64,000 bases of DNA, taken from positions 1 through 64,000 of the forward strand of contig CALXLA010000044.1 of assembly GCA_944389075.1 (NCBI GenBank). The letters run 5' to 3'. Shown one piece after another: positions 1 to 64,000 of the stretch. Source of the DNA: an uncultured Spirochaetaceae bacterium. GTDB lineage: Bacteria > Spirochaetota > Spirochaetia > Sphaerochaetales > Sphaerochaetaceae. The translations under genes and the position numbers were made by a program. The notes under the pieces are model-generated. The model ran no database searches. It had not been told where the DNA came from and saw only the letters and a list, made by a program, of their open reading frames with translations. Numbering within the stretch: the stretch's first letter is position 1; every line of letters starts with the position of its first letter.

Positions 1-1136
1 CCATCATAGACAGCTTCCTCGGAATCTGCTGTGAAATCACCATCTGTATCAAGTGCGAATGCATGCGTAAGAGTCTCGCCGCCAACTGTGAATGTGCTTG
101 TGTCGAAAATCTGGAGAGAGCCATCAGCGATAGCAGCTTCGACTTCTGCGACCTTCTCAACTGTACCAGGAGCTGCGATAGCTTCGTTGAGCGGTGTCAT
201 GACGACAGCGCCATCTCCCATGCCCTTGCACCAGTCCTGAGGAATCGGCTCGCCATTCACATATGCCTTGATTGCCTCATAGAAGTAGATGCCCCAGTCG
301 ATTCTTGTCGATATGAGGGATGCTTCTGGAGCAATGCCTGTCATGTCATTGTTGTATCCTGTGTGGAATATACCGCGTGACTGAGCTGCTGTAGCTGGAG
401 TTGTGTTGTCAGAGTGCTGGGAAATCATCACGCAGCCCTGATCTGCAAGAGCGAGTGCCGCATCAGACTCTGCTGTAGCATCAGACCATGAGCCTACGAA
501 CATGACCTTCATCGTGACAGATGGGCATACGGACCTTGCACCAAGGAAATATGATGTGAATCCAGAGATTACTTCTGCGAATGAATATGCGCCGACATAG
601 CCGATCACAGCCTGCTCTGGAGTAATCTTTCCTTCATCGATCATCTGCTGAAGCTTCATGCCAGCAACAACACCTGCGATGTATCTGCCCTCGTAGATAT
701 TAGCGAAAGCATTGTGTGTGTTGTCTCTTCCATCGAATGCAGATGCGCTGTTCGTGCAGCTGATGAATTCGATTTCAGGATAGTCATCTACGACTTCAAG
801 CATGAATGGCTCGAAACCGAAGCTGTTGTTGATGATGATCTGGCAGCCTTCCTCAGCAGCTTCGATGTTTGCATCCCTGCATGTTGCATCTTCGCCGATG
901 TTGTACTTCGTGACCCACTCGACTGTGATGCCATCTGCTGCGAGCATTTCAGTTGCCTCATCCCTTCCTCTGATGAAGTTGTAGGTATAACCCTGGTCAT
1001 TCTCATCTCCAATACAGAGAAGGCCAACCTTCACCGTATTTGGATCTGCAGGTGCAGCTGATTCACTTGAGCCGCTTGCAAATACGAAACCAGAGAAGAT
1101 CATCAACGCAATCAGAACAAACGCTATCTTCTTCAT
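1..1136 (-). CDS. BMP-family ABC transporter substrate-binding protein (partial, 3' end outside window)
   Basis: Periplasmic binding protein of the BMP/PnrA family, which in spirochaetes and Gram-positives binds nucleosides for ABC import. The reading frame is open from ATG at 1136, preceded by AAAGGAG, to the left edge, so about 378 residues are seen and the C-terminus is missing. Residues 1-20 form a signal peptide (basic start, hydrophobic core, FVFASG). The next residues, SGSSES, lack a lipobox cysteine, so the protein is probably soluble. Family features are VKVGLLCIGDENDQGYTYN near residue 35 and the middle blocks IGYVGAYSFAEV and ALALADQGCVMISQHSDNT. It lies 66 bp downstream of the permease genes on the same strand. 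Nucleoside specificity is inferred from family and neighbours, not from binding residues. Confidence 0.9.
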   Translation of the reverse strand, partial: MKKIAFVLIALMIFSGFVFASGSSESAAPADPNTVKVGLLCIGDENDQGYTYNFIRGRDEATEMLAADGITVEWVTKYNIGEDATCRDANIEAAEEGCQIIINNSFGFEPFMLEVVDDYPEIEFISCTNSASAFDGRDNTHNAFANIYEGRYIAGVVAGMKLQQMIDEGKITPEQAVIGYVGAYSFAEVISGFTSYFLGARSVCPSVTMKVMFVGSWSDATAESDAALALADQGCVMISQHSDNTTPATAAQSRGIFHTGYNNDMTGIAPEASLISTRIDWGIYFYEAIKAYVNGEPIPQDWCKGMGDGAVVMTPLNEAIAAPGTVEKVAEVEAAIADGSLQIFDTSTFTVGGETLTHAFALDTDGDFTADSEEAVYD

Positions 1137-1202
1137 TTTGTCTCCTTTAGATATGTTAAGGCCTAAACCTTATCTACATTTTACCATTACTTCAGGAAAG
1201 TA

Positions 1203-2186
1203 CTATCTTTCTTCTCTGAAATAATTGAGCCCCAGCGATGCAGGTGGCTGCTTGTCCCTGCTGTTCCTCATGCTTGTAAGAACAAGAACGATTACAGTCA
1301 CTATATAAGGCAGGATCTTATACAGCTCTGTCGGGATGAACGGAATGGAGACTCTGAGGTACATGATCATCATCGCACCGAAAAGGACGGAACCCCAGAT
1401 TGCATTGAGAGGCCTCCACATGCAGAAGATGACGAGCGCGACAGCAAGCCAGCCTACGCCTGAGAGACCTTCATGGTTCCATACGCATCCTGCTGTGGTC
1501 ATGATATATACCATACCGCCTATTGCGGAAATACCGCCACCGATTGTCGTAGCCAGATACTTGTATTTAGTTATGTTTATCCCAGCAGCATCTGATGTAG
1601 CCGGAGATTCGCCAACAGCTGTCAGATACATGCCATAACGCGTCTTCGAAAGGAAAACATACATGAGAATCGCTATGACAACCGCAAGATAGAAGAAGAC
1701 AGTATGAGAGAAAAGAATACGTCCGGCTATCGGGATGTTCACCATGAAATCAGGGAAGATCCTTGCAGAGAATGCGTTCTTCAGACCATTGCTGAGAGCT
1801 ACATAGCCACCTTCGCTGACTCTCATATACTCACCCACGAACTGGCCGATACCTGTTCCGAATATGGAGAGCGCAAGGCCAGTGACATTCTGGTTGGCCC
1901 TCAGGGTGATCGTGATGAAGCTATATATCGCAGAGGCTACCATACCTGCCGCGAAAGCTGAAAGGATAGCTATTGCAATTGCAAGAGGTCCACTGGCAGC
2001 TGCGCCTGCGGCCTTCTCATAATAGAACGCCCCGGCAAGTCCGAATGCCCCTCCCATATACATTATGCCTTCAACGCCAAGATTGAGATTACCGGACTTC
2101 TCCGTGAGTATTTCTCCCAATGTTCCATACATCAATACTGTTCCGAAGGTGACAGCAGCTGTGATAAGCGTAATGATCGTCGTCAT
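1203..2186 (-). CDS. ABC transporter permease, NupQ/RbsC-like (nucleoside-type importer)
   Basis: Inner-membrane permease of the branched-chain/ribose (BPD_transp_2) superfamily, second permease of the nucleoside importer. At 327 residues it has the usual length. About 8-10 hydrophobic segments are visible, and the conserved block TLGEILTEKSGNLNLGVEG lies near the N-terminus, as in YufQ/NupQ proteins. A second family block, YGMYLTAVGESPATSDAAGI, lies near residue 185 in the cytoplasmic loop that contacts the ATPase. The ATG at 2186 overlaps the stop of the upstream permease by four bases (ATGA), indicating translational coupling. It forms the transporter with the adjacent permease, the double ATPase and the BMP binding protein. 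Confidence 0.9.
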   Translation of the reverse strand: MTTIITLITAAVTFGTVLMYGTLGEILTEKSGNLNLGVEGIMYMGGAFGLAGAFYYEKAAGAAASGPLAIAIAILSAFAAGMVASAIYSFITITLRANQNVTGLALSIFGTGIGQFVGEYMRVSEGGYVALSNGLKNAFSARIFPDFMVNIPIAGRILFSHTVFFYLAVVIAILMYVFLSKTRYGMYLTAVGESPATSDAAGINITKYKYLATTIGGGISAIGGMVYIMTTAGCVWNHEGLSGVGWLAVALVIFCMWRPLNAIWGSVLFGAMMIMYLRVSIPFIPTELYKILPYIVTVIVLVLTSMRNSRDKQPPASLGLNYFREER

Positions 2187-3274
2187 GACTTTGCCTCCTT
2201 CTTCTTATGGCGGAAGATGACTGTATAGTTGATGAAGAACTCACAGCTGAGCATACAGAAAAGAAGTATGCCTGTGATGATATCGGCAATGGATGCCGGA
2301 ACCTGCATTCTCGTCTGCAGAGTAGTTGCGCCTTTCTCAAGTATCGCAAGGATGAACGAGATGGCAATCATTGCAAAGGAATTAAGCTGCGAAAGCCATG
2401 CGACTGTGATTGATGTGAAACCTACTCCATTCGCAACGCCTTTGTAGAGCGTGAAGTTGGCACCGGAAACAACTATGAAGCCCACGATACCACAGATCGC
2501 GCCTGAGATGAACATCGTCCTCATCATGATCCAGCCGACATTCATTCCTGCATACCTTGCAGTATTCACCGAATCTCCGATGACCGCGATCTCATATCCC
2601 TGCTTCGTCCTTGTCATATAGATATGCATGAGCACTACGAGAATCAGGACAATGATCCAGCCACAATGCACGCCGAAGACCTGTGGAAGACGTGCTTCAT
2701 TGCTGAACATAGGAATAAGCTGGGAGCCTTTGCGCCCTTCCCATGGTCCGCCCTGAAGCCATGCGACAATTCCTATCGCTATATAATTCATCATCAGAGT
2801 GAAGAGCGTCTCATTCGTATTCCATTTCGCTTTGAAGAATGCAGGAATCAATGCCCAGAGTCCGCCAGCGATAGCTCCTGTGATGAACATGATGGCGAGA
2901 AGCATGACATGCGGCACCTTCCCTGCCCAGAAGAGAGCGAAGTAAGTCGCGGCTACAGCTCCCATGGTGATCTGTCCTTCCGCTCCGATGTTCCAGAATC
3001 TCATCTTGAAGCATGGCGCGATTGCCAATGCACAGCCAAGAAGCGGTATCGCGATCCTTATCGTCTGCTTCAGATAGACAGGTCGGGAGACAGAGCCTTG
3101 GATTATGACGCCATAAGCCTCTACTGGATTATTGCCTGTAAGCATCATCGGAATACATCCGAGTATAAGCGCGACGATTATCGAGCAGACTCTGATTGCC
3201 CAGATTTTCCGGGGAGACATCTCAGAGCGCTTCGCAAGCCTGATAAGAGGAGTCCTGTTCTCTGTGCTGCTCAT
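2183..3274 (-). CDS. ABC transporter permease, NupP/YufP-like (nucleoside-type importer)
   Basis: First permease subunit of the BMP-dependent importer, 363 residues, BPD_transp_2 family. A short cytoplasmic N-terminus is followed by a first membrane helix around residues 25-45 and many later hydrophobic segments. The block LAIAPCFKMRFWNIGAEGQI (about residues 85-105) and the loop TKQGYEIAVIGDSVNTARYAG are typical of YufP/NupP proteins. It overlaps the ATPase gene upstream and the second permease downstream by four bases each. The pairing with a longer, N-terminally extended first permease and a shorter second one matches known nucleoside importers. Confidence 0.9.
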   Translation of the reverse strand: MSSTENRTPLIRLAKRSEMSPRKIWAIRVCSIIVALILGCIPMMLTGNNPVEAYGVIIQGSVSRPVYLKQTIRIAIPLLGCALAIAPCFKMRFWNIGAEGQITMGAVAATYFALFWAGKVPHVMLLAIMFITGAIAGGLWALIPAFFKAKWNTNETLFTLMMNYIAIGIVAWLQGGPWEGRKGSQLIPMFSNEARLPQVFGVHCGWIIVLILVVLMHIYMTRTKQGYEIAVIGDSVNTARYAGMNVGWIMMRTMFISGAICGIVGFIVVSGANFTLYKGVANGVGFTSITVAWLSQLNSFAMIAISFILAILEKGATTLQTRMQVPASIADIITGILLFCMLSCEFFINYTVIFRHKKKEAKS

Positions 3275-4800
3275 TCGGCCCCCTTTGCATTGAACTGCGT
3301 CATCATAAGACCTATCTCTTCCTTTGTCGCAGTGCGTGCGTCAACGCATCCAGCGACCTGTCCGCCACAGAGGACAAGGATCCTGTCAGCAAGCTCGATA
3401 AGGACATCAAGGTCCTCTCCTACATAAACGACCGCGACGCCCTTCATCTTCTGCTCGGTAAGCAGGTTGTAGATCGTATATGATGTATTGATATCGAGGC
3501 CACGGACAGCATAGGCAGTCATCAGGACAGCAGGATTTCCTGCGATCTCCCTTCCGACAAGAACTTTCTGCACATTGCCGCCTGAAAGCCTTCTCACAGG
3601 ATAATTGATGCCAGGAGTGACGACATCGAGCTCCTTCCATACATCATTCGCGAGATTCTCAGGCTCCTTCTTCTTCAGGAGAGCACCTTTGCCGTTCTTC
3701 CATGACCTGAGCATCATATTGCCTGTCATGCCCATCGAGCCGACAAGTCCCATGCCGAGCCTGTCCTCTGGAACGAAGGCCATGCCGATGCCTGTCTCCC
3801 TTATCTTCATAGGTGTCTTTCCGACAAGCTCAGTCTCACTGCCATCATCCTTCACGAAGCGGATGCTTCCATTCTTCACAGGATAGAGTCCAGTAATTGC
3901 CTCAAGAAGCTCCTTCTGACCTGATCCAGAGATACCGGCGACTCCGAGAATCTCGCCGGAATATGCCTCGAATGACACGTTGTCTAGCTTTTTCACGCCC
4001 TCATCATCAATGCATGTAAGCCCTTCGACTATGAGCTTCTTCTCTGGATTCGGATACAATGGCCTGTCGATGTTAAGCGTGACGGCATGTCCCACCATCA
4101 TATCGGTAAGAGCCTGCGGATTCGTCTCAGAGGTATTGACCGTGCCGATGTACTTGCCTTTTCTGAGGACAGCGACCTTATCAGAGACCTCCATGACCTC
4201 ATGAAGCTTATGCGTGATGATTATGATGGCCTTGCCATCCTTCTTCATGTTCATAAGCACCTTGAAGAGCTTCTGTGTCTCCTGAGGCGTAAGCACAGCC
4301 GTAGGTTCGTCTAGGATGAGGATATCAGCACCGCGATAGAGGACCTTGACGATCTCGACAGTCTGCTTCTGCGAGACAGACATATCATAGACTTTCTTAG
4401 ACAAATCAATCTCAAAGCCATATCTCCCGCATATCTCTGCGACCCTTTCATTGGTCTTCCTGAGATCCATCTTGCCTTCATCAAGTCCGAGTATTATATT
4501 CTGCGCAGCTGTGAATACCTCAATCAGCTTATAATGCTGATGTATCATTCCGATGCCATATTCGAAGGCCTCGCGCGGTGAGCGTATGAATATCCTCTCG
4601 CCTTCCTTGAAGATCTCGCCTTCATCTGGCTGATAGATTCCTGAAAGCATATTCATCAGCGTGGTCTTCCCGCTTCCATTCTCACCCAGGAGAGCAAGAA
4701 TCTCACCTTTATTTATGGTCAGATCTATAGAATCATTGGCTACAACCTGACCGAACCGCTTGGTGATGCCTCTCATCTCAATTGCACAGTTATGTTCCAA
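3271..4800 (-). CDS. Double-domain ABC ATPase of BMP/nucleoside importer (NupO/YufO-like)
   Basis: Energy-coupling subunit with two fused nucleotide-binding domains in 509 residues. Domain 1 has a complete Walker A (GENGSGKTT), a divergent signature (SVSQKQ) and a good Walker B (ILILDEPTAVLTP). Domain 2 has Walker A-like AGISGSGQKE, signature LSGGN, and PAVLMTAYAVRGLD at Walker B, where the catalytic glutamate is missing. An asymmetric second site is normal in this family, but the TAYAV stretch is unusual. I chose the TTG at 4800 because AAGAGGT lies seven bases upstream; the next ATG (4776) has no such site. It is the first gene of the importer operon, 56 bp after the ANTAR regulator gene, so it may be cotranscribed with it. 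Confidence 0.9.
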   Translation of the reverse strand: MEHNCAIEMRGITKRFGQVVANDSIDLTINKGEILALLGENGSGKTTLMNMLSGIYQPDEGEIFKEGERIFIRSPREAFEYGIGMIHQHYKLIEVFTAAQNIILGLDEGKMDLRKTNERVAEICGRYGFEIDLSKKVYDMSVSQKQTVEIVKVLYRGADILILDEPTAVLTPQETQKLFKVLMNMKKDGKAIIIITHKLHEVMEVSDKVAVLRKGKYIGTVNTSETNPQALTDMMVGHAVTLNIDRPLYPNPEKKLIVEGLTCIDDEGVKKLDNVSFEAYSGEILGVAGISGSGQKELLEAITGLYPVKNGSIRFVKDDGSETELVGKTPMKIRETGIGMAFVPEDRLGMGLVGSMGMTGNMMLRSWKNGKGALLKKKEPENLANDVWKELDVVTPGINYPVRRLSGGNVQKVLVGREIAGNPAVLMTAYAVRGLDINTSYTIYNLLTEQKMKGVAVVYVGEDLDVLIELADRILVLCGGQVAGCVDARTATKEEIGLMMTQFNAKGAE

Positions 4801-4856
4801 AAGCCATACCTCTTAGCGTCATCTTAACATATTTGTAGCATAATCCGGAAATGATT

Positions 4857-5453
4857 TCACTGCGTGCGCTGCGATTCAGCGGCAATAATCCTGTCAGCAG
4901 CGGCTCTTTTCGATATGCCATTGTCCATGGCATTTTTCTCGATATATCTGTGGGCGTCGGGCTCAGAAAGGTCATAGCGGTCTATCAGGATCCACTTTGC
5001 CCTGTTGACTATCTTGATCTCAGCCATTTTCTCTTCGATAGTCATCTCCCGCTTCTCAGAAGCCCTCAGCCGCTCTCTTACAGCTGCAAGCCAGGTGAAT
5101 GATTCCGAGAGCATGGACCTTGATACAGGCTTGCGTATAAGGATGATCCCGTTCGAAACAGAAGGAGTATACACCTCCCCATAGAGGTCAGAGGATGCAA
5201 GGAGCATTACCGCGCTCTTCGTCTCAGCCACGGCATCAAGCGCAAATCCGAATCCGGATTCATCTGGAAGAGGCATGTTCACCATTATGATATCGAAGCT
5301 TCTCTCCGCAAGCTTCTGCTTTGCCTCAGAGGCAGATGATACTATGGAAAGCGGGCTGAACATGGCTTCCGGCATCATCGAAGGAAGCATGGATGAAAGC
5401 GTTCCACCTGTTACGGCAAGCACGCTGTATACCCTTTCCTCAAATATGGCCAT
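4857..5453 (-). CDS. ANTAR-domain response regulator with degenerate receiver
   Basis: Predicted RNA-binding antitermination regulator of 198 residues. The C-terminal part (about residues 138-195) fits the ANTAR fold: a helix ending in NRAKWILIDRYDLSEPDAHR followed by KNAMDNGISKRAAADRII. The N-terminal 120 residues resemble a CheY-type receiver, but where the phosphoacceptor aspartate is expected there is asparagine (IIMVNMPLPDES), so phosphorylation control is doubtful. The start lies one base after the glutamine synthetase stop, so the two are cotranscribed. In Firmicutes an ANTAR protein beside glutamine synthetase controls nitrogen genes through paired hexaloop hairpins. I looked for such hairpins between this gene and the importer and saw none. 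Confidence 0.88.
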   Translation of the reverse strand: MAIFEERVYSVLAVTGGTLSSMLPSMMPEAMFSPLSIVSSASEAKQKLAERSFDIIMVNMPLPDESGFGFALDAVAETKSAVMLLASSDLYGEVYTPSVSNGIILIRKPVSRSMLSESFTWLAAVRERLRASEKREMTIEEKMAEIKIVNRAKWILIDRYDLSEPDAHRYIEKNAMDNGISKRAAADRIIAAESQRTQ

Positions 5454-5454
5454 C

Positions 5455-6666
5455 CTATCTCTCCATGTACGCTGCTAATATCTGGGAAGGAATGTGTTCC
5501 TTTACGAAATCGCTTTCAGATGCAATCCTGCAAGCTTCGCTTATTGATAATGGAAGCCTTCTGAGTCCTTTCAGATTGCTGTTCTCTGCCTTGTAGATAT
5601 TGAAATCGGAAGGAGAAGGAAGAGGCAGTCTGTTACGGATTCCATGAAGTGAGGCCTCTATCATAAGTGAGAATGCTATATACGGATTGCTCAGAGGATC
5701 AGGAGACCTCAGCTCGGCCCTTCTGTATTCGCCTTCTGCCGCGGGGACTCTGATAAGCTGTGATCTGTTGCCTTCTGACCATGAAATATATGTAGGTGCC
5801 TTATGGCTGCCGAGCCTGCTATACGATGCAGACACAGGATTCATGAAGAGCGTCATATCCGGAGCGAATTCAAGCAGACCTGCAATGACATAGCCGAGAT
5901 TATCGCTTCCATCATCGGCCTTCACCGAGATGTTCACATGAAGACCATTGCCGGCCTTATCGGCAATCGGCTTAGGCGAGAAATCCGCATAGAGTCCATT
6001 GCGCTTCGCGATGATCTTCACAATTGTCTGGAAGACAAGCGCATTGTCGGCAGCCTGGACAGGATCTGAATAACGGAAGTCTATCTCGTTCTGGCCAGGG
6101 CCTTCCTCATGATGTGAGCTTTCTGGATGTATGCCTATGGAATCAAGCATGAGGCAGACTTCCCTTCTGACATTCTCTCCTGCATCATCCGGGGCCAGGT
6201 CCATATATCCTGCCTGGTCATGAGGTACAGCTGTAGGGTTCCCATCGCTGTCAAGGCGGAAAAGATAGAACTCCTCCTCAGAGCCGAAATAGAACCTGAG
6301 CCCATCAGACTCTGCCTTCCTTGCCGATTCAATCAGAAGGCGCCTTGTATCGCTCTCGTGAGGCGTGCCATCAGGATAGGATATGGATGAGATCATCCTT
6401 ACCACCTTCCCATGCTCAGGCCGCCATGGAAGAGGGATAAGCGAAGAAGGCTCTGGATGGAGGAAGAGATCAGAGTGCGCTTCATCTCCGAATCCGGCTA
6501 TCGCGGATGCATCGAACGCGATTCCCTGGGAAAACGCCCTTTCGAGCTCATCAGGCATTATCGCGATATTCTTCTGCCGTCCGAACACATCGCAGAAAGA
6601 CAGTCTTATGAACTTCACATCCTCTTCCCTGACATACTGAATGACTTCATCTTCCGTATAATGCAT
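5455..6666 (-). CDS. glnA: Glutamine synthetase (type I-like, short form)
   Basis: Cytoplasmic enzyme making glutamine from glutamate, ammonia and ATP. The 403-residue product has metal/substrate motifs FGSEEEFYLF, EGPGQNEIDF, NGLHVNIS and APTYISWSEGNRS, and the late RRAELRSPDPLSNPY block carrying the active-site arginine and glutamate. It is shorter than the usual 440-470 residues and I see no adenylylation tyrosine motif, as in short Gram-positive-type or GlnA-like enzymes. A gamma-glutamylpolyamine synthetase role cannot be excluded. I chose ATG 6666 because GGAGGTG sits just upstream; an in-frame start at 6696 lacks a site. It is transcribed with the ANTAR regulator and divergently from pyrG. 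Confidence 0.85.
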   Translation of the reverse strand: MHYTEDEVIQYVREEDVKFIRLSFCDVFGRQKNIAIMPDELERAFSQGIAFDASAIAGFGDEAHSDLFLHPEPSSLIPLPWRPEHGKVVRMISSISYPDGTPHESDTRRLLIESARKAESDGLRFYFGSEEEFYLFRLDSDGNPTAVPHDQAGYMDLAPDDAGENVRREVCLMLDSIGIHPESSHHEEGPGQNEIDFRYSDPVQAADNALVFQTIVKIIAKRNGLYADFSPKPIADKAGNGLHVNISVKADDGSDNLGYVIAGLLEFAPDMTLFMNPVSASYSRLGSHKAPTYISWSEGNRSQLIRVPAAEGEYRRAELRSPDPLSNPYIAFSLMIEASLHGIRNRLPLPSPSDFNIYKAENSNLKGLRRLPLSISEACRIASESDFVKEHIPSQILAAYMER

Positions 6667-6680
6667 ATCACCTCCGAGTG

Positions 6681-6709
6681 TTGACACCCTACACACTGCG
6701 GATTATCAT
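6681..6709 (+). promoter_or_regulatory. Sigma-70-type promoter of pyrG
   Basis: TTGACA at 6681-6686 and TATCAT at 6704-6709 are separated by exactly 17 bases, predicting a start near 6715-6717. This puts a leader of about 95 nt, with a terminator-like hairpin, in front of the CTP synthase gene. The -35 lies within 15 bp of the divergent glutamine synthetase start. Confidence 0.75.
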
Positions 6710-6722
6710 GAACGGCGTTAAA

Positions 6723-6805
6723 AGGCAAGGGCGTCTTAGGGCATTAGCTCCAAGATGCCTTTTTCTCTTTTCATGGAGATATGCCCTTTCCCTTGCCTAA
6801 GGAGG
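6723..6805 (+). promoter_or_regulatory. Attenuator-like pyrG leader with two competing foldings
   Basis: A hairpin formed by 6730-6737 and 6752-6759, extended by 6739-6741/6749-6751, is followed directly by a T-rich run (6760-6771), so it looks like an intrinsic terminator upstream of the coding start. A second, mutually exclusive pairing joins AGGCAAGGG (6723-6731) with CCCTTGCCT (6790-6798), 9 of 9 bases, ending beside the ribosome site AAGGAGG (6799-6805). pyrG leaders in Gram-positives use CTP-sensed attenuation with reiterative G addition at the 5' end, but here I see no G-run at the predicted start. The mechanism is therefore open. Confidence 0.6.
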
Positions 6806-6809
6806 GGCA

Positions 6810-8396
6810 ATGGCCAAGCACATATTCGTTACAGGCGGAGTAGTCTCAGGACTTGGAAAGGGAATCACGGCAGCATCACTCGGCAAGCTGCTGAAGCTTA
6901 TGGGGCTCAAGGTGACAGCCCAGAAGCTCGATCCATACATCAATGTCGATCCGGGAACGATGAGCCCTTATCAGCATGGAGAGGTATTCGTCACGGAAGA
7001 TGGCACGGAGACGGACCTTGATCTTGGCCATTATGAGAGATTCATCGATACGAACCTCGGAAGATACTCAAACCTCACGGCAGGACGCGCATACTGGAAT
7101 GTCCTCGAGAAAGAACGCAGAGGCGAATACCTTGGTTCGACAGTACAGGTGATCCCGCACATAACCGACGAGATAAAGCGATTCATCTACAGCGCGGCAG
7201 ATGATGCTGATATAGTGATCACTGAAATCGGAGGAACCATCGGCGATATAGAATCCCAGCCATTCATAGAGGCTATCCGGGAGATATCGCTTGAGGCGGG
7301 ACGCGAGAACTGCCTGTTCATCCATGTCACGCTTGTCCCCTACCTCAGAGGTTCCGATGAGCATAAATCAAAGCCTACTCAGCATTCTGTGAAAGAACTG
7401 CAGGGCATGGGAGTCAATCCTGATATAATCGTACTCAGGTGCGATGAGAAGCTTGAAAGCTCGATATTCTCCAAAATATCGATGTTCTGCAATGTGAAGA
7501 AAGACTGCGTGATAGAGAATATGACACTCGACGAAATATACAGGGTGCCATTGATGCTTGAAGAGCAGAACTTCTCTTCCATAGTCGCAAGGGAACTCGG
7601 ACTTGAGGCAATAAAGCCGGATCTCAGCTCATGGAACGAGCTTGTGGCACGTATCGACAGTTCAAAGGAGACCGTACGCATCGCGCTTGCCGGCAAATAC
7701 ACAGCTCTGCATGATGCATACCTTTCTGTGGCAGAGGCGCTGAGGCATGCCGGCTATATGCATAACAGGAAAGTATGCATCGAATGGGTGGATTCGGAAA
7801 CAGTCACATATGAAAATGCCCATGAGATATTCAGGAATGCTGATGGAATCATCGTACCTGGTGGTTTCGGAGGCCGTGGCATCGAAGGTCTTATAGCGAC
7901 AGCCCGCTATGCGAGGGAAACCAGCATTCCGTTCCTTGGGATCTGCCTTGGAATGCAAGTCGCGATAATTGAATATTCCCGGAATGTGCTCGGCTGGAAA
8001 GATGCTGATTCAAGGGAATTCAACGAGGAAAGCCAGCATAAGGTCATAGATTTTATGCCAGGACAGAGCAATGAGATCCAGAAAGGAGGCACTCTCAGGC
8101 TTGGTGCATATCCATGTCATGTAAAGGAAGGTACAAAACTCTGGGACTGCTACCATGAATCTGTCATAAGCGAGCGCCACAGGCATCGCTATGAGGTGAA
8201 CAATGAATACAGGGAGGAACTTGAGAAACATGGTATCCTGTTCTCAGGGCTATCTCCTGATGGGCATCTTGTAGAGGCTGCAGAGCTTCCCGGCCATCCA
8301 TTCTATATCGGAGTGCAGTTCCATCCTGAATTCAAAAGCAGGCCCGACAGGCCACATCCGCTGTTCTCAGCATTCATCAAGGCATCCATGAGATGA
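6810..8396 (+). CDS. pyrG: CTP synthase (glutamine-hydrolysing)
   Basis: Converts UTP to CTP using ATP and glutamine. The 528-residue protein has the usual length and both domains. The N-terminal synthase domain begins KHIFVTGGVVSGLGKGITAAS and contains LDPYINVDPGTMSPYQHGEV and the UTP/CTP-sensing stretch EIGGTIGDIESQPF. The C-terminal class I glutaminase domain has the nucleophile cysteine in GICLGMQ (about residue 378) and the His-Glu pair in FHPEFKSRP. ATG 6810 follows AAGGAGGGG. The gene stands alone on the plus strand behind its own promoter and structured leader, and converges with the MATE gene. Confidence 0.98.
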   Translation: MAKHIFVTGGVVSGLGKGITAASLGKLLKLMGLKVTAQKLDPYINVDPGTMSPYQHGEVFVTEDGTETDLDLGHYERFIDTNLGRYSNLTAGRAYWNVLEKERRGEYLGSTVQVIPHITDEIKRFIYSAADDADIVITEIGGTIGDIESQPFIEAIREISLEAGRENCLFIHVTLVPYLRGSDEHKSKPTQHSVKELQGMGVNPDIIVLRCDEKLESSIFSKISMFCNVKKDCVIENMTLDEIYRVPLMLEEQNFSSIVARELGLEAIKPDLSSWNELVARIDSSKETVRIALAGKYTALHDAYLSVAEALRHAGYMHNRKVCIEWVDSETVTYENAHEIFRNADGIIVPGGFGGRGIEGLIATARYARETSIPFLGICLGMQVAIIEYSRNVLGWKDADSREFNEESQHKVIDFMPGQSNEIQKGGTLRLGAYPCHVKEGTKLWDCYHESVISERHRHRYEVNNEYREELEKHGILFSGLSPDGHLVEAAELPGHPFYIGVQFHPEFKSRPDRPHPLFSAFIKASMR

Positions 8397-8428
8397 TGGG
8401 ATGCCTCAATGTCCGCAGGAAACTGACA

Positions 8429-9787
8429 TCAGAGACTCTTCAGGACTTTCCTGAATACATGCTGGAAGAGGATCACGGTGAATGTCACTGACAGGAAGTC
8501 GGCTATCGGTTCTGCAAGGAATACGGCCATAGTCTGATCAGATGTCCAGATATGGGGAAGTACATACATAAGTGGAATCAGCAGTATGAACTTCCTCAGG
8601 ACCGCGACGAATGTAGAGCACTTCGCATTTCCAAGCGCGGTGAATGTCATCTGGCAGGCAACCTGCGCGCCAAACAGCCCTGTTATAGCCATATAGACAC
8701 GAAGCGCAGGTGCAGTGAAGTCTATAAGCGCCTGATCGGATGTGAAGAGGGATGCAAAGCCTGTGGGCAGCAGCTCGACAAACAGCCAAAGCACCATGGA
8801 GTAGACAACGCTTGTCGCAAGAAGGCAGAGATAAGCCTTCCTCACCCTATCCCTGTTCTTGGCACCGAAGTTGTAGCTGATGATCGGCTGAGCGCCCTGT
8901 CCAAGACCCTGAAGCGGCAGCATCGCAAACTGCATGACACTTGAAAGGATGGTCATTGCTCCTACTGCGATATCACCGCCATATCTGAGAAGCGATGAAT
9001 TGAAGCATATGTTGATTATGCTTTCAGATGCCTGCATGACGAATGTGGCGAATCCAAGAGCAAGGGACGGAAGTATGATTTTCCTCTCAAGTTTCATAAG
9101 GGAAGGCCTTATTCTGAGGAAAGTGCGCTTCCCGAACAGGAAGGCAAGCACCCATATTGTGGAAAGTCCCTGTGATATGATCGTAGCAAGAGCCGCACCT
9201 CTTACTCCCATTCCGAATGTGAATATGAATATAGGATCCAGGATTATATTCGAGACAGCACCTATGGCAACGGAAAGCATTCCGGTCTTTGCAAAGCCCT
9301 GAGCCGTGATGAAATAATTCATTCCAAGCGTTATCTGCACGAATATCGTGCCGATTGCATAGATATCCATATAAGCCGTCGCATAGCCTATCGTATTCCC
9401 GCTGGCACCGAAAGCAAGCAGCAGGTCCTCATCCCATATAAGAAGGATGGCAGTGAGCGCGACTGATATCAGGATCTGGAGCGTGAAGCTCTGCGACAGT
9501 GTCTTCTCAGCAGATTCATAGTCCTTTCTTCCCATGAAAATCGAAGAGCGGGGTGCACCACCAGCTCCCACAAGAGATGCAAATGCAGAGACAATCAGGA
9601 TGATCGGCATGCAGACACCTACTCCTGTAAGGGCAAGCGCTCCATCTACTGGCATATGACCGATATATATTCTGTCGACAATGTTGTAGAGCATGTTTAT
9701 AAGCTGTGCAGCAACAGTAGGCAACGCAAGCCTGAAAAGAAGCTTGCCGACAGGTTCCTTGCCCAGAAACTCCTTATTATCACTCAT
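8429..9787 (-). CDS. MATE-family multidrug/solute exporter
   Basis: Inner-membrane cation-coupled exporter of the MATE family, 452 residues with about 12 hydrophobic helices in two related halves. The first half starts with GKLLFRLALPTVAAQLINMLYN and contains MNYFITAQGFAKTGM. The second begins around residue 235 and carries GLGQGAQPIISYNFGAKN, the counterpart of a well-known MATE loop. The start overlaps the upstream MarR gene by four bases, so the regulator and exporter form a two-gene operon. The substrate cannot be told from sequence. Confidence 0.93.
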   Translation of the reverse strand: MSDNKEFLGKEPVGKLLFRLALPTVAAQLINMLYNIVDRIYIGHMPVDGALALTGVGVCMPIILIVSAFASLVGAGGAPRSSIFMGRKDYESAEKTLSQSFTLQILISVALTAILLIWDEDLLLAFGASGNTIGYATAYMDIYAIGTIFVQITLGMNYFITAQGFAKTGMLSVAIGAVSNIILDPIFIFTFGMGVRGAALATIISQGLSTIWVLAFLFGKRTFLRIRPSLMKLERKIILPSLALGFATFVMQASESIINICFNSSLLRYGGDIAVGAMTILSSVMQFAMLPLQGLGQGAQPIISYNFGAKNRDRVRKAYLCLLATSVVYSMVLWLFVELLPTGFASLFTSDQALIDFTAPALRVYMAITGLFGAQVACQMTFTALGNAKCSTFVAVLRKFILLIPLMYVLPHIWTSDQTMAVFLAEPIADFLSVTFTVILFQHVFRKVLKSL

Positions 9788-10215
9788 AGATTTTCCTCCG
9801 CATTCTCATAAAGCCGGCTCATATATGAAAGCAGTGTCTCTATCTCATCGCTTGAGAATCCCCTGAAGATTATCTGGAAAAGCTTTTCAGTATACATGCG
9901 GAGCTCAATCGCTAGAGCCCTCCCCTTTTCAGTGAAGATGAGGTGGATCTTCCTTCTGTCCTCTGAGTCCGTGCTCCTTGTCAGATAGCCCTTGCCTACA
10001 AGCGAATCAACACCGGCAGAGACCATTCCCTTCGGGATGCTTCTCCCGTCGGCAATATCCTGGGCAGTGATTTCATAAGGATGATTGTACAGATAGATGA
10101 GGATGCGCGCCTCGACAGGAGAAAGACCATATGTCCTTCCCGCTTCTTTCATCTCCTTGTCATCCAGCTTCCTTACGGCACGGATTGCATCAACAATAGC
10201 CATCAGCTTGCTCAT
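9784..10215 (-). CDS. MarR-family transcriptional regulator
   Basis: Winged helix-turn-helix repressor of 143 residues. The DNA-binding part spans about residues 30-100: GLSPVEARILIYLYNHPYEIT, the recognition region RSIPKGMVSAGVDSLVGKGYL, and the wing TRSTDSEDRRKIHLIFTEKG. ATG 10215 follows AAAGGAA. It is the first gene of an operon with the MATE exporter, so it probably represses that exporter and responds to one of its substrates. No clear MarR palindrome was identified upstream. Confidence 0.93.
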   Translation of the reverse strand: MSKLMAIVDAIRAVRKLDDKEMKEAGRTYGLSPVEARILIYLYNHPYEITAQDIADGRSIPKGMVSAGVDSLVGKGYLTRSTDSEDRRKIHLIFTEKGRALAIELRMYTEKLFQIIFRGFSSDEIETLLSYMSRLYENAEENL

Positions 10216-10350
10216 ATATGTTCCTTTTGAAATTGTTCAGAAAAGAACTATACTCAGAATGAATCCCATGTCAATATGAATCCGGAAGGATATTACGGGA
10301 AAACGGATTGGTTATGGTTACTGCCTTCCATGCCAGATAACAAGAGCTGT

Positions 10351-10375
10351 AAAAATGGCTCCGCAAAGGAGCCAT
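10351..10375 (-). terminator. Intrinsic terminator after the dihydropyrimidinase-like gene
   Basis: On the minus strand an 8-bp stem (10355-10362 with 10368-10375, ATGGCTCC/GGAGCCAT), with a five-base loop, is followed by a T-run at 10351-10354. It starts just after the stop at 10379. Confidence 0.85.
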
Positions 10376-10378
10376 CTG

Positions 10379-11746
10379 CTATTTCCTTCTGACCTTGAGG
10401 AACCGGCCATCGCCTTCAACGCCAAGATAGAGGCCATCGCCCATTATCAAGCGGCCTCTGAGGTATGTCATGACGACCTTGCCAGTTACAGTCATGCCTT
10501 CATATGCAGTATAACCAGATGCAGAGTGTATCGAATCCTTGCTCAGCGTCCATGAATAGTCAGGATTGAACAGTACTATATCAGCATCTGTCCCTTCTTC
10601 AAGTGACCCCTTCTCAGGATACAGCCCGAAGTACTTCGCAGGACCCGTGGATATGAGATTCACGACCTGTGAAAGCGACAGCCGTCCGGTGACAAGGCTG
10701 AATGTATGGATCAGAGGAAGCAGTTCCTCGGTACCGGGGATTCCTGGATAGATGGTCCTGCAGTCATCGCTTGCAAGCTTCTGCTCATATGTGAATGAGC
10801 AATGATCTGTCGCGACAACTTGTATCTCGCCATCAAGAAGCGCTTCCTGAAGAGCCTCATTATCCTCCTTTGTCCGCAATGGAGGTGTCATCACATACAG
10901 AGGGCCTTTCTCTCCTTCAAGCTTCGACTTATCCAGGAAAAGATAGTGCGGAGTCGTCTCTGCTATCACCTTTACGCCCCTGGCCCTGAGTTCCCTCACA
11001 GCCATAAGGCCTTCCTTTGACGAAAGGTGTACGATATACACAGGCATACCGATTTCCTCGGCGATTCCACCAACATATCTTATTGCAGCAGCTTCAGCAG
11101 ATGCAGGGCGAAGCAACGCATGGTCTGCAGGCTTGTATGTTCCCTTCCATCCTTTTCCGATTTCAGTGATTATGCCATCATCCTCTGCATGAACAGTCAC
11201 CATGAGCCCAAGCTCGTTTGCCATGGAGAATATGGCCTTGAGCTCATCCCGCTTCTCCACAAGATAGCCGACATCCCTGTATGTGGTGAAAATCTTCAGG
11301 GTACCGACACCTGAGGATGCAAGCTCCGCAAGCTCCTTATCAAGATCATCGCGATAGCCATAGACTCCCTGATGGAGCGCATAGTCGATAGCCATTGGAG
11401 CCATCTCCTTGCGTCTTGCGTCCGCAGACCCCTTAAGCGATATTTTGTCATCATCTGCGAAATCAACGACAGTGGTGACACCACCGAAAGCCGCAAGCCT
11501 CGAGCCTTCAGCAAATGAATCCGCAGTCACTGTGCCTCGCGATACCAGATGGTAATGCGTATGCGCATCTATGATTCCCGGAAGGACACATAGTCCTTCT
11601 GCATGGATAAGCTGCGTATCAGACGGAAGGGATGCCGGATTGATATCAGGGGCAACTCTCCTGATCTTCGAGCCTTCGATATAGATATCCTGATGTCTCA
11701 TCCACTCTGTGTCTACTAATAAGCCACCTTTGATTAATGTACGCAT
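10379..11746 (-). CDS. Dihydropyrimidinase/hydantoinase-family amidohydrolase
   Basis: Zinc-dependent cyclic amidohydrolase of 455 residues that opens hydantoin or dihydropyrimidine rings. Metal-site motifs follow the family order: GIIDAHTHYH near residue 58, KIFTTYRDVGY around 150 (expected carbamylated lysine), VHAEDDG near 185, VHLSSKEG near 240 and ATDHCSF near 315. The C-terminal GTDADIVLFNPD is typical. Proteins of this family sit beside diaminopropionate ammonia-lyase in anaerobic purine-degradation clusters of gut bacteria; that enzyme is encoded 4 kb away here. There is no Shine-Dalgarno; TGATAGAAT lies seven bases before the ATG, suggesting a leaderless start. Allantoinase activity is an alternative. 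Confidence 0.88.
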   Translation of the reverse strand: MRTLIKGGLLVDTEWMRHQDIYIEGSKIRRVAPDINPASLPSDTQLIHAEGLCVLPGIIDAHTHYHLVSRGTVTADSFAEGSRLAAFGGVTTVVDFADDDKISLKGSADARRKEMAPMAIDYALHQGVYGYRDDLDKELAELASSGVGTLKIFTTYRDVGYLVEKRDELKAIFSMANELGLMVTVHAEDDGIITEIGKGWKGTYKPADHALLRPASAEAAAIRYVGGIAEEIGMPVYIVHLSSKEGLMAVRELRARGVKVIAETTPHYLFLDKSKLEGEKGPLYVMTPPLRTKEDNEALQEALLDGEIQVVATDHCSFTYEQKLASDDCRTIYPGIPGTEELLPLIHTFSLVTGRLSLSQVVNLISTGPAKYFGLYPEKGSLEEGTDADIVLFNPDYSWTLSKDSIHSASGYTAYEGMTVTGKVVMTYLRGRLIMGDGLYLGVEGDGRFLKVRRK

Positions 11747-11771
11747 ATCGATAATTCTATCACATGTTTCA

Positions 11772-12431
11772 TTACCAGACTATCGGAGATTCGCCGCGGC
11801 ACTCCAAGAACTGGTTGCATGCCTTGAAGTGTCCATTGCCGAAGAATCCCCTGTAAGCGCTTAGCGGACTCGGATGCGCGGACTCAAGGATGAGATGAGA
11901 TGGATTCGTTATCAGTGTCTTCTTGCTTCTCGCATAGCTTCCCCAGAGCATGAAAACCCTTGGCTTCGAATCCTGGCCGAGAGCACTTATGGCATTGTCA
12001 GTAAAACGTTCCCATCCGCGACCCGCATGTGATGCCGCCCTGTGTGCGACTACTGTAAGCGTAGAGTTAAGAAGAAGGACGCCCTGTCTTGCCCAGCGCG
12101 TGAGATCTGAGGACCATGGTCCCTGCTCCACTCCCTCATCGATTATCTCCTGATGGATGTTCTTGAGTGATGGAGGTTCCTCTGTTCCCTCCTGGACAGA
12201 GAATGACAGGCCCATTGCCTGCCCTGGCTCATGATACGGGTCCTGCCCGACGATGACGACCTTAGTATCGCTGAAAGGTGTGAGGCAGAATGCGTTGAAT
12301 ATCATGTTCATAGGAGGATACACAGTTTTCGTAGCATATTCCGTCTTCAGGAAGCTCCTGAGATTCAGATAGTACGGCTTCGCCTGCTCTTCATCGAAAA
12401 GCGGCTGCCAGTCATTGCCAACTCTTATCAT
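11772..12431 (-). CDS. ung: Uracil-DNA glycosylase, family 1
   Basis: Base-excision repair enzyme removing uracil from DNA. The 219-residue length is normal. The catalytic water-activating loop GQDPYHEPGQAMGLSFSV (around residue 60) has the essential aspartate, LLLNSTLTV contains the uracil-recognising asparagine, and the DNA-binding histidine loop AHPSPLS lies near residue 185. ATG 12431 has no Shine-Dalgarno, but TATACT (12439-12444) lies seven bases upstream. The dihydropyrimidinase-like gene follows after 25 bp. Confidence 0.97.
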   Translation of the reverse strand: MIRVGNDWQPLFDEEQAKPYYLNLRSFLKTEYATKTVYPPMNMIFNAFCLTPFSDTKVVIVGQDPYHEPGQAMGLSFSVQEGTEEPPSLKNIHQEIIDEGVEQGPWSSDLTRWARQGVLLLNSTLTVVAHRAASHAGRGWERFTDNAISALGQDSKPRVFMLWGSYARSKKTLITNPSHLILESAHPSPLSAYRGFFGNGHFKACNQFLECRGESPIVW

Positions 12432-12480
12432 ACTGAAGAGTATAGCTGAAAATTCCTGATCTTTGCTTTAGAATTGACGC

Positions 12481-12954
12481 ATGGAACCAATCGATGTTGT
12501 ACAGTTCATCAGGGAAAGGGAAGAGAAACTCGGAGGCAAAATCCTCTACAGATCATACTGCACCTGGTATGCACGGCTAGGCCATGAGATAAGGGAGTAC
12601 GGCATACTGCTCTATACGGATGGGAAGACTTTCGCGTATGAGGACTTCGACAGGGAACCTGCGATCCTGGGCATACCAATCAGGAGAGGAAAGCCAAGAG
12701 GAGAAGTATACAAGAAGCTTGAAGTGAGCTTCCCTATCAGGGATATCAGGGACATTTCCCAGGTTACATGGTCTTCTGCAGTAAAGGCCGCAAGATGCGG
12801 ACGCGATATCTCGAAGAGCGCGAACTGGTTTGACAGGATCTTCAGGAGGATACTGACAAAGCTCTCGCTCAGCGATGGGACAATAATCTACATCGAACCA
12901 TTCAATCACAAGGAACTCGTCAGCAAGATAAAGGAATTCAGGGAGGAATCATGA
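12481..12954 (+). CDS. Conserved-looking hypothetical protein upstream of phosphohexomutase
   Basis: I do not recognise this 157-residue protein. It has no signal peptide or membrane helix, is rich in arginine and lysine, and has an evenly mixed alpha/beta character. The C-terminus (about 125-155) resembles a PH-like strand-helix pattern (LSDGTIIYIEPFNHKELVSKI), only a structural impression. Its stop overlaps the start of the mutase gene by four bases, so the two are translated together. The ATG lies six bases after TAGAAT (12469-12474) with no Shine-Dalgarno, which again suggests a leaderless start. Codon usage matches its neighbours. Confidence 0.75.
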   Translation: MEPIDVVQFIREREEKLGGKILYRSYCTWYARLGHEIREYGILLYTDGKTFAYEDFDREPAILGIPIRRGKPRGEVYKKLEVSFPIRDIRDISQVTWSSAVKAARCGRDISKSANWFDRIFRRILTKLSLSDGTIIYIEPFNHKELVSKIKEFREES

Positions 12955-14291
12955 GCGCTTTCAAGGCATATGACATCAGAGGAATCTGGGGAAAGGAAAT
13001 CGATGAGGATCTCTGCTACAAGGTAGGCTTCTTCCTTCCCGGATTGCTTGGCGCGGATCAGGTTATTGTCGGACGTGATATAAGGATATCTTCTCCTGCA
13101 GCTCATGATGCGCTTGTAAAGGGCATAACTGATAGCGGATGCGATGTATGGGATCTCGGACTCGCGACAACGCCAATGGTATACTTTGCCACAGCTGTGC
13201 TGGATGCCGCGGCGTCAGTACAGATCACGGCATCGCATAACAGCAAGGAATACAATGGCCTGAAGGTAAGCCGCAGAGGCGCTTTGCCTGTAGGTATCGA
13301 CACAGGTCTCAGTGACCTTGAGAGGATGTGCCGTGAAAACACGATAACACCTTCGGAGAAGAAGGGATCTGTCAGGGATTATTCATATATAAGGAAGGAA
13401 TACATCAGCTATATGCGCCAGTTCGTCGATATCGATGGCCTGAGCATCGTGGTCGATGGTTCTTCCGGTGTGACAAATCTCGTAAACAAGGAAATCCTCG
13501 GGACAGATAATGTCAGATACATAAATGATGAATTCGATGGCACATTCTCAGCTCATGAGCCTAATCCGCTTGATCCGGATAACTGCAGGATGCTTTCCGA
13601 GGCCGTTCTCAAGACAGGTGCAGATATAGGAGTGATCTACGATGGCGATGGTGACAGGGTCGTATTCACAGATGAGAAAGGAAATTTCATACAGCCTGAT
13701 TACATAACAGCAATCATCGGCAGATACTACAGCCGGAAAGGCATTACAGGCAACTGCGTACAGGATATCAGGACATCGAGAAGCACAACGGAATATCTTG
13801 AGAAGATTGGATTCTCTGTCACCACATGGAAAGTCGGGCACGCATTCGCCAAGCTGAAGATCAGGGAGCTTGATGCCGTATTCGGCGGAGAACTTGCCGG
13901 TCACTTCTACTTCAGGGATTTCTTCTGGTGCGACTCAGGGATCTTCGCATCGCTTCTTGTGCTCTCAGTGGTGAAGGAACTCAAGAAGAGCGGCAGGACA
14001 ATGTCACAGGAAATCGGGGATATCGTAAAGTATGCAAACAGCGGGGAGCTCAATTTCAGGATCGATGACAAGGATGGCGCTATGAAGGCACTCTGCGATG
14101 AGTATCTTCCGCTTCACCCTATCCGCGTGATGGATTTCGATGGTTACAGAATAGAATTCAGCTCATGGTGGTTCAATGTACGGAAATCGAATACGGAGCC
14201 ATATCTCAGGGTCGTCGCGGAAGCTGCGGACAAAGAACTGCTTGATCTTAAGCTTAATGAGATAAAAGCTATACTTATGAGATTCAAATAA
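12951..14291 (+). CDS. Phosphomannomutase/phosphoglucomutase
   Basis: Alpha-D-phosphohexomutase of 446 residues that interconverts hexose 1- and 6-phosphates for nucleotide-sugar synthesis. The four signature regions are present in order: catalytic phosphoserine loop ITASHNSKEYNG (near residue 93), metal loop YDGDGDRV (near 228), sugar-recognition loop GGELAGHFYFRD (near 310) and phosphate-binding RKSNTEPYLRV (near 408). The start follows AGGGAGG and overlaps the upstream gene. Downstream galE on the same strand fits a supply of sugar nucleotides. Whether mannose or glucose phosphate is preferred cannot be told. Confidence 0.93.
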   Translation: MSAFKAYDIRGIWGKEIDEDLCYKVGFFLPGLLGADQVIVGRDIRISSPAAHDALVKGITDSGCDVWDLGLATTPMVYFATAVLDAAASVQITASHNSKEYNGLKVSRRGALPVGIDTGLSDLERMCRENTITPSEKKGSVRDYSYIRKEYISYMRQFVDIDGLSIVVDGSSGVTNLVNKEILGTDNVRYINDEFDGTFSAHEPNPLDPDNCRMLSEAVLKTGADIGVIYDGDGDRVVFTDEKGNFIQPDYITAIIGRYYSRKGITGNCVQDIRTSRSTTEYLEKIGFSVTTWKVGHAFAKLKIRELDAVFGGELAGHFYFRDFFWCDSGIFASLLVLSVVKELKKSGRTMSQEIGDIVKYANSGELNFRIDDKDGAMKALCDEYLPLHPIRVMDFDGYRIEFSSWWFNVRKSNTEPYLRVVAEAADKELLDLKLNEIKAILMRFK

Positions 14292-14328
14292 TGGGCAATT
14301 AGCGCTAGAATCAGGGGTGGAGGAGAAA

Positions 14329-15306
14329 ATGAAGGTACTTCTTTTCGGTGGTGCCGGGTATATCGGTACACACGTTGCAATGGCATTCATGGATCGCGGC
14401 GATACAGTCGGCATCTATGACAATCTCTCTACAGGTCTGCGGTCGAATGTACCTGAAGGCGCTTATTTCTATGAAGGGGATATCCTGGACAGAGAACATG
14501 TTTCAGCTGTCCTTTCGGAAGGATGGGATGCTGCCGTGCATCTTGCTGCGTTCAAGGCTGCCGGAGAGTCGATGATAAAACCGGAGAAATACAGCGAGAA
14601 CAACATAACAGGCTCGCTTATCATAATGACTGAGTGCGAAAAGCATGGATGCATGAACTTCATACTCTCTTCGTCAGCTGCCACATATGGTGAGCCTCAG
14701 TACATCCCGATTGATGAGAACCATCCTACGAACCCGGAGAACTACTATGGCTATACCAAACTTGCCATAGAGCAAAATCTCGCATGGTATTCAAAGCTCA
14801 GGGGAATGCATTTCGCTGCTCTCAGGTATTTCAACGCAGCAGGATATGACACGGAAGGAAGGATGCTTGGCCTCGAGAAGAATCCCGCGAACCTTCTTCC
14901 TATCATCATGGAATGCGCTTGCGGAATGAGGGAGAAAGTCGGCATATTCGGGACAGACTATGATACACCTGATGGCACATGCATCAGGGATTATGTGCAT
15001 GTCACAGATCTTGCTGATGCGCATGTCGCAGCTGCTGACTACATAATGAAGAACAGCAAGAACATAATCGTTAACCTTGGATCAGAGACCGGCATATCGG
15101 TCAGGGAGATGGTCGAGGCTGCAAGGAGAATCACTGGCAAGCCAATTCCATCAGAAGACCAGCCAAGAAGACCAGGAGACCCCGCGAGGCTTGTTGCATC
15201 ATCCTCTCTCGCACACAAGGAGCTCGGATGGACTGCAAAGCATTCGGATGTAGATACCCTGATATCCTCGACATGGAAGGTATATCTGGCAAACACAGCA
15301 AGGTGA
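14329..15306 (+). CDS. galE: UDP-glucose 4-epimerase
   Basis: Short-chain dehydrogenase-fold epimerase of 325 residues interconverting UDP-glucose and UDP-galactose with bound NAD. The N-terminus is a Rossmann motif (LLFGGAGYIGTH). The catalytic serine lies in SSAATYGEP, followed by YxxxK in YYGYTKLAIE near residue 145; ALRYFNAAGYD and RDYVHVTDLADAH are family hallmarks. I chose ATG 14329, placed after GGAGGAG, rather than an in-frame GTG at 14317. It follows the phosphohexomutase gene by 37 bp and ends at a strong terminator. Confidence 0.96.
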   Translation: MKVLLFGGAGYIGTHVAMAFMDRGDTVGIYDNLSTGLRSNVPEGAYFYEGDILDREHVSAVLSEGWDAAVHLAAFKAAGESMIKPEKYSENNITGSLIIMTECEKHGCMNFILSSSAATYGEPQYIPIDENHPTNPENYYGYTKLAIEQNLAWYSKLRGMHFAALRYFNAAGYDTEGRMLGLEKNPANLLPIIMECACGMREKVGIFGTDYDTPDGTCIRDYVHVTDLADAHVAAADYIMKNSKNIIVNLGSETGISVREMVEAARRITGKPIPSEDQPRRPGDPARLVASSSLAHKELGWTAKHSDVDTLISSTWKVYLANTAR

Positions 15307-15317
15307 CATGACATCTC

Positions 15318-15350
15318 AGCCTTCTGGAAAACCCGGAGGGCTTATTTTTA
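15318..15350 (+). terminator. Intrinsic terminator after galE
   Basis: A 10-bp stem (15318-15327 with 15333-15342, including G-T pairs) encloses the loop AAAAC and is followed by TATTTTTA. It ends the mutase-galE unit right before the dpaL control region. Confidence 0.88.
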
Positions 15351-15441
15351 CATCAAAATCAATATCTTATTTTGATGTATACATCAATTTTTGATATAAA
15401 TCATTCCATATATTGAGTTTATTTCAGCAAAATCATATATT
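15349..15441 (+). promoter_or_regulatory. dpaL control region: palindromic operator over the promoter
   Basis: TTGATGTATACATCAA (15372-15387) is a perfect 16-bp palindrome. Further half-sites in alternating orientation flank it: TACATCAA at 15349-15356 and TTGATATA at 15391-15398. A promoter fits inside, with -35 TTGATG (15372-15377), a 17-base spacer and -10 TATAAA (15395-15400). A protein on the palindrome would cover the -35 and block RNA polymerase. The TGTATACA centre resembles GntR-family operators. A second possible promoter (TTGAGT 15413-15418, TATATT 15436-15441) would start at the ATG itself. Confidence 0.65.
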
Positions 15442-15447
15442 CAGGCC

Positions 15448-16680
15448 ATGCTTGATTTCGATTATATTGTCTATGATTATGGGAAAAAGGACCAGACAAG
15501 AGCCACAGAGCTCTTCAATGTCGATATCGCACGCCGTGCAATGAAGTTCCACAGGGATATTCCCGGCTACAGGATGACAAGACTTGTTGCACTTCCACAT
15601 CTTGCATCGATGCTTGGAATCGGCGGAATCTACATAAAGGACGAGGCACAGCGTCTTGAGCTGAACAGCTTCAAGGTCCTCGGTGGCTCATACGCCATAT
15701 CACGATTCATCCAGAAGAAGCTCGGGCTTTCAGATGATGAGACAACATATGATTACCTCGCATCAGAGGAATGCCACAAGCGTCTTGGAAACATCACATT
15801 CGCAGCTGCGACAGATGGAAACCACGGAAGGGGCATCGCATGGGCCGCAATGAAGCTCAATCACAAATGCGTCATCTACGTGCACAAGGAAACTTCAAAA
15901 GCAAGGATTGAAGCAATCAGGAGCTATGGTGCTGAGGTTAATGTAGTCGACGGCAACTATGATGATGCGGTACGCCTTATCGCGGAAGATGCAAAGAAGT
16001 ACGGCTGGACTATAATCAGCGATACATCCTGGGATGGCTACACGGAAATCCCGACATGGATCATGCAAGGTTATACGACAATGCTTCTTGAGGCACAGGA
16101 AGAGTTTGCAGGAATGGGCATAAAGAGGCCGACTCATGTCATCGTACAGGCAGGCGTCGGTGCGCTGGCAGCATCTGTAGTAGGTTTCTATACAGCTCTC
16201 TTCCCGGAAAATCCTCCGATCTTCATAGTAGTTGAGCCAAATAAAGCTCCTTGCGTATTTGAGTCAATCAAAGCTAATGATGGCAGATGCCACAGCGTGA
16301 AAGGCTCTCTTGATACAATCATGGCAGGACTTGCCTGCGGAGATCCGTCCCCTATCGCTTTCGATATACTTTCTCATAATGCTGACTTCTTCCTTTCTGT
16401 CCCTGATTATGTGGCAGCAAGGGGAATGAGGATTCTCTCCTGTCCTCTCAAGGGAGATCCGTTCATGATCTCCGGCGAATCAGGAGCGGTCCCTCTCGGA
16501 GCTCTTTATGCGATAATGACAGAGAAAGGCGATGAGGATCTCAGGAAGAAGATGAAGCTTGACAAAGACTCCCTCGTCTTCATGGTAAACACAGAAGGAA
16601 ATACAGATCCAAAGCATTTCAGGCAGATTATCTGGGATGGCTGCGATCCTGTTCCTTATGAATATCGCACAAGAAGATAG
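15448..16680 (+). CDS. dpaL: Diaminopropionate ammonia-lyase
   Basis: PLP enzyme of fold type II that converts 2,3-diaminopropionate to pyruvate and ammonia (YgeX in E. coli). The 410-residue length is normal. The PLP lysine is K76 in LNSFKVLGGSYA, the phosphate/substrate loop is ATDGNHGRGIAWAA, and VQAGVGALAAS is the glycine-rich cofactor phosphate site near residue 235. In gut anaerobes this enzyme is part of purine-breakdown gene sets, which fits the dihydropyrimidinase-like and NCS2 genes nearby. The ribosome-binding site is weak. The gene is preceded by a strong palindromic operator and is probably repressed until a substrate is present. Confidence 0.93.
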   Translation: MLDFDYIVYDYGKKDQTRATELFNVDIARRAMKFHRDIPGYRMTRLVALPHLASMLGIGGIYIKDEAQRLELNSFKVLGGSYAISRFIQKKLGLSDDETTYDYLASEECHKRLGNITFAAATDGNHGRGIAWAAMKLNHKCVIYVHKETSKARIEAIRSYGAEVNVVDGNYDDAVRLIAEDAKKYGWTIISDTSWDGYTEIPTWIMQGYTTMLLEAQEEFAGMGIKRPTHVIVQAGVGALAASVVGFYTALFPENPPIFIVVEPNKAPCVFESIKANDGRCHSVKGSLDTIMAGLACGDPSPIAFDILSHNADFFLSVPDYVAARGMRILSCPLKGDPFMISGESGAVPLGALYAIMTEKGDEDLRKKMKLDKDSLVFMVNTEGNTDPKHFRQIIWDGCDPVPYEYRTRR

Positions 16681-17014
16681 CGCATCACCTGCAATGCAGG
16701 ATCAATAACTTGTATTGCAGGAAATTAGCCAGATAATCACAAAAACTGCAAACAACGATTTGCCCACGGAATTCTGAAACCATGGGCAAATCGTGGGCAG
16801 AGTTGTCTCAGGCATGCAATATGCTTTTGAAAAGTTGGTATTTGATGTACTTGAGATACAATGGGGATAGATAGAAACTATCGAGGTATATGGCATTCCA
16901 ATACTCGGCAATGCAGTCAGATAGTTGCATAGAGCTAAATTCAGAAAGGATATTTTGCAGATGTTTGACAGCAATATGCAGAGAGAATATATTATAATCA
17001 CAGATGCAGCAATG
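16681..17014. other. Gene-poor stretch with inverted repeats and possible gene remnant
   Basis: No convincing gene lies here. CCTGCAAT/ATTGCAGG (16688-16695, 16714-16721) and an 11-bp perfect inverted repeat, CGATTTGCCCA/TGGGCAAATCG (16756-16766, 16783-16793), lack T-tails. Around 16811-16920 the plus strand reads as short, stop-interrupted peptide pieces, which may be an eroded gene; I cannot name it. The stretch leads into the structured RNA before the DUF3800 gene. Confidence 0.5.
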
Positions 17015-17094
17015 CAGACTGGTTATCGGGGAGTGCCGGGCGGATGCCTAAGCGTATGCCCTAGTGGCGAAGTACGTCTGCCCCTGAGGGCCAC
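17015..17094 (+). ncRNA. Structured RNA upstream of DUF3800 gene (DUF3800-type RNA motif candidate)
   Basis: A compact G+C-rich block directly precedes the DUF3800 gene. Visible pairings are CAGAC 17015-17019 with GTCTG 17076-17080; GGGG 17028-17031 with CCCC 17081-17084, which crosses the first and makes a pseudoknot; GCC 17035-17037 with GGC 17066-17068; GGGC 17038-17041 with GCCC 17058-17061; and an inner ATGC/GCGT hairpin with loop CTAA (17044-17055). GTGGC 17064-17068 could instead pair with GCCAC 17090-17094. Several RNA motifs upstream of DUF3800 genes are catalogued (DUF3800-I and later), and this is probably one; I cannot assign which. Confidence 0.65.
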
Positions 17095-17121
17095 CTTCTT
17101 TTTCAAGGAGGTGGTTTGTTT

Positions 17122-17823
17122 ATGAATCGGACAATATGTGTCTTTTCTGATGAGTCCGGAGTGTTCGATAGAAACAGGGATGACTTCTTTGTCTTTGGCG
17201 GATTGGTTCTTGATGCTGGCAAAAGAGAACCATCGGATGTTGCAAACCTGTTCTCGGACATGGAAGCGAAAATGCGGATGAAGCCAGAGTATTCCAATGT
17301 AAATGAGCTCAAGGCTACAAGTCTTTCATTCCAGGATAGAAGAAGGATGTTCAGCATCCTCAAGCCATTCCATAAATTCGGTGTAATCATCACGCTTGAC
17401 AATGTTCTCGACAGGATATTCACAAGCAGGAAATCCAAGCAGCGTTATCAGGATTTCGCTTATAAGATCGGATTGAAAAATGCATTAAAAGAGCTTATTC
17501 GCATTGGAATGCTGAATGTGGATGATTCTCTTAGATTCAGCATTGTCGTCGATCAGCATCAGACAGCGACAGATGGCAGATATGAGCTTGAAGAAGGTCT
17601 TCTTATGGAACTGAAGGAAGGCACATACAATATGAGATTCGACAAATACTTTGAACCTCTGTTCAGGAATACAGAAAGCCTGAAAGTCGTTCTTGCCGAT
17701 TCAAAAGACAACGTCCTTATAAGAGCTGCAGACATTATTGCCAATAGAGTGTATTTCGAGGCCAATAATAATTCTGTCAGAAACCTGGAAAATATGAATA
17801 TGACCATCACAAGTTTACCATAG
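17122..17823 (+). CDS. DUF3800-domain protein
   Basis: A 233-residue protein with the DUF3800 start FSDESGVFDRNRDDFFVFGG, whose early aspartate-glutamate pair suggests an RNase H-like metal site. Further acidic positions are SIVVDQHQTATDG (near residue 145) and the late KDNVLIRAADIIANRVYF, which supplies an aspartate in the expected place. Function is unknown; these genes often accompany mobile or defence DNA and characteristic upstream RNAs, as here. ATG 17122 follows AAGGAGG. After the stop, another frame stays open (to about 17932) and reads like coding sequence, so a 3' frameshift that shortened the protein is possible. Confidence 0.85.
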   Translation: MNRTICVFSDESGVFDRNRDDFFVFGGLVLDAGKREPSDVANLFSDMEAKMRMKPEYSNVNELKATSLSFQDRRRMFSILKPFHKFGVIITLDNVLDRIFTSRKSKQRYQDFAYKIGLKNALKELIRIGMLNVDDSLRFSIVVDQHQTATDGRYELEEGLLMELKEGTYNMRFDKYFEPLFRNTESLKVVLADSKDNVLIRAADIIANRVYFEANNNSVRNLENMNMTITSLP

Positions 17824-17940
17824 GCAAAATAAACAAAAGCTACTGCTATATCACATCCGGAAGACTTTCTAGAAATCTACTTGATATCATGAAGGATCTG
17901 ACACCAATCCCTGAAATGCATTGCAAATCATGAATAGGAA

Positions 17941-18321
17941 TCAGTATTTTCTTCTCTTCCTTATATTCTCAGCCCAGGCTTCCGTATAAAAGCAGTAATA
18001 GCTTGTTTTCTTCCTGATGCCCGTATATGTATAAATTGCACACCACAGAAGAGAGGGCAATCCTATGATAATCAGATAAAGAGGTCCAAGGATGAGACTC
18101 TGGACTGAGTGTCCCCTTTCATGCGCGACTGATGAAGGATTGTCCACTATCACATAGGGTCCCAAGCTTATACTTCCCCTTCTCTTCCATTGATAATATT
18201 CAAATCCATTGAACTGCTTCTTCTCAGCATTCCTTGAAAGAATGAATCCCAGAATAACCTGAGGAAGCTGCCACAGCATCAGAAGCAACCGCAAAGCAAT
18301 CTCCTTATAATAGCAATTCAT
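17941..18321 (-). CDS. Small membrane protein with HEXXH-like motif
   Basis: A hypothetical protein of 126 residues from ATG 18321. A hydrophobic stretch lies at about 8-28, and a second pair at about 80-105 follows directly on the sequence AHERGHSVQSLILGPLYLI. The HERGH element matches the HExxH zinc-binding pattern of metallopeptidases, and similar small membrane proteins with EHGH-type motifs exist in gut bacteria; activity is unproven. A TTG-started extension to 18378 is possible but overlaps the tRNA promoter. No ribosome site is evident. It is convergent with the DUF3800 gene. Confidence 0.65.
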   Translation of the reverse strand: MNCYYKEIALRLLLMLWQLPQVILGFILSRNAEKKQFNGFEYYQWKRRGSISLGPYVIVDNPSSVAHERGHSVQSLILGPLYLIIIGLPSLLWCAIYTYTGIRKKTSYYCFYTEAWAENIRKRRKY

Positions 18322-18369
18322 TATATTATTAGAAGATAAATAATAAATCAATTTTCTTATGGAATGTTG

Positions 18370-18398
18370 TTGACACAATATTGGGAAATCTGCATAAT
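18370..18398 (+). promoter_or_regulatory. Promoter of tRNA-Asn
   Basis: TTGACA (18370-18375) and CATAAT (18393-18398) are spaced by 17 bases, placing transcription start near 18405, about 17 bases before the mature tRNA. Confidence 0.8.
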
Positions 18399-18421
18399 AC
18401 TCATTGTTCGAACGAACACAT

Positions 18422-18494
<73 letters not shown>

Positions 18495-18497
18495 CGA

Positions 18498-18531
18498 AGC
18501 GCAATTTCCAGTATAGGGATTGCGCTTTTTT
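18498..18531 (+). terminator. Intrinsic terminator after tRNA-Asn
   Basis: AGCGCAAT and ATTGCGCT (18498-18505, 18519-18527) form the stem, followed by TTTTTT. Confidence 0.9.
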
Positions 18532-18593
18532 CATTACATAGCTTACTCTCCCAAACAGAGACCATACGAGATAACCTGATTTGATGATTTCAG

Positions 18594-18619
18594 TTGCATC
18601 AGATGCAATATGCTATAAT
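18594..18619 (+). promoter_or_regulatory. NCS2 permease operator and extended -10
   Basis: TTGCATCAGATGCAA (18594-18608) is a palindrome with 7-bp arms around a central A. It is followed by TGCTATAAT (extended -10, 18611-18619), exactly six bases before the ATG at 18626. The palindrome occupies the -35 to -18 region, a repressor-like position. No purine riboswitch is visible. Confidence 0.6.
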
Positions 18620-18625
18620 CAATAC

Positions 18626-19948
18626 ATGGATAAAGGAAAGGACCTTCTTTTCGAACTTGATGGCAGGATGCCAGCACTTCGTTATTCATTGCCACTCGCC
18701 TTACAGCACCTTGTTGCAATGATAGTTGGCTGCGTCACTCCCGCGATAATCATCTCATCAACAGCGGGATTGGACAGCCAGCAGAGCATACTTCTGATAC
18801 AGTCATCGCTTATCTGCGCAAGCTTATCTACCCTGCTTCAGCTATTTGGCATAAAGGGTATCTGCGGCGCACGCCTCCCTCTCATAATGGGCGTGAGCTT
18901 TGCCTACCTTGCAACCATGACAGACATTGCAGGAAAGTTCGGGCTTGCAGAGATCTTCGGTGCACAGATAGCAGGAGGGCTTACCGCCATGATAATCGGG
19001 CTATTCGCAAAGAAGCTCTTCCGCTTCTTTCCTCCGCTGATCACTGGAACAGTAGTCTTCACAATCGGCCTTTCCCTCTATCCTACAGCAATTGAATATA
19101 TGGCTGGAGGAAGCTCATCTCCAACATTCGGTTCATGGCAGAACTGGCTTACTGCGATATTTACACTGGTTGTCGTCACAACGCTGAATCATTTCGGCAA
19201 AGGCATGGTCAAGCTTGCGTCAATACTAATTGGAATCGCTGCCGGCTATATCTTCTCATCGATATTCGGGATGGTCGATGTATCTGCAGTAGCTGATGCA
19301 AGCCTGTTCTCATTGCCACAGATCGCGCCTTTCGGAATCAGATTCGAGCTTGCGTCATGTCTTGCATTCTCGCTGCTCTTCGCAATCAATGCAGTACAGG
19401 CAATCGGTGATATGTCAGCAACCACAATAGGAGGCATGAACAGAGAAGCAAGCGGAGATGAACTCAGAGGAGGAATCATAGGCTTCGGAGTATCGAATCT
19501 CTTCTCCGCCCTGCTGGGAGGACTCCCGAATGCAACATATTCGCAGAATGTGGGAATAGTCTCATCCACGAAGGTCGTAAACCGCAAAGTGCTTGCCATC
19601 ACTGCACTGATGCTGCTTTCCGCAGGTCTGATTCCCAAGTTCTCAGCAATACTCACAACGATTCCGCAATCAGTCCTTGGAGGTGCGACAGTCTCAGTCT
19701 TCGCATCTATCGCAATGACAGGAATGAAACTGGTATCGATGCAGCCGATGAGCTACCGCAATACATCCATTGTAGGACTCTCCGCAGCTCTCGGTATGGG
19801 CATAAGCATGGTAAGCGAGGCATTATCGCAGTTCCCTGAATGGGTGACGATGGTATTCGCTTCATCTCCTGTCGTGGTCTCTGCGCTGGTTGCAATCATT
19901 CTGAACATAATCCTGCCAAAGGAAGAATCAGATAGTATCAAGAGCTGA
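18626..19948 (+). CDS. NCS2-family purine/pyrimidine (uracil-xanthine type) permease
   Basis: Nucleobase:cation symporter of 440 residues with 12-14 hydrophobic segments. Family markers are the TM1 histidine in LQHLVAMIVG and the nucleobase-binding signature QNVGIVSSTKV near residue 305, matching the NAT motif QNxGxxxxT. Uracil, xanthine or uric acid are all possible substrates. The related DpaL and dihydropyrimidinase-like genes favour purine or pyrimidine salvage or catabolism. I chose ATG 18626 although it lacks a Shine-Dalgarno, because the upstream TTG/ATG (18581/18584) would fall inside the operator. The 3' end overlaps the convergent flavodoxin gene by 21 bp. Confidence 0.92.
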   Translation: MDKGKDLLFELDGRMPALRYSLPLALQHLVAMIVGCVTPAIIISSTAGLDSQQSILLIQSSLICASLSTLLQLFGIKGICGARLPLIMGVSFAYLATMTDIAGKFGLAEIFGAQIAGGLTAMIIGLFAKKLFRFFPPLITGTVVFTIGLSLYPTAIEYMAGGSSSPTFGSWQNWLTAIFTLVVVTTLNHFGKGMVKLASILIGIAAGYIFSSIFGMVDVSAVADASLFSLPQIAPFGIRFELASCLAFSLLFAINAVQAIGDMSATTIGGMNREASGDELRGGIIGFGVSNLFSALLGGLPNATYSQNVGIVSSTKVVNRKVLAITALMLLSAGLIPKFSAILTTIPQSVLGGATVSVFASIAMTGMKLVSMQPMSYRNTSIVGLSAALGMGISMVSEALSQFPEWVTMVFASSPVVVSALVAIILNIILPKEESDSIKS

Positions 19949-20443
19949 AAGCCATGAATGTATGATTGTAAATGACTTATTCACCTCCGCACCATGGATG
20001 CTCAGTCCTTCACTGATCATTGAATCAGGACACAGCCTTATAATATCCTGATAGCTTGAGCCAAGGCCGCTCCCCTCATTAGTGCAGAATGGGTGAATTG
20101 TCTTACCTGCAAGTCCTGCTTTCTCAAGAAACGTGAAAACTGCCATCGGCATCGTTCCCCACCAGTTCGGATAGCCAAGGATGATGGTATCATAACCTGA
20201 AAGATCCGGAATGGCTTTAAGCTCCGGCCTTGCATCTGAATGCAGCTCATATTTTGCTTCTGCAATACAGTCATAATATGCTGAAGGATATTCCTTTACT
20301 GTATCGATTTCGAAGATATCAGAAGAGGTGAGATTGGAAATCATTCCTGCGGCTATTGCGGTATTCCCTTCCTTCAGATTAACGATGCTGCCATTCACAT
20401 AGTTCTCACCCTTCCTTGAATAATAAACCACAATACTCTTCAC
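19928..20443 (-). CDS. Flavodoxin-family protein
   Basis: FMN-binding protein of 171 residues. The N-terminus KSIVVYYSRKGENYVNG is a variant phosphate-binding loop, and ILGYPNWWGTMPMAVFTFLE near residue 90 is the aromatic FMN loop typical of the flavodoxin_4 group. It follows the SDR gene with a four-base overlap, so the two were an operon encoding a dehydrogenase and a flavodoxin-like partner. It may act as an electron carrier or as a small reductase. Confidence 0.92.
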   Translation of the reverse strand: MKSIVVYYSRKGENYVNGSIVNLKEGNTAIAAGMISNLTSSDIFEIDTVKEYPSAYYDCIAEAKYELHSDARPELKAIPDLSGYDTIILGYPNWWGTMPMAVFTFLEKAGLAGKTIHPFCTNEGSGLGSSYQDIIRLCPDSMISEGLSIHGAEVNKSFTIIHSWLSALDTI

Positions 20444-21242
20444 TGTTGTCCCCCATAAAGATAAGATGCTGTCGCACCACCATCTATAAGCAGGTCAGCC
20501 CCTGTTATGAAGGATGCCCTATCACTCATGAGAAGCTCAGCTGCTGCCGCGACTTCATCAGCGGTTCCCGGACGGCCTGAAGGAGCTGATGCGAACATCT
20601 TCCTATAGAAGTCCCCGCGAGGGCCACTGAACTCATCAAGGGCAAGCGGCGTCACGATTATTCCAGGAGATACAGCATTCAGCCTCGCTCCGCGTTTTGC
20701 CCATCTGAGGGATTCGCTCATGACGCGCTTCACATTTGCCCTCTTTGCTATCTGATATGCCCTGAGGCTGTCGTTTATGGCCGATGGCTGAAGGAAATCA
20801 AGGGAAAGAAGCTCTTCCGAAGGAGTCAATGCAAGAAGCTTGTCCTCTTCGGGACTCAGCGGTTCCATCCTGTGCCATGACTGGCTTGATACGACAAGAC
20901 CGCTTCCACCTTCCGTTATGATCTTCCCCACCTCTTCAAGCAGAACAGCTGTTCCATATAAATCAACACGGAGAATAGCCTCTACAGGAGCCTGTGATGG
21001 TGATACTCCGGCGGCATTTACAAAGTATTCAAGCTTTCCCTCAGCCGAAACTCTCTCAAGAAGACCCATGATGGATTTCCTGTCCGAGATATCTGCATTG
21101 ACTGCCATTGTATCGTAACCGGCTTCCATAAGCTCCTTCGCCACGCTCTCTGCGTTTTCAATATGAAATCCCGCATACGCTAGAAAAGCGCTTTATGTCA
21201 CCTTATGCCAATGATGAGATGAACGAGACAAGCCTTATCCAT
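20440..21242 (-). pseudogene. SDR oxidoreductase with broken 5' end
   Basis: The last 234 codons (from GTG 21144) are intact and closely resemble a classical short-chain dehydrogenase group: FVNAAGVSPSQAP, VDLYGTAVLLEEVG, catalytic AYQIAKRANVKRV (YxxxK), RLNAVSPGIIVTPLA and the end FITGADLLIDGG. The N-terminal Rossmann glycine motif is missing from this frame, which meets a TAA near 21196. Upstream, from ATG 21242, other frames hold pieces that fit the lost part (MDKACLVHLIIG, then GDIKRF), so at least two small indels seem to have broken it. A shortened product from the GTG would lack the cofactor loop. Assembly error is an alternative. Confidence 0.65.
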
Positions 21243-21826
21243 TGAGGCCTTTCAATTCACATCATAGAGATAAGATGCATTAGCATTGTGTATCCATTCA
21301 TTCATGTAAATAACCCAGATTCAATTCAACAGTTCCAGATGCGGGATAAATGCACATACACGATTATCGGAAGCCCATCCAGAATATTAACTCCCAGTCA
21401 TCCATGGTTTAGATATGAGGGAAAGACAATGATCCTGGAGTATGGCAACTATCCCTATGTCTTCGTCAGCATGGAGAAATAATCGCATATACGGCTGTAT
21501 TATTTATACATATTTATTAGACCTAATTAGGAATATATTTATGATTCATATAATCATGTTAAAGAACTACAGAAAACACGACAACCTTCAGAATTATCTT
21601 CATATCATTGAAGAAGCTATCGACGTTCAAGACAGAAAACCTACGAACTGATTCCCTGCATCATAAAGCTCAAAAACAACTGTCCCTCAGTTTTCTGCAA
21701 CCTTGATAAGCAATCCTGCTCTGAAGTTATTCATGGCAGAAAGCATTGCTCTGATGAAATGATGAATTCCTGTTTCTCAAAACATCTCCCGTGCTTCTGC
21801 AATGAACTCCAGACAAGTTGACAATC
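21243..21826. other. Intergenic stretch with short unsupported reading frames
   Basis: This is 584 bp between the broken SDR gene and the LysR gene. Two short plus-strand frames are open: 21288-21482 (64 codons, GTG start, ending NYPYVFVSMEK) and one from ATG 21541 to 21651 (36 codons). Neither has a ribosome-binding site or a recognisable family. The sequence around 21480-21560 is AT-rich. It may hold remnants of lost genes. Confidence 0.4.
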
Positions 21827-22696
21827 TCAGGCTTGCGCATTCCTGAGGAATTCAATAAAGCTCCTTGTCACTGTAGAGAAGAGCTGGTCCTTCTTCCAGC
21901 ATACAACACTGCCTGTCATAAGAGGAGGAATCATTGGAATGAACTTGAGGCCCTCATAGCTTGAGAAAAGATCAAAGCATATGCCGACTCCTACCCCGCG
22001 GCTGACCATAACTGCGATATTCCTTCCGAGATTGTATCGTGCCGTTATATCCAGATCATCGAAGGCTTTTCCCAGCCATGATTCAAGAAGATACTGGACC
22101 TCGGACCGTATCGGTACAATGAGAGGCTTGTCCGCAAGATCTTCAGGATATACGAATTCCTTGCCGGCAAGAGGATCATCTACCTTGACAAGAGCGCCCC
22201 ATCGTTCCTTTCCCTCAAGATGGAAGGTCTCGAATCTGGATGTATCGACAGGTTCCGTGATGAGCCCAAGCTCGATGATGCCCTTCTCGATGTTCTCCTT
22301 AACGCCATCCGCATTGATTGTATAGACCTTATAAGACACATCAGGATGGAGCTTCCTGAACTCTGCCATCCTGGATGCGAACTCATCCATGCTGTGAGTC
22401 TCTGTGCATCCTATTGAGATGACTCCCGCGATATCCTTATCCTTGTTGCAAAGAGACTGTGCGGTATCCTCCGCCAATGCGAGAATCTCCTCAGCTCTTC
22501 TTTTCAGATAGAGTCCCTCTTCCGTGAGCTTGATGCAGTACTTGCTCCGTCTGAAAAGCTTTACGCCGAGCTCTTCCTCAAGCTGCATGATCTGGCGCGA
22601 AAGAGTCGGCTGCGTCACATGAAGGATATCTGCGGCCCTTGTTATGTTCTCTTCCTCCGCTATAGTAAGGAAGTATCTCAAAACCCTGAGTTCCAC
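21827..22696 (-). CDS. LysR-family transcriptional regulator
   Basis: A 289-residue LTTR. The helix-turn-helix lies at residues 1-60 (LRYFLTIAEEENITRAADIL, then TQPTLSRQIMQLEEELGVKLF), and an effector-binding periplasmic-binding-like domain follows from about 90. The GTG at 22696 is used as start; there is no Shine-Dalgarno, but TGCTATACT lies six bases upstream, pointing to a leaderless mRNA. It is divergent from the AhpD-like/cupin gene, 116 bp away, the classical LTTR arrangement in which the regulator activates its divergent neighbour. Confidence 0.95.
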   Translation of the reverse strand: MELRVLRYFLTIAEEENITRAADILHVTQPTLSRQIMQLEEELGVKLFRRSKYCIKLTEEGLYLKRRAEEILALAEDTAQSLCNKDKDIAGVISIGCTETHSMDEFASRMAEFRKLHPDVSYKVYTINADGVKENIEKGIIELGLITEPVDTSRFETFHLEGKERWGALVKVDDPLAGKEFVYPEDLADKPLIVPIRSEVQYLLESWLGKAFDDLDITARYNLGRNIAVMVSRGVGVGICFDLFSSYEGLKFIPMIPPLMTGSVVCWKKDQLFSTVTRSFIEFLRNAQA

Positions 22697-22784
22697 AAGG
22701 CGAGTATAGCACTATTATATATTCTCTGAAAGCATTTCTGATTATGAAAAATAAGCATTAGACATAACAGCAGACTAGTTCTAA

Positions 22785-22799
22785 ATTTATGTCATAAAT
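22785..22799. promoter_or_regulatory. Palindrome between LysR and its divergent target
   Basis: A perfect palindrome with 7-bp arms around a central T, ATTTATG-T-CATAAAT, lies 13 bp before the target ATG. A further TTATG/CATAA pair lies at 22742-22746 and 22763-22767. These are candidate regulator sites; the binding protein is an inference. Confidence 0.45.
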
Positions 22800-22812
22800 C
22801 AACGGAGGTCCT

Positions 22813-23547
22813 ATGGTAAAACAGACAGCAGGGCGCGATGCCCTCACAGGATTCGCAGACGAGTTCGCGCACCTCAATGATGACATTCTCTTCGGCGAGG
22901 TATGGTCACGTGAGGATAAGCTTTCTCTGAAGATGAGGTCTATACTTACTATCACAGTGCTTGTTTCAAAAGGACTTGTGGATAGCTCATTCCAGTATCA
23001 TATGCAGACCGCCAGGAAGAATGGCGTCACGAAGTCAGAGATGGCAGAAATCCTCACTCATATCGCATTCTACGCAGGATGGCCTAATGCATGGGCCGCT
23101 TTCCGCGTCGCCCTTGAGGTCTATAAGGATGATGATGGGAAGGATGGCGGAATGTTCGGCCTCGGCGAACCTAATGATGCCTTTGCCCAGTACTTCATCG
23201 GGAAGTCATACCTGAAGCCGCTTACAGACCCCATGGAGACTGTATTCATGGCGAATGTCACATTCGAGCCGGGATGCAGGAACAACTGGCACATCCATCA
23301 CTCTGACAAGGGTGGCGGCCAGATACTTCTCTGCACATCAGGGCGCGGATGGTATCAGGAATGGGGGAAGGAAGCGCAGGAGCTCCATCCGGGAGATGTA
23401 ATCACGATCCCGAGGGAAGTGAAGCACTGGCATGGTGCCGCGAAGGACTCATGGTTCAGCCACATAGCAGTCGAGGTTCCGGGAGAGAACACCAGGAATG
23501 AATGGTGCGAAGCTGTGACTGATGATGTCTACGGCAAGCTGAAATAA
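22813..23547 (+). CDS. Carboxymuconolactone decarboxylase-like/cupin fusion protein
   Basis: A 244-residue fusion. Residues 15-110 are the AhpD/carboxymuconolactone-decarboxylase helical fold (LSLKMRSILTITVLVSKG, then YHMQTARKNGVTKSEMAEIL and IAFYAGWPNAWAA), without the CxxC of true AhpD. Residues 130-235 are a cupin with metal histidines in NWHIHHSDKGGGQ and HPGDVITIPREVKHWHGA. Such fusions commonly sit beside a LysR regulator in gut bacteria and are thought to act in quinone or aldehyde detoxification, but the substrate is unknown. ATG 22813 follows GGAGGT. A strong terminator separates it from sbcC. Confidence 0.9.
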   Translation: MVKQTAGRDALTGFADEFAHLNDDILFGEVWSREDKLSLKMRSILTITVLVSKGLVDSSFQYHMQTARKNGVTKSEMAEILTHIAFYAGWPNAWAAFRVALEVYKDDDGKDGGMFGLGEPNDAFAQYFIGKSYLKPLTDPMETVFMANVTFEPGCRNNWHIHHSDKGGGQILLCTSGRGWYQEWGKEAQELHPGDVITIPREVKHWHGAAKDSWFSHIAVEVPGENTRNEWCEAVTDDVYGKLK

Positions 23548-23554
23548 CCTTGAA

Positions 23555-23577
23555 GGCCCCGGACTCCGGGGCTTTTC
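23555..23577 (+). terminator. Intrinsic terminator after the CMD/cupin gene
   Basis: GCCCCGG (23556-23562) pairs with CCGGGGC (23566-23572) across a three-base loop, followed by TTTTCT. It sits between convergent genes. Confidence 0.88.
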
Positions 23578-26500
23578 TCAGCACTTCACAGAGACTGTGC
23601 TTCCATGGCTGCGGCTCTTCTCCACGATAATCTGCTTATCGATGCGTTCCTTCAGTTCCTGGACATGTGAGATGACTCCGACAAGGCGCCCGCTGCTTGC
23701 AAGCGATGAAAGAGTATTGACTGCGGAAGAAAGAGATTCCTCATCAAGCGTTCCGAATCCCTCATCGACAAACATGGTCTCAATCCTGACAGCACCGGCC
23801 TCAGCCTGGATCTCCTCGGAAAGGCCAAGAGCCAGAGCAAGGGATGCCTTGAATGTCTCTCCGCCGGAAAGCGTAGTAGCAGGGCGCTTCTTACCGGTGA
23901 AATGATCCATCACATCGATATCGAGACCCATTTTCTGTCCTCTGCTGCGTCCTGTATCGCTTCTCTCCATCTCATACTGGCCATCGGTCATCGAAAGAAG
24001 CTTCCTGTTCGCCCTGACAAGAATCCTGTCAAGATATCGTGTCTGTACGAATGTCTCAAGAGATAGCTTGTTCTCCCCTGACATTGTTCCGTTCGCGACA
24101 TCCGAAAGCTCCTGCATCATAGCCCATTTCTGCCTCAGAGAAGCACTCTTTCCCTCATTCTCGGAAAAACGTTCAACAGCTTTCCGTACAGTCATGAGAT
24201 GTGCGCCAGCTGCAGTCTTCTTCCTCTCAGCATCTTTCTTCTTCTCCAAGGCCTCATCATGCTTCTGCCTGAGCTCATCGATATCATAATCAGGAATAGC
24301 GGCTATCTGTTTCCTGAGCTCATCGATGCTGCCTTCCATGGAAGCTTTTGCAGCAGATGCGGCATTGAATTCATCTCTCGCTTTGCTGATTGCGTTATCA
24401 AGTTCCTGGATCTTCTGTCTGATGGCGTTTGCTCTCTTCTCAGCATCGCTCTTACTTTCATAAGGAAGCTTCCCGGAAAGCTCTGCAATCTTAGCATCTG
24501 CGCTTTTTATTCCGGACTCAAGAATCATGATTGCCGCCGTTATATCTGACTTGCTCTTCTCAAGCTCCGCTATGTCTTCACGGAGTCTGGTGATATCCTC
24601 AGACAGCTTTTCATGACGAGCCTTATCTTTCTCAAAAGCCGCAATCCGCTCATCAGATGAAGCCAGATCCTTCTCAAGTGCTGAATGAACCTCAGGAAGC
24701 ATATCAATGGCAATTCCGGCATCATCTGCCATCATTCCGGCTTCCTTTGTCAGTCTGCCATACGATTCAGCATGAAGCTTCTCAGAAGTCATTGCGGAAC
24801 TGTGCTTCGCATTAAGAGCCGAAAGATCTTCCGCTATCTTATTCAGAGTGTCCTCGGTATTTTTCCTGTCCTTTTCTTTCTGCTTTCTTTCCTCTGCTCT
24901 GGCCTTGGCCGCATCCCGCATCTGATACATGGCTTTCTGTATCTCATCAGCATCCTTATCTGAAAGATTTTCAGGAAGAGAAGCTTTCAGCTCTGAAGCT
25001 ACGGTCGCAAAAGAAAGAAGTGCTGATTCCGCTTTCCTGTGATTATCCTCAGCTGTCTTCATAGCCTTTTCGGCTTCCTTCTCTTTCCCTTCAGCATCAT
25101 CGATATCTTTCTGTGTATACATGCTCCCATCAGATATAGCAGGAGATGGATGATGAACAGAACCGCATACAGGACAGGGCTTGCCATCCTCCAGGCTTTC
25201 CGCAAGAGAGACAGCTCCCTGAAGATAATATCCCCTGAGCACTGCAGCATGCCTGCCCTTCGCTTCTGCAAGCTCATCTGCGGCTATTGCAAGTTCTCTG
25301 GCTGTCTTCTCCTTAGCAATCTTAATTTCCTTATGTTTCAAGGTATTCACAAGAAGCTTGTCTGCGGTTTTCGCATATGCTTCAGCGGAAGAGAGCTCAG
25401 ACTCCGCATTCTCAAGCTGTTTAAGTTCATGAAGTATGCTTTCAAGCTGTTCGGAGGCGGCTTTCTTATCATTGAGGAGCTTTGTCTGTTCCTTTTCTAT
25501 CTCTGCTATCTCATCCCTGGCTTTCGCAGCATTATCATTCGCGGCAGAAGCCTCATTGACCTTGCTTCGTATGGAAACCAGCACACTGAGTCTTTCCCTC
25601 ATGCTGAAGTTCTTCCCTCTCTCCTCATCAAGGCGTTCCTGCACATCACGGAGGCTTTCAATCTCCTTCTGTGATTCATCAAGCTTCGTCTTTTTTGATG
25701 CTATGGATTCAGCTATCTCATCCAGCTGATTTGTCTTTGCAGAGTAATCTGCCTTTATGAGCTCAGCATCGTTTTCAGCTTTAAGCTTCTCATCATAGAG
25801 CGGAAAGCATCTCTCAAGCTCTGCGATCTCCAGAAGATCAGCCTGCTTCTCTTTCTCACGCTCTGTCTGAAGGCCATATTCCGCTTCCGCGCTGCTAAGT
25901 CTTTCCTTTGCAGATGATAGCTCCTTCTCCTTATCAGCCAGAGATTTCTGCTTCTCCTGCTTTTCCTCCCATCTGCTGATATCAGAAACTGCAGATGCTT
26001 CCTCCTTCGAATATTCATCGAACAACTCTGAGGATGATGCAGCGGAAGTCTCAGCTTCATTAAGGATCCCATCCAGAATCTCATGGATATCATTCGGGAT
26101 GAAGCCGGAATCCTTCACTTCTGAAAGCCTGTCATGCCACTGACTTTCCTCCGCTACGCTTATAGTGGAAAGAATCATATTCTGATTCGCTCCTACAGAA
26201 AGGAACTCTTCTCTGGCTTTCTTTGCCTTTTCCTGGAGCGAAAGCTGCAGAAGGCCATAGTTCTCTGTATTGAACAGCTTCTTGAAGAGGCTCCTCTTCT
26301 CATCTGTCTTGGAGACAAGGAATCTGCTGAACCGGCCCTGTGCAAGCATGACTATCTGCGCGAACTGGCTTGAAGTCATTCCGATGATCTCTTCAATCTT
26401 CTCATTGATCTGTTCTTTCTTTGTTAGGATGCTTCCATCCGGCAAGACCAGAGAAGCTGATGCAGGATTATCCATCATTCCGCTGCCACGCTTCTTCGGC

Positions 26501-26802
26501 CTCTGCTGTGCTGGCTCGCGCCTTACCGTGTACTTCTTTCCTTTCTCAGAGAACGTAAGCTCAACGCTTGTCATGACATCATCATCCGCATACTGGGATC
26601 TCATAAGCTCAGCACTTCTGTCGCTATCTGATGTGGTTGCCCCATAAAGCGCATATGAAAGAGCATCGAAAATAGTTGTCTTGCCACTGCCGGTGTCACC
26701 GGATACAAGATAAAGTCCTTCATTCCCGAATGACGAGAAATCTATCGTGACAGTCCTGGCAAATGGACCGAATGCTGTAATCGTAAGTATCTCAGGCCTC
26801 AT
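23578..26802 (-). CDS. sbcC: Exonuclease subunit SbcC
   Basis: SMC/Rad50-like ATPase of the SbcCD nuclease, which cleaves hairpins and protein-blocked DNA ends. It has 1074 residues. The N-terminal Walker A lies in GDTGSGKTTIFDALSYALYG (near residue 35). Long coiled coils flank the zinc-hook motif GKPCPVCGSVHHPSP near residue 545. The C-terminal half has the signature LSGGETFKASLALALGLS and a Walker B-like VDEGFGTLD. The start overlaps sbcD by four bases. Length and layout are normal. Confidence 0.97.
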   Translation of the reverse strand: MRPEILTITAFGPFARTVTIDFSSFGNEGLYLVSGDTGSGKTTIFDALSYALYGATTSDSDRSAELMRSQYADDDVMTSVELTFSEKGKKYTVRREPAQQRPKKRGSGMMDNPASASLVLPDGSILTKKEQINEKIEEIIGMTSSQFAQIVMLAQGRFSRFLVSKTDEKRSLFKKLFNTENYGLLQLSLQEKAKKAREEFLSVGANQNMILSTISVAEESQWHDRLSEVKDSGFIPNDIHEILDGILNEAETSAASSSELFDEYSKEEASAVSDISRWEEKQEKQKSLADKEKELSSAKERLSSAEAEYGLQTEREKEKQADLLEIAELERCFPLYDEKLKAENDAELIKADYSAKTNQLDEIAESIASKKTKLDESQKEIESLRDVQERLDEERGKNFSMRERLSVLVSIRSKVNEASAANDNAAKARDEIAEIEKEQTKLLNDKKAASEQLESILHELKQLENAESELSSAEAYAKTADKLLVNTLKHKEIKIAKEKTARELAIAADELAEAKGRHAAVLRGYYLQGAVSLAESLEDGKPCPVCGSVHHPSPAISDGSMYTQKDIDDAEGKEKEAEKAMKTAEDNHRKAESALLSFATVASELKASLPENLSDKDADEIQKAMYQMRDAAKARAEERKQKEKDRKNTEDTLNKIAEDLSALNAKHSSAMTSEKLHAESYGRLTKEAGMMADDAGIAIDMLPEVHSALEKDLASSDERIAAFEKDKARHEKLSEDITRLREDIAELEKSKSDITAAIMILESGIKSADAKIAELSGKLPYESKSDAEKRANAIRQKIQELDNAISKARDEFNAASAAKASMEGSIDELRKQIAAIPDYDIDELRQKHDEALEKKKDAERKKTAAGAHLMTVRKAVERFSENEGKSASLRQKWAMMQELSDVANGTMSGENKLSLETFVQTRYLDRILVRANRKLLSMTDGQYEMERSDTGRSRGQKMGLDIDVMDHFTGKKRPATTLSGGETFKASLALALGLSEEIQAEAGAVRIETMFVDEGFGTLDEESLSSAVNTLSSLASSGRLVGVISHVQELKERIDKQIIVEKSRSHGSTVSVKC

Positions 26803-27908
26803 GCATTCCCCCAGATTTCAAGTATCGAATCCTCGACACACTTTCGCTGCTCATCGCTTATATCCTTGCGGGCAATCAGAGAGAAAAGTTCCGTATAGTA
26901 CTCAGCCGGAGAGCGTTCCTGCTCATATCCGGCGATAATCACATCATCTTCCAGCCTTCTTGTCCTGCTGTTGTCATATTCCATTGCCAGAAAGCGGGGG
27001 AACCTGGCGGAAAGCGCACTCACCGCATCAGGGACATCTGTCTCATCTGTAAGCACAACATAGATGAAATCATCTGTGCTGCTCTCAGACATTATGCTGT
27101 TGAAATCACTGCGTCTTATCACGACATCATGAAGAGGGTGAAGCCTGATTTCCTCGATCTCCAGATTCCTGTCACCCCCTATCCTGCCATAAATGACAGC
27201 CTTGCCATCCCTCTCTGATGCTGAATATTTCAGAGGCGAACCTGAGTATCTTATGTTCGATGCGCCAGCACTCTGTGCCCTGTGGATATGGCCAAGCGCC
27301 ACATAATCGAAATCGGAAAAGGCCTCAGGAGGAACAGGCATCTCCCCTCCAATCATCAGGTCCTCGCTGCCGGAGACTGCTGCGCCTGTAACGAACTGAT
27401 GCGAAACGAGTATATTGATTCTGGATTTGTCTATCTCTGTGTCAGCAATGACAGTACTGACTGCATCTGCAAGCGAATTGATATCCCGGTCAGGGAAGAA
27501 ACGTCTGCCATCAGCCAGCCTTATGTATGGAAGCATGTAGATGTCGGCATCACCAAGGCTTCTCTTCTCAAGGTGCCCATTGAATTTCCCTGCGATATGG
27601 AGGCCATGACTGTCTACTATATCGCTGAGAAACGAAAGCTTTTCAGCAGGATCATGATTGCCTGCTATCATGAATATGCTGCTTCCAGTCCTGTAAAGGC
27701 GGTTCATGAAGCCATCAAGAAGGGATGTCGCCTCCTCTGATGGTGCTGTCCTGTCATATACATCCCCTGCTATCAATACAGCATCCGGCTTTCTTTCCTC
27801 GATAATCGAAACAATCTCATCAAGTATATATGCCTGATCTTCATATAAGTCATAGCCATGAAGCTTTTTACCTATATGGATGTCCGATATATGGATAAAA
27901 CTGAACAT
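26799..27908 (-). CDS. sbcD: Exonuclease subunit SbcD
   Basis: Mre11-like metallophosphoesterase of 369 residues. Metal motifs appear in order: SDIHIGKKLHGYDL near residue 8, IAGDVYDR near 47, IAGNHD near 82, SHQF near 170 and ALGHIHRAQ near 205. ATG 27908 follows AAGGAG. It forms a two-gene operon with sbcC downstream, overlapping it by four bases. Confidence 0.97.
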   Translation of the reverse strand: MFSFIHISDIHIGKKLHGYDLYEDQAYILDEIVSIIEERKPDAVLIAGDVYDRTAPSEEATSLLDGFMNRLYRTGSSIFMIAGNHDPAEKLSFLSDIVDSHGLHIAGKFNGHLEKRSLGDADIYMLPYIRLADGRRFFPDRDINSLADAVSTVIADTEIDKSRINILVSHQFVTGAAVSGSEDLMIGGEMPVPPEAFSDFDYVALGHIHRAQSAGASNIRYSGSPLKYSASERDGKAVIYGRIGGDRNLEIEEIRLHPLHDVVIRRSDFNSIMSESSTDDFIYVVLTDETDVPDAVSALSARFPRFLAMEYDNSRTRRLEDDVIIAGYEQERSPAEYYTELFSLIARKDISDEQRKCVEDSILEIWGNA

Positions 27909-27992
27909 TCCCGTCTCCTTGGGGATGATTATCGCACAGATATCGTATCAGATGCAGTAACGATGGGAAGGTGCTCATGATATAGTGAGGAT

Positions 27993-28601
27993 ATGGAAGA
28001 CAGGATCATCATCAGGCGGGAGACTGAAGACGATATAAATGAGGTGAATATCCTGATAAGAAACTCATTCTGGAACGTATATCGTCCCGGCTGTTCAGAA
28101 CATCTGATTGCAAGCCGGCTCAGAGTATCTTCATGCTTTATCAGGGAACTTGATCTTGTCATGGAACTTGATGGAAAGATCATCGGTCAGATCATGTATG
28201 TGAAATCGCATATAGACACCGCGCATGGCAAGCTTTCCACCGCGATATTCGGCCCTGTATCGATAGCTTCACAATATCAGCGGAAAGGTCTTGGGCTGTA
28301 TCTTGTAAAACATTCACTGGACATAGCCTCAGAGCTTGGTATCAAAGCAGTGCTGATTGAAGGGAATCCTGACTTCTACAGGCATGCAGGTTTCATCAGG
28401 GCATCTGATAAACATATCTACAGCAATGCAGATAATCAGGACAATCCATATCTTCTTGTAAAAGAGCTGTCACTAGGCTATCTGGATAATGTAGGAGGCA
28501 TATATTCAGTACCTTCTGAATATTTCCTTTCTGAAGAGGAAATAGTAGCTTTTGACAAGCTCTTCCCGCCAATGAAAAAAGCTGTCAGCTCTTCCTCCTG
28601 A
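27993..28601 (+). CDS. GNAT-family N-acetyltransferase
   Basis: A 202-residue acetyltransferase. The acetyl-CoA pyrophosphate loop is QYQRKGLGLYLVKHSL (Q/RxxGxG/A pattern) near residue 90, and the later block AVLIEGNPDFYRHAGF is typical of the YjdJ/PF13508-like group. ATG 27993 follows GTGAGGAT. It is monocistronic and divergent from sbcD. The substrate is unknown. Confidence 0.9.
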   Translation: MEDRIIIRRETEDDINEVNILIRNSFWNVYRPGCSEHLIASRLRVSSCFIRELDLVMELDGKIIGQIMYVKSHIDTAHGKLSTAIFGPVSIASQYQRKGLGLYLVKHSLDIASELGIKAVLIEGNPDFYRHAGFIRASDKHIYSNADNQDNPYLLVKELSLGYLDNVGGIYSVPSEYFLSEEEIVAFDKLFPPMKKAVSSSS

Positions 28602-28677
28602 GATTCTGCATGACTGAAATAATGACAGTACCAATACCACTTATGATTCCGATGATAATGACATTCATCGTATCCAT
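28585..28677 (-). CDS. Possible small membrane peptide
   Basis: An ATG at 28677 opens a 30-residue frame with one hydrophobic helix (NVIIIGIISGIGTVIISVM) and a basic tail (QNLRRKS), the layout of small membrane proteins. The same frame stays open upstream to 28842 but that part has low-complexity, non-family character. It overlaps the 3' end of the convergent GNAT gene by 17 bp. Nothing further supports it. Confidence 0.3.
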   Translation of the reverse strand: MDTMNVIIIGIISGIGTVIISVMQNLRRKS

Positions 28678-29052
28678 CAGCCTGGAATTCTGCCAGTCCC
28701 GCCCATAAGTTCCTTCTCTGTCAGCAGATTCCTCTAGCCATGTGATATATCGGATCTGTTTCCCGTATAAGCACCTATCGCTACAGAAACGAGGTCCGGG
28801 AACTCTGCTCTGCATGGAACATGAAGCAGATAAATGGCTCAAAGAGACTCACAAGAAGCAATGAAATGACTGCATATGCAAACATGACAGGCTCTGCTCC
28901 GATTATGGGGCTGCAATCGAGCAGATGATATAGATGCTGAATACCAGTCCGGCATAGGGGAATCTGTCATATTCTTTCCATGCAAATCAATTGCATAAGG
29001 AATCAATGACAGTACCCGCTCCCGGATAATTGTTATTACAGGACCTCTTGAA
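28678..29052. other. Intergenic stretch, nothing certain
   Basis: No supported gene. A minus-strand frame is open to 28842, and 28843-29052 is broken in all frames. It may be decayed sequence. Confidence 0.4.
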
Positions 29053-29090
29053 GGGAAAACAGCATGCAGCGCAGAACGGCCGCATGCTGA
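29053..29090 (-). terminator. Terminator of the choice-of-anchor I gene
   Basis: On the minus strand CAGCATGC/GCATGCTG (29060-29067, 29082-29089) forms an 8-bp stem, followed by TTTTCCC, seven bases after the stop. Confidence 0.75.
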
Positions 29091-29096
29091 TGATTG

Positions 29097-30758
29097 TCAG
29101 TATATTTCGTAATAGGAAACTGTTCCGGAAACCTCGTTGGCAACAAGAAGGGCAGTTTTTCCTGTAGGGCTCACATCTGCATTTGTGAAAGCGAGCCCCT
29201 CAGGAGCAACATCTCCACCTGTTACCCACTTATCAAGTTCACCATCATCATATGCCTCTGAGCCGGCTATGACAGATCTGAAATCCCTTGGATTCAGATA
29301 ATCAACGAATACGGACTGCTCAGGAACTGTCACATCATACATCATTACGCCGCCTGTACGCTCAAGCGCGATGAATGCATAGCAGTTCCCATCGATGAGA
29401 CCAGTTGTCACACTCTCAGGCTCTGGTCCCTTCTTCCCTGACCTGTCGTCAAGAACAGCATTGTCATTCGATGCATTGAAGAATTCCGGATAAAGCTCTG
29501 CCGTGATAGCCTCGAAATCGTCGCCGCTGGAGAAGACTTCTGCAAGACCATTTTCCTGAACAGCATAAACTGTGAATGAGCGACCTCCGAATATATAGTC
29601 CATGTTCTCATCAAGCCCCTCATAGTCATCAGACCTGAAGAATACGACTTTCCCATCTATACCTGTATTCTGATATGACAGCAGCCCGCTAGGGGATGAT
29701 TCCCCATCACCGAAGTCCCTCTCATCCTCATTCAGGTAGAATGAAGGGGAATCCTCATCGCCCCATTCCCTTGCATCGCCTTCATTGGCAGTCACAAGGT
29801 ATGTTGTCCCATCTATGCTGAATGCAGCAATACCATCTGGCATCCTGATCCCGGAAAGAGCGCCATATGTCTTAGGATCATAAGCATCATCTGATTTATC
29901 GATATCTACAGGAACTTCAGAGTAATCCTCGAATCCTGCGCTCCAGATCCAATCGAATCTCTTTTCAGCAATATCAAGAGATGCGATCGCATTAGCTTCC
30001 TGAAGCGTAATATAAGCCTTGCCTCCGCTTATTGCGATATATTCAGGCTCGAAATCCACGGAAGGAAGACTATTCTTCATCAGGATTACCCTATCTTCTA
30101 TCAATGCGTTCCTCGAAGATTCCGAATCAAAGTCATCAAACCCCACGACTGCGGATGAAAGCGAATCAGCACTTATGACTGATACAGAACCTGCAGGATC
30201 TGCAATGCCTTCACCATATCCCTCACGAGGCTCACCTTCATCAGCTGTCAGTATCGTATTATTGTCAGCAAAGACAATCATATCTGGCTGGACACCGCAT
30301 CCGACTGCGCCACGCAGAACCACAGAGCCATCCGGCAGGCAATCAAAGACAGCTACGTAGCCTTTATCTGCATAGCCTTCAGCCTGAAGCGCTACAGCAA
30401 GCAAAGTACCATCAGGACTTACAGCAACTGAAGTCATGTCGCCATAATCGAAATCAGGATCATATTCACTGATGATGGCCTTGACATCGATATCAGAGCC
30501 GGAAAGCCTGATATCGCTTCCATTTCCTGATAATGCATTGAGATCCAAAGCAGTAAGAAGGCCCGACTGTCCATTTACTGCATATGCATATCCATTGGTG
30601 CTGTTATAAGCGATGATCTCCATCACACCGCCATCTGTATTGAATTGCCCGGCATTATAATATGCGCTCTTATGCATTGTAGGTGTTGATGCGAAAACTG
30701 ATAATGCCGCTGCCGATAACGCTGCGAAAACAGATAAAAGCTTTATACTCCTATTCAC
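29097..30758 (-). CDS. Choice-of-anchor I family secreted protein
   Basis: Exported beta-propeller-like protein of 553 residues. Residues 1-23 are a signal peptide (MNRSIKLL, then a small-residue hydrophobic core ending FAS). The family blocks are NAYAVNGQSGLLTALDL-like repeats, LVTANEGDAREWGDED near residue 340 and TGLIDGNCYAFIALERTGGVMMYDV near 460. Members include surface or periplasmic proteins of unknown role, sometimes with phosphatase-like partners; no anchor is visible. GTG 30758 is chosen because GGAGGAT precedes it, while upstream in-frame starts would put the signal peptide internally. The ribosome site is locked in a 6-bp hairpin. Confidence 0.82.
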   Translation of the reverse strand: MNRSIKLLSVFAALSAAALSVFASTPTMHKSAYYNAGQFNTDGGVMEIIAYNSTNGYAYAVNGQSGLLTALDLNALSGNGSDIRLSGSDIDVKAIISEYDPDFDYGDMTSVAVSPDGTLLAVALQAEGYADKGYVAVFDCLPDGSVVLRGAVGCGVQPDMIVFADNNTILTADEGEPREGYGEGIADPAGSVSVISADSLSSAVVGFDDFDSESSRNALIEDRVILMKNSLPSVDFEPEYIAISGGKAYITLQEANAIASLDIAEKRFDWIWSAGFEDYSEVPVDIDKSDDAYDPKTYGALSGIRMPDGIAAFSIDGTTYLVTANEGDAREWGDEDSPSFYLNEDERDFGDGESSPSGLLSYQNTGIDGKVVFFRSDDYEGLDENMDYIFGGRSFTVYAVQENGLAEVFSSGDDFEAITAELYPEFFNASNDNAVLDDRSGKKGPEPESVTTGLIDGNCYAFIALERTGGVMMYDVTVPEQSVFVDYLNPRDFRSVIAGSEAYDDGELDKWVTGGDVAPEGLAFTNADVSPTGKTALLVANEVSGTVSYYEIY

Positions 30759-30764
30759 TTCGAT

Positions 30765-30780
30765 ATCCTCCGCTGAGGAT
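30765..30780 (-). promoter_or_regulatory. Hairpin covering the ribosome site of the choice-of-anchor I gene
   Basis: On the minus strand ATCCTC-AGCG-GAGGAT forms a perfect 6-bp stem with a tetraloop that pairs the GGAGGAT ribosome site. Translation would need the hairpin to open, which suggests temperature, RNA or protein control. Confidence 0.5.
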
Positions 30781-30830
30781 GGTAATCCATGATTATGAAA
30801 ACAGCAGACTGCTTGATGTAAAATCCATGT

Positions 30831-30868
30831 AAAAGCAAAAGGCTTCCCCATCACATGATGAAGAAGCC
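30831..30868 (-). terminator. Terminator of the nrdAB operon
   Basis: On the minus strand GGCTTC/GAAGCC (30841-30846, 30863-30868), with inner CATCA/TGATG pairing, forms a long stem followed by TTTTGCTTTT. It lies 20 bp after the nrdB stop. Confidence 0.88.
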
Positions 30869-30888
30869 CTACATCCTTTCAAAAGGAA

Positions 30889-31932
30889 TCAGAGATCATC
30901 GACCAGAGCTGCGGATTTAGCATAGGCAGTGCTTCTTGCCTCAAAGAAATCCGTCTTGACCATATTCGCATTCGAATACTGGGAAACCCATGCCATATCA
31001 GCAGGCTCCTTCTCGAATTCAGGATACAGAGGCTCAAAACCTATGCTCTGCCATCTGAGATTGCCAAGGTAATGTATGTAGTCAGATACCATCTTGCGTG
31101 TAAGTCCCGGGATATCATCACCGATTACATACTCGCCCCATGCGGCTTCCTGCCTTACGCCTTCTTCCATCATCTCCTTGTAGATAGCTATGCGCTCAGG
31201 AGTGAAAAGCTCCGGCTCTTCCTTCTTCAGCTCAAGGATGATGTTCCTGAAAAGCCATAGATGGGTATTCTCATCCCTGTTTATGTATCTGATTTCCTGT
31301 GCAGATCCCGGCATCTTCCCATTACGCGAAAGATTGTAGAAGAACATGAAACCCGAATAGAAATATATTCCCTCAAGGATGAAATTCGCCACAAGGACCT
31401 TCATCAGATGGAAAAGATCGCGGTTCTCGATGAAATCGTTATAGCAGCTGCCAATGAAAGTATTCCTTCTCAGGAGATGCTCATCTGTCTTCCACTGGAA
31501 CAGGATGTCATTGCGCTCATCAGGAGAGCAGATCGTATCGAGCATATAGGAATAAGCCTGGCTGTGAAGGCACTCCTGGAAAGTCTGGATATGAAGACAG
31601 AGACCGACCTCATTGGCTGTTATGTAATCTGTCACATTGGGCAGATTCGCAGTCTGGAGGCTATCAAGGAATACAAGGAACGAAAGTATCTTGTCATATG
31701 CCTTTCGCTCAGACGGAAGCAGATGATGGTAGTCCTTCAGATCCTGCGCGAGGTTTATCTCCTCAGGGATCCAGAAGTTGTTCATCGCCTGTCTGTACCA
31801 GTCAGAGACCCAGCCGTATTTCATATTGTTGAAATCGTTGAGATTGGTCGTATTGCCGCCGACCATCCTTCTCTTCTCTACCTCAGTATCCCCATCAGGA
31901 TTGAACAAAGGCTTTCTTTTAAGCTCTTCCAT
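30889..31932 (-). CDS. nrdB: Ribonucleoside-diphosphate reductase small subunit (class Ia/b, NrdB)
   Basis: Radical-generating di-metal subunit, 347 residues. Metal ligand and radical motifs are the SFLVFLDSLQ helix, ECLHSQAYSYML with the candidate radical tyrosine in QAYSY, NFILEGIYFYSGF and RDENTHLWLF. It lies nine bases downstream of nrdA. A C-terminal tail for NrdA docking is present. The radical-bearing tyrosine indicates an oxygen- or superoxide-dependent enzyme, so the organism is not purely dependent on anaerobic reductases. Confidence 0.96.
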   Translation of the reverse strand: MEELKRKPLFNPDGDTEVEKRRMVGGNTTNLNDFNNMKYGWVSDWYRQAMNNFWIPEEINLAQDLKDYHHLLPSERKAYDKILSFLVFLDSLQTANLPNVTDYITANEVGLCLHIQTFQECLHSQAYSYMLDTICSPDERNDILFQWKTDEHLLRRNTFIGSCYNDFIENRDLFHLMKVLVANFILEGIYFYSGFMFFYNLSRNGKMPGSAQEIRYINRDENTHLWLFRNIILELKKEEPELFTPERIAIYKEMMEEGVRQEAAWGEYVIGDDIPGLTRKMVSDYIHYLGNLRWQSIGFEPLYPEFEKEPADMAWVSQYSNANMVKTDFFEARSTAYAKSAALVDDL

Positions 31933-31941
31933 AATGCCTCC

Positions 31942-34458
31942 TCAGCTTGAGCAGCTCTCGCATTCATCCACCTCAAGGCTCTTCGAGCGGATGTAGTAGA
32001 TGCTCTTCACATGACACTTAGATGCAAGGATATAGAGATCCAGGACCTGCCTCATAGTGTAATCATTCGTTATATAGAGATTCATCGACTGAGCCTGATC
32101 GATATGACGCTGTCTCACTCCCTGTGCCCTGACAGACCAGCTCTGATCTATCTGGTAAGCACTCTTGTAGTACCACCATGTGGCATTGGAGAGCTCAGGG
32201 GCTGTACGCGGGAGCATGCTCCCCTTCTTCTCCTCATAGTAGAAGCGGTTCATCACAGGATCGACACCCGCAGTTGTTCCTGTAAGTATCGATGTCGAGG
32301 ATGTAGGGGCGATGGCAAGGAGATATGCATTGCGCATTCCCCTCTCATGGACCTTTGCCTTCAGATCAATCCATTCAGGAGAATCATAGCCACGGCTCTC
32401 GAAATACTCGCCTGTATCCCATTCAGAACCTTTGAAATATGCATATGAGCCCTTTTCCTCAGCAAGGATCGAAGACTCTTCTATGGCTGCATATGCTATT
32501 GTCTCGAAGACCTCATCGACAAACTTCAGATGTTCCTCGCTTTCCCATCTGATGCCATTCTTCGCAAGCATATGATGATAACCGGATACGCCGAGGCCGA
32601 TGGACCTGTATCTGTCATTCGTAATGCGTGCATACGGCAGAGGATAGAAATTCAGCGTGATGACGTTATCAAGGGCACGGACGACAGTCCTTACAAGGGA
32701 TAAGAGCTTATCCTTGTCCTTCACATCGACATTGCCAAGGCAGATGGATGCAAGATTGCAGACAACGAAATCGCCTGGCTTTGTCTTCTGAACAACGACG
32801 GTATCACCATCTTCTGTGGTTATCTCGACATCCTCAGCGACAATCTCAGACATGTTCTGCGCAATCTCAGTACAGAGATTGGAGGAATAGATGATTCCCT
32901 TATGCTTATTTGGATTCATCCTGTTCACTTCATCGCGGTTGAACGTGAATGGAGTGCCTGTCTCGACAGCGCTCTTGAGTATCAGGCGGACAAGATCCTT
33001 CAGCAGGATAGAACGCTTTGATATTCGTCTGTCGCGTACACAGTCAAGATAGCGCTCTGTCCACTCATCGCCGTAGTAATCCTCCAGATGGTATCCCTTG
33101 ACTGTGAATATCTCATGAGGGCACATCATATACCAGTCCTGATTCAGGTTCTCTTCGCAGAGCTTCCAGAAATAATCCGGATAGCAGATTGCAGGGAAGA
33201 CATCGTGGGCCTTCATCCTGTCATCGCCGTTATTTGTCCTGAGATTGAGGAATTCAGGAAGGTCCTTATGCCATACATCGAGGTACACAGCTGCTGCTCC
33301 TGCCCGGACTCCGAGCTGATCGACAGCGACTGCAGTATCGTTGACAAGACGTATCCAGCGGATGACACCGCCAGCAGCTCCTTCAAAGCCCCGGATTGAT
33401 GAGCCATTTGCCCTTACCTTGCCGAAGTACAGCCCCATTCCGCCGCCAAGCTTCGAGACCTTGGCGAAATTATCGATGGAGCGGTATATGCCATCAAGGG
33501 AATCAGGAACAGTATCTATGAAGCATGATGAAAGCTGATGGATCGGCTTGCGGGCATTTGCAAGCGTAGGTGTCGCCATCGTGACTTCCATTCTCGAAAG
33601 CATGTCGTAGAAAACCTTCACATGGGAAAGCCTGTCCTTCGTTTCAGGAAGTGCAAGATGGAGAGCTATTCCAAGGAACATTTCCTGAGGAGTCTCAAGG
33701 ATCTCATGGCTGTGGGAATGGATGAGATAGCGCCTGATGAGAAGCTCAAGACCGGAATACGTGAAGAGCTTGTCGCGCTCATTGTCTATATAGGATGCGG
33801 CCTCCTCTATCTCAGCCCTGGTATATCCTTTCAGAATGTAATCACCATACAGGCCTTCGGATGTAAGATGCTGGAGCTTGTCATAGAATGCCGTGATGTT
33901 CTTCTCCGACAAACGCACGGCAAGATCCTTATGGAAGGAAAACAGCAGGAAGCGGGATGCTATGAATTCCCACTTGGGGGCCTCCGGGCGAGTAAGTTCG
34001 ACAGCTGCCCTTGTTATAGCCTCATACTTCTCAGCCTCGCTCATGTTCTCCTTCGAGAATGAGATGAACTTGTCTGCAAGGATTGAAAGCGAATACGGAT
34101 CTTCGGGGAAATCCTTCTGGATCCCGGAAAGGACAGATGCAAGGGTCTTATCGCTGAAATGATCAAGGATCCTTGTCCTTTCGTTGCGTCTTGCAGTACG
34201 TTCGCTGCGGAAAAGGATATAGTTCCTTGCCGCCTGGAACTGTCCGGAAGCCATCAGGGCTTCCTCTGCCCTGTCCTGGATTTCCTCAACGCTCCATGCC
34301 TTGTTTTTATCAAGTTCTGAAGCAATCTTCCCAGCCAAAGATGCGGCAAGCCCTTCCGGATAATCCTTTCCAGTGCTGTCAAGCGACTTCTGTATGGCCC
34401 GTTCTATCTTTCTGGGATCGAAAGCCTCCAGTCGTCCATCTCTTTTTGTTATCTCCAT
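31942..34458 (-). CDS. nrdA: Ribonucleoside-diphosphate reductase large subunit (NrdA)
   Basis: Catalytic subunit reducing ribonucleotides to deoxyribonucleotides, 838 residues. An N-terminal ATP-cone (residues 1-95, starting MEITKRDGRLEAFDPRKIER) suggests dATP inhibition. The active-site cysteine lies in CNLASICLGNV, and SSNLCTEI is the conserved asparagine/cysteine/glutamate block. The C-terminal DECESCSS supplies the CxxC redox pair used by thioredoxin or glutaredoxin. It leads the nrdAB operon behind NrdR-like boxes. Confidence 0.97.
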   Translation of the reverse strand: MEITKRDGRLEAFDPRKIERAIQKSLDSTGKDYPEGLAASLAGKIASELDKNKAWSVEEIQDRAEEALMASGQFQAARNYILFRSERTARRNERTRILDHFSDKTLASVLSGIQKDFPEDPYSLSILADKFISFSKENMSEAEKYEAITRAAVELTRPEAPKWEFIASRFLLFSFHKDLAVRLSEKNITAFYDKLQHLTSEGLYGDYILKGYTRAEIEEAASYIDNERDKLFTYSGLELLIRRYLIHSHSHEILETPQEMFLGIALHLALPETKDRLSHVKVFYDMLSRMEVTMATPTLANARKPIHQLSSCFIDTVPDSLDGIYRSIDNFAKVSKLGGGMGLYFGKVRANGSSIRGFEGAAGGVIRWIRLVNDTAVAVDQLGVRAGAAAVYLDVWHKDLPEFLNLRTNNGDDRMKAHDVFPAICYPDYFWKLCEENLNQDWYMMCPHEIFTVKGYHLEDYYGDEWTERYLDCVRDRRISKRSILLKDLVRLILKSAVETGTPFTFNRDEVNRMNPNKHKGIIYSSNLCTEIAQNMSEIVAEDVEITTEDGDTVVVQKTKPGDFVVCNLASICLGNVDVKDKDKLLSLVRTVVRALDNVITLNFYPLPYARITNDRYRSIGLGVSGYHHMLAKNGIRWESEEHLKFVDEVFETIAYAAIEESSILAEEKGSYAYFKGSEWDTGEYFESRGYDSPEWIDLKAKVHERGMRNAYLLAIAPTSSTSILTGTTAGVDPVMNRFYYEEKKGSMLPRTAPELSNATWWYYKSAYQIDQSWSVRAQGVRQRHIDQAQSMNLYITNDYTMRQVLDLYILASKCHVKSIYYIRSKSLEVDECESCSS

Positions 34459-34465
34459 TAATACC

Positions 34466-34512
34466 CCGCTATAAATATGGTTATTGAATTATCGCTGCAC
34501 AATATATTGCGT
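34466..34512 (-). promoter_or_regulatory. NrdR-box pair upstream of nrdAB
   Basis: GCACAATATATTGCGT (34497-34512) fits the 16-bp NrdR palindrome very well. A weaker copy, CCGCTATAAATATGGT (34466-34481), lies exactly 31 bp away, the usual helical spacing of NrdR box pairs. Repression of nrdAB by NrdR is inferred; nrdR itself is not in the window. Confidence 0.65.
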
Positions 34513-34664
34513 ATGAAAAATAGCAGATAATCAGAGTATACATCAAGCAGGCACCAATATACCAGAACACATGCAATAGAATCCGGAACAGGATCCTGCA
34601 AACTGCTGCTATTTCCTTTCAGGTACTGATGAAAGGGATTATCTTAGACTAAAAATATCCTAGA

Positions 34665-35057
34665 TTACCAGCCAAGTGCCGTTCTGACAAAAGGCAATGC
34701 TTTGATATCCGCAGGAAGCCAGTCCACAGACTCAAGCATATCAGAGGTAATCCACTTCATTGCCTTATGTTCCTTGATGGTTATATTGCCTTCTACGATA
34801 TGACAGAGATAGCAGTCCATGATGAGATAGAAGTCCTCATACTGATGTTCAATCGTACAAAGGAAGCTATCGACTGCTATCGTTGTCTCAAGCTCCTCCC
34901 GTATTTCCCTGACAATAGTCTTCTCGCCGGACTCTCCCTCTTCCCTTTTTCCTCCTGGAAATTCCCAGAAGCCTTTGTATTTTCCGTATCCACGTTCTGT
35001 GGTCAGTATCTTATCTCCATCCTTGATTACAGCCGCGCTGACTCTGATTGTCTTCAT
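34665..35057 (-). CDS. Nudix hydrolase, MutT-like (8-oxo-dGTP diphosphatase type)
   Basis: A 130-residue Nudix protein. The Nudix box GGKREEGESGEKTIVREIREEL matches Gx5Ex7REUxEE with all metal glutamates. The start ISAAVIKDGDKILTTERG-like strand and the end PADIKALPFV match MutT. I chose ATG 35057, since the longer in-frame start at 35156 overlaps the divergent gene and adds non-family residues. Removal of oxidised nucleotides is the probable role. Confidence 0.88.
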   Translation of the reverse strand: MKTIRVSAAVIKDGDKILTTERGYGKYKGFWEFPGGKREEGESGEKTIVREIREELETTIAVDSFLCTIEHQYEDFYLIMDCYLCHIVEGNITIKEHKAMKWITSDMLESVDWLPADIKALPFVRTALGW

Positions 35058-35203
35058 ATCCAGGAATGTTAGCAGAATTGGCAATTCAATGCCATTTGAT
35101 ATCTTGCTTACATAATCAGAGACATTAAGGAATGGAAACAGTATTGAATCATGCATTCCTATGGCTTACACTTATATCGAATACTTTCTGGAAACTATTC
35201 GGT

Positions 35204-35536
35204 ATGGATGTAGTTCTTAAACTCAGGATTGCGCTTGATAACGGAAGCATATTATTCGGACCGGGTTCCGAAGAGCTTTTCACGCTGATAAGCGAGACAG
35301 GCTCTGTCAGCCAGGCTGCAAAGAAAATGGGGCTGAGCCTTTCGAAGGCATGGAAGATCGTGAAGGATACGGAAGAAGTCTACGGCTCCCCTCTTGTCAT
35401 ATGCTCCCAGGGAGGAAAAGGCGGAGGAAAATCCGTACTGACAGATGATGCGGTCGAGCTTGTGGAGAAGTACAGGGAGCTCAGGCTTCATACTGAAAAG
35501 GAAGCTAACCGCAAGGCAAAGGAGCTTTTCGGATGA
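35204..35536 (+). CDS. ModE-like winged-helix regulator
   Basis: A 110-residue protein matching the N-terminal DNA-binding domain of ModE: FGPGSEELFTLISETGSVSQ then AAKKMGLSLSKAWKIVKDTE, with the wing GGKGGGKSVLTDDAVELVEKY. The molybdate-binding (MopI) domain is absent, as in one-domain ModE/MolR proteins. It overlaps the following permease gene by four bases, making it the first gene of the FecBCD-type import operon. This strengthens a molybdate or tungstate role. ATG 35204 lacks a good ribosome site, and the in-frame start at 35132 is an alternative. Confidence 0.8.
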   Translation: MDVVLKLRIALDNGSILFGPGSEELFTLISETGSVSQAAKKMGLSLSKAWKIVKDTEEVYGSPLVICSQGGKGGGKSVLTDDAVELVEKYRELRLHTEKEANRKAKELFG

Positions 35537-36531
35537 AGAAGCGCATCATCATAGCATTCATAATCATTTACATCGCAGTCTTCTTCATATCATTTTCAAT
35601 CGGAAGATTCCCGATAGGTCCTGTAGAGCTGATAAAGATCCTTCTTTCCAGAATACTGCCGATCAATGCGGACTGGACGCCGCAGGCTGAATCCGTGGTA
35701 TTCAATATAAGGCTTCCGAGAATACTGGCATCATCCCTTATAGGAGCGGCATTATCGCTCTCAGGGCTCATATTCCAGACAATCTTCAGAAACCCGATGG
35801 TATCGCCGGATGTCCTCGGAGCATCAGCAGGCGCAGGATTCGGGGCATCGCTGGCAATACTTCTGGGACTCAGCAGCCTTGGCATCTCAGCGGTGTCGTT
35901 CATAGCAGGACTTGCCGCAGTCTCCATTGTCTGGCTTATAGGAAAGACAGTTAAGGGCAACCAAGTCCTGGGGCTTGTCCTTGGCGGAATTATGGTCTCT
36001 TCGATATTCCAGTCAGCAACGAGCTTCGTAAAACTTGTGGCAGACACTGACAACCAGCTTCCTGCCATCACCTACTTCCTCATGGGATCTCTTGCAGGGG
36101 CAGGTACTGAAGAGCTGAAGATCATAATACTGCCGATAGTGCTCTCATCAGCTGTGATGATTCTCCTTTCCTGGCGGATTGATATTCTCTCGCTGTCAGA
36201 GGAAGAAGCAATGTCCCTCGGGATAAACACATCCGCGATAAGGGGAATCGCTATTGTCGCGGCATCGCTTATGACTGCATCAGCTGTGGCTGTATCAGGA
36301 GTCATAGGCTGGGTAGGCCTTGTGATACCTCATATAACAAGGATGATTGCAGGGACAGAAGCCAGAGTCACATTCCCATCATCCATGTTATTGGGTGCTG
36401 CATTCCTTACTGCAGTCGATACCATCAGCAGGACAATCTCGACATCTGAAATACCGATTGGCATACTCACATCTTTCATAGGGGCTCCATTCTTCCTCTA
36501 TCTGATAATCAGGGAGGGCCGGAGAGCATGA
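35533..36531 (+). CDS. FecCD-type ABC importer permease
   Basis: Membrane subunit of the iron-siderophore/B12/MolBCA type II importer group, 332 residues and about ten helices. Family blocks are IRLPRILASSLIGAALSLSG, FRNPMVSPDVLGASAGAGFG and VSGVIGWVGLVIPHITRM. It lies between ModE-like and ATPase genes with four-base overlaps on both sides. With the regulator it most resembles molybdate/tungstate importers of the MolBCA kind; haem, cobalamin or siderophore uptake remain possible. Confidence 0.93.
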   Translation: MKKRIIIAFIIIYIAVFFISFSIGRFPIGPVELIKILLSRILPINADWTPQAESVVFNIRLPRILASSLIGAALSLSGLIFQTIFRNPMVSPDVLGASAGAGFGASLAILLGLSSLGISAVSFIAGLAAVSIVWLIGKTVKGNQVLGLVLGGIMVSSIFQSATSFVKLVADTDNQLPAITYFLMGSLAGAGTEELKIIILPIVLSSAVMILLSWRIDILSLSEEEAMSLGINTSAIRGIAIVAASLMTASAVAVSGVIGWVGLVIPHITRMIAGTEARVTFPSSMLLGAAFLTAVDTISRTISTSEIPIGILTSFIGAPFFLYLIIREGRRA

Positions 36532-37298
36532 CAATAAGCGCAGAGAACATCTCATTCTCATATAGTAAAGAGAAAATCCTCGATGATATCTCATTCACAC
36601 TTCCCTCTTCATCGCTTACTGCCCTTCTCGGACGGAATGGCGCTGGAAAATCAACGCTGATGAGAATCATGATGGGATTCCTCAAGCCTGACAGCGGCAG
36701 GATCCTGATCGATAATCAGTCACTTGATGAACTCAAGCCTAAGGAAAGAGCCCTGAAGATCGCATACATCCCCCAGTTCTCGCCTATAGCCTATCCGCAC
36801 ACCGTAAGGAATCTCGTACTTATGGGCCGTGCGCCATCGCTTCCGCTATTCGCAAAGCCCGGGAAGAAAGACGAGGAAATTGCAGATAAAGTGCTATCCG
36901 ATCTCGGGATAAGCCATCTTTCATCAAGACCGATTGATGAGATATCCGGAGGGGAAAGGCAGCTTGCGATCATAGCAAGGGCTCTTGTACAGGATGCAGG
37001 GATACTTCTACTTGATGAACCTGCTTCATCTCTTGATTACGGGAATCAGCTGAAAGTGCTTGAGACGCTCTCAACCCTAAAGGATAAAGGCTATACCCTG
37101 CTCTTCACGACGCATAGCCCGGATCAGGCCTTGATGGCATCGACATCACTGATGCTGATGGATGAGAACGGAAAGATTGAGATGACAGACAAAGAGCATC
37201 TGGAAGAAGAACGGCTGTCCAGGCTTTACGGAAGGAAGCTCCATATAAGCCGGATCTTCACAGGAAGAAACGAGAGGATGACATGCGTTCCGGAATGA
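36528..37298 (+). CDS. FecE-type ABC importer ATPase
   Basis: A 256-residue ATPase. Walker A is GRNGAGKSTLM (near residue 36), the Q-loop QFSPIAYPHTV, the signature ISGGERQL and Walker B ILLLDEPASSLDYG, followed by the switch histidine in TTHSPDQA. All catalytic residues are present. It is coupled to the permease upstream and overlaps the methyltransferase by 16 bp. Confidence 0.95.
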   Translation: MTISAENISFSYSKEKILDDISFTLPSSSLTALLGRNGAGKSTLMRIMMGFLKPDSGRILIDNQSLDELKPKERALKIAYIPQFSPIAYPHTVRNLVLMGRAPSLPLFAKPGKKDEEIADKVLSDLGISHLSSRPIDEISGGERQLAIIARALVQDAGILLLDEPASSLDYGNQLKVLETLSTLKDKGYTLLFTTHSPDQALMASTSLMLMDENGKIEMTDKEHLEEERLSRLYGRKLHISRIFTGRNERMTCVPE

Positions 37299-37954
37299 AG
37301 TGGTGGACAGAAAAGAAAATAGAATGGTACCGGAGGGCCTCAGAGGAAAGCCTTTGCCACAGACAGCTTGCTTCTGTTCTTGAAAGGCATCTTATAAAGG
37401 AACTGAACATACTCGAGCTTGGCTGCGGGCTGGGATATGAGGCTGAGATACTGGCGGATGATGGCTATATGATAAAAGCCGCGGATACCGATGAGATGGT
37501 ACTTCAGGAAGCATACCGGCGCTCAGGCAAGAATATCTACATCAATCTAGATGCATACGGCCCGCTTCCATATCCTGATCAGATACTGATGATATCATTC
37601 GGTCATCTTGACTTGCCAGATTCAGTCAGGCATTTCCTGTCTTATACAAAAAGGATTGTCACTGCGGTTCCGCATCACAACAGCCAGGGATTCCAGACAA
37701 GGGAAAACAAGATCTCCAGAATACTCAAGGCAATAGATGAAGCAGGTGCTGAATACGAAGAGGAGATCATAGTACTGGATTTCAGCCAGCCTCTTCTCTC
37801 GCTGAGTGATGCGGAGGAATACATATCAGCATGCTATCCGGAAGAGCATAAGGAAAGGCTTCTGAAGCTTGTGGAAGAGAATGATGGAAAATACCCATAC
37901 ATTCTCAGGAACCGCAAGGAATTCTCAATACTGACAATCACATCGGAGGAATAA
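37283..37954 (+). CDS. Class I SAM-dependent methyltransferase in importer operon
   Basis: A 223-residue methyltransferase-fold protein. The SAM motif LELGCGLGYEAEILADDGY starts near residue 38, and motif II KAADTDEMV follows. The methyl acceptor is unknown. Its place between the ATPase and binding-protein genes, with 16-bp and 1-bp overlaps, shows it belongs to the operon and suggests it acts on the imported ligand or its chelator. ATG 37283 follows GAGAGG; ATG 37295 overlapping the stop is an alternative. Confidence 0.85.
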   Translation: MRSGMKWWTEKKIEWYRRASEESLCHRQLASVLERHLIKELNILELGCGLGYEAEILADDGYMIKAADTDEMVLQEAYRRSGKNIYINLDAYGPLPYPDQILMISFGHLDLPDSVRHFLSYTKRIVTAVPHHNSQGFQTRENKISRILKAIDEAGAEYEEEIIVLDFSQPLLSLSDAEEYISACYPEEHKERLLKLVEENDGKYPYILRNRKEFSILTITSEE

Positions 37955-38967
37955 TGAGGAAAATAACAGTTCTGCTTATCGCAATGCTTATGACAACAAC
38001 AGTTTATGCTGCAGTATTCACAGATTCTCTTGGACGCAGCGCTGAACTGTCTGACAAGATAGAGAGAATCGTACCATCAGGCAATCTTTCCCAGATGGCA
38101 CTCTACTCCGCAGCACCAGAGATGATGACTGGCTGGTCGCAGAGATTATCCGGAAGCGCTGAGAAGTATTTCCAGCAGGATACTGTGAATCTTCCTGTAT
38201 TCGGGACATTCTATGGAAGGAAAGCAAATCTCAACAAAGAGGCTCTTATGGCCGCTGATCCTGATGTCGTGATAGATATGGGAGAGATAAAGGGAAATCC
38301 TGAGTCGATGATACAGGATCTTGACTCGCTCTCTGAGGATATCATGATACCGGTGATCTTCATCGAGGCATATCTAGAGAATACACCTGAGGTATACAGG
38401 ACACTTGGAAAGCTTCTTGGAAAGGAAGATACAACAGAACCGCTTGCTGTTTTTGCTGAGGATGCGCTCCAAATGGCAGAGAAAGCAAGGAAGGAAATAA
38501 AGGAACCGGTAAGCGTGTACTACTCAGCATCCCCTGATGGTCTTGAGGCAATTCCTGAAGGAAGCTTCCATGGAGAAGTGATTGAGATTGTAGGTGCGGA
38601 GAATGCAGTACCTTCATCATTCATCACAGATAAAAACACGATATCCATGGAAGAGCTGTACATACTGAATCCTGATGTCATTCTTCTTGGAAATGAGGAT
38701 GCATACAAGGAAGTGATGGGTAGCAGTCTCTGGAGGAACCTTGACGCGGTGAAGAACGGAAAAGTGTATCTTATTCCTTCTGAACCATACTCCTTCATAG
38801 ATAATCCACCAGCGACAAATAGGCTCATAGGCATATACTGGCTCGGCAATCTTCTCTATCCTGAGCTCTACCCTGTGGATATCATAGAAAAGACCCAGAA
38901 ATACTACAGCCTGTTCTACAGATATGATCTCAGTCGTGAACAAGCTGAATCGATACTGAGGATTTAA
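37954..38967 (+). CDS. FecB/BtuF-like periplasmic binding protein
   Basis: Cluster-A-II type binding protein of 337 residues. Residues 1-20 are a signal peptide ending VYAAV. Domain 1 starts FTDSLGRSAELSDKIERIVPSG; the linker helix lies near residue 165; domain 2 carries SFHGEVIEIVGAENA and LNPDVILLGNE. It is the last gene of the operon, starting on the last base of the methyltransferase stop (TAATG), and is followed by a strong terminator. The ligand is inferred as molybdate/tungstate from the ModE-like gene. Confidence 0.9.
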   Translation: MRKITVLLIAMLMTTTVYAAVFTDSLGRSAELSDKIERIVPSGNLSQMALYSAAPEMMTGWSQRLSGSAEKYFQQDTVNLPVFGTFYGRKANLNKEALMAADPDVVIDMGEIKGNPESMIQDLDSLSEDIMIPVIFIEAYLENTPEVYRTLGKLLGKEDTTEPLAVFAEDALQMAEKARKEIKEPVSVYYSASPDGLEAIPEGSFHGEVIEIVGAENAVPSSFITDKNTISMEELYILNPDVILLGNEDAYKEVMGSSLWRNLDAVKNGKVYLIPSEPYSFIDNPPATNRLIGIYWLGNLLYPELYPVDIIEKTQKYYSLFYRYDLSREQAESILRI

Positions 38968-38998
38968 CAATCTTTGAGATATTGATATTCTCAACAAA

Positions 38999-39027
38999 CG
39001 GCGGACAATGTCCGCCGCTTTTATTTC
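38999..39027 (+). terminator. Terminator of the ModE-FecBCD operon
   Basis: CGGCGGAC-AAT-GTCCGCCG (38999-39006, 39010-39017) is followed by CTTTTATTT. The stem is GC-rich and perfect. Confidence 0.93.
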
Positions 39028-39258
39028 AGACTTTCCCAAGAAATTTCATTATAGGCATATATCTTAGTTTTCACATATAGAAGAATACTCGTTTATTTTA
39101 TGGAAACGAACTGCAACACTTAGTCTTTGACTGGAACTGATTTCTCATACAGATGCTCCGGTATTATGTCACTACTGAACATTATATGAATATTTTCTTT
39201 TTATTCTGACAATATCTGTCATACATGGAAGATATCCTGCTCATATGGAGAAAAAATT

Positions 39259-41520
39259 ATGAGCTTTGTTCATCTTCATTGCCACACGGACTATTCTTTC
39301 GGAGATTCCACAGCACGGATTGAAGACTACATAGAGTCTGCCAGAAAAGCAGGAATGAAAATACTCGCAATCTCTGACAGCAACAGCATTGCAGGGGCAA
39401 TCAGATTTGCTGAGTCATGCATCGATGCAGATATAAAACCGATAATAGCAGCTGAGCTGTCAACCTGTTTAGGAAATATCATATGCATTGCCATGAATAA
39501 CAGAGGATTGAACAGTCTATCAAGACTGATTAATCTCTCCAGCAGTCTAATCACTGCGAAAGACCTGAAGAATAATAATGAAGGCCTGATCTGCCTTTCC
39601 GGATATCTTGCAGGAAAGCTAACACAGAAAATACTGGCAGATGATATTGCTGAAGCAAAATCTATCGCACTCTGGTTCAAGGAAGTTTTTGCTGACAGAT
39701 TCTACCTTGAAATGCAAGATCATGGTAAAGACGAAGACAGGAAAGTTCTTCCCTCGATAAAAGCAATATCCGAAGAACTCGGAATAGAAACTGTATGCAC
39801 GAATGATATCCACTATATCAAAAGCGAAGATGCTGATGCCTATAATACTCTTTGCTGCATCAAAAATGGCAGCATGAAGGATCTTCCATTGGAAAGCGGG
39901 GAATACTATTTCAAATCTCCTGAACAGATGGAAGAGCTCTTTTCCTGGTGCCCGGAAGCAGTTGAGAATACTTCCAGAATTGCAGACAGATGCAATATTG
40001 ACTTTGCTTCATATTTGCAGATGCAGCAGGAATACCCTTACACAGATGGTCATGAATCCGCAGACCTGCTTGTAAAGCTTGTCAATCAAGGCATCGAGAA
40101 TCGGTATCCAGTAGTCACAGACACAATCAGACAGCGTATTGATGCTGAATTAAAGGTGATCATAGAAAGGGGCTATTCAGATTACTTCATGATTATCCAT
40201 GATCTTGTCACCTGGGCCAGAAGAAAAGGCATAGTATTCTCCCCTGGTCTGGGTCATTCCGTCAGCTCGATTGTCTGCTATATACTGGAAATCACAGATA
40301 TCGATCCTATCGAGTATGGTCTTGTTTTCGAGAGATTCATCAAACAAGATACGCAATTGGGAATCACTACCATTTTGGAAGTGGACGAAGACGGATTCCC
40401 GATGATACTCAGATATCTGAATATAAAATACGGAAACCAGAATCTTGCGTATACCAACCGCTTTTACACAAAACATGATATTTCATCTGCAGCAAGACTC
40501 ATCGCTCCAGCATATGGCAATCCTGATTTATCATGGCTTACGAACGAAACGACAGACATGCTTGAGAAGAAAATCAAAATGCAGAATTGCTTCAGCGATA
40601 ATAAAATCCAGCATGCTGATTCTTTTGTTTCAAGTGTCATGAAAATCATAGGGTTAATCAATGGCTACAAACTGGATTCATACCCCACAATGACAATCTG
40701 CAGGCTTAAAGACAGACATCTGCCTATGCATGATAATCCGGACTTCGATCTGCCGATCATCCAATATGACTGGTTCTTAAACCTGCTGGTTTTCGAAATC
40801 CGTCCTGCTAGGAATCAGCAGATAATCAGACATGCAGAGAAGATAATCAGGTTCATGTATGATTCTGATTTCGATATCAGGAAAATCAACATGTCTGATG
40901 CAAAGACTTTTGCACTCATCAATTCTGGAGACGATAGCCATGGATGGGGAATATTCACTCCGTTCATCGATATCATCCCATCTGCAGAAGAATTCTATAT
41001 ATTCGATGATTGCGAGTTTTTCCTGAAGGAAGAACTGATGAAACTAAAGCCACAGTCCATCAGGGATCTGGCTGTTTCGGCATTACTTGCCTCTAATCTT
41101 TCTCCTATATCAGTTGAAGAATATCTGAAAAAAGAAGAAATCGCAAATCAGGAAAAAGCTAAGATCCTTGAAGAGACAAATGGGCATATACTCTATACCG
41201 AACAGTTTATACAGGCAATTCAGCTCATCCATGGAGTTACACTGCCTTTCAGCGAATCTTTAGTCAGAGGATTCAATAAGAAAAAAGCTTCAGAACTGAA
41301 AGCTCTTCATGATAGATTCAAGACAATAGCGAAGGATAACGGAATGGATTCCGATACAGCTGAAAAGATCTTCTATACATACCTGTATGAATCAGATAAA
41401 TATACGAACAGTAAGGAAGTATTCATTCCCTGTGCAATGGTTGTTTATCAGCTTGGCTTCATCAAGGCAAATTATCCTGATGTGTTTCAGACTGCTCTGT
41501 CAAAGTTCTGTGACAAATGA
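39259..41520 (+). CDS. DnaE-like protein with lost polymerase active site
   Basis: A 753-residue relative of DNA polymerase III alpha (DnaE, usually about 1100-1200). PHP domain: starts HLHCHTDYSFGDS, keeps FYLEMQDHG and TNDIHY, but has ISDSNSI where ITDHGN is usual. Palm: GPGRGSAAGS has become SPGLGHSVSS; PDIDxDF, carrying two catalytic aspartates, has become ITTILEVDEDGF; and KFDFLG, the third, has become VFEIRP. Fingers: HILYTEQFIQAIQLIHGV and RGFNKKKASELKAL match, but GFNKSH is lost. It ends after the fingers, lacking clamp-binding and OB domains. The frame is intact over 2.2 kb, so it is maintained, probably as a non-catalytic factor. Start after GGAG. Confidence 0.85.
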   Translation: MSFVHLHCHTDYSFGDSTARIEDYIESARKAGMKILAISDSNSIAGAIRFAESCIDADIKPIIAAELSTCLGNIICIAMNNRGLNSLSRLINLSSSLITAKDLKNNNEGLICLSGYLAGKLTQKILADDIAEAKSIALWFKEVFADRFYLEMQDHGKDEDRKVLPSIKAISEELGIETVCTNDIHYIKSEDADAYNTLCCIKNGSMKDLPLESGEYYFKSPEQMEELFSWCPEAVENTSRIADRCNIDFASYLQMQQEYPYTDGHESADLLVKLVNQGIENRYPVVTDTIRQRIDAELKVIIERGYSDYFMIIHDLVTWARRKGIVFSPGLGHSVSSIVCYILEITDIDPIEYGLVFERFIKQDTQLGITTILEVDEDGFPMILRYLNIKYGNQNLAYTNRFYTKHDISSAARLIAPAYGNPDLSWLTNETTDMLEKKIKMQNCFSDNKIQHADSFVSSVMKIIGLINGYKLDSYPTMTICRLKDRHLPMHDNPDFDLPIIQYDWFLNLLVFEIRPARNQQIIRHAEKIIRFMYDSDFDIRKINMSDAKTFALINSGDDSHGWGIFTPFIDIIPSAEEFYIFDDCEFFLKEELMKLKPQSIRDLAVSALLASNLSPISVEEYLKKEEIANQEKAKILEETNGHILYTEQFIQAIQLIHGVTLPFSESLVRGFNKKKASELKALHDRFKTIAKDNGMDSDTAEKIFYTYLYESDKYTNSKEVFIPCAMVVYQLGFIKANYPDVFQTALSKFCDK

Positions 41521-41539
41521 TTAATATCCACAAAAATCA

Positions 41540-41575
41540 GGCTCTTGCATGGTACAATTGCAAGGGCCTTTATCG
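41540..41575 (+). terminator. Terminator after the DnaE-like gene
   Basis: GGCTCTTGCA (41540-41549) pairs with TGCAAGGGCC (41559-41568), one G-T pair, then TTTAT follows. The gene is therefore a single-gene unit. Confidence 0.75.
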
Positions 41576-41725
41576 GAAAACCATATAAATGATACTTCCT
41601 AATTCGGAAGTTTCTTAGGATCAATCTAAGTCCGCCAATTTATGCTCGCCTTTTAATCGTCTACTAGCTCAGATTATTGTACTCATGTTTATAAATAAAC
41701 TTATAATCATACGAAGAAGGTCGAT

Positions 41726-43387
41726 ATGATTGTAAAAGAAATATTCTCAAATAATGGAATCCATTTACACTACAAATACTTTGGAATAACAGATTTTGCT
41801 ACTTATTTTGAATTAAATTCATTATTAGAACATTTGCCTTTTGTTATTGATACTATTTCAAAACTTGAATTAACATGTCTGGATACAATAGATAATTTAA
41901 AAGATTTTATATTCATAAAGAAAATCTCTTTGTTTGCTGAAATTAAGAGTCAAATAAAACATGATTATCAACAGGATTTTGGATACTTACTAAAATACAC
42001 AAATAATATACTTAATAATTTTACAAAAAAAGACATAATAAAGTGCATCAATCAATCATATCAGGATTTTTTTACAGAGAAAGATAATTATGATGATTTC
42101 TATTCAGTCATTTTCGATTATATGATATCTTTTCAGACAGGAATATCCAAAAAAGTTTTTTTGCTATTTGCAAAGAAAAAGAAGAACTATATTCTAAATA
42201 ACTTTGGAAAACTCGGATCAATAAAATACAACATTGAATTCTTTAACGAGATTCTCCCTCCTTCTTTCAGTTTAAAAGAAGCTAAAGAACTTGGTCTGAA
42301 TCGAGTATTCTCAATATTCTCAAATATCTTAACAGATAAACTCTCACCTTTTAAAGAAAATATAAACATCTTCTTAGATAGGATCATCAATGAAGAAATT
42401 GAAATATTAAATAACGAACAAACCGTAATTACTAACATTATGCATATTGAAAGTGAATATCGTATAATACTATCCTTTTTAAAGAAAATTAAACATCATA
42501 GGACTTTTCAACTCCAAAAATACCAGAATCACATCAATTCGATTCTAGATAATCATCTTTTAAATCATGGTCAATCTTTTTCATTTACATTGCAAATTCA
42601 GGAAATCCTAATGGAAATAAAGAATATAGAAAACTGGCAATTGAAAATATTAATGTTAACCCATGAATATAGAGAAATTGATAAAAAATTCAGAAGCATT
42701 CTCTCGTGCAAGTCCAAAGGAAAACAACACATAATAGATTATGTATCAAGCAATATACCTACAAATGAATATTTTACTTTTTCACATCAGCAATTTCTAG
42801 AATTAATATATATTAATGGGGCAGCAATAATTCAAAGTCTTTGGCATGATTCTGAATTATATCCATCACTTAAAACATGGTATAGATCAATACTGATAGC
42901 TATTGATGAATCAATTGAAAGTGGCGAAAATTTAGCGGATGATATTAATATTGCATTTGCTTTATTGGATTGTATTTTACTTGGAAACAATAAAGATCAA
43001 GATTTATTGATAGCCAATTCCTATGGCGCTTGTATATTTATATGTGCAATGATTGAAAAGCTTTTAAGAGTTATATTCATTGATATTAATTCATTCAAAG
43101 GTATTTATGTTCCAGTTGAATACATACAATTAGGTTCTTTATTAAATTCACTTGAGATAAAAAATATATTAGGAGAAAATCATACAAAAACACTTTTATT
43201 CTATTTAGGACATGCCGATGCAGAACATATTGGATATAATATTCGTAATTCATTGGCACATTTAACAGAATACAATCTGAAAAATATAACACCACTTCAA
43301 GCTTGCAGCCTTTTTTATATTTATACCGATATTTTAAATTCCATAATGCTCAATAGATTCTATTCAGATCACTATATTCCAGAATAA
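41726..43387 (+). CDS. AT-rich unknown protein with C-terminal HEPN-like motif
   Basis: I do not recognise this 553-residue protein as a whole. It is far more AT-rich than all neighbours, with many Asn, Ile, Lys and Phe codons, so it was probably acquired recently. It appears mainly helical and has no signal peptide. Near the C-terminus GYNIRNSLAHLTEYNL gives RNSLAH, an Rx4H pattern found in HEPN ribonuclease domains and in DUF4209-like proteins, followed by a long helix. It could be an abortive-infection RNase. ATG 41726 follows GAAGG with TATAAT at 41702-41707. It lies just outside the guaA-end repeat. Confidence 0.6.
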   Translation: MIVKEIFSNNGIHLHYKYFGITDFATYFELNSLLEHLPFVIDTISKLELTCLDTIDNLKDFIFIKKISLFAEIKSQIKHDYQQDFGYLLKYTNNILNNFTKKDIIKCINQSYQDFFTEKDNYDDFYSVIFDYMISFQTGISKKVFLLFAKKKKNYILNNFGKLGSIKYNIEFFNEILPPSFSLKEAKELGLNRVFSIFSNILTDKLSPFKENINIFLDRIINEEIEILNNEQTVITNIMHIESEYRIILSFLKKIKHHRTFQLQKYQNHINSILDNHLLNHGQSFSFTLQIQEILMEIKNIENWQLKILMLTHEYREIDKKFRSILSCKSKGKQHIIDYVSSNIPTNEYFTFSHQQFLELIYINGAAIIQSLWHDSELYPSLKTWYRSILIAIDESIESGENLADDINIAFALLDCILLGNNKDQDLLIANSYGACIFICAMIEKLLRVIFIDINSFKGIYVPVEYIQLGSLLNSLEIKNILGENHTKTLLFYLGHADAEHIGYNIRNSLAHLTEYNLKNITPLQACSLFYIYTDILNSIMLNRFYSDHYIPE

Positions 43388-43650
43388 AGATGATTGCCAT
43401 TTCTTAAAAAAAACAACGGCTCTGTCTGGAACGTAATTCCCCCTTAGGAGTTGTTAACAACTTCTACAATCTCATCTTTTTATATAATTCTATTTCACGG
43501 ATAATCGCAGAAAATAATCTTAACTTATTATGTATAATAGAATTGAAGATTCTAATCAGATAATAGAAATAATACATATACCAGTCTTAAAATTTCCAAT
43601 GGTAGTAATTTTGCACAAAAGTCCAAATAATAGTTATATCTGACACAAAA
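43388..43650. other. AT-rich intergenic stretch left of the guaA-end repeat
   Basis: No gene or clear terminator is seen. Base composition is as AT-rich as the preceding gene, so it belongs with that acquired block. Confidence 0.5.
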
Positions 43651-43721
43651 AATCGTTATAAAACAATTCCTTGCAATATAACGATTCTCCTAATAGCGAT
43701 AAAATCAAATCATTCCCACTC
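43651..43721 (-). repeat. Left 71-bp direct repeat: copy of guaA 3' end and terminator (att site)
   Basis: These bases match 56245-56315 with 3 mismatches in 71 and include a copy of the last guaA codons and stop (GAGTGGGAATGA on the minus strand). The hairpin AATCGTTAT/ATAACGATT is perfect and followed on the minus strand by TTTTTTG, so this copy holds a complete terminator and looks like the original chromosome end. Duplication of a gene 3' end is the footprint of site-specific integration. Confidence 0.85.
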
Positions 43722-43846
43722 AATAATTTCATTGTCTCATACACTATTTATGGTGTCATAGAATCTCAAATAAACACTATATATCTCATTCATCTCACAA
43801 GTATCAGATGGTTCAGGAATTTTTGGGGCCAAATCTGGGTCAGGCA

Positions 43847-44146
43847 TTAAGCTTCACCATTATTGGGGATGCGAGTAGGCACGAGAGTGTAACCTATTGC
43901 ATTCAGTATCTTACATACTGTAGCAAAAGAAGGATTGCCATTCGGAGAAAGTGCCTTATAAAGTCCTTCTCTGGTAATTCCCGCTTCTTTTGCAGTCTTT
44001 GTCATACCTTTTGCTCTTGCTACTGTATCTATCGCTTTGATAAGCGCAGCAGAATCATTCTCCTTTGCCACCTCATTAAGATAAAGAGTCTGAAGCTCAT
44101 CAGTATCAAGGTATTCAGCTGCATCAAATTTAGTCAGTTTCTCCAT
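43847..44146 (-). CDS. HigA-like antitoxin (putative addiction module antidote)
   Basis: A 99-residue helix-turn-helix antitoxin. The N-terminus KLTKFDAAEYLDTDELQ and the HTH KGMTKTAKEAGITREGLYKAL, SPNGNPSFATVCKILNAIG, are those of the addiction-module antidote family. I chose ATG 44146, seven bases after AAGGAG. It overlaps the toxin gene by 17 bp, and the toxin is first, as in HigBA-type systems. It should neutralise the toxin and repress the shared promoter. Confidence 0.93.
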   Translation of the reverse strand: MEKLTKFDAAEYLDTDELQTLYLNEVAKENDSAALIKAIDTVARAKGMTKTAKEAGITREGLYKALSPNGNPSFATVCKILNAIGYTLVPTRIPNNGEA

Positions 44147-44438
44147 CTTCATACTCCTTTGCAAGTTTCTTTGCTGTCTTTATATCATCACTCTGCGTTT
44201 TCTTATCTCCACCAACAAGAAGGATGATAATCTCTGAACTGCGGTCCATGAAATACACGCGGTATCCACTCCCTACATCAATCCGAAGTTCAAAAACCTT
44301 ATCACCAACGAACTTCGAATCTCCGAAATTACCTTGCTCAAGCCTTTCAATCCTGCGCGCTATTGCAACCTTAGCTAAGTTATCCTTCAACTTTCTAAAC
44401 CACTTTGCAAAACGCTCAGTTTGTAAGACTTCTTTCAT
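44130..44438 (-). CDS. RelE/HigB-type toxin
   Basis: A 102-residue mRNA-interferase-like toxin of the addiction-module killer family: FAKWFRKLKDNLAKVAIARRI, then GDSKFVGDKVFELRIDVGSGYRVYF and the C-terminal GGDKKTQSDDIKTAKKLA. The basic loop RIDVGSGYRVYF is the usual catalytic strand. No Shine-Dalgarno is seen; TACACT lies six bases before ATG 44438, with TTGACT 17 bases further up, so the toxin mRNA may be leaderless, a way to keep its translation low. Confidence 0.93.
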   Translation of the reverse strand: MKEVLQTERFAKWFRKLKDNLAKVAIARRIERLEQGNFGDSKFVGDKVFELRIDVGSGYRVYFMDRSSEIIILLVGGDKKTQSDDIKTAKKLAKEYEDGETD

Positions 44439-44456
44439 GCTTATAGTGTAAACCAT

Positions 44457-44639
44457 AGTTCACATTCAGTCAATCTACTGTTAGACAACACGTATTGCCA
44501 TAATAGCGTATTGACCAATAATCAGGTCACGTTGACCAACGTAGAGCGGATAAGGCACCCTGCGTTTCAAAGAACTACGAGCTTTGCTGTGGTGTGATTA
44601 TTCGCCCGTAATAGCACCGGTGCTTTTGCGAACGAATAA
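44457..44639. other. Decayed stretch between toxin promoter and RhuM remnant
   Basis: It contains the toxin promoter (TTGACT 44468-44473 on the minus strand) and otherwise no intact gene. Confidence 0.5.
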
Positions 44640-44789
44640 TCAATCAAGAGTAAGCCAGACAGTATTCTTTGAAGCGGAAATCCTGACATCCAGCTCGAAA
44701 GCCCCATCATGGAACATCACCAATGCTTTGTTATCAACGTACATATTTCTCCCTGCTTCTGTCTTATCAATCACGAAGGCTTTCATCAT
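44640..44789 (-). pseudogene. RhuM-family N-terminal fragment
   Basis: A 49-codon frame reads MMKAFVIDKTEAGRNMYV and then ALVMFHDGAFELDVRIS and NTVWLTLD before a stop. The second half fits the opening of RhuM/virulence-type proteins, whose next residues (QMAELF-like) are missing. It is thus a truncated 5' end. RhuM genes are common cargo of restriction and mobile islands. Confidence 0.5.
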
Positions 44790-44797
44790 TATCGGTT

Positions 44798-45300
44798 CTT
44801 AACCATATTTCATCTACATCGGAGAGCCTCACCAATGATTTTGAAAGAGCTGGATATCAAATGAACAAAGAGACCATTGAAAGCTATATCGACAAACTCA
44901 TCTGCTCTGGCTTCATGCGCTCCATACCTCAATACAAAAGGAAAGAGGTCTAGAAACTTTATGCCCTCAATCATCAGATGGGAGTACTCTACAAAGCTGG
45001 AAGCGAGTACACAAAGACAATCCTTGAACATATCATTCTCAGCAGCATCCTTAGACATACAGATCTTATTCCCTCTTTATTACATGACAAAGAATGGTAA
45101 AGAGATATCATTCATTCTCACCGGCGAGAATGGAGAACCATGCTACCTCATCGATGTTTTCTGATGATAAGTATGCAATACGTGAGACTGGCGCCAGGAA
45201 GGGTGTAATAATCACAAGTGATCATGATTCTCAGGAAGATGATATAATCACAATGTCAATTTTAGAATTGGTAAATTCATACCGAATTCGTACTTTATAA
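44798..45300 (+). pseudogene. DUF4143-type AAA ATPase C-terminal remnant, frameshifted
   Basis: Three frames in succession carry pieces of one protein: LTNDFERAGYQMNKETIESYIDKL (near 44840-44910), NGKEISFILTGENGEPCYLIDVF (near 45095-45164), then KYAIRETGARKGVIITSDHD and ITMSILELVNSYRIRTL, ending at 45300. This is the order of the C-terminal DUF4143 part of archaeal-type AAA_14 ATPases. The ATPase half is absent. It is clearly a dead gene. Confidence 0.65.
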
Positions 45301-45308
45301 TATGCCAA

Positions 45309-48300
45309 TTATATTCTCTTATTCCGAGCGTGATTGATTTCAGCACGCACCGTGTCCACGCAATAATCCATATCTTCAATCAGCTCTTTGACAACAAAAC
45401 GCATCGGTTTCCAGCCATATTGTTCAATAGCTGCATCTCTGCGGAAGTCACTTTCCTTTCTCGACCCATCAGCATTGAAATGATACTGATACCCATCCAC
45501 CTCGATATCAAGCCTCACAAATTCATCCTGATATGCCATATCAAACCGGTATCCGAGAAAACTGTATTGCGGTTTTGTTTCAATTCCAGCTTTTTGAAGA
45601 GCGTTGAATAAGGCCTCTTCCCATACAGAATCAAATGTGACATTGTCATCTCTCTTTCTGGAGTATTCACTAAGCATACTCAGTATTTTCGAAGATGAAT
45701 TTCTGCTGAGAGTCTTGTTTCCTATGACAATAAGACACGCCTTAGCTCTGCTTAATGCAACATCATAGATGTTATTGTTCTGCTCATTGGTAAGATACCA
45801 GATCTGTTTATTCCTCATATCAGGAAGATACCCAAGGACAAACAGAATCACATCACACTCCCCTCCTTGAAATCCATAGGCTGTGTCAACTTTGACATCA
45901 TTATGGGAGAACCCATTCCCGTAGATTTCATTTGCAAGTCTGTTTGCCACTGCACGTAAAGGAGTAACAACACCGATAGAACCATTGTAATTTTTGTTCT
46001 TAAAATCCTTAAGAAACCCAATGCAAGTACTGATTTCGTGATCAAGGCCATCTTCAATATTTATCCATCGCAGGTGGTCACCTGTTTCAAATCCAGGAGG
46101 ATAATTCAAAGGCCGTTCATTTGTACGAATACGAAGATTTCCATTGTAAAAGGCCTTATTGATAAAACCAGCTATGTCTGCGTCGCAACGGAAATGTTCT
46201 TTCAGCATTGATGGTTTAGCAAAACGAGAAGCAATTGAATAGGCTGTGTTTGTATAAAACTCAAAAGAGGCCGTATTCGAATCAACAGAATAGTACTTTC
46301 CAAGAATCATATCATGCCGCCTCTTGCTCATCGTGATGATGGGCCGAAACTGCTCTGGGTCGCCAATAATCATTGCTCTCTTGGCTCTGAATAACATTGG
46401 AATCACGGAGACACAATCACACTGGGAGGCCTCATCGATAACAACCATATCGAAGACTCCGCCTGCAAGAGGAGAAGCATGGCGTGCTGAAAGAAGAGAA
46501 ACAGCCCATGCAGGAACTACTGAAAACATCTTCTGCTCAGCAGTTACCATTTTAGATTGCCTATCCTTAGAAAGGGCTTTCCATGTCGGGCCTGATTTGC
46601 TTGCAGCAGATCTCTGCTGCCCGATGAATTCATAGTCCTTTTCATCAAGAGTGCGTATCTGCTCCCCCCATTTATACAGAAGAGAGGAGGAAGCATTGTC
46701 AATCATATTCTTCATCGCAGCATTGTAATCGTCGCTATAATCTTTGCTTCCTGAAACTGCAGTATGGTATTCAGCATATGCTTTATTGACTTCTGCTTTT
46801 GCTTTTCTGTATGAAGCTGAGGCCGTGACCAACTCCTTGCAGATAGCATCTAGCTTCTTATCCTTATCAATCGAGATACTTGAAATCAGATGATATTTCT
46901 CGACAAGCTGAATTCTCGCATCCTCAATCTTCTTGCCATGGAGCATTCGATACAAGAACCCGGCAATTCCAGCTTTCTTCGAAGAATCAACTATAATGGC
47001 CAATCTGAGTATTTCACTGAGGGTTTGATCTTTGAAGACCGAAGAATCAGCATGAACAAGAATGGACTTCAGATGGGTAAGCTCTGATATATATTTCTGC
47101 TCAATCTTCAGATATGACGATACAATGTTATTCAATTCCTCTGAGACTTCTTTGATCTCAGAGACGGTATTTGCAGAATCCAAGACTATCTTGTCAGAAG
47201 CTTCACCGGAGGCTGGAACTGCAGAAAGAATTGTCCGCGCTTCCTCTTCTGGCTTCACCTGATACCAGTCAGTCAATTCTCCATCATCGCTATTACAATA
47301 TCGTATGAGCGGAATGGACCTGGATTCTGAAAGAAGTGTATCTGCTCTATCATGAATCGCCTCAAGAGCAGCGTGGTTACGGCTAGAGAAAACAACTGAC
47401 ATGCCTCGATATACACAGTTGGCTATAAGATTGACAGCAACCTGTGATTTACCTGTTCCCGGTGGGCCTTGAAGCACTGTGAGATGATGAGATAATGCAT
47501 CCTCGACCGCTTCAAGTTGCTCACTATTGCTAGTCAAGAAAGGAATTGCTGAGATTCTGGCTTCATTTGTATCTTTGTAAGGGTGCTTGCGGAAAATGTA
47601 TGCAAGCGCAGATTTGTCAAGCTCTGCAGCATCCGCCTGTTCTATCATCTTAAGTTCACGGATAAGGCCGTTATTGAAAACAGTATTGTCTGTTCGGAAA
47701 AGAATCACAGTATTGCATAGCTTCCTTCTCTTCTGTCTGCTCGATACTTTCGGAAGTGTCTGTACAGTGCGTTCAGGATCGAATTCATCGGCAATGTTTG
47801 AATATGTTGAGTATCCGATGATTGTTCTTAGAGCATGAGCCAGATTCAGTCCATCATCTTCCTCAAGTTCATCAAAGAGTTCATCAAGCTGTGATAAATC
47901 ACAGTTACGGGTTATCCACTCAAAATTGTAAGAGGCATTCTTGAATAAAGGCTTGATGCGTACTTTGTAATCCTTGCCAGGCCTATCATCTTTTGAAAAA
48001 TAATCACAAAAGCATATAGGGATCAGGAATAGTGGAAGATAGTCATAGACTTCTCCGTTCTCATCAAACCGAGCTTCAACTGGATATCCTATACAGGCTT
48101 CAGGCGAAGACTCATTACTTTGAGCAATAGCATGAAGCATCTTTGATTCTCTTGCCTTAAGAGATATGACGAAATCAGGTTCAAAATCGCTTTTATGAGA
48201 AGGAAACCATAATGATGGTATTGTTGGAGGAATATAGAACTGCTGTCCTTGCTTTGTCACAGATAAATGGAATTCCTTACGGTCCTCAGTCTTCACACAT

Positions 48301-48608
48301 TCAATGTAATAAGATAGAAGCTTCCTAAAATCAGTCCACTCTGCCTCTGTGCTCATCGTATTTCCAGAAGCCCCCATCCCAAGTCTGTTTTTGGGGAAAA
48401 TCTGTAGACCAATGTCCGCAATGCCAACAATCATTCCATTCGATTTGATTACATTCTTCCGTTTCATAAGATGAAGAAGAGATGGAGCATCACCGGGGCG
48501 TATTCTGTTAAGCAAGTCTATGAAATCATCATAGGTATAGTTACGGGGTTTACCGCCTCTGACTTCCCATTGCTCAAGTACTGCTATGATTTCTTCTCTT
48601 TCAGTCAT
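45309..48608 (-). CDS. SF1 (UPF1-like) helicase with C-terminal VSR/DUF559-like nuclease
   Basis: A 1099-residue helicase-nuclease, last gene of the island operon. Walker A GPPGTGKS is at 381-388, DEAD-like box VIDEASQC near 740, GDPEQFRPI follows, and late motifs DTAYGFQGGECDVI and DVALSRAKACLIV show an SF1 UPF1-like core split by a coiled insert (about 480-650). Residues 1000-1095 form a PD-(D/E)xK domain of the VSR/DUF559 kind: SVWEEALFNAL, GYRFDMAY, RLDIEVDGYQYH. The N-terminal 370 residues are unassigned. It starts nine bases after the Hsp70-like stop. Helicases of this type accompany CoCoNuT systems and are thought to unwind RNA or DNA targets. Confidence 0.88.
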   Translation of the reverse strand: MTEREEIIAVLEQWEVRGGKPRNYTYDDFIDLLNRIRPGDAPSLLHLMKRKNVIKSNGMIVGIADIGLQIFPKNRLGMGASGNTMSTEAEWTDFRKLLSYYIECVKTEDRKEFHLSVTKQGQQFYIPPTIPSLWFPSHKSDFEPDFVISLKARESKMLHAIAQSNESSPEACIGYPVEARFDENGEVYDYLPLFLIPICFCDYFSKDDRPGKDYKVRIKPLFKNASYNFEWITRNCDLSQLDELFDELEEDDGLNLAHALRTIIGYSTYSNIADEFDPERTVQTLPKVSSRQKRRKLCNTVILFRTDNTVFNNGLIRELKMIEQADAAELDKSALAYIFRKHPYKDTNEARISAIPFLTSNSEQLEAVEDALSHHLTVLQGPPGTGKSQVAVNLIANCVYRGMSVVFSSRNHAALEAIHDRADTLLSESRSIPLIRYCNSDDGELTDWYQVKPEEEARTILSAVPASGEASDKIVLDSANTVSEIKEVSEELNNIVSSYLKIEQKYISELTHLKSILVHADSSVFKDQTLSEILRLAIIVDSSKKAGIAGFLYRMLHGKKIEDARIQLVEKYHLISSISIDKDKKLDAICKELVTASASYRKAKAEVNKAYAEYHTAVSGSKDYSDDYNAAMKNMIDNASSSLLYKWGEQIRTLDEKDYEFIGQQRSAASKSGPTWKALSKDRQSKMVTAEQKMFSVVPAWAVSLLSARHASPLAGGVFDMVVIDEASQCDCVSVIPMLFRAKRAMIIGDPEQFRPIITMSKRRHDMILGKYYSVDSNTASFEFYTNTAYSIASRFAKPSMLKEHFRCDADIAGFINKAFYNGNLRIRTNERPLNYPPGFETGDHLRWINIEDGLDHEISTCIGFLKDFKNKNYNGSIGVVTPLRAVANRLANEIYGNGFSHNDVKVDTAYGFQGGECDVILFVLGYLPDMRNKQIWYLTNEQNNNIYDVALSRAKACLIVIGNKTLSRNSSSKILSMLSEYSRKRDDNVTFDSVWEEALFNALQKAGIETKPQYSFLGYRFDMAYQDEFVRLDIEVDGYQYHFNADGSRKESDFRRDAAIEQYGWKPMRFVVKELIEDMDYCVDTVRAEINHARNKRI

Positions 48609-48617
48609 CTGCTTTCC

Positions 48618-51146
48618 CTATAGATCTGCTGTAGGTATATTGAGATTGCCTTTGCCATTCAGATACAAATTAAGAATCGACCCCCATCTCTTTACATCCC
48701 CAAAACATGAGTCATTCCTTCTTGCAATATTTCTCAGTACAGATTCATCATGCAGCAATCCAACATTCATCAATACAGATTCTGATAAGTACTGATAAAA
48801 GCACTTCTCAAAAGCCTGCCTTTGAGACAGCTTCAAACCAATTGCTTTATAAATAAGTAACACTTCAGAATCCTTGTAATCGGAGATATTCAGAAGACTT
48901 ATGTACCTATCAATAAATAGCCTGACAGGCTCAGTGCCATTTGACGATAACATATTAAGAAGAATGTAATAGCTTCCATCTACAGTAATGACATCATTTT
49001 CATCCTGTTTGCAGAACTCAGAGTAAACGCTCCTGAGTTTCATCATAAAACAGAGAATTTTACATATATTCGAACGAATGCCTGATCCGCTTTGACTTGA
49101 GTAATAAGAAGAAATGAGCATATTCAGAGTTGTATATATCTGTGAAAGATCCTGAGCCAGTATCTCGAAGACATCGGGGTTGCTCATCATTATCTGATAG
49201 GCAGCACGATACCAGTGATTTGCCCCACTGACTCCTTGCTCAAAGCTTCCTGTAGATAACTTACGGAAGAATGCTTTCATGAATAGAACCCCATCATCCT
49301 GTGATGTGAACATGTTCGCACAGAATGATGCTTTTCCAGCATCCAATTTAAAGTATTTAGTCGAACATCTCTGTCCGAGATCTCTTATATATTTTCTTAC
49401 ATATTCTGTAACATGAGGAACCTGCAGAGGATGATATGTCCAGGCTGCTAGGGTGATAAGATCGGAAGAATGAGCTACCTCGAAACGTTCATCGATTGTA
49501 TTAAGAAATTTCAGGCATGCTTCCTTCTGATCCGGGTCTTCAGGCAATCCATCATCATCTTCAGTCGGTACACCAAATGTGTTATAGCGTTCAAATCTGG
49601 TAATATCCTTAGCTGCTGGATGAGCCCAGACCGATTTATTGATATCAGCCCCCTGCAAGAAAGCATTATTAAGTATGAAGCATCGAATCGGAAGATATAC
49701 TGAATCTGTAAGATATCCGGATTTCTTTCTGACATAAGGAATATCAGGAGGAAAGGAACGTTCCATTTCGCTCTCTAGTGTTTCTAGCGTCTTATCAGAA
49801 TCCTCCATCTTCTCCCAGTCGAGCTGGAGTCCCCTGAATATCGTTTCATACTTATGGTCTTTAGCAACGATATCAACAGAGGCTCTTCCCTGTCCAGGAA
49901 TCAGAGATGGTTGCAGTTCAAGTTCAATTGTCTTTCCATGGATTTCTTTTCTAAGTTCATCTGGGATATCAAAAGGCTGGAAAAGGCTTTTAAGCGGAGC
50001 ATTGCGTTTCTGCTCTCCCAATCGAAGATAGAATTCGACGTTTTTTGTCTCAGGATGAAGATAGATTCCATCAACAGTCTTACCAACAATCCTCTTACTG
50101 CTCCTGAGCCTCTGATCTGCTTCGATAAGAGTTTTGAAATGATATCGCTCACTCCTGTCTGCAACAACAAGGCTAAGAGCCTCGCACTCATCAAAGTAAG
50201 CCGTTATTTCATGCTCCATGCAATTTGCAAAACAGGCCGCACCATAAGCAATGGAATCACCGGTGGTATCTATTATCGGATTTTCGAACCATCTCTTAAG
50301 GGTGTCTCTAACCTCTGAACTCAGATTCCCAACAGCAATCACAGTTGTTATGCCTGTATTGCTGAGAAGTCTTATCCCATACAGGGGATCAATCGGGGCT
50401 ATTGCTCTCTCAGAAGCCGGTTGCAGCATGCCAGCCTTTATTTCATAAGGAATCTGAGGCTTAAGAACATCAGCTTTCAATACTCTGTTGAATGGATAGT
50501 TCTCTGATCTGACATATCCAGTATCAGAGTTGAGGAATAGCCTATGTGCCGGAATCCAGAAACCATCACATTCCTCAATCCAGAGATATGATATGGTTGT
50601 TCCAGTTGGCTCTATATCAACAACGGCAACCTTTTCGTGTTCACTGAATTCTTTCTGAATTCTCTCAGCATTGCCTAGAAAAGCCGCTACTGAACGCCAT
50701 AAAAGGACTGGGGTTTTATGAAGCCCATCTGTAGCAGCTTTTATCAGTTTGTTCTGGAAATCGGCAGGCAGACGATCTGGGACAGGAATCACCAGTTTCT
50801 CTGTCTTATCTATCTTTTTTCCTGCAAGAGGAAGGAAAACAGCTCTGAACCAATTCCGAAGACTCTCAGTATCTTCGCGGTCACTACCTGATAATGCCAA
50901 TATCTTTCTTAAATCAGCAGCCTTGGAAGCATCAATGGAAAACCCTTGGGCATCTTTGATGATTAGATCATCCAGCACTATATGTTCTGAATCGATGACA
51001 TAAGGCTGTTTATTTGAACTGCTATCAGGAGAAATCAATATCAGAGGAAGCTTCAGCTCATCACTTTTTATGGCATCCGTTTTTTCAGATGGCTCATAGC
51101 CGTAATACTTTCCTCCCCAGAGGTCCATAACAGAAAATGAACTCAT
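48618..51146 (-). CDS. Hsp70-like ATPase-fold protein of the island operon
   Basis: An 842-residue protein with an actin/Hsp70-type first part. VMDLWGGKYYGY replaces the usual phosphate-1 DLGTTNS; VAVVDIEPTGTTISYLWI (near 175) is phosphate-2; and TTVIAVGNLSSEVRDTLKRW with GDSIAYGAACFA (near 270-300) corresponds to the Hsp70 VGG...AVAYGAA region. Both phosphate loops are altered, so ATP hydrolysis is uncertain. From about 420 onward it is alpha-helical without a named domain. It overlaps the McrC-like gene by four bases. Hsp70 homologues are described in CoCoNuT systems and proposed to bind RNA. Confidence 0.75.
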   Translation of the reverse strand: MSSFSVMDLWGGKYYGYEPSEKTDAIKSDELKLPLILISPDSSSNKQPYVIDSEHIVLDDLIIKDAQGFSIDASKAADLRKILALSGSDREDTESLRNWFRAVFLPLAGKKIDKTEKLVIPVPDRLPADFQNKLIKAATDGLHKTPVLLWRSVAAFLGNAERIQKEFSEHEKVAVVDIEPTGTTISYLWIEECDGFWIPAHRLFLNSDTGYVRSENYPFNRVLKADVLKPQIPYEIKAGMLQPASERAIAPIDPLYGIRLLSNTGITTVIAVGNLSSEVRDTLKRWFENPIIDTTGDSIAYGAACFANCMEHEITAYFDECEALSLVVADRSERYHFKTLIEADQRLRSSKRIVGKTVDGIYLHPETKNVEFYLRLGEQKRNAPLKSLFQPFDIPDELRKEIHGKTIELELQPSLIPGQGRASVDIVAKDHKYETIFRGLQLDWEKMEDSDKTLETLESEMERSFPPDIPYVRKKSGYLTDSVYLPIRCFILNNAFLQGADINKSVWAHPAAKDITRFERYNTFGVPTEDDDGLPEDPDQKEACLKFLNTIDERFEVAHSSDLITLAAWTYHPLQVPHVTEYVRKYIRDLGQRCSTKYFKLDAGKASFCANMFTSQDDGVLFMKAFFRKLSTGSFEQGVSGANHWYRAAYQIMMSNPDVFEILAQDLSQIYTTLNMLISSYYSSQSGSGIRSNICKILCFMMKLRSVYSEFCKQDENDVITVDGSYYILLNMLSSNGTEPVRLFIDRYISLLNISDYKDSEVLLIYKAIGLKLSQRQAFEKCFYQYLSESVLMNVGLLHDESVLRNIARRNDSCFGDVKRWGSILNLYLNGKGNLNIPTADL

Positions 51147-52465
51147 AATGTTAACCCCCTGAAGAAAGAAGATGACACAATTGCGTTATATATGTCATGG
51201 GCAATATCATCACTGACAGACTTACCGACAAAGCGCATTGATTCCGTCTCTGCTCTGTACTCATTTCCTGATTCTGAATAGATTATCGATAAGCCTCTTC
51301 TTTCTGCTGTGAAAACATCCAGATGTGCATAATCAGGAATCAGATAGCATCGGATTACATGCTTTACATCTCCCATAACCGTATTAAGGATGTTTCCATC
51401 ACGGCATCTGAACTCTATTCCCTCATCATTATCCATAATCCGGAAAGAACGATTAGTTTCACCGCAATAGTCAAAATATGCTTGATTGGGATCTGAACAG
51501 AATGTTCCATTCTCTGAAGCATACTGGAACATCCAGATATCATGACTGATTGCACCTTCGGTATGAATTCTGTCATCGATTGCAGCAATTGCAATAAGCT
51601 TAGCTGTCTCATAGAACATCCTATGCCGATAACGCCACATAGTTTCAATCTCAGTAATATGATTCGCCAGACGAAGATAGCTGAGCCAGATTGCGTGATA
51701 GAATCTATTGTTCTGCAAAGTATAATTCGGTACCGGCACAGAATGAAGCATCCTGACTTCATTGAATTCTGGCATTGAAAGGCCTTTGCTTACAAGTGAG
51801 ACGAATCTGCGCACAAGAGCAACTTTCTTAGAGTTCCTGTATCTATCTTCTCTACCATATTTTGCAATATATCGCCGGCCTTCATTGAGACTATAAATCA
51901 TATACTGCTTTAGAACTCTGTTTTCGAGTGTATCCATTGATTCATGCCTCACAACCCCCATAAGCTTCTGCTTTGTTCCACCTTTCTCGACAGCAGTGTA
52001 GCCAGGCTGCCTTGCAAGCCATCTCATGCAATAGCTGTCTATCTGCTGGATATTGCCAAGAGGAACAAGCTCCTGATTTCGTCGCAGGACTTTTCGAGGA
52101 CTCTGTAGAAGATGTTGAAGTGAGATGAAATCGTTATCTGCTATCTGCACTATCATCTTCGAAGGAGGCTCATCAGAATAAGACGTATTAGAACAGTAAT
52201 CGAGAATAGAGGAAAGCTTTACAGGAAGCTCCTTGCGTTTATTCCTGATCCTATAAGGAAGAGCCAGGTCAGTTTCTGCCTCGTCGAGGATTGCTGTATA
52301 GAACTCACGCATATCATCCATGACATCGAATTTCAGCAGAATCTCATCGGATTGGCTGGAAGAGGCATAATATCGCCTGACTTCACGCGTATCAGTATAA
52401 ATCTCTTCTGTGAAGCGCTCATTGATTGATCCTGGATAAATGCGGAAGTCAGATAATATGGACAT
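51143..52465 (-). CDS. DUF2357/McrC-like protein
   Basis: A 440-residue protein with the DUF2357 core common to McrC proteins: LVPLGNIQQIDSYCMRWLA, then MGVVRHESMDTLENRVLKQYM (near residues 180-205), followed by helices. In McrC this part is joined to a PD-(D/E)xK nuclease that cuts DNA. I do not see a convincing D...ExK arrangement in the last 130 residues, so the nuclease may be lost or very divergent. ATG 52465 follows CAGGT; it starts five bases after the McrB-like stop. It should bind and stimulate the McrB-like partner. Confidence 0.75.
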   Translation of the reverse strand: MSILSDFRIYPGSINERFTEEIYTDTREVRRYYASSSQSDEILLKFDVMDDMREFYTAILDEAETDLALPYRIRNKRKELPVKLSSILDYCSNTSYSDEPPSKMIVQIADNDFISLQHLLQSPRKVLRRNQELVPLGNIQQIDSYCMRWLARQPGYTAVEKGGTKQKLMGVVRHESMDTLENRVLKQYMIYSLNEGRRYIAKYGREDRYRNSKKVALVRRFVSLVSKGLSMPEFNEVRMLHSVPVPNYTLQNNRFYHAIWLSYLRLANHITEIETMWRYRHRMFYETAKLIAIAAIDDRIHTEGAISHDIWMFQYASENGTFCSDPNQAYFDYCGETNRSFRIMDNDEGIEFRCRDGNILNTVMGDVKHVIRCYLIPDYAHLDVFTAERRGLSIIYSESGNEYRAETESMRFVGKSVSDDIAHDIYNAIVSSSFFRGLTL

Positions 52466-52470
52466 CACGA

Positions 52471-54399
52471 TTACCTGCTGACACCCTTCCACTGGAAGAA
52501 GGTGTTGCTGTTCCTGCTGGAAATCACTTCTGAAAAAATCTTTGTAAGCTCATCATCTTTGACTTTTTCTATCGTGCCCAGCATTGAACGAAGCACATCA
52601 GAAACCGCCGATTCTGACATATCAACGCCATTCAGTTTCGGGAGTATCTTCATCTCTATCTGATCAGCCAATGCTGCATTGAAGCTGGCTGGATCTTTAT
52701 CAGCACCCGGATACATCGAGACATAAGTCTCTATTGATCTCCACACACGATAAGCGAATGGATGGTTAATCTTTGCCATATTCTGATTCAGTTCAGTCAC
52801 TATTGAATCAAGCCTTTCCATCAGGTCTGGATGGAGTTTCTTTTCTTTGCAGAGCTTCTTCCATGAACTGTACTGCATATATCTTCCATCATCAGGATAC
52901 TTCTTGAAGAAAACATCATTGTCCATCTTGGCATTTATTGATTCAGGCATTCCGAATCGGAGCACATTCGCCCTATCCATTACTTTATCTGATAGAGTCT
53001 GTGTCGTCTCATCCTCATTCATCGTTCCAACGAAGAGAGTATTGGAGTCAACAAACAATCGTCTTGCGGACTCTGAATCACCTATTGAACCACCTTCAAT
53101 CTCAATCTCTGCTGTTTTTCTGACATCATCGTCAAATTTATCAGAGATACTCCTACGCTGTTCGAGCTTGCTCAGCATGTCGCTGAAGTAATACTCAACC
53201 CTTGCCAGGTTCATCTCATCTAGAAGCACGATGTTCATAGGAAGGGAGTCCTCTGTAGGATACTTCTTTATCACTTCCGCTTTATTGTTGAAGATATCAA
53301 ACTGCCATAGCATTCTTGAAAGCTCGGTTGCTTTGTATCTGTTCTGCATGTAGTTGTAGAATCCGAACATATCCTGTGGGCTATCCCATCTTGGTTGAAC
53401 AGCAACTGAAAGGAAATTCATTCCGAACGCCCGGGCATAGAGAGATGGCAAGAGACTCTTTCCTGTTCCTGAAATTCCTGCTAAGACAACAAGCGGAGAG
53501 GCGTCTTCAGCCTTGAGGCTGGTATGGAAAGCATTGATAGTCCTATCGCTGAAGATGATATTGCTATCCTTAAGAGCCTCTTTGAAGCCATTAAGCATAC
53601 TCTCTTCATCTTCATCTTTCATTGGGATTGCGCCTTTGTCAAAATAAGGCCTATCCAGATCTTCCCATCTTGTCTTCTCAGCCTTTTCTCGTCCCTCTTC
53701 CTTAGCCCATTGAATCTTGGAAGCTTCAAGATCTGTCGTCAGTTTTTCAAGCTTCTGCCTACCCTGCTCATATTGAGTCTGGACTTCTTGGCTCTTTGCT
53801 CTTGCCTCCTCAGTCTGCCTTTCGAGTGAGTTCTTCTCTTCCTTAAGCTTCTGAATATCAAGCCTGAGATTATCAACTTGGATTTTTAGGCCTTCTATCT
53901 GTTTATCGAGTTCATTAATCTGATCGTTCTTCTTATTTATCTCAGTGATGAGTGAATCATGTTTCTCCTGCTGATCCTTGATCTCTTTATCAAGCTTATG
54001 CTGATTCTCCTGAAGTTCTGTAAGTTCCTCATTCTTCGTTTTAAGGTCATCATCAGCAGCTTGAAGCTTTGAGGTTATCTCTTTGATATCCTCATTCATC
54101 TTATCTATAAGAAGTTTCTTATCATCATAATCTTTCTGGAAATCATTGATGAATTTCTCCATTGCTTCTTTCTTGTCTATGATCTGCTGAACAGCAAGCT
54201 TCTCAGCTTCGAGCTGCTTAATCTGCTCTTTGACGTAGTAGTAGTTATCCCTAGCCGCTGCAATTGCGCTTTCAAGCTTCTCTCTGGTCCGGTTGTATGG
54301 GTTCAATCTACGTGCTCTGAAGTACATGACACAGGAAAAAACAACAATGATAAGAAGAATGCCTACTGAGACTATTGCCGTTAATATTACAAGAATCAT
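52471..54399 (-). CDS. Membrane-anchored coiled-coil McrB-like AAA+ protein
   Basis: A 642-residue protein in three parts. Residues 3-27 are a membrane helix. Residues about 40-240 form a long, unbroken coiled coil rich in Lys, Glu, Gln and Leu. Residues 285-640 are a McrB-type AAA+ domain: Walker A AGISGTGKS (308-315), Walker B IVLLDEMNLARVEYYF (390-405), sensor-like LFVGTMNEDETTQTLSDK and arginine-rich VMDRANVLRF. It overlaps the coiled-coil partner upstream by four bases. McrB homologues with coiled coils define CoCoNuT systems; a membrane anchor puts this one at the cell envelope. GTP or ATP use is unknown. Confidence 0.9.
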   Translation of the reverse strand: MILVILTAIVSVGILLIIVVFSCVMYFRARRLNPYNRTREKLESAIAAARDNYYYVKEQIKQLEAEKLAVQQIIDKKEAMEKFINDFQKDYDDKKLLIDKMNEDIKEITSKLQAADDDLKTKNEELTELQENQHKLDKEIKDQQEKHDSLITEINKKNDQINELDKQIEGLKIQVDNLRLDIQKLKEEKNSLERQTEEARAKSQEVQTQYEQGRQKLEKLTTDLEASKIQWAKEEGREKAEKTRWEDLDRPYFDKGAIPMKDEDEESMLNGFKEALKDSNIIFSDRTINAFHTSLKAEDASPLVVLAGISGTGKSLLPSLYARAFGMNFLSVAVQPRWDSPQDMFGFYNYMQNRYKATELSRMLWQFDIFNNKAEVIKKYPTEDSLPMNIVLLDEMNLARVEYYFSDMLSKLEQRRSISDKFDDDVRKTAEIEIEGGSIGDSESARRLFVDSNTLFVGTMNEDETTQTLSDKVMDRANVLRFGMPESINAKMDNDVFFKKYPDDGRYMQYSSWKKLCKEKKLHPDLMERLDSIVTELNQNMAKINHPFAYRVWRSIETYVSMYPGADKDPASFNAALADQIEMKILPKLNGVDMSESAVSDVLRSMLGTIEKVKDDELTKIFSEVISSRNSNTFFQWKGVSR

Positions 54400-55670
54400 C
54401 TTGCACCTCCTTCGGATGCATCTTCACTGAGTTGGTTTGCTTTTGCTTCAAGCTGTCCGATTGTTCGATTGAGTTCTGCAATTCTGCTATCAAGAGAACT
54501 TATCTCTGCTCGTTTCTGAGTCAGTTCAGCATCAGCTGCTGATATAGAAGTTGCGACTACGGATAGTGCTGATTGCCTAGAAGTGAAATCAGACACAGAT
54601 GACTGTAAAGTCTCTATCTGTTCATTTAGATTATTCTTGGTATTCTCAAGAACCGCGACATCAGATTCAAGAGAAGATTGCTGTACAGAAAAATCTGAAA
54701 CCTGCTTTTGAAGAGTATTATATTCTGCTGTAAGAGAAGCTAGCCTAGCATTTGTCGAAGCCAATGTACTTTCAGCTTCACTGTTATCAGCAATGAAAGA
54801 AAGAAGCTCACTTTTCTGCTGCGTAAGAGATGAAACATCACCGGAAAGAATTTCCTTTGTGTTAGAAAGCGCTGCGATTTCTGAATTCAAAGCATTCCTT
54901 TGTGATGTAAGGTCTGACACAATAGTAGCAAGATTCTGATTCTGATTCTGAAGGTCAGAAAGATTGTCCTGAGCATCTGCAACCTGTGAATCAAGCAGGT
55001 TCTTGGTATTCTGCTGTCTTGATATCGAATCATTGAGAATATTAAGAGAGGACTGTGTATCGCTGACAGACTGACGAAGTGCTTCGTACTGATCATTCAG
55101 TTCATCATTGCGGGATGTCAAAGCTGTGTTCAACCCTGCCAATCTTGAATTCTCACTCTGCAGGTTGCTTTGAGTATCCATCAATCCATTAACATCATTC
55201 TCCAATGCGGTTTTCTGCTCATTCAGAACATTGTTTGCATTCTGAAGATCTATACTTCTCTGTGCCTCATCTGAAAGATCGGCTATCGTCTGATTCAGGG
55301 ATTCAATCTCATTCTGCAGAGCATTTCGCTGATTCGTGAGGATAGATATCTTGTCTTCCTCACTTACTCTTAGCTCTTCCATATGTGAATTGAAGGTTGT
55401 TCGTTCTTCCTCTACACTGACTCTGAATTCCGACAGCGTGTTTTCCCACTCAAGGAAATCCTCGGAATAATAAGTGATTGCAGCAATTGCAGCAATTGCA
55501 GCCAGCACAGCAATAAGCACAGCCAAACAGTAAATCAGTTTACCTCTCTGACTATCTTTTATTTCCTTCGCAGTAGGTTCGAAATCGAAATCAATCACAT
55601 TCGAAGCCTGCTCCTGCTCATCCTCCAGATTCTGCTCTGAAAAGTCTGTATCATTTGGATTCTGTGACAT
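54396..55670 (-). CDS. Coiled-coil membrane protein, first gene of the defence-like operon
   Basis: A 424-residue protein. Residues 1-42 are acidic and presumably cytoplasmic, 43-68 form an alanine/isoleucine-rich membrane helix (LIYCLAVLIAVLAAIAAIAA), and 70-420 are almost wholly coiled coil with Ser, Asn, Gln and Leu heptads. It has no enzymatic domain. Its architecture mirrors the membrane helix and coiled coil of the McrB-like partner, so the two may pair side by side in the membrane. ATG 55670 follows a GGGGAG-type site. It may be the sensor or scaffold of the system. Confidence 0.85.
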   Translation of the reverse strand: MSQNPNDTDFSEQNLEDEQEQASNVIDFDFEPTAKEIKDSQRGKLIYCLAVLIAVLAAIAAIAAITYYSEDFLEWENTLSEFRVSVEEERTTFNSHMEELRVSEEDKISILTNQRNALQNEIESLNQTIADLSDEAQRSIDLQNANNVLNEQKTALENDVNGLMDTQSNLQSENSRLAGLNTALTSRNDELNDQYEALRQSVSDTQSSLNILNDSISRQQNTKNLLDSQVADAQDNLSDLQNQNQNLATIVSDLTSQRNALNSEIAALSNTKEILSGDVSSLTQQKSELLSFIADNSEAESTLASTNARLASLTAEYNTLQKQVSDFSVQQSSLESDVAVLENTKNNLNEQIETLQSSVSDFTSRQSALSVVATSISAADAELTQKRAEISSLDSRIAELNRTIGQLEAKANQLSEDASEGGAR

Positions 55671-55904
55671 ACTTTCCCTTCTCCCCTTATTCTGGATTTG
55701 ATTTTATCCTTCTGAATATAAGGAGTATATCACTCAGATTCTTTTTAATCTCCAGCAATTACAGACAATCTTCCCATTTTATGCAGGAACCTCACTTGCA
55801 AAAGTAAGAGCAAGTCTGAAGAAGTGGTGATCTGTGCCCCTAAAAGATAACACATATCAGCAACGGCTTCTTTCGAAGGGCACAAAGGACGCGGACTTGC
55901 AAAG
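55671..55904 (-). promoter_or_regulatory. Control region of the island operon
   Basis: On the minus strand TGATATACT (55724-55732), an extended -10, precedes a leader of about 45 nt that ends in a GGGGAGAAGGG ribosome site. No clear -35 is present, which fits an extended -10 promoter. No operator palindrome was found. Confidence 0.55.
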
Positions 55905-56129
55905 ATGAAAGCTGAAGAGTGGAAAGAGAAGAAGCATTATCCTGCTCAGTATCTCTCCTGTCAGAGAATAGCACAGTGTCTTTCTGCGATGCGGTGCATA
56001 GCCACTGGCCATGAGTATGAGATGAGGACAGTTATTGTCGACACGGAGCATAAGGCATTCTCCATCGTCTGTCCTATAGCCAGGGAACTATACGAAGCTT
56101 CTTTTCCTTCTGATGTGAGGAGTTCATAG
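55905..56129 (+). CDS. Small unknown frame at the right end of the island
   Basis: A 74-codon plus-strand frame (MKAEEWKEKKHYPAQYLS and onward). Beyond its TAG the same frame runs on 29 more codons with a hydrophobic helix (IQLWAMGIVAAALLAS), so it may be a gene broken by a stop. No ribosome site or family is recognised. Its location, where the recombination genes of integrated elements often sit, is its only interest; I see no recombinase motif. Confidence 0.3.
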   Translation: MKAEEWKEKKHYPAQYLSCQRIAQCLSAMRCIATGHEYEMRTVIVDTEHKAFSIVCPIARELYEASFPSDVRSS

Positions 56130-56244
56130 CAGTATAGGGCGAGCATAAGGAGCTTTGTGATCCAGCTGTGGGCAATGGGAATAGTTGCCGCCGCACTTCT
56201 CGCATCAAAACTCTGCTGAGATGAATCGCAACTGAATAGTTACG
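56130..56244. other. Right junction of the island
   Basis: No gene is seen apart from the hydrophobic continuation described for the adjacent frame. Confidence 0.4.
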
Positions 56245-56315
56245 AATCGTCATAAAACAATTCTTTGCAGTATAACGATTCTCCTAATAGCGATAAAATC
56301 AAATCATTCCCACTC
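56245..56315 (-). repeat. Right 71-bp direct repeat: active guaA 3' end (att site)
   Basis: This copy overlaps the last four codons of guaA, so the element brought a replacement 3' end that keeps the gene intact. Relative to the left copy three bases differ: one weakens the terminator stem (TTATGACGATT) and two fall in its loop or inner stem. The T-run after the stem is absent, replaced by CGTAACT. Confidence 0.85.
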
Positions 56316-57857
56316 TATCGTTGCTGGTGGTTTTGATGTTACATCATAGAGGACTCTGTTAACGCCTTTGACCTCATTGCAGATTCTGGAAGAAGCTCTC
56401 TGAAGGACATCATAAGGCATCCTGTACCAGTCAGCTGTCATAGCATCCTCTGAAGTGACTGCACGGAGAGTACAGACTTCCCTGTATGTCCTCTCATCAC
56501 CCTGCACGCCTACGCTCTTCACAGGAAGAAGATCTGCGAATGCCTGCCAGATTTTATCATAGAGTCCAGCCTTGCGGATCTCATCGATGAAAATCGCATC
56601 AATATCACGGAGAGTATCGAGGCGCTCCTTAGTAACCTCTCCGATGCATCTCACGCCAAGGCCAGGACCTGGGAACGGATGACGGTACACAAGCTCATCA
56701 GGAAGACCGAGCTCCTTTCCAAGTGCCCTTACCTCATCCTTGAAAAGATCCTTCAGAGGCTCAAGAAGCTGCCACTTCAGATCCTCAGGAAGACCGCCGA
56801 CATTATGATGTGATTTGATTGTCGAGGACGGACCGCCGAATGGCGACTTCGACTCAACAACATCAGGATACAGCGTGCCCTGAGCCAGGAATGAGATATC
56901 CCCGCACTTCCTTGCCTCCCTGTAGAATGTATCGACAAAGAGCTTTCCGATTATCTTCCTCTTGCTCTCAGGCTCAGTCACGCCCTTGAGCGCTGCAAGG
57001 AAATCATCCTCAGCATCAGCATACTGAAGCCGCATGCTGAAGTTCTTCGAGAAAAGATCTATTACAGACTGCGCCTCATTCTTGCGAAGCATTCCGTTAT
57101 TCACGAACACACAGACAAGCTGATCACCGATTGCCTTATGGATAAGGACAGCAGCAACAGATGAATCGACTCCTCCTGAAAGACCGCAGAGAACAGTCTT
57201 GTTGCCTACAGTCCTGCGGATATCCTCAATGGCATCGTTGACGAATGAGCCCATGTTCCAGTCAGCTCTTGCTCCTACGATATCAAGGACGAAAGAGCGG
57301 ATCATTTTCTCGCCTTCAACGGAATGCACGACCTCCGGATGGAACTGCACGCCATAGAACTTGCGGGCCTTATCCTCCACAGCAGCATATGGGCATGTCG
57401 GAGTCGTAGCTGTGACAGTGAAGCCCGGAGCCATTCTATCGACACTGTCACCATGGCTCATCCATACCTGGCTTCTGTCGCTGACATTGCGGAAAAGAAG
57501 CGATGACTTATCCGCGATATCAATATTCTGAAGCCCGTATTCCTTCTTATCAGGACAAGTGACATTTCCGCCAAGGCATTCTGTCATCACCTGAAGGCCA
57601 TAGCAGATGCCGAGAATAGGGATTCCCAGCGAGAATATCGCACTGTCAGGTCTGGGAGAGCCTGGAGTCTTAACGGAAGCAGGCCCGCCCGAGAATATGA
57701 TTCCCTTAGGCCCGATGCTTCTCACTTCTTCCGCGCTGATCGTGAAAGGCACAATCTGGCTGTAGACACCGCACTCCCTGACACGCCTTGCTATAAGCTG
57801 GCTGTACTGTGCGCCGAAATCGAGAACGAGTATGCAATCATGATCTGATACTGCCAT
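56304..57857 (-). CDS. guaA: GMP synthase (glutamine-hydrolysing)
   Basis: Makes GMP from XMP, glutamine and ATP. The 517-residue protein has an N-terminal class I glutaminase domain (nucleophile in GICYGLQ near residue 82, HPEV near 172), the ATP pyrophosphatase PP-loop LSGGVDSSVAAVL near 228, and the C-terminal dimerisation domain ending TIEWE. ATG 57857 follows GGGAG. It is the last gene of a six-gene minus-strand operon, and its 3' end is the integration site of the island. Confidence 0.98.
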   Translation of the reverse strand: MAVSDHDCILVLDFGAQYSQLIARRVRECGVYSQIVPFTISAEEVRSIGPKGIIFSGGPASVKTPGSPRPDSAIFSLGIPILGICYGLQVMTECLGGNVTCPDKKEYGLQNIDIADKSSLLFRNVSDRSQVWMSHGDSVDRMAPGFTVTATTPTCPYAAVEDKARKFYGVQFHPEVVHSVEGEKMIRSFVLDIVGARADWNMGSFVNDAIEDIRRTVGNKTVLCGLSGGVDSSVAAVLIHKAIGDQLVCVFVNNGMLRKNEAQSVIDLFSKNFSMRLQYADAEDDFLAALKGVTEPESKRKIIGKLFVDTFYREARKCGDISFLAQGTLYPDVVESKSPFGGPSSTIKSHHNVGGLPEDLKWQLLEPLKDLFKDEVRALGKELGLPDELVYRHPFPGPGLGVRCIGEVTKERLDTLRDIDAIFIDEIRKAGLYDKIWQAFADLLPVKSVGVQGDERTYREVCTLRAVTSEDAMTADWYRMPYDVLQRASSRICNEVKGVNRVLYDVTSKPPATIEWE

Positions 57858-57904
57858 CTATTAATCTCCCAGTCTTGAGTTTACAAATTAAAGCCGCAGC
57901 TTTT

Positions 57905-58423
57905 CTACCACCTGAGGCTGTCAAGGCGAGGATAGCCTTTCCTCACCGCCTCATAAAGCCCAAGGCCGACTATCGCGCCTACACCGCTCTGAATGATATT
58001 AGGCACTACCTCAGTGAGCGCTTCCGCGAATGTCACAAGGAAAAGAGATGTCAGGAAAAGATATCCGAGCGAAACAATGACAACAGCTGAAAGAGCTGCC
58101 AGAAGCTTTACAGCGATTGTGGACTTCATCTTCTTCACGATGAGGCCAAGGACAAGAGCCTCGACTCCATGCACGACAAAGGAGACAGGAGCCCACTGAG
58201 CATATCCTCCGAGAATATCAGCAAGAGCTGTACCTACACCGCCTGCGATGAATCCAGTCACAGGACCGAAAGCATAGGAGACAAATGAGACACCGGCATC
58301 AACAAGAGATATATATCCACCCGTGGCGCTCACAGGAATCCTTATGACGATTGTGAATACTGCGACAATTGCTGTAGAAACGGCAATGAGGCTTATGCGC
58401 AAAGCGCTTTTGTTCTTTTCCAT
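57905..58423 (-). CDS. ECF transporter substrate-binding (S) component
   Basis: A 172-residue membrane protein with six hydrophobic segments, typical of ECF S subunits that capture vitamins. The conserved stretch GGYISLVDAGVSFVSYAFGPV and GVGTALADILGGYAQWAP are S-component signatures of the ThiW/HmpT-like group. The vitamin cannot be assigned; thiamine-precursor transport is one option. ATG 58423 follows AAGGGG. It lies 11 bp after the EcfT stop, making a dedicated (group I-type) ECF importer. Confidence 0.85.
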   Translation of the reverse strand: MEKNKSALRISLIAVSTAIVAVFTIVIRIPVSATGGYISLVDAGVSFVSYAFGPVTGFIAGGVGTALADILGGYAQWAPVSFVVHGVEALVLGLIVKKMKSTIAVKLLAALSAVVIVSLGYLFLTSLFLVTFAEALTEVVPNIIQSGVGAIVGLGLYEAVRKGYPRLDSLRW

Positions 58424-58434
58424 TTTCCAACCCC

Positions 58435-59169
58435 TTATTTCAGCAATATGAACAAGATGACCGGAATAATAGCACAAAGCGCCATCTCTATGTAATACGA
58501 TTCAGGCTTCGGAAACGGCTGTTCTGTATGCTTTCTTCCGAATCCCCTTTCCTCAAGCACAGAGGCGCTTTCGGGAATCATCCGGATAGCAGCGACAGTC
58601 AATGCCGTCACTGAAGGAATTACAGGATAACCTCGCTTCCCTTCTGAAAGCCTCAGCGACATGGAATCCCTTATCTCCGTGAAAAGAGAGCCAAGATGAG
58701 GTATGAACCTGAGGATCATCGAAAGGGAAAGCGCTGCCTTATAAGGCATATGGAAGAACCTCAGTGCCTTCACTATCTCAGAGTTCCTGGCAGTCTCAAG
58801 AAGACATTCAAGCATCAGTGCGACAGACATGAAGCGCATCGCTATCATATAGACTTCATGGAAGCCCTGTTTTGTTACTAGCTTGAATCCATTGATGACA
58901 ATCAAAGCTTCTGATGAGCGTGACTGGAATGGCATGAAAAGGAACATCAGGATGAAAACAGGGAGAATCCTTCTTATATTCCTCCATGTCTCCCTGAGTC
59001 CCAGTGAGAAAATGGAAATGAATATAGGGATCAGTGCATAGACAGTTATCGAAGGAAGAGTGCTGACAAAGAACGGAAAGATCACCATGAGGATGGTGAA
59101 GACAAGCTTAGGACGCGCATCGAGGCGATGGTAAAGAGACTCTCCATAAATGTAGGAATCAATATCCAA
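58435..59169 (-). CDS. ECF transporter transmembrane coupling protein EcfT
   Basis: A 244-residue protein with N-terminal helices, a family block YHRLDARPKLVFTILMV near residue 15, and the cytoplasmic coupling motifs SMSLRLSEGKRGYP and SASVLEERGFGRK; the latter is the second Ala-Arg-Gly-like motif (here ERG) that contacts the ATPases. It overlaps the ATPase gene by 11 bp and precedes the S component. Confidence 0.9.
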   Translation of the reverse strand: MDIDSYIYGESLYHRLDARPKLVFTILMVIFPFFVSTLPSITVYALIPIFISIFSLGLRETWRNIRRILPVFILMFLFMPFQSRSSEALIVINGFKLVTKQGFHEVYMIAMRFMSVALMLECLLETARNSEIVKALRFFHMPYKAALSLSMILRFIPHLGSLFTEIRDSMSLRLSEGKRGYPVIPSVTALTVAAIRMIPESASVLEERGFGRKHTEQPFPKPESYYIEMALCAIIPVILFILLK

Positions 59170-60484
59170 GGATCTGTCCTCCTTCAGCTCTCAGCTTCAT
59201 GCCGGGCAATGCCGATGCGAATTTCCTGTCGTGCGTGATGATCAGCAGCCCTGTTCCTATTTCAAGATATGCCTCAACAGCCTTGAACGTGCTTTTATAA
59301 TCCAGCGCGCTATCAAGTTCATCGAAGATTGCGAAAGGTCTTCTCAGCAACAGGAAGACAGCTGCCTGCAGGAGCTTTGCCTTGCCATATGAAAGCTCAG
59401 AGACATAACATTCAGGCCTGAGACCGAATCGCCTGAGGACATCATCTATAGCTGAATCATCAGCTCCTGTGCTCTTCAGCTCATCAAGCACTGTCGGCAG
59501 AAAAAGCTGCTGATATGGATTCTGCATGAGATACGCGACCTTATGCCTACGTTCCTTATAAGAGAGTTCCTTGCCATCGATAGCTACAGCCCCCTGCTCT
59601 TCCCTCACAAGCCCGCAGAGTACTTTCGCGAATGTACTTTTGCCGCTTCCGTTCTCGCCAAGAAGGACAGAAACTGTACCGCTCTTCAGAGAAAAGCCAT
59701 CTGCAGACAAGACAAACGGATTGCTTTCCTTCATTCCCCTGTGCCGTCTCTCAAGCCTTATGCCATCTACTGCAATAACATGTTCCGATACACATTCAGG
59801 AAAGGAAATATGGGGCATATCCTCACCTGTGTACTCTGCGCACATGCCATCCTTTATGGAGACAGTACGGTTGAATATGCCGCTGTATTCAGCAAGCTCA
59901 TGTGAGCCAAGGACGATGACGCTCTTATCAAGAGCAGATAGAATTGAAGCAAGCTTCTCGCGCCATTCAGGGGAAAGCTCATCAAAAGACTCATCAAGGA
60001 TATAGATATCCGGATCTATCGCGAAAAGCACAGCAAGCATCAGACGGCGTTTCTCCCCGCCTGAAAGCTGAGACGGACTTGCCTGCCTGAGATTAGTAAG
60101 TGAAAAACGCTGAAGATTCTCAGCCATCCTTCTCTCAATCTCCGGCCATGGGAGTCCCATATTCGATAACGGGAAGATGATTTCCTCTTCAACAGTCGAA
60201 AAGAGGAGCATCTCATCGGTATTCTGGCTGATGCGGCTCACTATCTCCATCCGCTCAGGGATAGGAATCGATAGAAGGTCCTTTCCATCTACTGTTATCT
60301 GACCTGAAAGCTTTCCATCGGAATATGCAGGAACAGAACCTGTCAGAATCTTCGCAAGTGTGGACTTCCCGCTGCCCGGCGGAGACAATACAAGCAGATG
60401 CTCACCGCGTTCAAGAGACAGCGAAAAAGAGGAGAAAATGTTTTCTCCTCCTTCATAGCTGAAACTGAGATCATCAACGACCAT
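59159..60484 (-). CDS. Fused double-domain ECF ATPase (EcfA-EcfA')
   Basis: Two ABC ATPase domains joined in 441 residues. Domain 1 is complete: Walker A PPGSGKSTLAKIL, signature LSGGEKRRL, Walker B IYILDESFDEL. Domain 2 (from about 235) has Walker A GENGSGKSTFAKVL, but signature LSYGKAK instead of LSGGQ and Walker B FAIFDELDSALDY. The glutamate is in place, so domain 2 is probably binding-competent with a changed signature site. Separate EcfA1/A2 genes are commoner; fusions occur. ATG 60484 overlaps plsC by 11 bp. Confidence 0.92.
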   Translation of the reverse strand: MVVDDLSFSYEGGENIFSSFSLSLERGEHLLVLSPPGSGKSTLAKILTGSVPAYSDGKLSGQITVDGKDLLSIPIPERMEIVSRISQNTDEMLLFSTVEEEIIFPLSNMGLPWPEIERRMAENLQRFSLTNLRQASPSQLSGGEKRRLMLAVLFAIDPDIYILDESFDELSPEWREKLASILSALDKSVIVLGSHELAEYSGIFNRTVSIKDGMCAEYTGEDMPHISFPECVSEHVIAVDGIRLERRHRGMKESNPFVLSADGFSLKSGTVSVLLGENGSGKSTFAKVLCGLVREEQGAVAIDGKELSYKERRHKVAYLMQNPYQQLFLPTVLDELKSTGADDSAIDDVLRRFGLRPECYVSELSYGKAKLLQAAVFLLLRRPFAIFDELDSALDYKSTFKAVEAYLEIGTGLLIITHDRKFASALPGMKLRAEGGQILGY

Positions 60485-61220
60485 CAGGCCCCGGGAATGA
60501 CTCGACTTCCCTTCTTATCATGTTCTCGACATATGTATGGACTTCCTTGAGCTCCTCATCGGAGAGGGACGTTGTATCGATAGCAGGAAGGATCTTCACA
60601 TAGACATGAACAGGCTTTATTGACCTAGCTCCCTCAAGACAGAATCTCGTATTCCCAAGAGCGACAGGAACGATCTTCGCCTTGGCCTTTATCGCCATCT
60701 TGAACGCTCCTGCCTTCATCTCACCCATCACGCCTGTCTTGCTCCTTGTGCCTTCAGGGAAGATGCACATCGGAATCCCTGCCTTAATCTGGTCAGCACC
60801 CTTGAATATCGTCTTCGCGCTCTCCCTGAGGCTTGACCTGTCAATCGGAAGACAGTGCAGGACCTTCAGCAGGCCATGAAGCACAGGAACCTTATAAAGC
60901 TCCTGCTTCGCTACAAGACCGCACCACATGCCCGAGCCAAGAATCACAGGGATATCAACCATTGAAGAATGATTCGGCACATAGCAGATTCTCTCACCTT
61001 TCTGCGGGATATTCTCTCTGCCCTCAACTTTGACAAGAGCTCCAAGCGTTATATAAATCCATCTGATTATCATCTGGATAATCACATAGATGACAGCATC
61101 GGCAGCTTTATACAGATGGAGGAATCTCAGAAGATTGCCGAATATGATAGTCAGCAGGCCAAGAAGCGCAAAGACAGGTACAAGCAGTGTCATGCCGACA
61201 ATCTGGCGGATCCTACCCAT
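60474..61220 (-). CDS. plsC: 1-acyl-sn-glycerol-3-phosphate acyltransferase (PlsC)
   Basis: Membrane enzyme making phosphatidic acid. The 248-residue protein has N-terminal hydrophobic helices, the catalytic Hx4D motif in PNHSSMVDIP (near residue 85) and the glycerophosphate-binding FPEGTRSKTG (near 160). ATG 61220 is chosen: it follows AGGAGG and overlaps the helicase stop by eight bases, whereas longer in-frame starts only read the helicase tail in another frame. Confidence 0.93.
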   Translation of the reverse strand: MGRIRQIVGMTLLVPVFALLGLLTIIFGNLLRFLHLYKAADAVIYVIIQMIIRWIYITLGALVKVEGRENIPQKGERICYVPNHSSMVDIPVILGSGMWCGLVAKQELYKVPVLHGLLKVLHCLPIDRSSLRESAKTIFKGADQIKAGIPMCIFPEGTRSKTGVMGEMKAGAFKMAIKAKAKIVPVALGNTRFCLEGARSIKPVHVYVKILPAIDTTSLSDEELKEVHTYVENMIRREVESFPGPDGR

Positions 61221-62727
61221 TGTTCTTCCTCCTGAGGAATCTGGATACAAAGCGGCTGAATATGCCTTTCTTAACCGCCTTGACTTCCTTTGTCTCCACA
61301 GTCTTCTCAGCAACTGGCTTAGGCTGAGATGGCTTCTTCTGGGCAGGCTTGGCATTCTGCGCATTGACCTTCTTCGGCTTGCTTCCGGAAACACCATACT
61401 GCTTTTTGTAGTAATTAAGACGCTCATCAAGGCTCATTGTCGCGAGCTTTGCGTAATCCTCTTCAGCCGGCTTAGGCTTGCTCTCCTTACGCTTCTGGGG
61501 CTTATTGCCCTTGACAGACGGCTTCTTGATACTCTTCTTATCATGGACAGCGGAGCGCCTCGGGCTCTTGTAATGATACCCCTCGCTCTTATCCTCCACA
61601 GCCTCAAGCCCTATCTCATCAGGCCAGAGCACAGGAATCTTCATCTGGATGTAGTTCTCTATGGGTTCAAGGCCATAGATGTATTCCTCACATGCCAGAG
61701 TTATGGCCTTACCGGATTTTCCGGCCCTCGCAGTACGTCCGATGCGATGGACATAACTCTCATAATCCTCCGGGATATCGTAATTGACGACGAGCTGGAG
61801 ATCATCAATCTGGAGACCTCTTGCGGCCACATCAGTCGCGACAAGGATCGGAAGATTGCCGCTCTTCATCTTATCGAGGGTCTTCAGGCGCTGGGACTGA
61901 GGCATATCACCCATGAGGTATGCAGCCTTATAGCCATTCATCTGAAGTCTCTTGGCAACCTCGACAGCCCTGTCCTTCATATTAGTGAAGATAAGACAGG
62001 ACTCTGGCTTCTCCTTTGCAAGGATTGAAAGGAGCAATCCGAACTTCTCGGTATGTGTGACATGGAAAAGCTCCTGCTCTATCTTGCTGACAGTTATCTC
62101 CTCAGGCTGTACGAGGATCTCCTCAGGATTATTCATGTAGCTCCATGCGAGATTGCGTACCCTTGTCGAGAGTGTCGCGGAGAAAAGCATCGTCTGCCTC
62201 TCCGATGGAGCCACCATCTTGGAGAACATATCCTGGATATCAGGATAGAATCCCATATCGAACATCCTGTCAGCCTCATCGAGGACTACTGTATCGAAAC
62301 AGCGGAAATCGATCTTGCTTGACTTCGCGAAATCAAGAAGGCGCCCTGGAGTACCCACATAGAGATCAAGCCCTGAGGAAAGCTCCTCAAGCTGGTCTTT
62401 ATAGCCTACTCCGCCGTAGAAGCATCCGATACGGAAATCGGGATACCCCGCCGAAAGGATCTTCGCATCATTCTCTATCTGCACAGCAAGCTCACGTGTC
62501 GGCGCGACGACAAGTGCTGCCCCGCTTTTGTTCCTGCCATGCTTTTCCAGTATCGTAAGAAGGAAAACTGCCGTCTTGCCGCTGCCGGTCTTAGACTGCA
62601 CCATCACATCATTTCCCTGAAGAGTCACCGGGAGGACCTTTGCCTGAACCTCAGTACATTCGCTATATCCAGCTTTCTCGACTCCGGAAAGCACCTCTTC
62701 AGAAAGAGCTAATTCAGAAAATCGCAT
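61213..62727 (-). CDS. DEAD-box RNA helicase
   Basis: A 504-residue ATP-dependent RNA helicase. All motifs are present: Q motif region TEVQAKVLP, Walker A QSKTGSGKTAVF, PTRELAVQ, TPGRLLDF, DEAD box VVLDEADRMF, SAT in LFSATLS, ARGLQIDDL and HRIGRTARAGK. A 120-residue basic tail, rich in Lys, Pro and Arg, resembles RNA-binding tails of DeaD/CsdA-type helicases in ribosome assembly or cold adaptation. ATG 62727 follows AAAGGA. It is the first gene of the operon ending in guaA. Confidence 0.95.
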   Translation of the reverse strand: MRFSELALSEEVLSGVEKAGYSECTEVQAKVLPVTLQGNDVMVQSKTGSGKTAVFLLTILEKHGRNKSGAALVVAPTRELAVQIENDAKILSAGYPDFRIGCFYGGVGYKDQLEELSSGLDLYVGTPGRLLDFAKSSKIDFRCFDTVVLDEADRMFDMGFYPDIQDMFSKMVAPSERQTMLFSATLSTRVRNLAWSYMNNPEEILVQPEEITVSKIEQELFHVTHTEKFGLLLSILAKEKPESCLIFTNMKDRAVEVAKRLQMNGYKAAYLMGDMPQSQRLKTLDKMKSGNLPILVATDVAARGLQIDDLQLVVNYDIPEDYESYVHRIGRTARAGKSGKAITLACEEYIYGLEPIENYIQMKIPVLWPDEIGLEAVEDKSEGYHYKSPRRSAVHDKKSIKKPSVKGNKPQKRKESKPKPAEEDYAKLATMSLDERLNYYKKQYGVSGSKPKKVNAQNAKPAQKKPSQPKPVAEKTVETKEVKAVKKGIFSRFVSRFLRRKNNG

Positions 62728-62855
62728 TTATTCTGTCCTTTGATTTCTAGGATCAACGAATAAACAGTATCGTAACTGTCCTGTTTTGTCCATTGTATGG
62801 AGCAGAATGCCGGACACAGGTACTGATATCATTCACAAGGAGCTATAATCTCAAT

Positions 62856-63347
62856 ATGGTGATCATTCATAACGCAAGCGTCGTGGAAGAGAACACAGAC
62901 GCAATAGTCAATGCAGCAAATGAAAGCCTTCTCGGCGGAGGCGGTGTCGATGGCGCAATACACAAAGCTGCAGGTCCAGGGCTCCTTGAGGAATGCAGGA
63001 CACTCGGCGGATGCAGGACAGGAAGCGCAAAGATCACGAAGGGATATAATCTGAAAGCCCGGTATGTGATACATGCGGTGGGTCCTGTGTATATCGATGG
63101 CAGGCATGGAGAGGAAGAGCTTCTGAGAAGCTGCTACAGGACAGCACTGGCAATCGCAAAGGAGAAAAATCTTTCAAGCATCGCCTTCCCGATAATCAGC
63201 GGAGGCGTATATGGCTACCCGAGAAGAGAAGCCATACGCATCGCGCTTGAAGAGCTTTCAAAGACAGATATGAAAGCAATCCTCTGCTGCTATCTCAGTG
63301 ACGAGTACAGCATAGCAGAGGAAATATATTCAGAGCTCGGCCTTTAA
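62856..63347 (+). CDS. Macrodomain protein (O-acetyl-ADP-ribose deacetylase type)
   Basis: A 163-residue macrodomain. The adenine and ribose loops are [25 protein letters not shown] (near residue 12) and [16 protein letters not shown] (near 108). It should hydrolyse O-acetyl-ADP-ribose or remove ADP-ribose from proteins. I chose ATG 62856, which starts the fold exactly; TATAAT (62844-62849) lies six bases before it and no well-placed ribosome site exists, so the mRNA may be leaderless. An in-frame start at 62793 would precede the promoter. Its stop overlaps glyA. Confidence 0.93.
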
Positions 63348-64000
63348 TCGGCAAGCGGGAATGCCTTCTCAAGGAAATCAAGGTCAAGCTCAGGATAGAG
63401 AAGATGATTATCGAGGAGTGTCCTGACTCTCTTTCTTGCATCTTCCATGACATCCTCCGGTGCTTTTGCCTTGTTCTTCGAAAGCTGTCCTGCATGTTCT
63501 CCCTTGGTAAGCTTCACAGGATGCGCAGAGGACAGGACCGATACGATTATGTCTGCTATCTCGTCCATATCAGATGCATCCATTCCAAGGGTTGTGACAG
63601 CAGGAGTTCCAAGTCTCAGGCCTGATGTATACCATGGGCCATTCGGATCGAATGGGAGCGCATTCCTGTTGAGCGTTATCCCCGCATCCCTGAGAAGGCT
63701 CTCAGCCTGGCGTCCATTCAGCCCATAAGGAGTAACATCGATAAGCATGAGATGATTATCAGTTCCGCCAGTTGCTACCTTGGCACCTCTCTTTATGAAT
63801 GCGTCAGCCATCGCAGAGGCGTTCTCCTGGATCTTCGCAGCATATTCCCTGAATGCAGGTGACTCAGCTTCCTCGAATGCCACAGCCTTTGCAGCCATCA
63901 CATGAGGGAGCGGTCCTCCGATTACAAGCGGACATCCCTTATCCACTGATTCAGCGAACTCCTTCTTGCAGAGGATCATGCCACCTCTTGGTCCCCTGAG
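63344..64000 (-). CDS. glyA: Serine hydroxymethyltransferase (partial, 5' end outside window)
   Basis: The frame is open to the right edge and covers about the last 218 residues of a PLP enzyme making glycine and one-carbon units from serine. Blocks seen are [53 protein letters not shown] and [15 protein letters not shown]. The insertion and sequence style match the longer glyA products of spirochaetes and Bacteroidetes. It converges with the macrodomain gene, the stops overlapping by four bases. Confidence 0.95.

Follow-up and report, generated by a model that had tools for sequence, protein, structure and literature searches.

An extra, truncated DnaE without its catalytic aspartates in an uncultured spirochaete: a possible replisome mimic

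What use could a bacterium have for a second, shortened replicative polymerase gene from which the catalytic aspartates are missing? The question is raised by a locus in a contig of an uncultured Spirochaetaceae bacterium, of which a stretch of 64,000 nucleotides (the window) was analysed. At positions 39259–41520 of the forward strand lies a 753-codon frame with zero internal stops; the opposite strand is stop-rich. Translation, Pfam and structure matches assign to the 753-aa product, here called a mini-DnaE, a PHP domain, palm/thumb and fingers (PHP 1.8e-31, DNA_pol3_alpha 1.9e-31, DNA_pol3_finger 4.5e-16), and the protein stops past the fingers. Its top relatives among solved structures are chains of Escherichia coli Pol III alpha, to which residues 3–747 align, reaching E. 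coli residue 787. The end of the protein is equivalent to E. coli 787–792, and the HhH, clamp-binding, OB and CTD parts are absent. By homology (Pfam and model) the order of PHP and Pol3 folds is that of a C-family polymerase; the (HhH)2 and beta-clamp-binding region of that family is lacking. NCBIfam DnaE models score the protein under their cut-offs (NF004226, 406 versus 1002 bits; TIGR00594, 386 versus 434 bits). An earlier note on this DNA had described an intact frame that tracks DnaE from PHP to fingers without the clamp-binding and OB parts, and translation, Pfam and alignment confirm that description.

The only other match to the mini-DnaE in the host genome is the full-length dnaE, a 1143-codon open frame on contig C35 with 36% identity to it. 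This gene alone encodes the C-terminal HhH/OB/CTD part. With a complete dnaE of the host's own present and a separate C-terminal half absent, the mini-DnaE is an additional, truncated paralogue and not the replicase or half of a split DnaE. Known split DnaEs (the cyanobacterial DnaE-N with its intein, and split phage DnaEs) likewise carry the N-terminal part as its own gene, but they have a separate C-terminal half. Such a half is found in none of seven genomes tested, each of which has a full-length dnaE only, and the split-gene reading is rejected.

Four motifs of the polymerase part, located by alignment on the forward strand, are altered. (i) SPGLGHSVSS stands in place of GPGRGSGAGS (residues 328–339; 40240–40275), and the R and S of GRGS are lost. 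(ii) The two-aspartate motif PDFDVDF is replaced by ITTILEVDEDGF (residues 369–380; 40363–40398), in which its counterpart reads ITTILEV(DEDGF). (iii) VFEIRPA replaces KMDFLGL (residues 511–517; 40789–40809), with K553 changed to V and D555 conservatively swapped for Glu (E513). (iv) In the fingers, TNSKEVF takes the place of GFNKSHA (residues 716–722; 41404–41424); FNKSH has become NSKEV, with K alone retained. The catalytic strand can be read in two registers. Against ordinary DnaEs, a 36-row alignment pairs D401/D403/D405 with T370/I372/E374, and an alignment including other mini-DnaEs pairs them with I372/E374/D376. The catalytic residues D401/D403/D555 read T/I/E or I/E/E, with Asp at none of the three sites in either register. 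The motif changes and the absence of all three aspartates reported in the earlier note are borne out, with two refinements: D555 has become Glu, and the register of the strand is uncertain. One survey reports the three aspartates as absolutely conserved across the C family, but it had excluded sequences whose active site was not intact (PMC3919608). Judged from these substitutions, the window mini-DnaE very probably cannot polymerise DNA.

An AlphaFold model of the protein (pLDDT 80, pTM 0.68; lowest confidence in the palm, about residues 360–520) superposes on the Pol III alpha structures of Taq (2hpi) and E. coli (2hnh) over 721–725 residues with Z scores of 38–39. This is the comparison with DnaE that had been proposed, and with fair confidence the model suggests that a DnaE-like fold is retained. 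In domain order and predicted fold the protein resembles DnaE1/Pol III alpha (2hnh, 2hpi) throughout PHP, palm/thumb and fingers, but it has lost the catalytic aspartates and nucleotide-binding residues together with everything from HhH, clamp-binding and OB parts to the CTD.

A mini-DnaE is defined here as a DnaE paralogue that ends right past the fingers in a genome that also carries a full-length dnaE, as is found in the window genome. The window copy belongs to a patchy Spirochaetia family of such proteins, about 710–805 aa long and apparently undescribed. A mini-DnaE or its remains is present in 7 of 48 genomes of the genus: the window genome, G004 (two copies), G018, G035 and G071, with broken copies in G034 and G006. 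Two genomes of another family in Spirochaetia (f22) also carry minis, G056 (708 aa) and G132 (793 aa), the latter followed by a 426-aa copy without the palm. All genomes are MAG data, and contig ends truncate three family members. The complete members share one end point, right past the fingers (YPxEF in most) and ahead of HhH. Whether the same residues are lost across species, as the earlier note asked, has a mixed answer: often, but not in every case. Among seven members with readable sites, all three aspartates are kept in G004b and G071s, and D401 alone is lost in G132a. Four have lost two or three: D401 and D555 in G018s, and all three, lost or replaced, in the window copy, G004a and G056s. 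Since two of the seven keep all three, loss of catalysis is a repeated outcome and no family rule.

In the tree, G004b, G018s and G071s make up a clade with full support that is nested within the genus DnaEs; the f22 minis G056s and G132a group with f22 DnaEs. A single clade of these five minis is rejected (p-AU 7e-86). Mini-DnaEs arose at least twice from a resident dnaE, with the same cut point. The long branch of the window copy (4.7 changes per column) leaves its exact position uncertain. No close sister is claimed for it, and long-branch attraction may explain its pairing with G004a; the two share the same three losses of PHP ligands despite the doubtful pairing. The second copy in that genome, G004b (L032:13797–16211, reverse strand), is 98% identical in nucleotides to its host dnaE in a 60-codon block close to its 3' end and 53–84% identical elsewhere, an apparent trace of gene conversion with the resident dnaE.

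A pattern-limited alignment search gave 80 named loci among the matches listed; every one was an ordinary DnaE, either complete or interrupted by a contig end, and no mini-DnaE from beyond Spirochaetia was among them. With the window protein as single query, peptide patterns gave no match in genome and viral contigs, and plasmid and phage collections gave, among the matches listed, only DnaEs of less than 30% identity. Several viral contigs (L203, L211, L212, L214 and similar) have N-terminal DnaE halves as frames of about 780–790 aa; L211 and L212 carry the next part 5 kb downstream as a frame of its own: split DnaE genes in viruses. No described family with this architecture had been known to the author of the earlier note, and none was found described here either. 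DnaEX/DnaE2 proteins (PMC3919608) are likewise additional diverged dnaE copies, but an intact active site was required for those sets and HhH is nearly universal in them; the window mini-DnaE differs in both. A 2026 survey, in the parts consulted, describes inactive homologues for the Y and X families and not for the C family (PMC12926913).

In true dnaE genes, palm and fingers are more conserved than PHP. In the genus minis G004b, G018s and G071s the order is reversed, with PHP 87–92% and palm 58–79% identical, and palm dN/dS is 0.20–0.30 in genus minis versus 0.02–0.06 in true dnaE. The PHP domain of the window copy (about residues 1–245; 39259–39993, forward strand, from Pfam and alignments) is its best-conserved part, with 48% identity to host DnaE against 20% in the palm. 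This reversal suggests that even copies retaining the aspartates are not selected mainly for synthesis. The f22 minis show no such contrast (PHP 50–55% and palm 62–67% identical to f22 DnaE), so the shift from palm to PHP is not general. Gene conversion and horizontal transfer of blocks could sharpen the contrast among minis.

Mainly because conservation has shifted to PHP, a PHP-anchored binding role is preferred. The tentative proposal, to which we would give a little less than an even chance, is that the window mini-DnaE is a non-synthesising replisome mimic: an extra DnaE cut to PHP, palm/thumb and fingers that acts as a decoy or dominant-negative. Most likely it would work by binding. It would offer a DnaE-like PHP surface, perhaps together with a DNA cleft, to one of the genuine DnaE's partners, for instance a DnaQ-type exonuclease or a phage protein able to take over or obstruct the replicase. 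Capture of this partner through the PHP face could then result in decoy or dominant-negative modulation. The host genome encodes RNase_T-type proteins, with candidates on contigs C51 and C2, that might serve as DnaQ partners. In E. coli, a PHP poor in ligands survives as a structural part that binds epsilon and has no nuclease activity (PMC3666897). Inactive Y-family homologues such as ImuB are likewise polymerase relatives retained without catalytic residues (PMC12926913); ImuB belongs to another polymerase family and works in the DnaE2 mutasome, whereas the window mini-DnaE lacks a clamp-binding part. Several points tell against mimicry. The WYL, DnaB and ANK neighbours found in relatives are missing beside the window copy; catalysis may matter in the members that keep their aspartates; and the 36% identity to host DnaE is low for a decoy. 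If true, a maintained dead C-family polymerase would show that replicase fragments are used outside DNA synthesis. With truncated copies of at least two origins, the same cut and conservation moved to PHP, the PHP binding partner would become directly testable.

The genomic setting of the relatives brings in defence. A small protein (S90), an ankyrin protein (ANK) and the mini-DnaE follow in this order in G018, G004b and G034, overlapping or separated by a few bases, and a NUDIX gene precedes them in G004b and G034. A WYL regulator adjoins the mini-DnaE in G004a and G056, lies one gene off in G071, is near the remnant in G006 and is part of the same array in G132. A truncated DnaB without the N-terminal domain is near the mini-DnaE in G004, G006 and G132; the G004 copy (L032:10488–11459, forward strand) is a 323-aa C-terminal helicase copy, 51% identical to that genome's own DnaB. 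The short DnaB copies in G006 and G069 have SPEE for SLEM. A DnaB tree was set aside as unreliable because of long branches. The G132 array (L089:1028–12678, one strand) contains the mini-DnaE, the palm-less 426-aa copy, a PDDEXK (AddB-like) gene, a UvrD/AddA-like gene that is the only close copy found in its genome, an antitoxin, a ParE-like toxin, the WYL regulator and a 185-aa DnaB fragment. A WYL gene occurs in 6 of 7 mini-bearing genomes versus 10 of 48 overall in the genus (p 1e-4, ignoring shared ancestry and MAG incompleteness), and for open-frame minis only, co-occurrence is 4 of 5 (p 0.005, not corrected for ancestry). WYL regulators are often linked to defence, and BrxR-type ones stand beside phage-defence systems in 48% of cases (PMC9122601). 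The setting with WYL and truncated DnaB in several genomes is read as an accessory, probably conditionally expressed cassette.

The family also appears to move horizontally, as judged from divergence. Over the same stretch, dS between the window genome (G000) and G035 is 0.34 for the mini-DnaE and 2.08 for host dnaE; for other minis it is 0.71–0.80 versus 2.6–3.8. About 86 bp upstream of the gene (39172–39258, forward strand) are 90% identical to the sequence before the G035 orthologue, and the similarity ends farther upstream. The low dS of the minis, together with a shared upstream stretch beyond which the loci differ, indicates that the gene appears to have moved between species.

A truncated family with at least two origins from resident dnaE, often accompanied by WYL and truncated DnaB, makes the decoy or inhibitor reading more plausible. 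Similar shortened copies in a second spirochaete family hint at dummy replication parts with another use, perhaps defence, and a defence role for mini-DnaEs is plausible. In its broadest form, which we consider unlikely, spirochaetes would repeatedly copy and truncate DnaE and DnaB, the polymerase part would decay, and a WYL-regulated mobile cassette would protect by mimicry; this would be the first family to include catalytically dead polymerases of the C family. The corresponding rival for the window copy is also unlikely in our estimate: an anti-phage component in which mini-DnaE and truncated DnaB form a WYL-controlled, host-derived replisome mimic that, upon infection, titrates away phage proteins or else poisons replication. 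The joint presence of mini-DnaE, truncated DnaB and WYL in two families, the repeated origin, the horizontal spread, and the AddAB-like helicase-nuclease pair and ParE-like pair in the same G132 array all speak for it. Mini-DnaB copies are few, however; the window mini-DnaE matched none of the PADLOC families, and such a partner is absent beside it. Like WYL/BrxR-regulated defence islands (PMC9122601), several mini-DnaEs adjoin a WYL regulator, but their cassette has no known defence module and the window copy has no adjacent WYL gene; that of its genome is on contig C35.

A decidedly unlikely rival holds that the gene is a slowly decaying duplicate on mobile DNA, functionless in this genome. 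Broken relatives do exist (G034 is split by a stop and G006 is a remnant), the palm has diverged strongly from the host's own DnaE, and presence in the genus is patchy. Yet an unconstrained 753-codon frame would stay open at the base composition of the window with a chance of about 3e-18, and a predicted DnaE-like fold persists. The orthologue in G035, of the same genus, is a 164-codon fragment of the PHP part that ends at the contig end and is 89% identical, with 51 nucleotide and 18 amino acid differences; the selection test in the window lineage accordingly covers PHP only. In 20,000 neutral simulations the mean was 34 amino acid differences and the minimum 22, so that none was equally conservative, and 65% of runs acquired a stop. 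Over these PHP codons dN/dS is 0.17 (NG86) or 0.30 (YN00); other minis give 0.14–0.17 (NG86). Purifying selection acts on the PHP part of the window mini-DnaE. A recent pseudogene is rejected by the open frame, dN/dS and simulation, and the homologues agree with the earlier view of a maintained gene as far as PHP is concerned.

Still less likely is a PHP-based nuclease or phosphoesterase without polymerisation, with the PHP site as the working part and the rest as scaffold. No part of the genus minis is as conserved as PHP, all nine metal ligands are present in G004b and G018s, and some C-family polymerases use PHP as a proofreading nuclease (PMC3919608). The window copy, though, has HHDSENYDH for the nine-ligand set HHDHEH[C/H]DH (HHDHEHCDH), retaining 6 of 9, with SDSN for TDHG. 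Several retained ligands and this replacement had been noted before, but the nuclease idea attached to them is weakened: G004a lacks the same three, other ligands are lost in G132a and G056s, one criterion counts any ligand deviation as inactive (PMC12926913), and the E. coli PHP, with several ligands missing, has virtually no exonuclease activity (PMC3666897). A still-active, unusual polymerase is hardly credible: although E374-V-D376-E-D378 (four residues past the aligned motif) and E513 for D555 could in a shifted register put an acid at all three sites, the shift requires an insertion and a compensating deletion and places Glu at a hydrophobic strand position, the next helix (ILRYL for VIDYV) fits register 0, and GRGS, K553 and FNKSH are lost as well.

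What stands of the earlier interpretation is a maintained, diverged, catalytically disrupted paralogue; besides the nuclease, its placement next to defence genes has lost ground. Upstream of the window mini-DnaE is a FecCD-type transport operon; the gene on its other side has low GC and an RX4H (HEPN-like) motif. A terminator-like hairpin between the transport operon and the mini-DnaE gene is suggested by a consensus scan only (38999–39017, forward strand), and a promoter scan found sites no more numerous than in shuffles. The downstream gene (41726–43387, forward strand) encodes a 553-aa protein without a Pfam, PHROG or NCBIfam match, in which RNSLAHL near the C-terminus corresponds to the RX4H motif of HEPN nucleases. 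Its GC content is 26% (window 46%), versus 40% for the mini-DnaE gene, and for this reason it looks separately acquired. A functional operon of the two is unsupported, given also the 205-bp gap and a single, fragmentary relative of the HEPN-like gene in the genus (G009:C35). Farther along, a five-gene block on the reverse strand (45309–55670) looks like a candidate defence operon. It encodes an SF1 helicase with a C-terminal REase_MTES_1575 domain, an 842-aa unknown protein, a DUF2357 protein, an AAA_5 coiled-coil protein that PADLOC matches to PDC-M26A (1.2e-33), and a further coiled-coil protein.

What the first reader, a model, noticed from the sequence alone, without database searches (positions are those of the whole stretch)
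45309..55670. Five-gene CoCoNuT-like type IV restriction system with two membrane-anchored coiled-coil proteins
Seen: a tightly coupled operon of a coiled-coil membrane protein, a membrane-anchored coiled-coil McrB-like AAA+ protein, a DUF2357/McrC-like protein, an Hsp70-like protein and an SF1 helicase with C-terminal VSR/DUF559-like nuclease, inside a mobile island. Known: CoCoNuT systems are McrBC relatives with coiled coils, Hsp70 homologues and helicases, predicted to target RNA. Inferred: this is an envelope-anchored form, perhaps sensing phage at the membrane. The paired TM plus coiled-coil layout of two adjacent proteins is what I find unusual.
Basis: partly seen in the sequence, partly recalled or inferred. 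Interest (0 to 1): 0.8.

Follow-up and report, generated by a model that had tools for sequence, protein, structure and literature searches.

The report
Membrane-anchored CoCoNuT phage-defence operon
This is a five-gene bacterial defence operon of the published CoCoNuT family (type III-B-like), and both its coiled-coil protein and its McrB-like motor carry an N-terminal membrane anchor that is conserved in nearly all relatives examined, which suggests that this branch of restriction systems works at the cell membrane, where phage DNA enters.

Summary
At 45309-55670 (minus strand) five overlapping or abutting genes encode CnuA (membrane anchor plus coiled coil), CnuB (anchor, coiled coil, McrB-like AAA+ with the NxD motif), CnuC (DUF2357, no nuclease motif), CnuD (Hsp70 fold) and CnuH (UPF1-like helicase with an intact C-terminal Vsr/MTES_1575 nuclease). 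This is the gene set published as type III-B CoCoNuT (PMC11090510), so the system itself is known. The operon sits in a 12.6-kb cassette bounded by a 74-nt direct repeat at the guaA 3' end, with no integrase inside. Of 68 related loci from many phyla, 48 hold all five parts including the nuclease. The paired anchors are conserved across this class and absent from CnuB of four type II/III-A-like loci; I found no mention of them in the main text of the CoCoNuT paper (its supplements were not readable here). The window belongs to a divergent sub-lineage: helicase last, CnuC without the N-terminal beta-sandwich, and CnuC-CnuD fused in some relatives. Charge and composition place the CnuB coil in the cytoplasm and suggest, less firmly, a periplasmic CnuA coil. 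Best explanation: restriction of entering phage nucleic acid at the inner membrane. Sensing and target remain untested.

The parts
54396..55670 (-). CnuA-like: 424 aa, 44-aa N-terminal tail, one TM helix, about 355-aa coiled coil without proline or cysteine
55464..55538 (-). TM segment of CnuA (residues 45-69); 4 K/R in the 20 residues before it, 1 after (predicted N-in/C-out)
52471..54399 (-). CnuB: 642 aa, N-terminal TM, coiled coil, McrB-like AAA+ domain (about residues 262-642)
   Evidence: PADLOC candidate PDC-M26A E 1.2e-33
54319..54399 (-). TM segment of CnuB (residues 1-27); no K/R before it, 6 after (predicted N-out/C-in)
53455..53478 (-). Walker A GISGTGKS (residues 308-315)
53011..53019 (-). 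NxD signature N461-E462-D463 (GTMNEDE)
   Evidence: definition in PMC11090510
51143..52492 (-). CnuC: DUF2357 McrC-like, no PD-(D/E)xK motif; likely real start at Met10 (52465)
48618..51146 (-). CnuD: Hsp70-like nucleotide- and substrate-binding fold plus C-terminal helical region, 842 aa
45309..48608 (-). CnuH: UPF1/SEN1-like SF1 helicase with a long insertion after motif I and a C-terminal nuclease, 1099 aa
45333..45641 (-). Vsr/MTES_1575 nuclease domain; E997, D1023, D1034, E1036, D1038, H1043 invariant in 16 aligned relatives
44130..44456 (-). Gp49/HigB-like toxin of a toxin-antitoxin pair, passenger of the same cassette
   Evidence: PF05973
43847..44164 (-). HI1420-type antidote/HTH protein
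   Evidence: PF21716, E 9e-30
43651..43724 (+). left 74-nt direct repeat (attachment-like site)
56245..56318 (+). right 74-nt direct repeat, overlapping the last codons of guaA (..IEWE stop)

Best explanation
A type III-B-like CoCoNuT (McrBC-related) defence system fixed to the inner membrane. Shown by sequence: two N-terminal TM anchors, coiled coils, an NxD AAA+ motor, a nuclease-free McrC-like activator, an Hsp70-fold protein and a UPF1-like helicase fused to a nuclease with intact active-site residues. Inferred: CnuB assembles on CnuC as a McrB-type ring tethered to the membrane (an FtsH-like topology); CnuD binds the foreign nucleic acid or ribonucleoprotein; and the assembly loads or licenses CnuH, which unwinds and cuts nucleic acid, most likely phage DNA as it enters. 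In the window's clade the CnuA coil is predicted to lie in the periplasm, so CnuA may report envelope disturbance to CnuB through the membrane.
For: Family, motif and fold results for the five proteins. All five parts including the nuclease in 48 of 68 non-redundant loci, and all five genes in 28 of 32 with enough flanking DNA. N-terminal TM of Kyte-Doolittle mean at least 1.9 in CnuB of 63 of 66 III-B-type loci, against 0 of 4 type II/III-A-like CnuB; in the first 150 residues of the soluble partners 0 of 77 CnuC, 0 of 24 CnuD, 1 of 56 CnuH. A TM (at least 1.4) in 60 of 64 CnuA candidates. CnuB: almost no K/R before the TM and 2-4.4 on average after it, so the AAA+ domain is cytoplasmic. CnuA coils hold less Cys (0.10% vs 0.51%) and more N/Q/S/T (27% vs 20%) than CnuB coils of the same loci. 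Located in an att-flanked cassette at a site that in related genomes holds other restriction-type modules. Membrane-localised nucleases as a defence strategy are established for Zorya, Kiwa and SNIPE (PMC12904381; PMC11890865).
Against: No experiment exists for any III-B system that I could find. TM calls rest on hydropathy. CnuA topology is not uniform: outside the window and alphaproteobacterial clades K/R counts favour the opposite orientation (26 of 40 with fewer before the TM), although net charge favours N-in (27 vs 8). CoCoNuTs were predicted to target RNA (PMC11090510), not DNA. No domain contacting the cell wall or a phage component was identified in CnuA.
Confidence: 0.6

Rival explanations
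1. A membrane-tethered CoCoNuT that targets RNA or translation components, as proposed for CoCoNuTs in general; the Vsr-like domain cuts RNA or tRNA and the anchors only localise the complex.
For: CnuD is an Hsp70 homologue whose profile's only PDB sequence matches are weak hits to Hsp70-type chains (E 0.02-0.06), and the structure search lists ribosome-associated Ssb and Ssz1 among many Hsp70s; the helicase is UPF1/SEN1-like, a clade of RNA helicases; authors' argument in PMC11090510.
Against: The nuclease is an intact Vsr/MTES_1575-type PD-(D/E)xK domain; the HEPN RNase effector of other CoCoNuT types is absent; membrane anchoring suits incoming DNA better.
Confidence: 0.3
2. Both coils are cytoplasmic and pair with each other; CnuA is only a second tether or scaffold for CnuB, with no periplasmic sensing.
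For: In many planctomycete and desulfobacterial loci CnuA has more K/R after than before the TM (26 of 40), and CnuA and CnuB are adjacent coiled-coil genes.
Against: Charge pattern in the window, L024, L030 and alphaproteobacterial CnuA; Cys-poor, N/Q/S/T-rich CnuA coil unlike the CnuB coil.
Confidence: 0.35
3. A CoCoPALM-type system (FtsB-like TM plus coiled coil on an NxD McrB, linked to pilus assembly) rather than a CoCoNuT.
For: CoCoPALMs are described as having a TM plus coiled-coil McrB (PMC11090510).
Against: No signal-peptidase or pilus gene in the cassette; presence of CnuD and CnuH-Vsr, which define type III CoCoNuTs.
Confidence: 0.05

Closest known systems
Type III-B CoCoNuT (Bell et al. 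2024, PMC11090510)
   Same: Same five components: stand-alone coiled-coil CnuA, coiled-coil NxD CnuB, nuclease-dead CnuC, separate Hsp70-like CnuD, CnuH with insertion after Walker A and fused Vsr, no TerY-P
   Different: I found no mention of TM anchors for III-B in the paper's main text; here the gene order is A-B-C-D-H (alphaproteobacterial loci H-A-B-C-D), CnuC lacks the N-terminal beta-sandwich, and some relatives fuse CnuC to CnuD
Type III-C CoCoNuT (cyanobacterial, e.g. Synechocystis pSYSX, L022)
   Same: Related CnuB; hydrophobic N-terminal segment of at least 1.6 in 10 of 14 CnuB
   Different: In L022 a phospholipase D-type gene takes the place of Vsr and there is no CnuA gene; separate clade in the tree
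Zorya (PMC11890865)
   Same: Works like: inner-membrane complex with a long coil tail plus separate cytoplasmic nuclease effectors
   Different: ZorAB is an ion-driven MotAB-like motor; no McrB, McrC or Hsp70 homologues
Kiwa and SNIPE (review PMC12904381)
   Same: Works like: membrane-anchored defence acting at phage DNA entry
   Different: Unrelated proteins; no AAA+ motor or helicase named in the descriptions read
CoCoPALM
   Same: NxD McrB with TM and coiled coil
   Different: Linked to pilus assembly genes, which are absent here

Membership tests
CoCoNuT (class) | McrB-like GTPase with the NxD motif | tested here: met
   GTMNEDE in CnuB
[quoted passage not shown]
   residues about 30-250, z 8.8
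Type III-B CoCoNuT | GTPase phylogeny within III-B | tested here: inconclusive
Type III-B CoCoNuT | DUF2357 CnuC lacking the nuclease catalytic motif | tested here: met
Type III-B CoCoNuT | inactivated PD-(D/E)xK fold retained in CnuC | tested here: inconclusive
   C-terminal beta-rich domain modelled, but no Foldseek match
Type III-B CoCoNuT | N-terminal Ig-like beta-sandwich in CnuC (stated for types I, II, III-B and III-C; classification itself rests on GTPase phylogeny and gene context) | tested here: not met
   The window's 449-aa CnuC model has a disordered then mainly helical N-terminus; relatives outside its clade are longer
Type III-B CoCoNuT | separate Hsp70-like CnuD | tested here: met
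Type III-B CoCoNuT | UPF1-like CnuH with insertion after Walker A and C-terminal Vsr nuclease, no CnuE | tested here: met
Type III-B CoCoNuT | stand-alone coiled-coil CnuA without other domains | tested here: met
   a TM segment is added
Type III-B CoCoNuT | no TerY-P triad | tested here: met
   Not in the cassette; the rest of the genome was not searched for it
Type III-B CoCoNuT | N-terminal wHTH and OB-fold in CnuH | not tested
Any phage-defence system | protects against phage | not testable with these tools
   no wet-lab data
CoCoPALM | pilus-assembly/signal-peptidase partner | tested here: not met
   None in the cassette

The most novel reading that the evidence does not exclude
Type III-B CoCoNuTs are transmembrane injection sensors: a periplasmic CnuA coil detects envelope disturbance by phage and signals through the membrane to a tethered McrB-type ring, which loads a helicase-nuclease on the entering phage DNA. 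This would be a membrane-anchored class of McrBC-related restriction.
Probability: 0.3. Interest if true: 0.82.

Novelty: new variant of a known kind. Interest (0 to 1): 0.6.

Why it matters
CoCoNuTs were described by sequence analysis as probable RNA-targeting systems, and I found no experimental study of the III-B type. A conserved membrane anchor on both CnuA and CnuB across III-B-type loci from many phyla changes the likely site of action and links McrBC-type restriction with the membrane-localised systems Zorya, Kiwa and SNIPE. It gives direct tests: delete the anchors, map the topology, follow phage DNA entry. The survey also widens the range of III-B-type systems well beyond Alphaproteobacteria, and a natural CnuC-CnuD fusion supports physical partnership of those subunits.

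Tried and rejected
CnuC: neither a profile search of PDB sequences nor Foldseek of its model gave a usable match, so the dead-nuclease fold could not be confirmed. CnuB: phmmer against PDB gave nothing and a profile found only coiled-coil matches. NCBIfam, Pfam and PADLOC hits of the coils to SMC, LmuB and JetC were discarded as generic coiled-coil similarity. CoCoPALM was considered and rejected (no pilus genes). E. coli McrB as outgroup gave an uninformative long branch. No integrase was found inside the cassette; tyrosine recombinases occur elsewhere in the genome.

Full report
Observation. GC falls from about 0.47-0.50 in the flanks to about 0.39-0.43 over the operon.

What each protein is. 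CnuB has an AAA_5 domain, Walker A GISGTGKS and the sensor motif GTMNEDE, which is the NxD form followed by E that defines the CoCoNuT branch of McrB. CnuC has DUF2357 (E 6e-9) and no conserved PD-(D/E)xK motif in an alignment of 17 homologues. CnuD matches no Pfam model; a profile of 17 homologues finds only Hsp70-type chains in PDB sequences, weakly (E 0.02-0.06), and its AlphaFold model matches DnaK and other Hsp70s by Foldseek with probability 1.00 (best E 6.8e-11). CnuH is closest by sequence in the PDB to '5'-3' RNA helicase-like' proteins, SEN1, SMUBP-2 and UPF1, has a long insertion after the Walker A motif, and ends in an MTES_1575/DUF559 (Vsr-like) nuclease whose acidic and histidine residues are invariant in 16 homologues, as are its Walker A and B residues. 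CnuA is a TM segment followed by about 355 residues of coiled coil with no proline and no cysteine.

Identity. This set (CnuA coiled coil alone, CnuB, nuclease-dead CnuC, separate CnuD, CnuH with insertion and fused Vsr, no TerY-P) is the one published as type III-B CoCoNuT (PMC11090510). Plasmids of Rhizobium carry the same genes in the order H-A-B-C-D, and a genome of the window's own family carries them in the window's order (L024). A scan of 84,980 species genomes gave 80 loci; the scan used GTMNEDE as one of its two search patterns, so that motif is conserved among these loci partly by construction, and the list keeps the loci most like the query. Of 68 non-redundant III-B-type loci, 48 have all five parts including the Vsr domain, and 28 of 32 with room on both sides have all five genes. 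They come from Verrucomicrobiota, Lentisphaerota, Kiritimatiellota, Planctomycetota, Thermodesulfobacteriota, Alpha- and Gammaproteobacteria and others, wider than the 'primarily Alphaproteobacteria' of the paper.

A divergent sub-lineage. The AAA+ tree puts the window with L030 (a Clostridia-labelled MAG, 71% identical) inside a 15-row clade (support 100/99) within a 66-row III-B-type clade (95/89), apart from cyanobacterial III-C-like and type II/III-A-like proteins. In this clade the helicase comes last wherever it is seen (13 of 13), against 33 helicase-first and 6 helicase-last elsewhere. The window's CnuC (449 aa) lacks the N-terminal beta-sandwich said to be present in III-B (model), and in six loci of one branch CnuC and CnuD are fused into one protein of about 1000-1090 aa, an arrangement the paper describes for type III-A.

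The anchors. CnuB of 63 of 66 III-B-type loci has an N-terminal hydrophobic segment with a 19-residue Kyte-Doolittle mean of at least 1.9, against 0 of 4 CnuB of type II/III-A-like loci; within the first 150 residues such a segment occurs in 0 of 77 CnuC, 0 of 24 CnuD and 1 of 56 CnuH. 60 of 64 CnuA candidates have a TM of at least 1.4. So the paired anchor is a class property and not a peculiarity of this locus. The word 'transmembrane' occurs six times in the paper's main text, none of them about III-B; its supplementary files could not be read, so the trait may be recorded there.

Topology. CnuB has practically no positive charge before its TM and several after it, so its coil and AAA+ domain face the cytoplasm. 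In CnuA of the window, L024 and L030 the positive charges precede the TM (4 vs 1, 5 vs 2, 4 vs 3), which predicts a periplasmic coil; the alphaproteobacterial set agrees on net charge (6 of 6). In the remaining loci the K/R count points the other way (26 of 40) while net charge agrees (27 vs 8), so this is a lead and not a result. CnuA coils are poorer in cysteine (0.10% vs 0.51%) and richer in N/Q/S/T (27% vs 20%) than CnuB coils of the same loci, compatible with different compartments.

Setting. A 74-nt direct repeat (95%) at 43651-43724 and 56245-56318 bounds 12.6 kb; the right copy contains the last codons of guaA. Inside are the operon and a HigBA-type toxin-antitoxin pair, and no integrase. 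In a same-genus genome the corresponding site holds another repeat-bounded, integrase-free cassette (L126: C5 methyltransferase, GHKL ATPase, Z1, DUF4420, AIPR); L128 carries a C5-methyltransferase/GHKL module next to guaA. The guaA end therefore appears to be a recurrent site for defence cassettes in this genus.

Mechanism. Shown by sequence: anchors, coils, motor motifs, Hsp70 fold, intact helicase and nuclease residues, conserved co-occurrence. Inferred from McrBC biology: a CnuB ring activated by CnuC. Inferred from context: defence against phage. Inferred from anchors plus nuclease type and by analogy with Zorya, Kiwa and SNIPE: action on entering phage DNA at the inner membrane. The RNA-target view of the CoCoNuT authors remains a serious rival.

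Verdict. A real, well-defined system of a known class. The conserved, apparently unremarked membrane anchoring and the divergent architecture of its clade are the new content.

Noticed in passing
window 43651-56318; L126 2256-12721; L128 5317-11261: Cassettes without an integrase at the guaA 3' end in several genomes of the genus (repeat-bounded in the window and L126), carrying different defence-type modules. The repeat holds an inverted repeat AATCGTTATA-N16-TATAACGATT, perhaps a recombinase core site supplied in trans.
   Followed up: partly
G000:C3:59403-59476 (L129 9403-9476): A stand-alone paralogue of the GuaA C-terminal half (326 aa, 53% identical) ends in the same attachment-like sequence; the contig stops about 0.5 kb further on.
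   Followed up: no
L032, L037, L038, L039, L041, L042: CnuC and CnuD fused into one protein of about 1000-1090 aa within a III-B-type operon.
   Followed up: yes
L034 15620-19831: CnuH of 1403 aa with a second C-terminal helicase-like part and a second Vsr-like nuclease domain.
   Followed up: no
L019 1103-1849: A DUF4041 protein with an N-terminal TM segment (SNIPE-like membrane nuclease) lies near the Rhizobium tropici III-B operon, whose cnuH is split by an IS21 element.
   Followed up: no
window 39259-41520 and 41726-43387: A 753-aa truncated DnaE-like DNA polymerase III alpha protein and an AT-rich (about 27-33% GC) 553-aa ORF of unknown family just left of the cassette.
   Followed up: no
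L022 and other cyanobacterial loci: CnuB of III-C-like systems also often has a hydrophobic N-terminus (10 of 14 at least 1.6), so membrane association may extend to III-C.
   Followed up: partly
L030: Closest relative of the whole operon lies in a MAG labelled Clostridia (CnuB 59%, AAA domain 71%); either transfer between phyla or a misbinned contig.
   Followed up: no
window 52471-54399: CnuB matches PADLOC candidate PDC-M26A (E 1.2e-33), so that candidate may correspond to CoCoNuT CnuB.
   Followed up: no
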